Shown: piece after piece, positions 1-24,899 of the stretch
Numbering within the stretch: the first letter of the stretch is position 1
How the letters are laid out: every line of letters begins with the position of its first letter
Origin: a virus
IMG/VR virus record: IMGVR_UViG_3300002835_010611
Location: 1-24,899 of that record
Length of the DNA: 24,899 bases
Direction: 5' to 3' (one strand)
The notes under the pieces: generated by a model
Seen by the model: only the letters and a program-made list of their open reading frames with translations
Told to the model about the DNA's origin: nothing
Database searches by the model: none
Position numbers and translations under genes: made by a program

Positions 1-107
1 CCTTGTCACCTTGTCACTTGCTAACCCCTTGCCTTGTGTCTCACCTTGTTGCTTGTCTCTCTAATCGCTTGTCACCTTGTCGCTTGACTTGTCTCTATAT
101 ATAGGTA
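1..107. repeat. CTTG-rich short repeat tract 1
   Basis: About eleven CTTG cores, mostly as (C/G)CTTGTC(A/T)C variants, are crowded into about 107 bases and end some 50 bases before a promoter. A similar tract lies at 449-540 before the second, related promoter. No ORF is convincing here. It could be an array of protein-binding sites or iterons, or a low-complexity expansion; the sequence does not decide. The tract may continue beyond the left window edge. Confidence 0.7.
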
Positions 108-160
108 TCTAGTGCCATAAATACCCCTTGTGATATATCAAAAGAATTTCTATAAATAAC

Positions 161-189
161 TTGACAATATCCCAACTATGCCCTATAGT
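161..189 (+). promoter_or_regulatory. sigma70-type promoter 1
   Basis: TTGACA at 161-166 and TATAGT at 184-189 are separated by exactly 17 bases. The spacer is nearly the same as in the promoter at 579-607; both contain TATCCCA(A/C)CTATGCCC. The predicted transcript start near 196 lies downstream of the ATG at 178, which argues that the gene begins at the ATG at 232. Confidence 0.8.
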
Positions 190-231
190 TTTATTTGTGA
201 GGCACACGCCCCACCTAAACAAAGGAATTAT

Positions 232-384
232 ATGAGAGACATCAGCACAGTATCCACAAAAGAAATCCAAAAAGACCTAGATTTTATTTCTGAACAATGG
301 GGCGTATTCTCAACTGAAGCCGATATGCGTCAAGCACTTGTTTCCACCATCACAAAAAGATTGGTTTGGGGCGCAAGCAAGTAA
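232..384 (+). CDS. Small hypothetical protein, 50 aa
   Basis: I do not recognise a family. The 50-residue product begins MRDISTVSTKEIQ and is soluble, with alternating charged and hydrophobic residues suggesting one or two helices. The start at 232 is preferred over the ATG at 178 because AAAGGAA lies five to eight bases before it and because 178 lies upstream of the predicted transcription start. It is a single-gene transcript: a strong promoter lies upstream and a strong intrinsic terminator follows at 401-437. Such isolated, strongly expressed tiny genes in phages are often early host-takeover factors, but nothing in the sequence shows that here. Confidence 0.65.
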   Translation: MRDISTVSTKEIQKDLDFISEQWGVFSTEADMRQALVSTITKRLVWGASK

Positions 385-400
385 TTCAGTAGCCAACTAA

Positions 401-437
401 GAGCCACCTAGCACCCCTCGCTAGGTGGCTCTTTTTT
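401..437 (+). terminator. Intrinsic terminator
   Basis: An 11-bp perfect inverted repeat (GAGCCACCTAG at 401-411, CTAGGTGGCTC at 421-431) with a nine-base loop is followed by a run of six T. It sits 16 bases after the stop codon of the 50-aa gene. Confidence 0.9.
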
Positions 438-448
438 ATTTGCCCCTA

Positions 449-540
449 CGCCTTGCGCCTTGTGCCTTGCCTTGTGCCTTGCCTAGTGCCTCGCCCTATG
501 CCTTGCCTTGTGTCTCGCCCTATGCCTTGTGCCTTGTTTC
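449..540. repeat. CTTG-rich short repeat tract 2
   Basis: About ten GCCTTG-type cores (GCCTTGT, GCCTTGC and decayed forms such as GCCTAGT and GCCCTAT) are packed in about 90 bases, followed by the promoter at 579-607. The arrangement repeat tract, promoter, tiny gene duplicates the block at 1-384, though the repeat words differ slightly (GCCTTG here, CTTGTCAC there). Confidence 0.7.
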
Positions 541-578
541 GTGCTACGGGCTACCTATCTACGCTTGACAGACAATGC

Positions 579-607
579 TTGACTTTATCCCACCTATGCC
601 CTAAGGT
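579..607 (+). promoter_or_regulatory. sigma70-type promoter 2
   Basis: TTGACT at 579-584 and TAAGGT at 602-607 are 17 bases apart, with a spacer nearly identical to promoter 1. A TTGACA at 565-570 lies just upstream and may add a second -35 element. It drives the LysM-like gene at 640. Confidence 0.75.
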
Positions 608-639
608 GTAATCATAAGCAACCAACAAGGAGATACACA

Positions 640-882
640 ATGAGAAGGAAACTAGCAATAGCAATAGCGATAGTGATAGGAGTGAGTTTATATTCGTTCT
701 CTAGAGAGAGTGGATACACTTGCTCTAGTAGCCCTGTATTGGTATCACAAGGTGACACGATTACAAGTATCGTACACGCTCATTGTGAAGGCAATACACG
801 CCGAGCCATAGACGATACCTATGAGATATATGGCAGTCTCATTATCCCAAGTCAGCAGATATACCTACCAAGTAGCAAGTAG
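640..882 (+). CDS. Small membrane-anchored LysM-like protein, 80 aa
   Basis: The protein opens with basic residues (MRRK) and a hydrophobic stretch at about residues 5-20, a signal anchor or signal peptide. The rest looks like one short LysM fold: a VSQGDTITSI stretch matches the usual start (V-x-x-GDT-hydrophobic) and the C-terminal IIPSQQIYLP matches the usual end (I-x-PGQ-x-I-x-IP). LysM modules bind peptidoglycan or chitin-type sugars, so a cell-envelope role is inferred, for example envelope remodelling or superinfection exclusion. Two Cys (in YTCSS and AHCEG) could form a disulphide. AAGGAGA precedes the ATG at good spacing. It has its own promoter at 579-607. Confidence 0.75.
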   Translation: MRRKLAIAIAIVIGVSLYSFSRESGYTCSSSPVLVSQGDTITSIVHAHCEGNTRRAIDDTYEIYGSLIIPSQQIYLPSSK

Positions 883-890
883 TGGTAGGT

Positions 891-920
891 GGAGAGAGTG
901 TCATAGGTGGCACTCTCTCC
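891..920 (+). terminator. Hairpin, possible terminator without T-run
   Basis: GGAGAGAGTG at 891-900 pairs perfectly with CACTCTCTCC at 911-920 around a ten-base loop, eight bases after the LysM-like gene. There is no T-run, so termination is likely but unproven. The rest of the 883-1123 gap holds one more hairpin (980-1013) and no convincing gene. Confidence 0.5.
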
Positions 921-979
921 AAACTGCTTACGGGTGAGAGATTCGATACTACTGAGTGTTGTGGCAGTAGTGAAATCTT

Positions 980-1013
980 GACGGCAGGCGTACCACCCAG
1001 AACGCCTGCCGTC
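980..1013. other. Perfect 11-bp inverted repeat
   Basis: GACGGCAGGCG at 980-990 and CGCCTGCCGTC at 1003-1013 form a GC-rich hairpin with a 12-base loop. It lies between the plus-strand LysM-like gene and the end of the minus-strand gene at 1124-1741, so it could serve as a terminator for either side. No T-run is present on either strand. Confidence 0.5.
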
Positions 1014-1123
1014 GCTTAGTTGTCACTGTGAAGCGCCACACGAAGCATCAGCAAGGAGAAAGGAAATGAAAACCTTGCCGATAAGGTCAGATTAGCAAAG
1101 AGCTGCAGTTTGTCGTGGAAGTA

Positions 1124-1741
1124 CTAGACGAAGAACCTAGTAGAGAAGCCATTGGCAAGTAGTCCGAATACGAGAGCGCTGTAGTAGTCATCTGAGGCAA
1201 GCCACATGACCTCATCATCCGGTTGGCTGTATGGAAGTTTCAACGCCGTATGAAAGAGCAGTGGATACATACTCTCTTCGTTGCGAACGAGCATTCGACC
1301 AGGTACGAAGACCTCCTCATGCCAGATGACCTTTCTTGGAACATCGTAGGAGTATCCCTTACTGACGAATGAGACTTCGTCATTTGCCACATGGGTGACT
1401 GTTAGACACTCGTTTACTGCCCTGTTGCCTATAGCGAACTCTTTGGCAAGGTCCTTGTCATAGGTGTCTATTGGATTAGAACTGACATAGCCTTCAGCAA
1501 CCATTGAGATGGCATCTAGCCCCCAACCCAGTCTAAGTATGGCTACTGCTGACGAGACAGCCATAAAGCGCTCATATGGCGTCTGACGCTGTACTACATC
1601 GGTCATCTGTGAAACAACGCTTAGAGAGCCTCCACACCAGCCATAAAGGACCTGATTTATGTCCTCGCCTATGCCTCCTTCGGCTACCATCTCGTTTTTA
1701 GCCTCTACAGCGGTGGCCAATACCATGGCCAATTTCATCAT
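1124..1741 (-). CDS. Hypothetical protein, about 205 aa
   Basis: No family recognised. The start is uncertain: an open frame begins at a GTG (1765), but two adjacent ATG codons at 1741 and 1738 follow AGCAGG and fit better. The product begins MMKLAMVLATAVEAKNEMVA and is mostly helical, with a central alanine-rich segment (MAVSSAVAILRLGWG). A C-terminal part contains FVPGRMLVRNEESMYPLL and paired acidic residues. No membrane segment or signal peptide is clear. It is transcribed on its own toward the plus-strand LysM-like gene. Confidence 0.65.
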   Translation of the reverse strand: MMKLAMVLATAVEAKNEMVAEGGIGEDINQVLYGWCGGSLSVVSQMTDVVQRQTPYERFMAVSSAVAILRLGWGLDAISMVAEGYVSSNPIDTYDKDLAKEFAIGNRAVNECLTVTHVANDEVSFVSKGYSYDVPRKVIWHEEVFVPGRMLVRNEESMYPLLFHTALKLPYSQPDDEVMWLASDDYYSALVFGLLANGFSTRFFV

Positions 1742-1844
1742 CCTGCTGTCGTAGTTGTTATCCACAAACCAATGCTAGAGCTTGAAAGCCGGCACGGGTG
1801 GCACTTCCCCTACAGAGTGATATCACTTGACTAGTATTTGCTAC

Positions 1845-2063
1845 ATGACACAGAAAAAGAAAACACCAAACAAGAAGGCAGCAACTGCAAAGAAGGCTGC
1901 TCCGAAGAAGAAGCCTATTCAAAAGAAGATTGCAGAAATCCCGCAGCCAACACAGCAAGACGTAAAAGAGTTTCAGGTTGTTGTTGAAGAGCTCAAGGAT
2001 GTTCGAGATGCAATTGTAAAGACTTCGTTCTTTGGCAAACTCACAAAGTGGTTTAGAAGCTAA
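1845..2063 (+). CDS. Lys/Ala-rich small protein, 72 aa
   Basis: The N-terminal third is a histone-H1-like basic tail (repeats of KKAA, AAPKKK, PIQKK), followed by a predicted helix or coiled coil (QDVKEFQVVVEELKDVRDAIV) and an amphipathic basic end (FFGKLTKWFRS). Basic tails of this kind usually bind nucleic acid or act at membranes; either is inference. The ATG at 1845 is preferred to the TTG at 1827. TAGTAT at 1832-1837 lies seven bases before the ATG, consistent with leaderless transcription, although no good -35 is seen. It converges with the minus-strand gene ending at 2060, overlapping by four bases. Confidence 0.7.
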   Translation: MTQKKKTPNKKAATAKKAAPKKKPIQKKIAEIPQPTQQDVKEFQVVVEELKDVRDAIVKTSFFGKLTKWFRS

Positions 2064-2383
2064 CTTGCGTTAGCCATTTCGTGTGCTCCCAGAAAGGGAG
2101 CTACACGCATACCAAAAGACGAGAGACGCCACTTAGTTGTCCCTGCTTTGTCTATTTGCTCAAACAGCCCACGGGATGTTAGTTCGATTAGTAAAGTCGC
2201 CAACTCGTTTGTATCATCAAACATGACAGAGTTGTGCATCAGCACATCATCAATAGAGAACGCACTCATGCGTCGTTGTTTAAAAATCAATCCACAGTAA
2301 ACACACATACGCATCTTCTTGTTCTTGTATATTTCGTCAGCAGCGCTCGTCTCATCAGTCCAACGAGTCATAATCCCATTCAC
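2060..2383 (-). CDS. Hypothetical protein with CxxC, 107 aa
   Basis: Unknown family. Residues 26-31 contain CVYCGLIF, a half zinc-knuckle-like CxxC. The C-terminal half (ELATLLIELTSRGLFEQID, then TTKWRLSSFGMRV) looks like a winged helix-turn-helix: two helices followed by a short beta hairpin. The upstream gene has a similar pattern and overlaps it by 29 bases, so both are probably translated from one message. An ATG at residue 5 is an alternative start. Confidence 0.65.
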   Translation of the reverse strand: MNGIMTRWTDETSAADEIYKNKKMRMCVYCGLIFKQRRMSAFSIDDVLMHNSVMFDDTNELATLLIELTSRGLFEQIDKAGTTKWRLSSFGMRVAPFLGAHEMANAS

Positions 2384-2744
2384 CCTTCTTTAATCCGGTA
2401 CGATACTTCAGTTCGCTTGCCCTCATGTTGGACGCTTTTGCTTCAAGATGCTTCTTCCGGTATGTCTCGCCAATAGCGACCAGTGCATACTTACCCCAAT
2501 CAGTGATTTTGTATAAACAGATTGCATCGACTATACGACTTTCAATAAACTCATTCTTTTCCAATGTCTTCATCGTCCTGTCTAGGTCGATAAACCGCTC
2601 ACGACGATTCAATTGAAAACGACGATAATCGTCACGGGTGAACCATTCGTGCTTCATCCCAGATTTCATTTTTGCATAGCAAAGAACCACATACGCTTTG
2701 CTACCGTGCTTCATGACGTTGTTTGGATTTTTGTTTTTGTTCAT
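2355..2744 (-). CDS. Winged-helix-like hypothetical protein, 129 aa
   Basis: Basic protein with a segment resembling a winged helix: a helix (RERFIDLDRTMKTLEKNEFIE), then SRIVDAICLYKITDWGKYALV, like the recognition-helix-plus-wing arrangement of PadR/MarR-like repressors. A DNA-binding role is inferred. The start lies only three bases beyond the 3' end of the tRNA gene, so the only Shine-Dalgarno-like sequence (GAGGG) is inside the tRNA acceptor strand; the ATG at 2714 is an alternative. The transcript must therefore include the tRNA or begin inside it. The downstream 107-aa gene overlaps. Confidence 0.65.
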   Translation of the reverse strand: MNKNKNPNNVMKHGSKAYVVLCYAKMKSGMKHEWFTRDDYRRFQLNRRERFIDLDRTMKTLEKNEFIESRIVDAICLYKITDWGKYALVAIGETYRKKHLEAKASNMRASELKYRTGLKKGEWDYDSLD

Positions 2745-2746
2745 AG

Positions 2747-2823
2747 TGCCCTCGGTTGGATTTGAACCAACGTGTCACCAACTACGGTTTCTACACCTTA
2801 TAAGAGTGGGCCGATACGAGGGC
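2747..2823 (-). tRNA. tRNA gene with noncanonical core (anticodon possibly UAU, Ile)
   Basis: On the minus strand a perfect 7-bp acceptor stem (GCCCTCG with CGAGGGC), discriminator A and a perfect T arm (GTTGG, loop TTCAAAT, CCAAC) give a total of 77 bases. The core does not fold normally. The best anticodon loop, CTTATAA, gives UAU and starts too early, leaving only seven bases where the D arm should be. The excess lies in a long variable region that can form ACC/GGT. No CCA is encoded. It may be a functional D-arm-less tRNA, a decayed tRNA or a tRNA-like attachment site. Confidence 0.6.
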
Positions 2824-2827
2824 TGAA

Positions 2828-2875
2828 TGAGTAGCCATCCGTACATCGTTCCCACTAATGTCAGATGACTACTCA
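2828..2875 (-). terminator. Long hairpin after the 77-aa gene
   Basis: TGAGTAGCCATC at 2828-2839 pairs with GATGACTACTCA at 2864-2875 (12 bp with one mismatch on the plus strand that becomes a G-U wobble on the minus-strand RNA). The hairpin sits between the stop of the gene at 2880 and the tRNA. It could end the upstream transcript or define the 5' processing point of the tRNA. It lacks a T-run. Confidence 0.5.
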
Positions 2876-2879
2876 ATCC

Positions 2880-3113
2880 TTAGTTGCTTATCTTGTTCTT
2901 GGAATTCTTCAATGAATTAAGCTCAACGGAGAACAGTTTGACAAATTCATCTGAGTAACGGTGCTGAAGCACTAAGGCTGCTCGACGACGTGCCTCTTGT
3001 CGCAAGCGATTCTGCTGTTTCTGGATTTCAACTCGACATTGCTTTTCCTCCAAAGACAATGGCTTTCGGCCACGCTTCACTGTTCCCTGAACGACATTCT
3101 CGTATTCACTCAT
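2880..3113 (-). CDS. Small basic protein with AT-hook-like motif, 77 aa
   Basis: The start at 3113 (MSEYENVVQGT) follows GAGGG at proper spacing and is preferred over the ATG at 3149. A KRGRKPLSLEEK segment at about residues 13-24 resembles an AT-hook (RGRKP) that binds the AT minor groove, followed by a strongly basic helix (QNRLRQEARRRAA) and a hydrophobic helix. It is probably a small DNA-binding or nucleoid protein; the family is not recognised. It lies upstream of the tRNA on the same strand. Confidence 0.7.
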   Translation of the reverse strand: MSEYENVVQGTVKRGRKPLSLEEKQCRVEIQKQQNRLRQEARRRAALVLQHRYSDEFVKLFSVELNSLKNSKNKISN

Positions 3114-3261
3114 GATTTTCCCTCTTTCGGATGTTTCTTGTCCCATCAATATAAATGCTCACGGGTAATAAATCAACCCCAAAACAATGTTGACAAAATA
3201 AAATCTGACCTGTACAGTTCCATCAACCCAATAAAACAGAGCTACATAGAAAAGGAAACAT

Positions 3262-3513
3262 ATGGCATCAAGGACTCATGGCAACAAGGTAGTGAAAGAG
3301 CTGTTCAGGCAACTGGCAGCACTCGGCTTTGTAATTGAACACAAAGGAAGCACTGGATACAAAATCACACCACCACCGAGTATCCATGGACCCGTGTACT
3401 ACACGCATGGAACACCACAGGCAGTAAAGCCAATCCTCAATCAGTTCCGCAAAATCTATGGAGTAGCACTTCATGACCCGGCGAAACCACCAAAAAGCAA
3501 GGTGAAACAATGA
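3262..3513 (+). CDS. HicA-like small protein (dsRBD-fold), 83 aa
   Basis: Residues 9-35 (VVKELFRQLAALGFVIEH then KGSTGYKITPP) match the helix-beta-beta pattern of HicA/YcfA mRNA interferases. These toxins normally have a catalytic His in a GSH motif; here the equivalent is GSTGYKI, so ribonuclease activity is doubtful. Actinobacteriophages often carry such a gene alone, without the HicB antitoxin, and none is seen here. AAAGGAAAC precedes the ATG. It overlaps the next gene by four bases (ATGA), so the two are translationally coupled. Confidence 0.65.
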   Translation: MASRTHGNKVVKELFRQLAALGFVIEHKGSTGYKITPPPSIHGPVYYTHGTPQAVKPILNQFRKIYGVALHDPAKPPKSKVKQ

Positions 3514-3974
3514 GCAATGCAGACATTCCATCAAAGAAATTCAACTTTTCAAATGATTTGGCTTACGGGCATATGGGTGAGTCTGTAATTAAGGACTTTC
3601 TTGAATCTCTTGAGCAAGGCGACTTTGAAGTCAAGACAGACAGGTTTAGGAATGGCAACATGGCAGTTGAGCTATACCAGAACCCACGAAGGCAGCTGGA
3701 CCAAGACCAGAATCAGGTTTGGGTTCCAAGCGGACTGAATATCACAACAGCGAAATGGTGGGTCTATCAGTTCACTCTGGGCGAATCGTTTATTGTCGTC
3801 TCGGTTGAGCGTCTTCGCAGGTTTATCAATATGAACAGCCATGACTTCAATGAAAACACATTTACTCCATTTGCACCCAAAAGCGATAATCCGGCTATGG
3901 GCTTCATACTGAAACCACATCACATAATCGAAATGATGATTAGCCCAAAGTACGACGAGTTGCCGGGGGGATGA
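3510..3974 (+). CDS. PD-(D/E)XK-like nuclease family protein, 154 aa
   Basis: The protein has a GE pair at residues 23-24, an FEVKTDR segment (E40-V-K42, D44), an AVEL strand (E54), a phage-nuclease-like segment (PSGLNITTAKWWVY) and a following strand-helix (FIVVSVERLRRFI). This order resembles small PD-(D/E)XK endonucleases of phages, used in recombination or junction resolution. The motif assignment is tentative because the exact catalytic set cannot be fixed by eye. It starts inside the end of the HicA-like gene and is followed after one base by the zinc-finger gene, so it is part of an operon. Confidence 0.5.
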   Translation: MSNADIPSKKFNFSNDLAYGHMGESVIKDFLESLEQGDFEVKTDRFRNGNMAVELYQNPRRQLDQDQNQVWVPSGLNITTAKWWVYQFTLGESFIVVSVERLRRFINMNSHDFNENTFTPFAPKSDNPAMGFILKPHHIIEMMISPKYDELPGG

Positions 3975-3975
3975 C

Positions 3976-4404
3976 ATGTCAGTGGTTGATACCAAGCAAT
4001 ACGACAATCATGTTTGCGACGAATGCCATCAACCAATCCTGCTGTTTATGCCAGAGAACTACATAGAAGAGGGATACAAGCAAATCATTGGTGGAATGTG
4101 CTTTGATGCCGGCGGAGCCTATTCGGAGTTCAATGACACATCTCAGTCGTGGTTGGTGTCCACATGGGTTGACGGGTACATATCCCTGTGTCATGACTGC
4201 ACTGCTCGTTTGTGGTCAGTGCTACCTAGGGCCATGACCAAGTTTGGAAAGCCGCTACATTTTTCGACTGACCCAGAGAACGCAATGCCTTGTTGTAAAT
4301 GGGGGTGGACTTGGCGTATGGTTGATGGAGTTAGGAAGCTGTTTTGCGCAGGACAAGATGGTCTTGAATGGGAACAAGTAGAAGATTCAGGAAGCCACGA
4401 ATGA
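3976..4404 (+). CDS. Cys/His-rich hypothetical protein, 142 aa
   Basis: There is a CDECH motif at residues 14-18, a CHDC at about 72-75 and a CC pair near residue 106. The first two CxxC-type knuckles are spaced like a treble-clef or zinc-ribbon site. The remainder is rich in Trp (WVDGYISL, KWGWTWRMV). Function is unknown; zinc binding is inferred. It follows the nuclease-like gene by one base and shares its transcript. Confidence 0.6.
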   Translation: MSVVDTKQYDNHVCDECHQPILLFMPENYIEEGYKQIIGGMCFDAGGAYSEFNDTSQSWLVSTWVDGYISLCHDCTARLWSVLPRAMTKFGKPLHFSTDPENAMPCCKWGWTWRMVDGVRKLFCAGQDGLEWEQVEDSGSHE

Positions 4405-4431
4405 GCATCATAAGCAATCAAGAATAGGACT

Positions 4432-4641
4432 ATGGGTACTCGCAGTACTAAGATTTCAAAATGCAACAAGGGACGATTGGATACTATGCCTGAGAACATT
4501 GCGACGAAGACATTCACAATCGAAGTAAACAGGTTTAATAGCGACATCCTCACATCAATCTATTCAACAGAAGAGCTAATATCCATGTTGTTGCAAAAGG
4601 GCGGAATGATGAGTGTCTCGGTGGTTAAGGAAAATGAATAA
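4432..4641 (+). CDS. Small hypothetical protein, 69 aa
   Basis: Family not recognised. The C-terminal half alternates strands and a helix (TIEVNRFNSDILTSI, TEELISMLLQKGG, MMSVSVVKENE), a small alpha/beta domain. The start is uncertain: ATG at 4432 is close to an AGGA, while ATG at 4486 (MPENIATK) has AAGGGA a little too far upstream. Its end overlaps the start of the oxygenase gene by eight bases, so it may be coupled to it. Confidence 0.55.
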   Translation: MGTRSTKISKCNKGRLDTMPENIATKTFTIEVNRFNSDILTSIYSTEELISMLLQKGGMMSVSVVKENE

Positions 4642-5407
4642 AGCTGTTTCGATATACAAGAATGTCATTACGGGCTCGATACCTCCTACTCCGATATCAC
4701 TCGATGTTGATGCTGAGCTTTTTACTGATTGCGACGAGACGCTTCTTAGCATTGCCGACACAATTGGTCAACCTGTTGCGTACCAACAGGAACAAAAAGG
4801 TTCTCTTGTCCAGAACATATTCCCAATACAGAAAACCGAGACAATGCAAATATCAAGCAGTTCAAAGGTTGAGCTTGGTTTGCATACAGAGACAGCATTC
4901 CATCCATACAAGCCAGACATTGTTGCTCTACTATGTGTTCGTGGAGACCCTACGGGCATAACAACTATCGCTGAAGTAAGGGATGTGGTTTCTAAGCTAG
5001 ATAGTTACTTGATTGATGAGCTGTGTAAGCCGAACTTCACCACATCATTGGACCCAAGCTTCATGCTTGAAGGACAACAGGATGCCACTATACCCATATC
5101 TGTTTTGCGCAATCACAATGATGAGTGGCACCTAACATACGACGAAACTCTCGTGATAGGAAAAACGAAGGAAGCAAATCACGCATTACTCCATCTCAAG
5201 GTAGCTATACGAGATTCGATTGTTGATTACATACTTGAAACGGGTGACCTGATGCTCATAAACAACAACACGGCCGTACATGGTAGGAAACCTTTTATTG
5301 CTAGGTATGACGGAACAGACAGATGGCTTAAGCGCGTTCTCATAAGAACCAGCAGTACTCCTTCAAATCAAATTGAAGGCAATGTCATTACAACTAAATT
5401 TTATTAG
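4634..5407 (+). CDS. Clavaminate-synthase/asparagine-oxygenase-like 2OG-Fe(II) dioxygenase, 257 aa
   Basis: The family couples oxidation of a substrate, usually a free or carrier-bound amino acid, to decarboxylation of 2-oxoglutarate. Visible here: the HTE motif (H84, E86) in ELGLHTETAFHPYKPD, the distal His (H216) in NNNTAVHGRKPF, and Arg residues in RYDGTDRWLKR (R230, R234), one of which should bind the 2OG carboxylate. The HxE...H triad with VHGR-x-PF and RYDGTDRW is diagnostic of the CAS/AsnO branch of TauD-like enzymes. At 257 aa it is shorter than typical members (about 330). ATG at 4634 follows AAGGA and is preferred to a GTG at 4613. The substrate is unknown. Confidence 0.85.
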   Translation: MNKAVSIYKNVITGSIPPTPISLDVDAELFTDCDETLLSIADTIGQPVAYQQEQKGSLVQNIFPIQKTETMQISSSSKVELGLHTETAFHPYKPDIVALLCVRGDPTGITTIAEVRDVVSKLDSYLIDELCKPNFTTSLDPSFMLEGQQDATIPISVLRNHNDEWHLTYDETLVIGKTKEANHALLHLKVAIRDSIVDYILETGDLMLINNNTAVHGRKPFIARYDGTDRWLKRVLIRTSSTPSNQIEGNVITTKFY

Positions 5408-5952
5408 TCAGTGAACCTCTTACCGCACTTCATGCACCTCTGCATCCACGGGTAAACTTTTCTATCTTGAGGTAAATGTTGGCATCCCGTAGTACCTGCA
5501 GCTTTGTTGCATACATCCCTAACAAACTCAGCCAAGGAAACCCCAAGCTCTGCTGCTGCTGACTTCCATCTTTCATGGTCTTCGTCTGTAGCCCTAATTA
5601 AAACTTGTTTGTTTGCTGGTAGACCAGGTTTTGCGCCGGTGTTTGCCTTACGGGTGAGTTCTGTGACACCCATGACATCATCAACAGCTGCTCGAATATT
5701 GTCTTGAACCTCTTCGGCACTGTCTTTGGATGATTCATTTTTGTTCATAGATAACAAAACTACCTCATGGACATCTAGTTCTGGCAGTTCTTTGTGTTTA
5801 TTTATTCCCTTGAACCTGTTGCTGAATCCCAGGAGACCCTTGCCTATTGATATTTCAAATTCTTTTACTTTTTCCTTTGATGTCCTATATTTCCCCTCGG
5901 TCGATAGCGACTTCCTCGCCGCCCCCTCCGTTGGATACGGTTTCCGCAACAT
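5404..5952 (-). CDS. Ribbon-helix-helix protein with C-terminal zinc ribbon, 182 aa
   Basis: Residues about 115-150 (KQVLIRATDEDHERWKSAA, ELGVSLAEFVRDVCNKAA) fit an Arc/CopG ribbon-helix-helix DNA-binding domain. The tail has CQHLPQDRK and CMKCGKRF, a zinc-ribbon-like Cys/His set. It is probably a dimeric transcription regulator. The ATG at 5952 has an excellent GGAGAGG six bases upstream although it lies inside the preceding gene (68-base overlap). The ATG at 5748 is an alternative that would give 114 aa and keep both domains. Last gene of the minus-strand operon; converges with the oxygenase gene with four bases of overlap. Confidence 0.75.
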   Translation of the reverse strand: MLRKPYPTEGAARKSLSTEGKYRTSKEKVKEFEISIGKGLLGFSNRFKGINKHKELPELDVHEVVLLSMNKNESSKDSAEEVQDNIRAAVDDVMGVTELTRKANTGAKPGLPANKQVLIRATDEDHERWKSAAAELGVSLAEFVRDVCNKAAGTTGCQHLPQDRKVYPWMQRCMKCGKRFTD

Positions 5953-6538
5953 CGATTACCTCTCCATCTTCTATTTCTGATTCACCAAGTATTGAATTAA
6001 TTACGTCTGATGGAAGCACGCCGCTTCTTCCCATTATCTCCAAAAGCTTACGGGCTTCTGATTCTGGAGAGAACTGACTAATAGAACTTACATCTATTGC
6101 GCCGGAAAGGGTTGACCTAACATTGACCTGCGAATTAACATCCATCTGCACATTAACATTTGTCTGCTCCATACCGAGCAACTTTGAACGCCTATCCATT
6201 ATAGACAGAACTTGCTGGATGGCTTTTAAGTCTGGCTCTGCTGTCACCTCAGTGCCATCATCCATTTCCAACTTTCTATGCTGAGTCATGGGCCATATTG
6301 CCGACTGAAGAGAGTCAAGTCTTTCAAGCTCCATTCTCAAAAGCTCTGGATAAGCAAAGAGTGCTTCTGAGTTGAGCTTTTCAAGCTGTCTTCTAATCGC
6401 AGTTCCTACAGCTCTGCTTGACATACCAAACCTACGGGCTATCTCACCATGGGTTACACCGGCTTGTCTTAGCTTGAATATGCGCAAGTCCCTTTCAGCA
6501 AGGAACTCCCTAGTTAAACCGCCTTCGCCTTTTGACAC
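5885..6538 (-). CDS. HTH protein resembling terminase small subunits, 217 aa
   Basis: Residues about 10-50 form a helix-turn-helix (FKLRQAGVTHGEIARRFGMS, then SRAVGTAIRRQL). A helical region follows (RMELERLDSLQSAIWPM) and then DLKAIQQVLSIMDRRSKLLGM. That pattern (sigma70-like HTH, LERLD helix, then a helix ending RRSKLLG) is shared by many small terminase subunits and related phage DNA-binding proteins. No large terminase gene is in the window, so packaging is not proven; replication or regulation is possible. The GTG start directly follows the TAA of the primase gene, indicating translational coupling. The C-terminus is acidic. Confidence 0.65.
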   Translation of the reverse strand: MSKGEGGLTREFLAERDLRIFKLRQAGVTHGEIARRFGMSSRAVGTAIRRQLEKLNSEALFAYPELLRMELERLDSLQSAIWPMTQHRKLEMDDGTEVTAEPDLKAIQQVLSIMDRRSKLLGMEQTNVNVQMDVNSQVNVRSTLSGAIDVSSISQFSPESEARKLLEIMGRSGVLPSDVINSILGESEIEDGEVIDVAETVSNGGGGEEVAIDRGEI

Positions 6539-8287
6539 TTAGCCAACTTTCATATATTCAAGAACTTCAAATGGGAAAATCTTCCCACGCCTCATTTTAG
6601 TAGGCCACGGGCGCTCATCGCGGCCACCCCTAAAGTGTCTCACATCGTAGACATATCCCTCCATTGAGGTTGGGTCTGGTTGTAACGAAATGCCGAACTC
6701 CGGCCAACGAGACCAGACTGCAGAGCCGAATGGGCGTAACTCACGGGTTGTAAGGCTTGAACCAAGAGGGGCGTGGTGTTCGAGCCATAAGGCGCATCCA
6801 AACTGGTCACGAATGTAGTCAAGAAAACGAGCCACCTCTACTGCAACAGCTTCGCTTGTCCTGTTTCCTGAATCAATAAATGACTTATACAAAGGACCAA
6901 GAACAAGTAGGTCTGGTTTAGTCTTCTCAACAGTCTCCTCAACTAGGAGCCTGTCAGAGACGCTAAGCAAATCGATACCAGCCGGCTTGATAAGAAGATG
7001 GGCTTCAACTTGCTGAATCCGGTTTCCATTCATCAATTGCGTACGGGCTATTGCGGCATTCATGATGCTACGGGATGTTCGGCGGATGATTCGCTCAGGG
7101 TTCTCTAGGTCAATAGTCAATGTCCTAATTGGTGGCATTGATTGATATGTAAAAGGATTAACTCCAGAGGCAGAAAGTATCGCAACCTGCCTAGCAAGCA
7201 TTGTCTTTCCAACGCCCTCAGCTGCAACAACTATCACGCGCTCCTTACGCTCCAAGAGTCCTGGAATAACCCAATCAAATTCGTCGTTGTCTGATTCGGA
7301 GATAAAGTTTTCCCAGTTAACCAAACGACCAGTATCGGTGCGCTCACTGATTGTCATCGATGTAAGAGCAATGCTTGCCCTGTTCAACTTCTGAGAGTCG
7401 CTCAGGTTCTCGGAATCAAAAATATCGTTAATCTTTACAAGGATTGAATCCATCTGAGATGGTTCTTCTTGCGGTTCCTCTACGGGTGACTCCTCGTAAT
7501 CGGAGAGGGGGATGAAATCATCAAAAGACTTACCGGCAGCAAAGTGGTCGTATGCATCTTTGCCTGAAGCCGAAAGCCATACACCTCCCGTACACCTCGC
7601 CTCATCCAGCTTTGAGCGAACAATCATGGCAAAGGACTTGCCGACATCATCGTTATCAGAAATAATTTCGACATGGGCTCCAGCTAGAGCTTTTGTAAAA
7701 CTGTCTTCCCATTTGTTATTGCCTGCTCCCCCGGGTCCTGTGGTGGCGATTATTCCCAGCTCGATAAGAGCATCAGCATCTTTTTCGCCTTCAACAACCC
7801 AAATGGGCTCATTGTTTTTTACTCCCTCAATGACTGCGGGCAGATTGTAGAGAATCTTGTCTATTCCGGAGAGAGAGTAAATCCAATCTCCACTTTTTTC
7901 TGGGTTTGGCCGGCGCTGCAAGAAAGACTTGCTCCCATCTTCACGCAAAAACCGTTGCTTCTCGTATGCAAGATTGCCATTTGAATCAATGTATTTGTAA
8001 GTCTTTACAAGACGTTGCTTTGGTTTGTTGTTCTTGTCAAATGTTGCAGACGGGGGGAAGAGGTCTTTCTGGGTTATGCCAATAGCTTCGCATATCTCTG
8101 ATGCACTACAGGGCTTGCCCCTATGGCAATACACGACAACTTTTCCATTGTCATCTTTGACAGAAAGGGACGGGTTGCTGTCATCATTCCTGCACGGGCA
8201 TCGAGCTTGCCACTGTCCATCACCACCACGAACGCCTTGAAGCTTGCTTAAGAAGTTTGAAACTGTAAGTGAGGCGGCGTAGGTCAT
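6539..8287 (-). CDS. Bifunctional primase-helicase (zinc finger, Toprim, RecA-like ATPase), 582 aa
   Basis: The N-terminus has a CHC2-like zinc-binding primase domain (C30, C32, C54, C60 around CRNDDSNPSLSV and VYCHRGKPC). A Toprim domain follows: E167-x-E169 in VVEGEKDADAL and D211/D213 in IISDNDDVGKS. A RecA-like AAA ATPase (RepA/AAA_25 type) then has Walker A EGVGKT at 357-362 and Walker B PDLLVLGP near 458-465. It is expected to unwind the phage origin or fork and make RNA primers. The ATG overlaps the stop of the upstream WhiB gene (TAATG). Confidence 0.93.
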   Translation of the reverse strand: MTYAASLTVSNFLSKLQGVRGGDGQWQARCPCRNDDSNPSLSVKDDNGKVVVYCHRGKPCSASEICEAIGITQKDLFPPSATFDKNNKPKQRLVKTYKYIDSNGNLAYEKQRFLREDGSKSFLQRRPNPEKSGDWIYSLSGIDKILYNLPAVIEGVKNNEPIWVVEGEKDADALIELGIIATTGPGGAGNNKWEDSFTKALAGAHVEIISDNDDVGKSFAMIVRSKLDEARCTGGVWLSASGKDAYDHFAAGKSFDDFIPLSDYEESPVEEPQEEPSQMDSILVKINDIFDSENLSDSQKLNRASIALTSMTISERTDTGRLVNWENFISESDNDEFDWVIPGLLERKERVIVVAAEGVGKTMLARQVAILSASGVNPFTYQSMPPIRTLTIDLENPERIIRRTSRSIMNAAIARTQLMNGNRIQQVEAHLLIKPAGIDLLSVSDRLLVEETVEKTKPDLLVLGPLYKSFIDSGNRTSEAVAVEVARFLDYIRDQFGCALWLEHHAPLGSSLTTRELRPFGSAVWSRWPEFGISLQPDPTSMEGYVYDVRHFRGGRDERPWPTKMRRGKIFPFEVLEYMKVG

Positions 8288-8640
8288 TATGTACTCATCA
8301 ATTGTTGTAGTCGGACCGTCTCATCATATCGTCGTGTTTTTAAATTCATCTTCTGCCTAAGGAATTTTCGCTGACTCTCTGTCATACCTCCCCATATCCC
8401 AAATGGCTCCCACTCCATTGCATATGTGAGACATTCCATTTGTATGGGGCATTTAGCACAAACGCTTTTTGCGTTGTTTATCTTTTCCAGCTCACATCTA
8501 GTTAATGGCGACCCCGGGAAAAACCAATCTGTCGGACAAGAAGTACAAGCTCCACCTTTTGGGAAGTCTGGAGGGCCATCAAGATTCAATGTTCCGTATC
8601 TACCATTGAACTGTTGGTTTTCTTTCTCATCTATTGTCAT
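8287..8640 (-). CDS. WhiB-family Fe-S transcription factor, 117 aa
   Basis: Wbl proteins are restricted to Actinobacteria and their phages; they hold a [4Fe-4S] cluster and bind the major sigma factor. The four ligands are probably C35 (ACTSCPTDWFFPG), C61 and C64 (CAKC) and C70, with the conserved turn GIWGGMT at 81-87 and a basic tail (RKFLRQKMNLKTRR). C32 and C49 are extra Cys. There is no strong Shine-Dalgarno. It sits between an acidic unknown and the primase in the operon. It probably reprogrammes host or phage promoters. Confidence 0.93.
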   Translation of the reverse strand: MTIDEKENQQFNGRYGTLNLDGPPDFPKGGACTSCPTDWFFPGSPLTRCELEKINNAKSVCAKCPIQMECLTYAMEWEPFGIWGGMTESQRKFLRQKMNLKTRRYDETVRLQQLMST

Positions 8641-8654
8641 GAACGCAAAGAGTA

Positions 8655-9221
8655 TTACTTACTAAACCTCAAGTCAAGTGCCTTCCATGTTGACCACAAG
8701 AATTTCCTAATTGACGCTCTGGTTCTATCTTCTCGGCTCACGGGTTGCACTATTTCCTGAATTGCCAAATCTAAAGCTCTACCGGATATGTATGCAACCT
8801 TGTAAATTGCATCTTGCCACTCATCACTGTTCTTGACTTTTTCCCAAGCGTACGGGTCAAACCTGTTGTATTTGCTAATCATTTCGTCATCGACATTTGA
8901 ACGAGAACCCATTATCTCCATGTGCCAGCCAGTTGCTTTCTCTATTGCGAACAACAGCTCTATTATTCCACGGTCGCCATCTGAATCCTTCAGATTTTTA
9001 GCCATACGATTAAATTTTCGCTCAGTAATCATCTGGCAATAGACATCCAGCATGTTGGAATAGTCTGTTGCTTCAGCAATAAATGGGTTATTTTCCATGT
9101 CAGTAAAAGATGAATCTTCAATCATCTCCTGTATTGCGTCTAGATAGTCAGACTCAGCTGCGATTGGGTCAATGTCTGCGTAGTCCTCAGAGTCTTCATC
9201 CATTGGTTCCCAATCTTCCAT
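8655..9221 (-). CDS. Acidic hypothetical protein, 188 aa
   Basis: No family recognised. The first 60 residues are strongly acidic (MEDWEPMDEDSEDYADIDP) and could mimic DNA or bind a basic partner. The rest is helical, with an aromatic patch (FDPYAWEKVKNSDEWQDAIYK) and a basic end (DRTRASIRKFLWSTWKALD). It starts three bases after the stop of the DUF932 gene and precedes the WhiB gene by 14 bases, so it is a member of the replication-region operon. Confidence 0.7.
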   Translation of the reverse strand: MEDWEPMDEDSEDYADIDPIAAESDYLDAIQEMIEDSSFTDMENNPFIAEATDYSNMLDVYCQMITERKFNRMAKNLKDSDGDRGIIELLFAIEKATGWHMEIMGSRSNVDDEMISKYNRFDPYAWEKVKNSDEWQDAIYKVAYISGRALDLAIQEIVQPVSREDRTRASIRKFLWSTWKALDLRFSK

Positions 9222-9223
9222 TT

Positions 9224-10243
9224 CTATGTACCAAGCAATGCTCTTTGCACTGCCAACTTCTTTTTTGTTGCAGAAGAATTTTCATCCATGCTAGCGATTG
9301 CAAGTTCTTCTGGGCTAGTGAATCTATAGTGGTCTAAGTATTCACAAATAGCATTATATACCGACCAAGCGTTGTAACCATATCCGGCAGCATTTCTCTC
9401 GTTTTTATAAATAGAGTTAATTGCATCTTCTATAGAGTTCCGGTGTTCTCTTTGTCTCTTTGTTTCTGATTTTGTTCGAGGTGCAATTATTTTTAACACT
9501 GCATCCGAGATAGATGACACGGGTGTCTTTATAGAAAGAAGCTGCTCGGCACTACGGGTGAATTCATCTCCCCATTTAGTGGAAATTTCTAAAACTTCTT
9601 GAGCATCGTCAATTATCGAATCCATGTTTCGAGTATGTCTGGCTGTAAAAACTCTTCTTGCTGTTTTCTCACCTAGAACAACAGTGTTGTTGCACACCGC
9701 TCGTATTTCGGTATTTGAATATCTTATTGGCCACACACCATCGTGGCCTGCTGAGATGACTAGGTATCTAGCAAGCTTATCGTTAACACCAAGCGCATCA
9801 ATCACAAGTGGACCGAGGTCTATTGTTGCAAAAAATCTTGAACCGCCCTTAAGACAGCCGCATGTATCAATAACTGCGTCACCCTTTGAAGCACCCACTA
9901 CAGCAAGGGCTCTTTCAAGAACTTCGCTGTTCTGTCTTACTTCGTACCTTGTTCCAACTGTCGCCAACGGGTCAAAGGAGCCATCAAAATTCTGTTTTAG
10001 GGTCGCCCTACTGTCATTGATGACCACTGGTGAACCATCCGAGTTTCGGATTAGCTCTCCGGAATCATCTACGGCAGCTACCTTGGTGAGAATAACGTCA
10101 TAGTTCGCACTGGCGGCCTCAAGCATTGCCTCCATGGTCTGTAGGCCCTTCATGGGCGTTCCAAGCCGGTGCCAAGGCACCTGTCGGTCGTTGTAGGCCA
10201 TACGAATCCTGCCATTTTTGGTTTTATCTAGTTCGTGAGCCAT
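9224..10243 (-). CDS. DUF932 phage/plasmid-like protein, 339 aa
   Basis: The start MAHELDKTKNGRIRMAY, the early PWHRLG segment, the central DPLATVGTRYEVRQNSEVL and later SAGHDGVWPIRYSNTEIRAVCNNT are hallmarks of the DUF932 family (TIGR03299, phage/plasmid-like protein). Its biochemical role is unsettled; members occur next to replication and recombination genes in phages and plasmids. ATG at 10243 follows GGAGG at ideal spacing; an upstream in-frame start at 10258 is less likely. It heads the minus-strand operon and is divergent from the gene at 10325. Confidence 0.9.
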   Translation of the reverse strand: MAHELDKTKNGRIRMAYNDRQVPWHRLGTPMKGLQTMEAMLEAASANYDVILTKVAAVDDSGELIRNSDGSPVVINDSRATLKQNFDGSFDPLATVGTRYEVRQNSEVLERALAVVGASKGDAVIDTCGCLKGGSRFFATIDLGPLVIDALGVNDKLARYLVISAGHDGVWPIRYSNTEIRAVCNNTVVLGEKTARRVFTARHTRNMDSIIDDAQEVLEISTKWGDEFTRSAEQLLSIKTPVSSISDAVLKIIAPRTKSETKRQREHRNSIEDAINSIYKNERNAAGYGYNAWSVYNAICEYLDHYRFTSPEELAIASMDENSSATKKKLAVQRALLGT

Positions 10244-10255
10244 TTTTCCTCCACC

Positions 10256-10284
10256 CAATTATCCCACAGCATTACTTTAGTCAA
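10256..10284 (-). promoter_or_regulatory. Promoter for the DUF932-primase operon
   Basis: On the minus strand TTGACT (plus positions 10279-10284) and TAATTG (10256-10261) are 17 bases apart. A better -10 match, GATAAT (10258-10263), would give a 15-base spacer. It overlaps the divergent promoter at 10290-10318 in a shared regulatory gap, so the two directions may be co-regulated. Confidence 0.5.
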
Positions 10285-10289
10285 AATAC

Positions 10290-10318
10290 TTGCAATTATT
10301 AAAAAGTGGCTGTATTCT
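10290..10318 (+). promoter_or_regulatory. Promoter giving a leaderless message
   Basis: TTGCAA at 10290-10295 and TATTCT at 10313-10318 are 17 bases apart. The -10 box ends six bases before the ATG at 10325, so transcription probably begins at or next to the start codon. No Shine-Dalgarno precedes that ATG. Confidence 0.6.
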
Positions 10319-10324
10319 TTTGTC

Positions 10325-10984
10325 ATGACAACAACTTACTCCCCAAAAACCCAAGAATTCCTCACTAGCTTTTCCGACCAGGCTATCCAAATGATGATGA
10401 TGACAAAGCTCATGGGTAGCAAGATTGAGAAAGGCCCAGTAGACACCCCATCTGTGCTCTTTTATGCAGTTCCGGGAAAAGACAACCCCCTCGAAGAGGA
10501 AGTTGGAGTTGTTGAGATTAACCCGGACGACGGGGCACCCGCAGACCACATTTTCAACTGGCTCATTGGCGTATACAAGGATGTTTCCGTTGCCCCAATA
10601 TGGGGAGGAATCATTTCTGATGTCGTAGCCCATTGTGGGAGCAAAAGCGAACACGACACCGTTGAGCAAATGAATGACATTAAGAGCAGGTACCCAGGAA
10701 AGAACCTGCAACAGATTTTTAACGAGAATCCGCTTGAGAGCTCGCTGACTGAAGGCTTGACAACAATCATTTTTGACAGCTACGGGAACTTCGCCACCAA
10801 TCTCACAACCTATAAGTATTCCGACGAGGGAACCCCTGTTTTTACTTTCAGCAAAAGCGAATTTATTGGTTCAATGTTTGGCGATAATGCTGAGTCTTAC
10901 TCAAATCAAAAACTGACCTCACAAATTCAAGCTTTTATCATTGCGGTTGAAGTTTCGGAAAGCATCAAATCAAATGGAGAATAA
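10325..10984 (+). CDS. Hypothetical protein, 219 aa
   Basis: Unknown family. The start at 10325 (MTTTYSPKTQEFL) is chosen because of the leaderless promoter signal; the open frame extends upstream to 10235 but would run across the promoter. A methionine-rich helix (AIQMMMMTKLMG), a strand-rich middle (PSVLFYAVPGK, EVGVVEINPDD), PAD(H) and Asp-rich turns are visible. There are no membrane segments. It overlaps the next gene by 11 bases and begins a three-gene plus-strand operon. Confidence 0.7.
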   Translation: MTTTYSPKTQEFLTSFSDQAIQMMMMTKLMGSKIEKGPVDTPSVLFYAVPGKDNPLEEEVGVVEINPDDGAPADHIFNWLIGVYKDVSVAPIWGGIISDVVAHCGSKSEHDTVEQMNDIKSRYPGKNLQQIFNENPLESSLTEGLTTIIFDSYGNFATNLTTYKYSDEGTPVFTFSKSEFIGSMFGDNAESYSNQKLTSQIQAFIIAVEVSESIKSNGE

Positions 10985-11195
10985 CGAAGCGTACATGGAG
11001 TCGGTTCTTGCTCAATCAGCACATGTCTTGCGACGTGTTGCCGTTATCCGAGACCACGGGTTCACATTTGATTCAGAAACATCAACTCTCTTGGACCAAA
11101 CATTGGAACTTATTGATGAAATTTCAGAAAATGAAAGCAAAAAGTGGGGATTCACACCAGGACCATCATGCGATGGATACCCAGGTAAGCGATGA
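10974..11195 (+). CDS. Small helical hypothetical protein, 73 aa
   Basis: Mostly helical (QSAHVLRRVAVIRDHG and LLDQTLELIDEISENESKK) with a short Gly/Pro-rich end (GFTPGPSCDGYPGKR). Family unknown. The ATG at 10974 overlaps the previous stop; ATG at 10995 with GGAGA upstream is an alternative. Its stop overlaps the next start (ATGA). Confidence 0.6.
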   Translation: MENNEAYMESVLAQSAHVLRRVAVIRDHGFTFDSETSTLLDQTLELIDEISENESKKWGFTPGPSCDGYPGKR

Positions 11196-11524
11196 TATTT
11201 TCATTTGAATTCAACTTGTCTAAGCTGCAGGCAGAACTCATGACCGAAGCGCTTCTAGGAATGATTAATACGGGTAAACGCCTAGCTGCATCATTGGATG
11301 AAGAAGGTGGCTTGCGCACTCATCTGAACGGCCGGAATTTGAGCGAAAACGAAGTATCCCAGTTAATTCTTGCTTTTCAGCAGGCTAACTCAATACTCGG
11401 AGAGATTGAACAAATTGAAGAAGAAGAGAATAAAGCTGAAGCAAAGAAAAGTGTTTCTGGAGTGATTGACGATATTTATGAAATGCTTCAATCATCAGAA
11501 AACCCTCCACCTTTCAATCTGTAA
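11192..11524 (+). CDS. Coiled-coil hypothetical protein, 110 aa
   Basis: The first half has an amphipathic helix (LSKLQAELMTEALLGMI) and the second an acidic coiled coil (NSILGEIEQIEEEENKAEAKK). It is translationally coupled to the upstream gene through ATGA. It converges with the minus-strand gene ending at 11488, overlapping by 37 bases. No function can be assigned. Confidence 0.6.
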   Translation: MIFSFEFNLSKLQAELMTEALLGMINTGKRLAASLDEEGGLRTHLNGRNLSENEVSQLILAFQQANSILGEIEQIEEEENKAEAKKSVSGVIDDIYEMLQSSENPPPFNL

Positions 11525-11898
11525 ACTCCGTTCTCTAAATCGCTGCTTAAATATTCCCTCCATCTAACACTGAACTCTGCATGAGTCTCATTGTCTTTGG
11601 GTGAATAATCAAATGCGGTGTTGGCTTCCTTGAGTTTTACTTTTTCATCATTGATAATTCCGTGTTTTGAATAAAGGTCAGACAATGCGTCGTTGGGCGA
11701 ATCACCAACACCAATCATCTTTGCTTCTTCTGAATCCCAAAAATCTAATGCATCACAGTCATCGCCTGATATGTAATTAGATAAACCTTCAGATTCCTCT
11801 GAATAATCTGCAATTGCAAACCACTTGCCACCTTCGTAAACGCCCGAATAACGTGATTCCCTTATCACTACTGGGTAAAGGGATATTGCATCACTCAT
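11488..11898 (-). CDS. Hypothetical acidic protein, 136 aa
   Basis: The start MSDAISLYPVVIRES at 11898 overlaps the thioredoxin stop by eight bases (ATGAGTGA), so it is coupled to thioredoxin. The sequence resembles small HicB-like or DUF1902-like beta-alpha folds: a VVIRES strand, YSGVYEGGKWFAIADY strand pair, then a helix (SPNDALSDLYSKHG). That is a weak resemblance only. It is rich in Asp and Glu. Confidence 0.6.
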   Translation of the reverse strand: MSDAISLYPVVIRESRYSGVYEGGKWFAIADYSEESEGLSNYISGDDCDALDFWDSEEAKMIGVGDSPNDALSDLYSKHGIINDEKVKLKEANTAFDYSPKDNETHAEFSVRWREYLSSDLENGVYRLKGGGFSDD

Positions 11899-12229
11899 CT
11901 TCGTATGATTCAGCTGATAAAACTTTCTCGAGTTCCGTAACAATAAAGTCCGGTCCAGCAGCTCCGACTATCGTTGAGACGACTTCTCCGTCAGCAAATA
12001 TCAGAAGTGTTGGAATACTCATAACATTGAACCGTTGTGCCAACGCTCTGTTCTTATCAACATCAGATTTAACAAATCGTATTATTCCTTCGTATGCGGT
12101 ACTGAGCTCCTCTAGGAGTGGGGTCATGTATTGGCACGGCCCGCACCATGTGGCCCATATGTCAAGGACCATGGGGGTTCCGCTCTCCGCTAGAACTGAA
12201 TCAAATTCGTCTTGGGTTATTTCTCTCAT
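11891..12229 (-). CDS. trxA: Thioredoxin, 112 aa
   Basis: A classic thioredoxin fold: MVLDIWATWCGPCQYMTPLL holds the redox-active WCGPC. The conserved cis-Pro is in SIPTLLIF, preceded by VKSDVDKN and followed by the glycine-rich GAAGPDF. It reduces disulphides in the cytoplasm; in phages it can also serve as a polymerase processivity factor or regenerate ribonucleotide reductase. There is no signal peptide. The ATG at 12229 is preferred over upstream starts because TACAAT (12236-12241 on minus) lies six bases upstream, as in a leaderless message. Confidence 0.93.
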   Translation of the reverse strand: MREITQDEFDSVLAESGTPMVLDIWATWCGPCQYMTPLLEELSTAYEGIIRFVKSDVDKNRALAQRFNVMSIPTLLIFADGEVVSTIVGAAGPDFIVTELEKVLSAESYEDE

Positions 12230-12235
12230 ATGTCC

Positions 12236-12263
12236 ATTGTATTCCCTATTTGTCCACCCACAA
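12236..12263 (-). promoter_or_regulatory. Leaderless promoter of thioredoxin
   Basis: On the minus strand a TTGTGG-like -35, a 16-base spacer and TACAAT (12236-12241) are followed after six bases by the thioredoxin ATG. There is no Shine-Dalgarno. It is another instance of the -10-to-ATG spacing seen at 10325. Confidence 0.45.
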
Positions 12264-12334
12264 ATATGCCTTGCGGGTTGCAACTGGCTAGGTGGGTGGC
12301 TATATTGACTGAACACCCATATTAAAGGAGCTTT

Positions 12335-12565
12335 ATGATTTACTCAGGCGATAACTGGCGCTCATCACGGGCGTGTATTGATGCCAGCACACTTACCTTT
12401 TTCCCTAGCAGCCGAAAGGTGCGATTACAGGCTCTTGCCTATTGTGGAATTTGTCTTGTTCGTGGTGAGTGTCTCAAGTATGCTCTTGATAATTCAATTG
12501 AGTTTGGAATCTACGGAGGAAAGACTGAAGACGAACGAAAGGTTATCTTGCGTCGCAGGCAATGA
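12335..12565 (+). CDS. WhiB-family Fe-S transcription factor (second), 76 aa
   Basis: A compact Wbl protein. The cluster ligands are C14 (SSRACIDAS), C37, C40 (CGIC) and C46, followed by the conserved turn FGIYGGKTEDERK and a basic tail RRRQ that may contact DNA. It probably modulates the host sigma factor region 4, as Wbl proteins do. AAAGGAG precedes the ATG. The stop overlaps the SNF2 start (ATGA), so the two are translated together. It differs strongly from the longer WhiB at 8287-8640. Confidence 0.93.
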   Translation: MIYSGDNWRSSRACIDASTLTFFPSSRKVRLQALAYCGICLVRGECLKYALDNSIEFGIYGGKTEDERKVILRRRQ

Positions 12566-14499
12566 ACGAAAAAAGACTCTGGCTAAATGACGACCATCTA
12601 ATAATCGACTTTCCATACGACCCAGATGAGGTCGCAGCGATTAAAAAGATACCTGGGGCTAAGTGGGACAAGCTTGCCCATGTTTGGCGTGCTCCCGCTA
12701 CGAGCCTTTCGCAGGTTCGGGATTTTGCGATACTTCATGACTTTGAAGTAGATACATCCATAATGCTATTTGATGAGCCAAAACGACTAAACAAGTCATT
12801 TGGTATGTGGAGCGACGATAGCTGGATTTATCTTGGCTTTAACTACGACCAGGTAAAAGTTCGTTCGGTTAAGCAGCTTCCCGGTGTTACATGGGATTCA
12901 AAATCAAAAGCCTGGAAAGTCCCCAGAACGGCAGTTCGTGAAGCAATTCAATGGGCGACAATGTTCAAGATGGATGTATCAGCAGAACTTCATCTTGACG
13001 CAGAAGAGTTTGCTGAAGTTAGCAGAAAACGAGCAGATGCATCACGCGCTTACAGTGCAGAAATAGAAATACCGAACATTTCTGGTTCTCTTCTTCCATA
13101 CCAAATGGCTGGAGTGTCGTATGCACATCAGACTAGAAGGTGCTTCATTGCTGATGACATGGGTCTGGGTAAGACTCTTCAAGCCCTAGCAACACTCGAG
13201 TACTGTGCGTCTCTTGGAGAAGATGTTTATCCAGCAATAGTTATGTGTCCATCAAACCTTGTCCTTAACTGGAAGTCAGAAGTCGAAAAGTGGACACCAT
13301 CCAGGACCGCTACTGTCGTAACAGACCGTTCTGATTTTCCTGAAGAAGAACACGACATAATCGTAATTGGCTATGCAAACATTCATCACTGGGTCAAAAG
13401 CCTCAAGGGATACAAGTCATTGATATGCGATGAATCTCACTACCTAAAAACTCCAACTGCCCAGCGCACCAAAGCAGCTATAAAGATTTCAAAAACCATT
13501 AAGTCTGGAGTTGTTTTGTGTCTTACTGGCACGCCTGTCACTAATAGGCCTGCTGAGTATGCAAGCCAACTGGAGATAATCGGCCGTCTCAATGAGCTTG
13601 GTGGCACATGGGGCTTCTATAGGCGCTACTGCGGAGCATTCAAGGACAAGTGGGGCCACTGGAACACATCTGGGGCGACAAACCTTCAGGAGCTGAACGA
13701 GATACTTCGTTCTCTTTGTTATATACGTAGGACAAAAGAACAGGTTCTTCCGGAACTTCCAGATGTCATACACGATAGACATATGGTGAGCCTTTCAGAA
13801 AAACACAAACTAGAGTACAAAAAAGCAGAAGACGACATAGTCGAGTACCTTGTGCAGCGCGCAAAAGAAATTGCTCTAGAAATTGGCAAATCTCCACATT
13901 CGGCTGCAGTTGTTGCACGCATAAAAGCTGAATCAAATGTCCACCTTGTAAAGCTGTCCGTGCTACGCCGGCTGGCTGCTAAGGGCAAGATGGAATCAAT
14001 TAAGGAGTGGGTTAAAAACCAGATTGAAGCCGGCGAAAAAGTTGTAATTGCCGCACACCATAGAGATGTTGTTGATGCCTTAGCAAATGAGTTTGGTGGA
14101 TTAAAAATTCAGGGTGGCATGGATGTACACGAAGTTGAAAAAGCAAAGAAAGACTTTCAAAACTTGTCTACGGAAGAAGCTCCTGTAATAGTTCTATCTA
14201 TGCAAGCTGCAAAAACCGGACACACACTTACGGCAGCTCAGAAAGTTCTGTTCGTGGAGCTCCCATGGACGCCAGCTGATGTTGACCAGCTCTACAGTCG
14301 ATGTCACAGGCTTGGACAAAAAGGTTCAGTAATGGTTACCTACGCAATAGCTACGGGCACTGTTGATGAACAAATCTACGACCTAATTCAATCAAAGCGC
14401 TCAATAGTAAATGCTGCCGTTGATGGTTCAGACATTTCTTCTGATGATTCTTCAAGCAGGCTTGTACTTGACTACCTAAAACAAGGGCTTAATCGTTAA
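12562..14499 (+). CDS. SNF2-family helicase/ATPase with N-terminal HARP-like repeats, 645 aa
   Basis: A DNA-dependent ATPase that translocates on duplex DNA. Two HARP-like repeats sit at the N-terminus (FPYDPDEVAAIKKIPGAKWD and FNYDQVKVRSVKQLPGVTWD), as in annealing helicases of the SMARCAL1 type. The motor follows: motif I GLGKT at 201-205, motif II DESH at 290-293, LTGTP near 326, and C-terminal SRCHRLGQKGSV with a following VDEQIYDLI. In a phage it probably remodels forks or anneals strands. Its end overlaps a small minus-strand gene by 11 bases. Confidence 0.92.
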   Translation: MNEKRLWLNDDHLIIDFPYDPDEVAAIKKIPGAKWDKLAHVWRAPATSLSQVRDFAILHDFEVDTSIMLFDEPKRLNKSFGMWSDDSWIYLGFNYDQVKVRSVKQLPGVTWDSKSKAWKVPRTAVREAIQWATMFKMDVSAELHLDAEEFAEVSRKRADASRAYSAEIEIPNISGSLLPYQMAGVSYAHQTRRCFIADDMGLGKTLQALATLEYCASLGEDVYPAIVMCPSNLVLNWKSEVEKWTPSRTATVVTDRSDFPEEEHDIIVIGYANIHHWVKSLKGYKSLICDESHYLKTPTAQRTKAAIKISKTIKSGVVLCLTGTPVTNRPAEYASQLEIIGRLNELGGTWGFYRRYCGAFKDKWGHWNTSGATNLQELNEILRSLCYIRRTKEQVLPELPDVIHDRHMVSLSEKHKLEYKKAEDDIVEYLVQRAKEIALEIGKSPHSAAVVARIKAESNVHLVKLSVLRRLAAKGKMESIKEWVKNQIEAGEKVVIAAHHRDVVDALANEFGGLKIQGGMDVHEVEKAKKDFQNLSTEEAPVIVLSMQAAKTGHTLTAAQKVLFVELPWTPADVDQLYSRCHRLGQKGSVMVTYAIATGTVDEQIYDLIQSKRSIVNAAVDGSDISSDDSSSRLVLDYLKQGLNR

Positions 14500-14647
14500 T
14501 AACCTTTAAGCACTCTTTGCAGGTAACAAAAGATTTGTTTGCTGTAACATAATATGAGCCATCATCAAGACCGCAAGAGGTGAGGTAGAAACTAAGACCG
14601 TGCCATCCGTTGCTGTAGTGAACAACTTTAATTTCTTGCTCGCTCAC
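14489..14647 (-). CDS. Small Cys-containing protein, 52 aa, GTG start
   Basis: This short gene fills the 150-base gap after the SNF2 helicase. The product begins with GTG (VSEQEIKVVHYSNGWHG) and ends TCKECLKVIND. C25 with C43 and C46 could form a small zinc ribbon (GLSFYLTSCGL, then TCKEC). The GTG is two bases after the stop of the DUF1599-like gene, and GGAG overlaps that stop, so it is the last gene of the SSB operon. The family is unknown. Confidence 0.7.
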   Translation of the reverse strand: MSEQEIKVVHYSNGWHGLSFYLTSCGLDDGSYYVTANKSFVTCKECLKVIND

Positions 14648-14649
14648 TA

Positions 14650-15189
14650 CTACTCCAGGCTAAGTAAGAATGTTCCCGATTCCCACATGATTCCAATTGC
14701 TGAGTAACCAATTACATCCATCACATTGTCCTTGATTGATTCGTTGTTGGGGTTTGTATTATTGCCAACAAGATTTTCAAGTCTCGCAATCTTGTCGTGA
14801 ACCCTAACCATCAATCCAGCTCTACCAAATCGCTGAATGTTCTCGTGGCCATAATCATGTTGTTTTCTGCACAAAGTTTCGTGCACTTCAGGTGATGTCA
14901 AATTAAAACCAAGAGAGCGTGAGAGCATGCTGGCAAGCCTTCCAATCCCCCTCCATGCCTGTGAGGCATCTTTTGCTTCGTGATGAAACATGTCATCTAT
15001 AAACACGTCGTGTGAAACTCGGAGCATCTTGATAATGGGCATACTCGCATCTTCAAAAGATGCAATAATCTTCAAGATGCTGTCCCAGGCCAGGTCTTGT
15101 TCTTCTTCTGGCGGGAGTATCTTACTCAACGCAATTGCGGCGGCGGCATTCCATGTTTTTGGTGTTTCTTTATACATTTGCTCAGTCAT
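14650..15189 (-). CDS. DUF1599/Nmad1-like nucleotide-associated protein, 179 aa
   Basis: Residues 106-152 contain CRKQHDYGHENIQRFG, RAGLMVRVHDKIARLENL and NESIKDNVMDVIGYS. This HDYG...RFG...DKIARL...DVIGY arrangement marks the DUF1599 domain, linked to phage nucleotide modification and all-alpha NTP pyrophosphohydrolases. The acidic and His residues (H111, D112, E149, D153) could bind a metal and nucleotide. The adjacent methyltransferase and SSB support a nucleic-acid metabolism role. It starts by overlapping the methyltransferase stop by eight bases. Confidence 0.72.
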   Translation of the reverse strand: MTEQMYKETPKTWNAAAAIALSKILPPEEEQDLAWDSILKIIASFEDASMPIIKMLRVSHDVFIDDMFHHEAKDASQAWRGIGRLASMLSRSLGFNLTSPEVHETLCRKQHDYGHENIQRFGRAGLMVRVHDKIARLENLVGNNTNPNNESIKDNVMDVIGYSAIGIMWESGTFLLSLE

Positions 15190-16675
15190 TTAATAATCCT
15201 TTGAAGATTTTTCCAAGCCATTCGGCTACGGGTGCAGCCACTCCATTCCCGGTCTGCTTGTACCTAGCTGTATCGGGTTGTTCTTTGCCATCCGCACGCC
15301 ACCTAGTGTGGTCCACGGGCCAGCCCATCAAAATTTCACACTCTTTTGGTAATAAACGCCTAACTACCATGTTCTGCAACACTCCGGTTGACTGTTTTGT
15401 CCCCGCCCTAATTGCATGATGAATGCCACCATCAACAAGCTTGTCATTGTATTCATCGTAAGCAATTGCGTCAATCACTAGATTTTCACCTCGGCTCGAT
15501 GGTACGCCGCCGTCACCACCACTACGAAGTGTCATTGCAACCCCATCATTGAGCTCTTCCATTTGAGCAACCATTGGTGTGTTTAGTCCACCCGTTCCCA
15601 TGAATGCAGTCAATGTGTTGATGGTGTCACCCTGTAGTCGTACGCCATCTTGTCTGTGTGGGTGAAAGACTATTGGTGAGTTTTCATCTTCATAGGCGAC
15701 ACTTGGTGACTGTTGCGTAGCTTTAAGTGTTGGTGAGTGGTCTGTAAAAACATTTGCATTTGAACCGAACTGTGTATCAAAAGAAAAAACTTGATTGTCT
15801 TCAACAATTAATTTATCTTCGGCAACATACTGAGTGCCAACACCCCTCCAGTCTCTAGCTTGCAGTGTCCCTATGACATCTTGATATGAATCTGTTGTGG
15901 TTTCAATACTGTCAGTTAGTATGGTGCCTGGGCCTTTTGCATCACGGGCACGCAATGTTAGAGCGGTGTCTGTTTCTTGCCATTTAGCAAAACCGCTATT
16001 CTCGTATGCTAGGACTCCCTGTTCGCTACTGCTTCCAATGCTTGACGAAGCTTTTCCGGAAGCTTTTTGTTTCTCCTGTCGGCCCTTCTGAGAATGCCTT
16101 CGCACGCCCTCTTGGACAGGTAATAGCGGGATGGGACTTCGCTCTGCGGCACCAATATCGTATGTAGCACACACGAAGATGCGGCGCCGTCGCTGGGCGA
16201 CTCCGTAGTACTGAGCATCAAGGATTGCCCAGTCAAGCGCCACGCACCCTGATTTGGCCATTTCATCGAGGACGACCCCAAAGTCAGCACCCTTGTTGGA
16301 AGTAAGTGCTCCGGGAACGTTTTCCCAGATTGCGAGTCGTGGGTATTGTCCATTTGTTGCATCACGCATCTCCTTGATTATTCTCATTGCTTCATGGAAC
16401 AAACCAGAGCGTGCACCATCAAGGCCTGCGCGTTTGCCGGCCACGGAGAGGTCCTGACACGGACTTCCAAAGTTAATGCAGTCAACTGGTTCTATCTCGT
16501 TGCCCTTTACATCCCTGACATCTAAGTACTTGGGGATGTCGGGCCAGTGCTTGCTGAGTATTCGCTGACATGCAGGGTCCCACTCAGCTTGCCATTTGCA
16601 CTGCCATCCGGCAGCTTCGAATCCAAGGTCGAAGCCGCCGACGCCGGCAAATAGACTGCCGAAGGTAAGGCTCAG
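15182..16675 (-). CDS. C5-cytosine DNA methyltransferase, 497 aa, CTG start
   Basis: All key motifs are present when the frame is read from 16675: motif I FAGVGGFDLGFEAAGW (residues 9-24), catalytic Cys73 in GSPCQDLS, ENV at 118-120, QRRRR at 161-165, a long variable target-recognition region, then LLPKECEILMGWP and NGVAAPVAEWLGKIF. From an ATG/GTG only, the gene would begin at V78 and lose motif I and the catalytic Cys. No ATG, GTG or TTG lies upstream in frame, but CTG at 16675-16673 overlaps the SSB stop (CTGA) and has GAGGAAG upstream. The TRD has repeats like LRARDAKGPG and LQARDWRGVG. It modifies cytosine in DNA, probably to evade host restriction. Confidence 0.93.
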   Translation of the reverse strand: MSLTFGSLFAGVGGFDLGFEAAGWQCKWQAEWDPACQRILSKHWPDIPKYLDVRDVKGNEIEPVDCINFGSPCQDLSVAGKRAGLDGARSGLFHEAMRIIKEMRDATNGQYPRLAIWENVPGALTSNKGADFGVVLDEMAKSGCVALDWAILDAQYYGVAQRRRRIFVCATYDIGAAERSPIPLLPVQEGVRRHSQKGRQEKQKASGKASSSIGSSSEQGVLAYENSGFAKWQETDTALTLRARDAKGPGTILTDSIETTTDSYQDVIGTLQARDWRGVGTQYVAEDKLIVEDNQVFSFDTQFGSNANVFTDHSPTLKATQQSPSVAYEDENSPIVFHPHRQDGVRLQGDTINTLTAFMGTGGLNTPMVAQMEELNDGVAMTLRSGGDGGVPSSRGENLVIDAIAYDEYNDKLVDGGIHHAIRAGTKQSTGVLQNMVVRRLLPKECEILMGWPVDHTRWRADGKEQPDTARYKQTGNGVAAPVAEWLGKIFKGLLND

Positions 16676-17151
16676 AAAGGTTCTTCCTCAAATGAGCCAA
16701 CATCGTTTCGGCTGGTTGCTGGACGAGCGCCTGCTCGTGCTGGTGTTTTCTGTGCAGGACGAGCATTGACAGGGTTGCCTGAAGCATTCTCTACCTTTGC
16801 TTTGCGCTGCAATGTTTCAATGTTGCGTACAGATACGCCGATTTCGTCAGCAAGGATGTTCACTGCTGAACGCTTCTTTCCTGACTCTTTGTCGTCCCAT
16901 GTTTCTTGCTCAAGACGACCCGTGACTGTTACGCGAATTCCTTTTTCAAGCACTCGGGCTGCATCTTCTGCAAGGTTTCGCCATGCAATGACATTGAAGT
17001 AGGAAGTCTTTTCTTGCTTCTCGCCTTTTGCGTCGGTCCAGAAGTTGTTGACCGCAACAGAGAATGAAAGCTTCCCTGCTCCTGAGTCAAAATAACGCAT
17101 TTCTGGGTCCGCCGTGAGGTTTCCGGTTATTGTTACTGGCGCTGATGACAT
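16672..17151 (-). CDS. ssb: Single-stranded DNA-binding protein, 159 aa
   Basis: An OB-fold fills residues 1-105 (VTITGNLTADPEMRYF, KLSFSVAVNNFW, SYFNVIAWRNLAEDAA, GIRVTVTGRLEQETW). A flexible Pro/Ala/Arg-rich linker follows and the C-terminus is an acidic tip EEEPF, the standard interaction tail of SSBs. It coats single-stranded DNA during replication and recruits partners. AAGGAG precedes the ATG. It is first in an operon with the methyltransferase, DUF1599-like gene and the 52-aa gene. Confidence 0.95.
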   Translation of the reverse strand: MSSAPVTITGNLTADPEMRYFDSGAGKLSFSVAVNNFWTDAKGEKQEKTSYFNVIAWRNLAEDAARVLEKGIRVTVTGRLEQETWDDKESGKKRSAVNILADEIGVSVRNIETLQRKAKVENASGNPVNARPAQKTPARAGARPATSRNDVGSFEEEPF

Positions 17152-17193
17152 GTTCGTATTCTCCTTGTGTTTGGTTTATGTATCGCCGAAAGC

Positions 17194-17222
17194 AGCATAT
17201 CACTCGTGGTAGGCTCTGTCAA
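17194..17222 (-). promoter_or_regulatory. Promoter of the SSB-methyltransferase operon
   Basis: On the minus strand, TTGACA (plus 17217-17222) and TATGCT (17194-17199) are exactly 17 bases apart, a near-ideal sigma70 promoter. The -35 box overlaps the start codon of the divergent gene at 17222 and its -10 region, so the two directions probably interfere. Confidence 0.8.
17207..17215 (+). promoter_or_regulatory. Extended -10 promoter, leaderless
   Basis: TGGTAGGCT at 17207-17215 fits an extended -10 element (TG, one base, TAGGCT), six bases before the ATG at 17222. No -35 match is seen 17 bases upstream. If functional it gives a leaderless message for the 72-aa gene and perhaps transcribes on into the repeat array. 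Confidence 0.4.
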
Positions 17223-17440
17223 TGGCCACTAACCCTTTTGAAATAAGGCTTTCGTTAACCAATGCGATTGCTAACTCGTTGTTTGACATTGCTTTTGATG
17301 AGAGCATATCGGACAAAGAGCTTGCGCAGCAACTTGAAGATTACAAAGATGTTGCATCAATGCTTCTTGAAGACCTCGGGTGCGAGGTCATTGAAATCAA
17401 AGACGGAAAGATGATTTGCTCCTTTAGTCCACAAAAATAA
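17222..17440 (+). CDS. Small hypothetical protein, 72 aa
   Basis: Helical, acidic protein (MATNPFEIRLSLTNAIANSL, FDIAFDESISDKELAQQLED) ending in a short strand pair (CEVIEIKDGKMICSF). Family unknown. Its importance is positional: it is the only gene between the SSB promoter and the 5.4-kb array, on the same strand as the array motif, and its stop is two bases before the first array copy. Whatever transcribes it could continue through the array. Confidence 0.65.
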   Translation: MATNPFEIRLSLTNAIANSLFDIAFDESISDKELAQQLEDYKDVASMLLEDLGCEVIEIKDGKMICSFSPQK

Positions 17441-17442
17441 CA

Positions 17443-17661
17443 CGGGACTAGTAAGTGACAGGAATAAATTGAAGCGCAGAAGGAGCGAAGCGACTGGTAT
17501 TCCAAGGAAATACGGAAGGCCCCATTTACTCCATTTACGAATGGCTGTAGGCCGAAGGCCGTAAGCCTGAAGAGCGAGCAGCGTTAAATGGATAAATGGA
17601 GGGAGTATTACTTTGGAATGCGAGCAAGCAATTTTGCCGTAGATTTTTATTCAAATATATT
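17443..17661 (+). ncRNA. Array unit 1, family A
   Basis: Shares with units 7 and 8 a GACTGGT block, ACGGAAG (17512-17518) and GGGAGTA (17601-17607). Between the last two, CCATTTACTCCATTTA pairs with TAAATGGATAAATGG downstream, and GGCC-GAA-GGCC makes an inner hairpin. Ends with the TATTCAA-type 3' segment. Confidence 0.65.
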
Positions 17662-17823
17662 CGGGACTAATAAACAGACTTAGCATTTGCGTGCAAGGTC
17701 GCGTGCTGCGTAGTTGTTTATGTCGTTGTGCACGGCTCAGCGTGCAAGCGAAGCGTCATAAGACATAACGACGAAGCATCTCGCGGACTGCATGCAATGC
17801 GATTGTTGTGATGAGACCCAACA
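17662..17823 (+). ncRNA. Array unit 2, family D
   Basis: Has the family D opening (AATAAACA...AGCATT) and ends in CATGCAATGCGATTG. Internal pairing: TTATGTC with GACATAA, and a perfect TGCACG/CGTGCA hairpin inside it. Confidence 0.6.
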
Positions 17824-17971
17824 CGGGACTAGTTAGTTCATAAACATACAAAGCGAGTTGTTGCTTTTAGGAGCGGAGCCTTAGCGAAGGTTTCCAGAGC
17901 GTAGCCTGGAATCTGAGCGGAGGCTAAGCGATGAAAAGAAACACGAGTGGGAACTGTGATTAGGCTTTCCT
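17824..17971 (+). ncRNA. Array unit 3, unassigned
   Basis: Contains adjacent hairpins CCTT-AGCG-AAGG and TTCCAG-AGCGTAGC-CTGGAA enclosed by complementary flanks (GCTTTTAGG..., ...GATGAAAAG). Ends with the TGTGATTAG-type 3' segment, as in units 24 and 27. Confidence 0.55.
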
Positions 17972-18140
17972 CGGGACTAAATACCTACCGGGAACAGACA
18001 GCGAAGTTACTTTCTTTTCGAGCGGTGCGAGAGCGAGAAGGTTCCAGAAGCGGAGTTATTTTGCGATTAAAGACTTTATGGGAACAAGCGAAGATGCGAG
18101 CGTTGAAGGACGAGAAGCTTGAATGTAAATAGTAAAACTT
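17972..18140 (+). ncRNA. Array unit 4, unassigned
   Basis: No clear relative in the array. A TTTCTTTTCGAGCGG stretch can pair imperfectly with GCGAGAAGG. Structure is weaker than in other units. Confidence 0.45.
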
Positions 18141-18298
18141 CGGGACTAGGGACTATTCAAGCGGTGAGTCGTTTGATGCGAGCAGTGAAGCGCAGTGTAC
18201 TTAAAGGATTTAAGAGCGGGATAACGAGCAGTCTGGAATTTCGAGCGTTCGCTGAGCGAGGAAAGAAGTACGAGCAAAAGTTGTGCTGTGAGCCTACT
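18141..18298 (+). ncRNA. Array unit 5, unassigned
   Basis: The motif is followed directly by a second GGACTA. Holds the hairpin CTTAAA-GGA-TTTAAG and a distant ACTT...AAGT pairing. No family assigned. Confidence 0.45.
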
Positions 18299-18472
18299 CG
18301 GGACTATGAAGTATGTTTTACAGTCCATGTTCAACAAACAAGCTTTATGAAGCGTCCGGAGCTGCTGAAGACTGGTGGTAGCTCTTTTGCGGACACCGTC
18401 GAGGCATCTCCAGGTAAGCGAGTATGCGATAACTTTTATTCGATTCATAGATAGTTTTTATTCAATACGACT
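18299..18472 (+). ncRNA. Array unit 6, unassigned
   Basis: GTCCG pairs with CGGAC and encloses GAGCT/AGCTC. Ends with two TTATTCRA-type segments before the boundary, the same 3' class as units 1, 14, 15 and 17. Confidence 0.55.
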
Positions 18473-18677
18473 CGGGACTTACATATAAAAGGATTGAAGC
18501 GTGAACGAGAAGGAGCGCAGCGACTGGTAATTTCGAGAAAAACGGAAGAGACTCTTTTCTCGTTTTCTGGGTGGCTGCAAGCCCCCCAAGCGATAGCGGG
18601 AAAAGGAAAAAGAGAGGGAGTATTTCGAGGAACTACGAGAGAGCGATTCATCCGGGGACTTTTCAACAAAACCATTA
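18473..18677 (+). ncRNA. Array unit 7, family A
   Basis: GACTGGT, ACGGAAG (18542-18548) and GGGAGTA (18616-18622) match units 1 and 8, but the enclosed helix is now CTCTTTTCTCGTTTTC paired with GGAAAAGGAAAAAGAG. An extra CCGGGGACT lies near its end (18652-18660). Confidence 0.65.
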
Positions 18678-18898
18678 CGGGACTAATAACCACAGGGTTA
18701 GGCGTGTGCCTGTTTTGAAAGGGAGAGAATCGACTGGTGGTTTTTAAAGTTTACGGAAGAGGCTCTTTTTTGTCTTTTTTGAGTGAGGTACGAGCAAAAG
18801 CGACGCTTTTTGGAGCGGTAAAAAGAAAAAAAGAGAGGGAGTAAAATTTAATAAACCATGAAAAACGGCACTGCCAGGAGTTGTTAGATAAATCAACA
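18678..18898 (+). ncRNA. Array unit 8, family A
   Basis: GACTGGT, ACGGAAG (18753-18759) and GGGAGTA (18837-18843) are kept while the helix is CTCTTTTTTGTC against AAAAAGAAAAAAAGAG. Ends with the GTTAGATAA-type 3' segment shared with unit 11. Confidence 0.65.
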
Positions 18899-19041
18899 CG
18901 GGACTAACTTCTATAAGCCAACAAGCATTGCGTCTTTCTGTTCGATGTGAATGAGCGTGCTGGTAACGAGGTACGAAGTTACGCAAAGCGAAAGAACAAC
19001 GAAAAAGAAAACGCATGCGGTAGCTTTTATTTGATACGACT
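18899..19041 (+). ncRNA. Array unit 9, family D
   Basis: Related to unit 13: CAAGCATTGC, GAGCGTGCTG, GTACGAAGTTACGCAAAGCGA and GCATGCGGT recur in order. GCGTCTTTC near the start pairs with GAAAACGC near the end. Confidence 0.65.
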
Positions 19042-19292
19042 CGGGACTTATGTGTACTAGGACTATTTGAAGAGTCGCAATAGCGACGAAGTGTTATTTC
19101 TTGGAACGATACGGAGCGAAGAAGGTATGCGTAGGGAAATGTGAAGCGACGGAGTGCGACAGCGCTTCGGCGCTAGCATAAGCGAAGTGACCTTCTTTTA
19201 GCGAGGTATTGTGTAAAGAAATACACGAGGTGCGTTGTGGCGAAGCAAATGTCCGGGATGTCGCAATCAAAGATAAACATCTACCAAAGTCT
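19042..19292 (+). ncRNA. Array unit 10, family B
   Basis: Close relative of unit 14. Features: GCGACGAAGTGTTATTT, helix AAGAAGGT/ACCTTCTT, an AGCGC-TTCG-GCGCT hairpin with a UUCG tetraloop, a GTGTA/TACAC hairpin, then CCGGGAT and ATAAACATCT before the boundary. Confidence 0.65.
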
Positions 19293-19447
19293 CGGGACTA
19301 AGTACCTAGGTTGTCGGGCTGCCGACACCTGATGAGGAAGCGTAATTTTCATGGCCCCTGGTGGCGGACACGGAATCATGTAATGATTTCGAGGTCTTCC
19401 GCCCCATGTTAAATTTGCTGGTGCCAAAGCTGTTAGATAAGTCTGCA
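19293..19447 (+). ncRNA. Array unit 11, family C
   Basis: Close relative of unit 16. A CGGAATCAT-GTA-ATGATTTCG hairpin sits inside GGCGGA/TCCGCC, followed by GCTGGTGCCAAAG and GTTAGATAAGTC. AGTC at the end can pair with GACT of the next motif. Confidence 0.65.
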
Positions 19448-19582
19448 CGGGACTAATAACCAAAAACAGTGAGCATTCCGAACGAAGCGACGTAGCCGCC
19501 GAGGCATCCCGTAGCTCGCGTAGGGAGCCTGGCGTCTACCGAGCAAGCGAGGAGGCGAGGAAAAGTCTCATGTTTGCCTACA
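19448..19582 (+). ncRNA. Array unit 12, family D
   Basis: Opens AATAACCAAAAACAGTGAGC then ATTCC. Nested helices GACG/CGTC, CGCC/GGCG and AGGC/GCCT plus CCC/GGG give a compact GC-rich fold. At 135 bp it is the shortest unit. Confidence 0.6.
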
Positions 19583-19722
19583 CGGGACTTATCTTTACAA
19601 ACGAGCAAGCATTGCATTTTCGTTCGACTCGGAGCGAGCGTGCTGTGACAAGGCACGAAGTCACGCAAAGCGAGCGTAGGTCGATAAGAAAATGTATGCG
19701 GTGAGTGAGTAGTAAATGAAAT
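19583..19722 (+). ncRNA. Array unit 13, family D
   Basis: Relative of unit 9 with GCATTTTC pairing to GAAAATGT, and GTTCGAC to GTCGATA, where unit 9 has different but still paired bases. Ends GTATGCGGT plus a variable tail. Confidence 0.65.
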
Positions 19723-19970
19723 CGGGACTTATGTGTAACAGGACTGTTCGACGAAATGGTTAGCGACGAAGTGTTATTTTTTGGAACAAAAAGAAGCGAG
19801 GAAGGTATGCGTAGGGTAATGCGAAGCAACGAAGTGCGACAGCAATTCGGCGCTAGCATAAGCGAAGCGACCTTTTGAGCGCACTTATTGTGCAGAAAAA
19901 TACACGAGAAGCGGTCCATGAGGCGAATATCCGGGATACCGAATTCATAGATAAATATCTATTCAAGTCT
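19723..19970 (+). ncRNA. Array unit 14, family B
   Basis: Relative of unit 10 along its whole length. The AAGGT/ACCTT helix is shortened and the UUCG hairpin stem has decayed (AGCAATTCGGCGCT), so either selection is relaxed or the fold differs. Ends ATCTATTCAAGTCT. Confidence 0.6.
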
Positions 19971-20198
19971 CGGGACTAGATAATGGTTTGATGGTTGAAA
20001 AACAATCACGCAAAATCAACTTAGACAGATAAGAGAATCTAGGTGATTCTGGCGAAGCGCATGCGTAGACATGAATCAACGGTTGCCGGGTTGAAAAGCG
20101 TAGGGTTGTTCGAGCCGAGCAGCGGTGAGAACACACGAGCGTTCAACTCGGCAAAGATTTGCTTATGTGGATAAGTTGGAACTCTATTCAAATATCCT
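19971..20198 (+). ncRNA. Array unit 15, unassigned
   Basis: A 13-base helix TTGCCGGGTTGAA with TTCAACTCGGCAA (one G-U) and a TGATTC/GAATCA hairpin. Ends CTATTCAAATATCCT. It separates the B and C members of the second D-B-C block. Confidence 0.6.
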
Positions 20199-20353
20199 CG
20201 GGACTTGATACCTTGAGATGTCAGGTTGTCGCGCCGAGATGCTAGGCGTATTTTTATGACCCCCCATGGTGCGGACACAAAATCATGTAATGATTTTGAG
20301 GTTGTCCGCCGTCATATAAATCGCTGGTGCCAAAGTTGTTAGGGGGGTTAGTA
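20199..20353 (+). ncRNA. Array unit 16, family C
   Basis: Relative of unit 11. The hairpin is AAAATCAT-GTA-ATGATTTT here, so the base of the stem has changed on both sides; the GTGCGGACA segment, GCTGGTGCCAAAG and GTTAGG follow. Confidence 0.65.
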
Positions 20354-20585
20354 CGGGACTTGATAGCGAAGATTTTGCAGCACGGCGGGCGTAGCGTGAC
20401 TTGAGTGCGAGCATCGCTGTAGCGGACCGGGTAAATCGACTGAAGCTAGTGAGTGAATTTTGTGTATACAAAATGATACGAGCGTTGCTGAGGGAGATTT
20501 CTCGGGTAGCGGAAGTGGGCGAGTGGCTCAGTCAAAGCGTAGAGCGTTTGTGCTGCAAATCTGGTAAGTTTTATTCAACTTGCTA
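20354..20585 (+). ncRNA. Array unit 17, with tRNA-like 3' part
   Basis: The last 78 bases (about 20508-20585) look like a degenerate tRNA: outer stem GTAGC/GCTAC, a D-arm-like GGCGAGTGGCTCAGTC, an anticodon-arm-like TTTG/CAAA with CTGCAAA (Cys-like GCA), and AAGTT/AACTT in the T-arm position. The anticodon stem pairs poorly, so I do not call a functional tRNA. Confidence 0.5.
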
Positions 20586-20744
20586 CGGGGCTAAATAACA
20601 AATTCAGGCGTTCGTTTCTTTCTGGGAACCAGAATAAGTGAGCAACGGTCAAGCCTCTTGACGAAGCGAAGTGGCTCGACAATTAATTGTTGCGGCGATT
20701 GCTAAAGGCATTAGCGATGACTAATCAATCACATGTTGGATAAT
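20586..20744 (+). ncRNA. Array unit 18, family E (forward)
   Basis: Begins with the variant CGGGGCTA. Its blocks GTTCGTT, CCAGAA, CAAGCC, TTGAC, GGCTCG, GACAATTAAT, CTAAAG and TTAGCG occur in the same order in the reverse complement of unit 19. Confidence 0.6.
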
Positions 20745-20889
20745 CGGGACTAGAGACTTTATACCGGGAAGCGCTAAGGTCTTTAGTGATTCGCAAGCAA
20801 TGATTAATTGTCGGGCGACGAGCCAGAAGTCAAGGGCTTGCCGTGGCGAGCGATTTCTGGAGAACAGAAGAACGAACATGGCAAATAAT
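20745..20889 (+). ncRNA. Array unit 19, family E (inverted)
   Basis: An inverted relative of unit 18, although both boundary motifs keep the standard orientation. Units 18 and 19 together can form a very long imperfect hairpin. Confidence 0.6.
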
Positions 20890-21052
20890 CGGGACTAGTA
20901 AGTTTTATCTTTTATCAATGAAAGTTAGTTGTCTCGACTGGAGCGGGGGTGCTGCGTAACATTAGTTCGGGATTCGGTTCTTCCGAATCAAGAACTATGT
21001 GGAGCATCACCTTAGCGAAGGAGAGTAACGGTAGTTGTCCAGTTACTATCCA
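20890..21052 (+). ncRNA. Array unit 20, unassigned
   Basis: Strong nested fold: GGTGCT with AGCATCACC, TAGTTC with GAACTA, and a perfect GATTCGG-TTCTT-CCGAATC hairpin at the tip, followed by CCTT-AGCG-AAGG and GTAAC/GTTAC hairpins. Confidence 0.65.
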
Positions 21053-21345
21053 CGGGACTAGCAACTAGCGATGTGATTTCTGAGTACAAACATTCAAAAG
21101 CGCAGTGAAGCATTTTCTGGATTGGAAGCATCACCAGGTACACGAAGGAGTGATGTTTGTGGTCGGGCTTGGCGAAATATCGAGCCCTCTCGATATGAGC
21201 TTGGTGGTTCGCAGAACTCACCAATCCGACAAGCAAACTGAAACGACTGAAGTGTCCGCAGTGATGGTGGAGAGACAGAATTGCGAACGAAGCGTTGAAT
21301 GTGGCGTACTCGGAACACAAGCGGTTACTTTTATTCGACACGACT
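21053..21345 (+). ncRNA. Array unit 21, family F
   Basis: Relative of unit 24. Contains ATATCGAG-CCCT-CTCGATAT (21177-21196) and the ten-pair helix 21201-21224 with GCA loop and bulged T that shows two compensatory changes against unit 24. Ends with ATTCGACACGACT. Confidence 0.7.
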
Positions 21346-21614
21346 CGGGACTAAGAAATAGAAATTATTGATACCGGAAAGTTATTTCATCCGAGGAAGC
21401 ACCCGTAGTGAGAAAACTGATGAGCACATTTATGGGCGAAATCGTTTTCGAACGGGGGGTGCTGAGCGGTGAATAACGTCAAGCGTAATAAGACCGAGGC
21501 AAAGCCGGAGCGCGGAACCCAGACGCAGCGAAGACGAAGGCGAGCAAAGTCTGGGCTGCGGGCGTAGGCAAAGGTGAGGTTGCAATGAAGCGGGGGCTGT
21601 CATCCGGCACGCCT
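21346..21614 (+). ncRNA. Array unit 22, family G
   Basis: Shares its 3' half with unit 27: GAACCCAGAC, GAAGACGAAG, AGTCTGGGCTGCG, GTGAGGTTGCAATGAAGCGG. CCCAGAC pairs with GTCTGGG. Confidence 0.6.
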
Positions 21615-21776
21615 CGGGACTAGTAAGCACAACCAGAGCATCTTTTCTGGAGCGATGAAGGGTGTAAGCGAAGACTCGCACGTGCGTGGGCAGCATGCCC
21701 GTGCGTGTGCGGGCGAAGCGCACGTCCTTCTGAGCATCAGAAAGTGCGTCTACCGAAGTTGTCTTCTTACCTAATA
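21615..21776 (+). ncRNA. Array unit 23, family D-like
   Basis: Opens AGTAAGCACAACCAGAGCAT. GAAGG pairs with CCTTC and encloses a GC-rich hairpin (GGGC-AGCAT-GCCC). Confidence 0.55.
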
Positions 21777-22067
21777 CGGGACTAGTGACTAGCGATATTT
21801 CTTTCTTTCTGCAAGGAAGCCGGCAAGCGAGCAGTTCCTGAATCGGAGCCATGGCTGAGGTGGACGAATGAGCGATGTTTGTTGTACGGGCTTGAATCAA
21901 TATCGAGTTGGCTCGATATGGATTTTGGCGATTCGCAGAATTCGCCAATCCGGGAAACAAACTGAAGCGATTGAAGTCACCGACGCTATGGCGGAGAGGC
22001 AGGATTGCGAACGAAGCGGGCTGTTTGCAGGAAGAAGAACGAGCGGGGATTGTGATTAGACACGGTT
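21777..22067 (+). ncRNA. Array unit 24, family F
   Basis: Relative of unit 21 along its length. Hairpin ATATCGAG-TTGG-CTCGATAT (21900-21919) and helix 21925-21948. Ends GGGGATTGTGATTAGACACG, the TGTGATTAG 3' class. Confidence 0.7.
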
Positions 22068-22230
22068 CGGGACTAATAAACACAACTTCGAGCATTTCTC
22101 TAGGAAAGTGGAGCGCGGGCGTAACTTCGGGGAACGCGGAAGTTCCTTCAAGTGACCCGAGTGGAGCCCGAGCGGTACTTTTCGGAGAATGCGGTAACCA
22201 AACAAATCACTAAGTCAATGTCATTAGGGT
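22068..22230 (+). ncRNA. Array unit 25, family D-like
   Basis: Opens AATAAACACAACTTCGAGC then ATTTC and ends GAGAATGCGGTAACC, the family D closing pair (AGCATT with AATGC). AACTTC/GAAGTT forms a hairpin inside. Confidence 0.6.
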
Positions 22231-22544
22231 CGGGACTAATTACCAATTGAGGTAAGTAAAAGCCATTTCATTGACTGAACAGCCGTTAGCGGAGCTTTCC
22301 CAGGCCGAGGCACGAGTGCCGGGAAGCGGAGCGGTCGGCTGGTGAAGTCATGAATGGATTTTCTGGTAGTGCGACATGGTGGCAGAGCACGGCGTAGAAG
22401 GCGAGTGGAGTACTTGCCGACGCGTGATAGCGCATCGGTGCACTGAATGAGCGCCGCTCGTCGGCTGCGAATTCGAGTGCATACGAAACGAGTCTGCGAA
22501 GCCTTGCGGTTGCCAACACAGAGCACGATAACTGTGATGATGGT
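22231..22544 (+). ncRNA. Array unit 26, unassigned
   Basis: The longest unit (314 bp). CAGCCG/CGGCTG encloses CTTTCCC/GGGAAG and a perfect GGCAC-GA-GTGCC hairpin. ATTAG before the motif can pair with CTAAT after the GGGA. Confidence 0.55.
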
Positions 22545-22818
22545 CGGGACTAGATAGTACTTACAGGTAATCAATAGTTCCGAGTATTGAGACACTTCAT
22601 CGCGTAGCCAGCACCGAAGCGGAAAAACTGCTTGTAGCGAAGCGCGCAAGCGTTTTGCAGCGGTGGTGCAGGCGGAGCGTGAATGTTGACAAAGCGAGAT
22701 AAGAACGAGCCGTGCGCAACGAGGAACCCAGGTGAAGCCAAGACGAAGTCTGGCGCAATCTGGGCTGCGAAGTGTAGCAAGTGCGAGGTTGCAATTGAGC
22801 GGGGATTGTGATTAGAGT
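22545..22818 (+). ncRNA. Array unit 27, family G
   Basis: Its 3' half matches unit 22 (GGAACCCAGG, AAGACGAAGTCTGG, ATCTGGGCTGCGAAG, GCGAGGTTGCAATTGAGCGG). GCACC/GGTGC and CTGC/GCAG close an inner domain. The last motif follows at 22819. Confidence 0.6.
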
Positions 22819-22889
22819 CGGGACTAAAGGATGTGCAGTTAGATGACCATTCGACCTATTAGTATTGCTTTCGCCGGGATGGAGTAAAA

Positions 22890-23123
22890 ATGATGCAGAA
22901 TGAAATGACTATGACACACAAGAAAACTAAACCGCAGTCCCGAACGGAACTCTGGCGTTGTCCTAATTGTGGCAATGAGCTTGTCGTTGGCGTGCCGGCT
23001 ATGCAAGCTGCTTGCAGCAATAAAGAAAAGCACACTTCAAGCACTGTCGAAATGGAATTGGTCCGTTCTTACTGGGACGAAAACATCAATGGCCGGAACG
23101 TCAAGCTGCATCAGCGCTCGTAA
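22890..23123 (+). CDS. Zinc-ribbon protein, 77 aa
   Basis: A WRCPNCGNELVVGVPAMQAACSNK segment (shown here as WRCPNCGNEL then AACSNK) with a downstream His gives a CxxC...C...H zinc ribbon of a kind frequent in actinobacteriophage proteins. The C-terminus is acidic then basic (MELVRSYWDE, NVKLHQRS). The ATG at 22890 has GATGGAG upstream. It is the first protein gene after the array and itself contains the complementary octamer AGTCCCGA at 22936-22943. Function unknown; nucleic-acid or protein contact is inferred. Confidence 0.7.
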   Translation: MMQNEMTMTHKKTKPQSRTELWRCPNCGNELVVGVPAMQAACSNKEKHTSSTVEMELVRSYWDENINGRNVKLHQRS

Positions 23124-23184
23124 GTCCCGACCTTCTCTCTCGCCCGTCGCCATCTAGGAAACCACCAGAAACCCAATCGGGACT
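23123..23184. other. Inverted pair of the array octamer
   Basis: AGTCCCGA at 23123-23130 overlaps the stop of the zinc-ribbon gene and TCGGGACT at 23177-23184 is its perfect complement. They can form an 8-bp hairpin stem, and AGTCCCGA can pair with each TCGGGACT boundary of the array. The rest of 23124-23219 shows no gene. Confidence 0.6.
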
Positions 23185-23219
23185 GCAATCCAGCCCAGCT
23201 GCTTCATCGACAACAAAAA

Positions 23220-23504
23220 GTGACGGTGGCGGATGACAAAAGTCACAAACCTTGTGGGTTGCAAGCCGCAAGTATTCTGGTTACTCTTCACTGCGTGCAA
23301 ACAAAGCGGATAGACCAGCTCCAGGTAGGGGACATCTTTACTTGGGCGTTTCACGAGCAATATCAGGTAACGGGCATCAAAGCATCAACGCGTAACAACG
23401 GCAGCACTTGGTTGCTCAGCTACATCGGTTTGGAAACCAAAACCGAAGTTCGAGACCGCAAGATGCCAAAAAAATCAATTTGCGAATTTATCAAAGGAGA
23501 ATAG
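23220..23504 (+). CDS. Hypothetical protein, up to 94 aa
   Basis: The conserved-looking core is IDQLQVGDIFTWAFHEQYQV followed by TGIKASTRNNGSTW, a small beta-rich domain. The start is uncertain: GTG at 23220 is the longest, and GTG at 23295 (VQTKRIDQLQ) would remove a poorly conserved-looking N-terminus. Neither has a clear Shine-Dalgarno. It ends just before the small gene at 23507, with AAAGGAG shared across the junction. Confidence 0.55.
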   Translation: MTVADDKSHKPCGLQAASILVTLHCVQTKRIDQLQVGDIFTWAFHEQYQVTGIKASTRNNGSTWLLSYIGLETKTEVRDRKMPKKSICEFIKGE

Positions 23505-23506
23505 TT

Positions 23507-23665
23507 ATGGCAAAGAAAAAAGTCTTCATCACTGGGAAGAAGTTCCGGAAAGCTTTGTACGATTTTCTGCCTATCGCAGATATTCAACACGACAACGACG
23601 GTCAAGTAATTATCTACACCGGCCTCACCGAAATAAACGGTGACAACTACACAAAAATTGACTAG
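23507..23665 (+). CDS. Small basic protein, 52 aa
   Basis: Begins MAKKKVFITGKKFRKALYDF and then has an Asp-rich strand pair (DIQHDNDGQVIIYTG) and a short end (EINGDNYTKID). AAAGGAGA precedes the ATG, giving good support for the start. Many phages carry such small proteins upstream of longer unknowns; no function is known. Confidence 0.65.
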   Translation: MAKKKVFITGKKFRKALYDFLPIADIQHDNDGQVIIYTGLTEINGDNYTKID

Positions 23666-23697
23666 AATAAAAATCACCCACTAAGAAAAGGAAAATT

Positions 23698-24162
23698 ATG
23701 AAAAACACCGAAGAAACAACGGCTGCAGCTGAAGAGATTTTTGAAACTCTCAAAGCCTGGCCAAATCTCACCAAAAAAACCTGCCACATCTTCAAGAGCC
23801 GTGACGGTCAAATTACGACAATCGGCACCTACCGTGACGTCTACGAGGGTCTTGAAATCATCGCCTTCGAGGCAGACCACGAGATGCTCACTGGCTACGA
23901 ATTCTTTGGTCTTGAGACAAGTGGATGGGCAGCTCCCCTTGTTGAAGAAGAGCGGAACGAAGTTCCTCCTAGCGAGCATCCGGAACGTCGTCGCGTTCGT
24001 ATGGTCAGCGTTCTTGACCGAACAATGCGTTTGACTTCGGTGCTGGGCTTTGAGGGAGACGATAAAGTTGTTTCCAACCAAGGCGGTCAAGGCACCCTTG
24101 CTGATGCAATGCGTCTTGTTATGGCAAGCATCATCTCTTCTGAAGCAGCTCAGTCATGCTGA
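23698..24162 (+). CDS. Hypothetical protein, 154 aa
   Basis: Preceded by AAAAGGAAA at proper spacing. The N-terminus is helical (AAAEEIFETLKAWPNL), followed by strands (HIFKSRDGQITTIGTYRD, LEIIAFEADHE). A charged middle (EEERNEVPPSEHPERRRVR) and a C-terminal helix (TLADAMRLVMASIISSEA) follow. Unknown family. It overlaps the next gene by seven bases. Confidence 0.65.
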   Translation: MKNTEETTAAAEEIFETLKAWPNLTKKTCHIFKSRDGQITTIGTYRDVYEGLEIIAFEADHEMLTGYEFFGLETSGWAAPLVEEERNEVPPSEHPERRRVRMVSVLDRTMRLTSVLGFEGDDKVVSNQGGQGTLADAMRLVMASIISSEAAQSC

Positions 24163-24422
24163 CATTGACGGTAAGCATGTTCAAATTCGTTTGGAGTGGC
24201 GGCCCGTACTGCGACATCTTCCATACGAAAGCTCCGACCAAACCATTTATGCACATCCGGATGTGGGACGTTGAAACATCCAAAAGCATGATTGGAGAAA
24301 TCGGGCGGCCGGGCACAGCAGACAAGTTCGCTGCGAAGTGCACTGAGTGGATTTCAACAGAAGCTTTTGATTGGCTTCGCTCTGGTGAACTTTCCATCCA
24401 CGTCTTGGAGAATGCATCATGA
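24156..24422 (+). CDS. Hypothetical protein, 88 aa
   Basis: Strand-rich N-terminus (MLTLTVSMFKFVWSGGPYCD), then KPFMHIRMWDVET and a C-terminal helix (ADKFAAKCTEWISTEAFDWL). Unknown function. The start overlaps the previous stop and its own stop overlaps the next start (ATGA), so the three genes are coupled. Confidence 0.65.
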   Translation: MLTLTVSMFKFVWSGGPYCDIFHTKAPTKPFMHIRMWDVETSKSMIGEIGRPGTADKFAAKCTEWISTEAFDWLRSGELSIHVLENAS

Positions 24423-24703
24423 GTACCGAAATTGGTTATGTAGTCAACAAACACACGGGCGAAGCGTGTGCGCTTGAAAATGTTCTCATTATTGGCTCGA
24501 CAGGTGAAGCTTCGGCTTATAAGAAAGACGGTGGTATCCGCCTTAGTGGCGACAACCATGTCGTCGTTGTTGGAAAAGACGGCACGATGGAAGGTATGTA
24601 CAACCACCCGGCATGGCGAGCAAAAATGATACTCGTGGCCGGCAGGGATGGTTTGCCGCTTTCTGCTTCGTGGGGAATTATGAGCATGATGGAGGGTAGG
24701 TAA
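24419..24703 (+). CDS. Hypothetical protein, 94 aa
   Basis: A Gly-rich, strand-rich protein (IGYVVNKHTGEAC, NVLIIGSTGEA, HVVVVGKDGTM) with an odd Met-rich end (WGIMSMMEGR). No family recognised. Coupled to the upstream gene by ATGA and separated from the next by one base. Confidence 0.6.
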   Translation: MSTEIGYVVNKHTGEACALENVLIIGSTGEASAYKKDGGIRLSGDNHVVVVGKDGTMEGMYNHPAWRAKMILVAGRDGLPLSASWGIMSMMEGR

Positions 24704-24704
24704 A

Positions 24705-24899
24705 ATGGGTTACACGCACTACACGGACAGGATTGTCGGTAATCATGGAACAGCAGAAATGTTCGGGAAGCTTGCACTAGATGCAAAGCTGATTTGCGAG
24801 CACGCGCAATCCATCGGCATTCGCCTTGCAGGACCTTTTGGGGAGATGGGAACATCACCCGAGTTCACTGAAGGCTATTTCGCTTTCAACGGTGAAGAG
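24705..24899 (+). CDS. MGYTHY-type conserved phage protein, partial
   Basis: The frame is open to the right window edge (65 codons seen). It begins MGYTHYTDRIVG, continues with a helix (LALDAKLICEHAQSIGIRLA) and GPFGEMGTSPEF, then YFAFNG. Phage proteins starting MGYTHYxxx with a following helix, GxG loop and xFNG strand are a recurring unknown family, and this resembles them. GGAGGG upstream supports the start. Only the N-terminus is visible. Confidence 0.65.
   Translation, partial: MGYTHYTDRIVGNHGTAEMFGKLALDAKLICEHAQSIGIRLAGPFGEMGTSPEFTEGYFAFNGEE

Follow-up and report, generated by a model that had tools for sequence, protein, structure and literature searches.

The sequence analyzed here (the window) is a 24,899-nt stretch that probably comes from a virus of Actinobacteria. 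Positions 17443-22826 hold, on the + strand, an array of 27 units delimited by 28 copies of a short boundary motif, with one copy at the start of each unit. The array adjoins the gene for a single-strand DNA-binding protein (ssb). Directly upstream lies a 72-aa 'leader' gene (17222-17440, + strand), whose stop codon ends 2 nt before the first motif. The same gap of 2 nt was found in the seven arrays of the window clade that were checked, it is 0 nt in L074/L075, and in a third lineage the first motif begins 3 nt past a stop codon. The leader gene was considered as an array-specific partner and rejected, as its homologs adjoin ssb in 14 further loci that lack such an array. The 28th and last motif (22819-22826, + strand) is located 63 nt upstream of a 77-aa gene (22890-23123), and CGGGACT occurs at the equivalent place in L065, L069, L111 and L071.

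A preliminary description of this DNA had reported 28 same-strand copies of a CGGGACT[A/T]-type motif bounding 27 units of 135-314 bp over 5.4 kb, and our recount agrees with it: 21 copies are CGGGACTA, 6 are CGGGACTT and 1 is CGGGGCTA. When up to one mismatch is allowed, the whole window contains 35 matches, whereas 100 shuffles gave 10.0 on average and 20 at most. Eight related records, a few of them nearly identical to one another, hold 131 exact copies of CGGGACTA, of which 129 lie inside arrays; the reversed motif pattern occurs seven times in total. The motif is nearly invariant among copies and can be extended to CGGG(R)CUNNNNANY. A role as promoter is unsupported: promoter- or terminator-like sites, including sigma-70-like ones, are not above chance, and exact CGGGACTA is almost restricted to the array.

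The array is overlapped by 22 open reading frames of at least 60 aa. None of the 22 is full length and stop-free in all four relatives tested, against nine of nine neighboring genes (at least 97% covered, no stop). Judged by this comparison, the array region is non-coding, as the preliminary description had implied in placing no motif copy in a convincing gene. That the region hides small proteins or is a decayed gene region, as the 22 frames and the 10 of them that are open in the nearest relative (L065) could suggest, is scarcely credible against that record of lost and kept frames.

The earlier statement that the units are not copies of each other needs correction: blastn joined six paralogous pairs (u01/u07, u09/u13, u10/u14, u11/u16, u21/u24 and u22/u27). 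All units lie on the + strand. For each family we computed a folding z for the alignment (alifold) and, separately, a z for the single sequence. Family folding left out u03, which has no ortholog, near-identical L065 copies in several families, and the L075 units, none of which blastn joins to a unit of the window.

The strongest structural evidence comes from three alignments. In alignment A2, which joins u21 (21053-21345) and u24 (21777-22067), 97.8% of cells are paired and 26 of 73 pairs (86 cells) carry double changes, a level reached in 0 of 500 shuffles; slid versions gave 1-4 pairs. Alignment A3, of u10 (19042-19292) and u14 (19723-19970), has 96.5% of cells paired and double changes in 19 of 77 pairs (0 of 500 shuffles; slid versions, 0-5). 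Alignment A4, of u02 (17662-17823), has 95.6% of cells paired and double changes in 7 of 49 pairs (14 of 500 shuffles) and 17 cells (0 of 500), with 0-2 pairs in slid versions. Compensatory changes beyond the controls were thus found in families 21/24, 10/14 and 2.

Compensatory pairs exceeded all 20 column shuffles in only 9 of the 21 families. For instance, they did so for u01 (17443-17661; family 1, z -8.1), u15 (19971-20198; z -6.0, 8 pairs, shuffle maximum 5), u17 (20354-20585; z -11.6, 7 pairs, maximum 2), u20 (20890-21052; z -7.3, 7 pairs, maximum 3), u22 (21346-21614; z -8.9, 15 pairs, maximum 13) and u27 (22545-22818; z -5.3, 5 pairs, maximum 4). Alignments with a low z and compensatory pairs not above shuffles were those of u08 (18678-18898; z -2.6, single-sequence -1.0), u09 (18899-19041; family z -6.1, single-sequence -0.3) with its family member u13 (19583-19722), u23 (21615-21776; z -5.0), u25 (22068-22230; z -6.9) and u26 (22231-22544; z -6.0). 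The signal is weak for u06 (18299-18472; alignment z -2.8, single-sequence -1.0). The corresponding values are -2.1 and -3.3 for u11 (19293-19447), whose family includes u16 (20199-20353), and -2.0 and -1.5 for u12 (19448-19582). Four of the 21 families (4, 5, 18 and 19) gave no alignment signal for structure: u04 (17972-18140; +1.2 and +1.0) and u05 (18141-18298; 0.0 and +0.6), both conserved, u18 (20586-20744; -1.4 and +0.2) and u19 (20745-20889; -0.1 in the alignment, -2.9 as a single sequence). Single-sequence z is -2.9 for u03 (17824-17971) and -0.2 for u07 (18473-18677).

Folding z was below -2 for 19 of the 27 units (mean -2.93), compared with 3 of 27 coding sequences (mean -0.62). With structures predicted from single window units, pairing on the motif strand was kept in 50.7% of 1613 changed cells, with 337 double changes. 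The opposite strand gave 39.7% of 1440 (287 double changes), and 21 coding windows of the same phages gave 34.8% of 1054, with 37 double changes. The unit families are generally more diverged than these coding windows, a difference that alone increases the number of double changes. Folding energy of the window unit was lower on the motif strand in 21 of 21 families, a direction that base composition also favors, and the opposite strand also exceeded coding DNA in both pairing retention and folding. From these alignments and controls we conclude that in many units predicted helices are conserved through compensatory changes, most clearly on the motif strand. The earlier proposal of structured RNAs is supported for many units, by the covariation with its controls and by folding energies, and finds no support in the alignments of families 4, 5, 18 and 19.

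The adjacent ssb gene, and the better folding of both strands relative to coding DNA, would suit a DNA-level element that forms single-stranded hairpins for replication or packaging. We consider this very improbable: pairing survives more of the changes on the motif strand, and the lower energy there is what is expected for RNA with G-U pairs, even if base composition contributes. The arrangement of ssb and leader gene recurs in more distant relatives that lack such an array, so this type of phage does not need the array.

In IMG/VR, 14 contigs carry the same array in the same position; one of them is probably a complete genome of ~174 kb. Motif-bounded arrays are also present in a cousin phage and in a third clade of phages, and blastn related none of their units to those of the window. 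Two-unit arrays occur in a phage clade other than that of the window. Among INPHARED phage records, no distant similarity to the window was found. Pattern scans of IMG/VR gave many further hits, which were set aside since their motif copies recurred periodically or at multiples of 3, fell within long ORFs or formed too small a cluster. L088, L091 and L093 contain scattered CGGGRCT copies, four of them with the same spacing, and no tight array. A scan of cellular genome contigs returned 50 stretches; where at least four motifs clustered, they mostly formed regular or short-period repeats, and in a few cases (such as L207 and L232) the clusters are uneven, as judged by spacing alone.

Aligned with each other, the arrays differ by whole units. 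For instance, u03 is present only in the window array among those compared and is wholly absent from L065 and L111, and u07 is present only in the window and L065. Six such differences map at or near the motif, and in two of them both breakpoints fall exactly there (u03, window versus L111; u17-u19, L069 versus L071). In addition, the closest match to u22 in L111 is the last unit of that array, placed after u27. These observations would be expected if the motif were a DNA recombination joint in an integron-like cassette platform, whose units might also be RNAs. We regard this reading as improbable, because the same pattern would arise by selection that keeps units intact or by recombination between paralogs. 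The insertion in L111 has its breakpoints within paralogous units, the breakpoints for u07 and u22 are approximate since the aligner splits the gap, no recombinase was found among the scanned proteins, and the signal of the units favors one strand, as RNA would. The motif-bounded array of the preliminary description, and its modular make-up, are supported by the comparison of arrays, blastn, folding at the borders and whole-unit differences.

Base pairs that enclose the motif are scarce (z -3.1 to -3.9 in four arrays), and the opposite strand shows the same border effect. The motif thus marks the borders between predicted folding domains. Its predicted exposure is not above average (paired probability 0.76-0.87 versus 0.77-0.81). 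A terminal helix, in which the motif would pair with the 3' end of the unit it heads, was rejected, as it was no better than permuted pairings in six of six arrays. With the sequence just upstream, the motif pairs at below-chance energy in L069 (10 of 2000 permutations as low) and L111 (31 of 2000), and not in the window (389), L071 (298), L065 (986) or L075 (1582). There are only hints of a mini-hairpin inside the motif (R4-Y13, C5-N12, U6-A11): in the window clade, a G at position 4 goes with C at position 13 in 6 of 7 copies and an A with U or C in 80 of 83, and C5-N12 forms in only 32 of 90. Of the four between-motif units of L182, three fold well (z -2.3, -4.9 and -3.7; the other, -1.0) and stretches past a last motif fold poorly (z -0.7 and +0.6). 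In L188, one of three between-motif units folds well (z -3.1; the others, -0.2 and -0.8).

A nearly invariant motif located between domains would also fit a single long, uncut RNA with many folded domains, in which the motif is a repeated binding site for a protein of phage or host and the whole serves as scaffold or sponge. As expected of a protein-binding site, the CGGGRCT core is also found in elements scattered over these and other phages. For instance, an element with a CGGGACT core lies downstream of the array (23123-23236, + strand), with AGTCCCG at 23123-23129, CGGGACTG at 23178-23185 and GACGGTGGCGGATGA at 23222-23236. We nevertheless find this reading rather unlikely. The gain and loss of whole units that differ in sequence and fold suits separate RNAs better, and the position of the first motif close behind a stop codon in three lineages also speaks against it.

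We compared the array with known systems. Rfam gave no match at the gathering threshold in the window, and relaxing the E-value to 2 brought up none in 17300-23000. When six related loci were searched, three of them with arrays (L114, L075 and L111), its only matches were tRNA and tmRNA. As to self-cleaving ribozymes of theta or HDV-like type, the absence of an Rfam match at unit borders in the window and in 17300-23000 speaks only to the classes modelled there. ARAGORN detected no tRNA gene in the window, which is thus not a tRNA array. GOLLD and ROOL are large structured RNAs of phages and prophages, of unknown function and often near tRNA islands; each is a single RNA (659 nt for one ROOL, often >800 nt for GOLLD; PMC12286853). 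The array resembles them in being phage-encoded and in its predicted extensive structure, and tRNA genes occur in the related records G001 and L075; it differs in being divided by a fixed boundary motif into 27 units of 135-314 nt and in having no counterpart in Rfam. In phage tRNA arrays, theta ribozymes often cut adjacent to tRNAs (PMC10879173). Such arrays likewise place diverse genes for structured RNAs in a row on a large phage genome; the window has no tRNA, and its boundary is a short sequence motif.

The T4 tRNA operon also encodes stable RNAs 1 and 2, two non-tRNAs of unknown function that are cut from a polycistronic transcript. The units would resemble them if they are cut out of one transcript; T4 has only these two, and is not known to have an array with boundary motifs. 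CRISPR arrays consist of near-identical repeats of ~20-50 nt and unique spacers of even length. Despite a repeat-spacer appearance, the present array has a repeat core of 8 nt and units of 135-314 nt, so that its 'spacers' exceed 120 nt, and many of these are structured, partly paralogous and conserved between genomes. These lengths agree with the earlier judgment that this is not CRISPR. The Pfam scan of 10 window proteins and the PHROGs scan of 10 revealed no cas gene. Integron cassette arrays share modular units, a fixed joint and the presence or absence of whole units; here the units are non-coding, the attC core differs from CGGGACTA, and no integron integrase was found among the proteins scanned. 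A 2017 survey reportedly put forward 224 candidate structured RNAs. No such array was described in the literature searched, which comprised titles and the starts of abstracts, with few subscription papers covered.

The reading we favor, with a probability of roughly 60%, is that the locus is a polycistronic modular array of ~20 distinct non-coding RNA families in 27 units, many of them structured, and that the motif acts as a boundary signal at the RNA level, probably for processing. The array would share a transcript with the 72-aa gene before it, which ends almost at the first motif. At the RNA level the motif would be read, most likely as a cut or recognition site that frees each unit; with 28 motifs around 27 units, the cuts would also free the upstream and downstream mRNAs. 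An unsystematic look brought up no factor that reads the motif. Polycistronic transcription and processing at the motif are consistent with the motif's position after a stop codon and with the two-unit arrays elsewhere. Once freed, the RNAs may act separately as stable phage RNAs. Because the units turn over like accessory genes, one may speculate that they serve in host takeover or counter-defense, as decoys, inhibitors or regulators.

A bolder version, which we hold tentatively and at somewhat less than even odds, is that this is a cassette array of RNA genes and a new viral genetic system. Units would be swapped between phages of Actinobacteria as ready-made RNA effectors, the RNA equivalent of accessory gene islands, with up to 27 different structured RNAs per transcript and one dedicated factor, RNA-binding or RNA-cutting, that reads the motif, whose core would also tag mRNAs of these phages. 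The common tag and the turnover of whole units between viruses point to a kind of viral RNA toolbox without precedent in the sources searched. If this is true, one phage locus encodes ~20 undescribed RNA families at once, many of them structured. The arrangement of the motifs provides a ready DNA signature for finding such arrays. It would also raise the testable question of what use phages make of an interchangeable RNA library, and of what reads its shared tag.

The motif array (17443-22826, plus strand) lies between ssb (16672-17151, minus strand) and its divergent neighbour, a 72-aa gene (17222-17440, plus strand), on the left and a 77-aa gene (22890-23123) on the right. As the preliminary description stated, 28 CGGGACTA-type copies on one strand split the region into 27 units of 135-314 bp. 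The motif count far exceeds that of shuffles. Eight related records, some of which nearly duplicate one another, together have 131 exact CGGGACTA copies, and 129 of these fall inside arrays. The motif strand of the array is richer in G (29.6%) than in C (19.0%), the opposite of bases 1-17000 (G 21.3%, C 23.8%). None of the 22 array ORFs is open over its full length in all of four related contigs (L065, L069, L111 and L071), whereas all nine neighbouring genes are; 10 of the 22 are open in L065, the nearest relative, alone. By this comparison of reading frames the array is non-coding, and the earlier view that it holds no convincing gene is upheld.

The 24,899-nt record encodes a WhiB protein, DUF932, an SNF2 helicase, a C5 methylase, thioredoxin and SSB. 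Because WhiB is encoded, we infer that the virus is a phage of Actinobacteria. A second WhiB-like small protein was noticed by eye at 12335-12565.

Folding energies were compared with 25 dinucleotide shuffles per sequence. The mean z was -2.93 for the window units (below -2 in 19 of 27), -3.85 for units of L075, a cousin phage (20 of 26), and -0.62 for coding sequence (3 of 27). Antisense strands also score (-2.01 for window units, -3.22 for L075 units), so an RNA reading rests on covariation and strand difference and not on energy alone. We ran RNAalifold on 21 unit families, named after window units and excluding u03, with 20 column shuffles as control. In 13 families z was -5.0 or lower, and in nine the compensatory pairs exceeded every shuffle, although the opposite strand often gave comparable compensatory counts. 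Families 4, 5, 18 and 19 gave no structure signal in this analysis. Double changes were found in 26 of 73 pairs (86 cells) in family 21/24 (0 of 500 shuffles; slid versions 1-4 pairs), in 19 of 77 pairs in family 10/14 (0 of 500; slid 0-5) and in 7 of 49 pairs in family 2 (14 of 500; 17 cells, 0 of 500). Further pair types were not above shuffles in families 21/24 (472 of 500) and 2 (377 of 500). Each of these three structures came from the very alignment on which it was tested, which biases the result in its favour. In a less circular test, the fold was predicted from the window unit alone and changed cells were then scored. On the motif strand 50.7% of 1613 changed cells were still paired (337 double changes), compared with 39.7% of 1440 on the other strand (287) and 34.8% of 1054 in 21 coding windows from the same phages (37). 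Because the coding windows average 0.87 identity and the unit families 0.71-0.91, divergence raises the double-change counts of the families, and the percentage of kept pairing is the fairer comparison. Covariation and strand difference thus show many array units to be structured, as had been proposed for the array, with the four signal-less families outside that statement.

Orthologous units across arrays are mostly 72-100% identical by blastn, often over less than the whole unit. The earlier statement that the units are not copies of each other needs amending for six paralogous pairs within the window (blastn). Compared arrays differ by whole units at u03, u07, u09, u10 with u11, u17 to u19, and u22. 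Both alignment breakpoints fall exactly at the motif for u03 (window versus L111) and u17 to u19 (L069 versus L071), and within about 10 to 30 nt of it for u03 versus L065, u10 with u11, and u09. For u07 and u22 the alignment gap is split, which leaves the breakpoint position ambiguous; the nearest L111 match of u22 is the last unit of that array, with breakpoints within the paralog u27. Judged from these alignments, the array is modular.

The information content of the motif reaches past the octamer; its window form is roughly CGGGACTA....A.Y, and AGT is common at positions 11-13 in L075. Predicted base pairs spanning the motif are scarce, with z between -3.1 and -3.9 for the four arrays of the window, L111, L071 and L075, and they are scarce on the opposite strand too. 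Because few predicted pairs enclose it, the motif marks the borders of predicted folding domains. It shows no unusually high predicted unpairedness itself, and, by a pairing test, it does not pair with the end of its own unit. The stop codon precedes the first motif by 2 nt in the window's clade and 0 in L075. In L182, from another clade, good folding is seen in three of the four units that lie between motifs and in neither of two stretches past a last motif; in L188 one of three units between motifs folds well. Such a fencepost layout would suit a putative processing signal.

Relatives were gathered from IMG/VR by scanning for the motif pattern and by searching for ssb. A window-type array, complete or truncated by the contig end, occupies the equivalent place in 14 contigs, several with unit lengths exactly as in the window. 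One array-bearing record of 173,962 nt is probably a complete genome because its ends overlap by 123 nt. This ~174-kb genome, G001 (L114, L115, L122), carries tRNAs Thr, Ser, Asn, Arg and Met, and one of nine large proteins scanned has a PHROGs match (tail proteins). The cousin phage (L075 and, in part, L074) has an array at the equivalent place in equal orientation, with 28 motifs in L075; its SSB is 72% identical to that of the window, and blastn joined none of its units to window units. In L075, ten tRNA genes (12399-14246) lie across ssb from the array. Four contigs of the other clade (L182, L240, L245 and L248) hold a two-unit array that begins 3 nt past the stop codon ending a 148-aa ORF, and this ORF contains one further motif copy; the L182 units have no blastn match to units of other arrays. 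Among the ssb relatives examined, the more distant ones show no such array. A single scan of genomes from bacteria and archaea turned up nothing clearly similar, and INPHARED phages gave no match. Near the equivalent place, related contigs carry tmRNA genes (L073 9326-9697, Rfam; L077 8367-8747, L079 9214-9597 and L083 9042-9425, ARAGORN), the last three with the tag ANKQFALAA.

A dispersed element, CGGG[AG]CT, often with AG[TC]CCCG some way upstream, then (T)GACGGTGGCG[GT]ATGA, is present downstream of the array (23123-23236, plus strand) and repeated in several other phages: L114 (8457, 5878, 5626 and 5262, minus strand), L124 (431, 648 and 1053), L183 (10.6 kb with 11 CGGGRCT copies, all on one strand), and L179, L182, L184, L188 and L189. 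It possibly ends at a start codon, and Rfam at gathering scores gave no name for it. At 23220-23300 a GACGGTGGCGGATGA copy runs into a short ORF whose start resembles L114 and L069 by eye, a possible leader peptide ahead of a terminator-like stem-loop (23251-23272). L088, L091 and L093 (reverse strand) have scattered CGGGRCT copies without a tight array, some apparently intergenic and some with conserved spacing. Because the array motif and the dispersed element have the CGGGRCT core in common, we would guess that one factor reads both.

The nearest known systems are GOLLD and ROOL (PMC12286853) and those phage tRNA arrays that include theta ribozymes (PMC10879173); the tests placed the array in none of the known families tried. 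The COBRA paper treats whiB-encoding actinophages, and a word search of its main text returned neither 'noncoding' nor 'non-coding' (PMC10914622). No such array was found in the literature searched, though one may still exist in print. Its build is not known from any kind of system tested or considered. In the best reading of these sequences, a single transcript would span the leader (72-aa) gene through the array and be cut or bound at the motif, yielding many distinct RNAs that, once released, may act separately.
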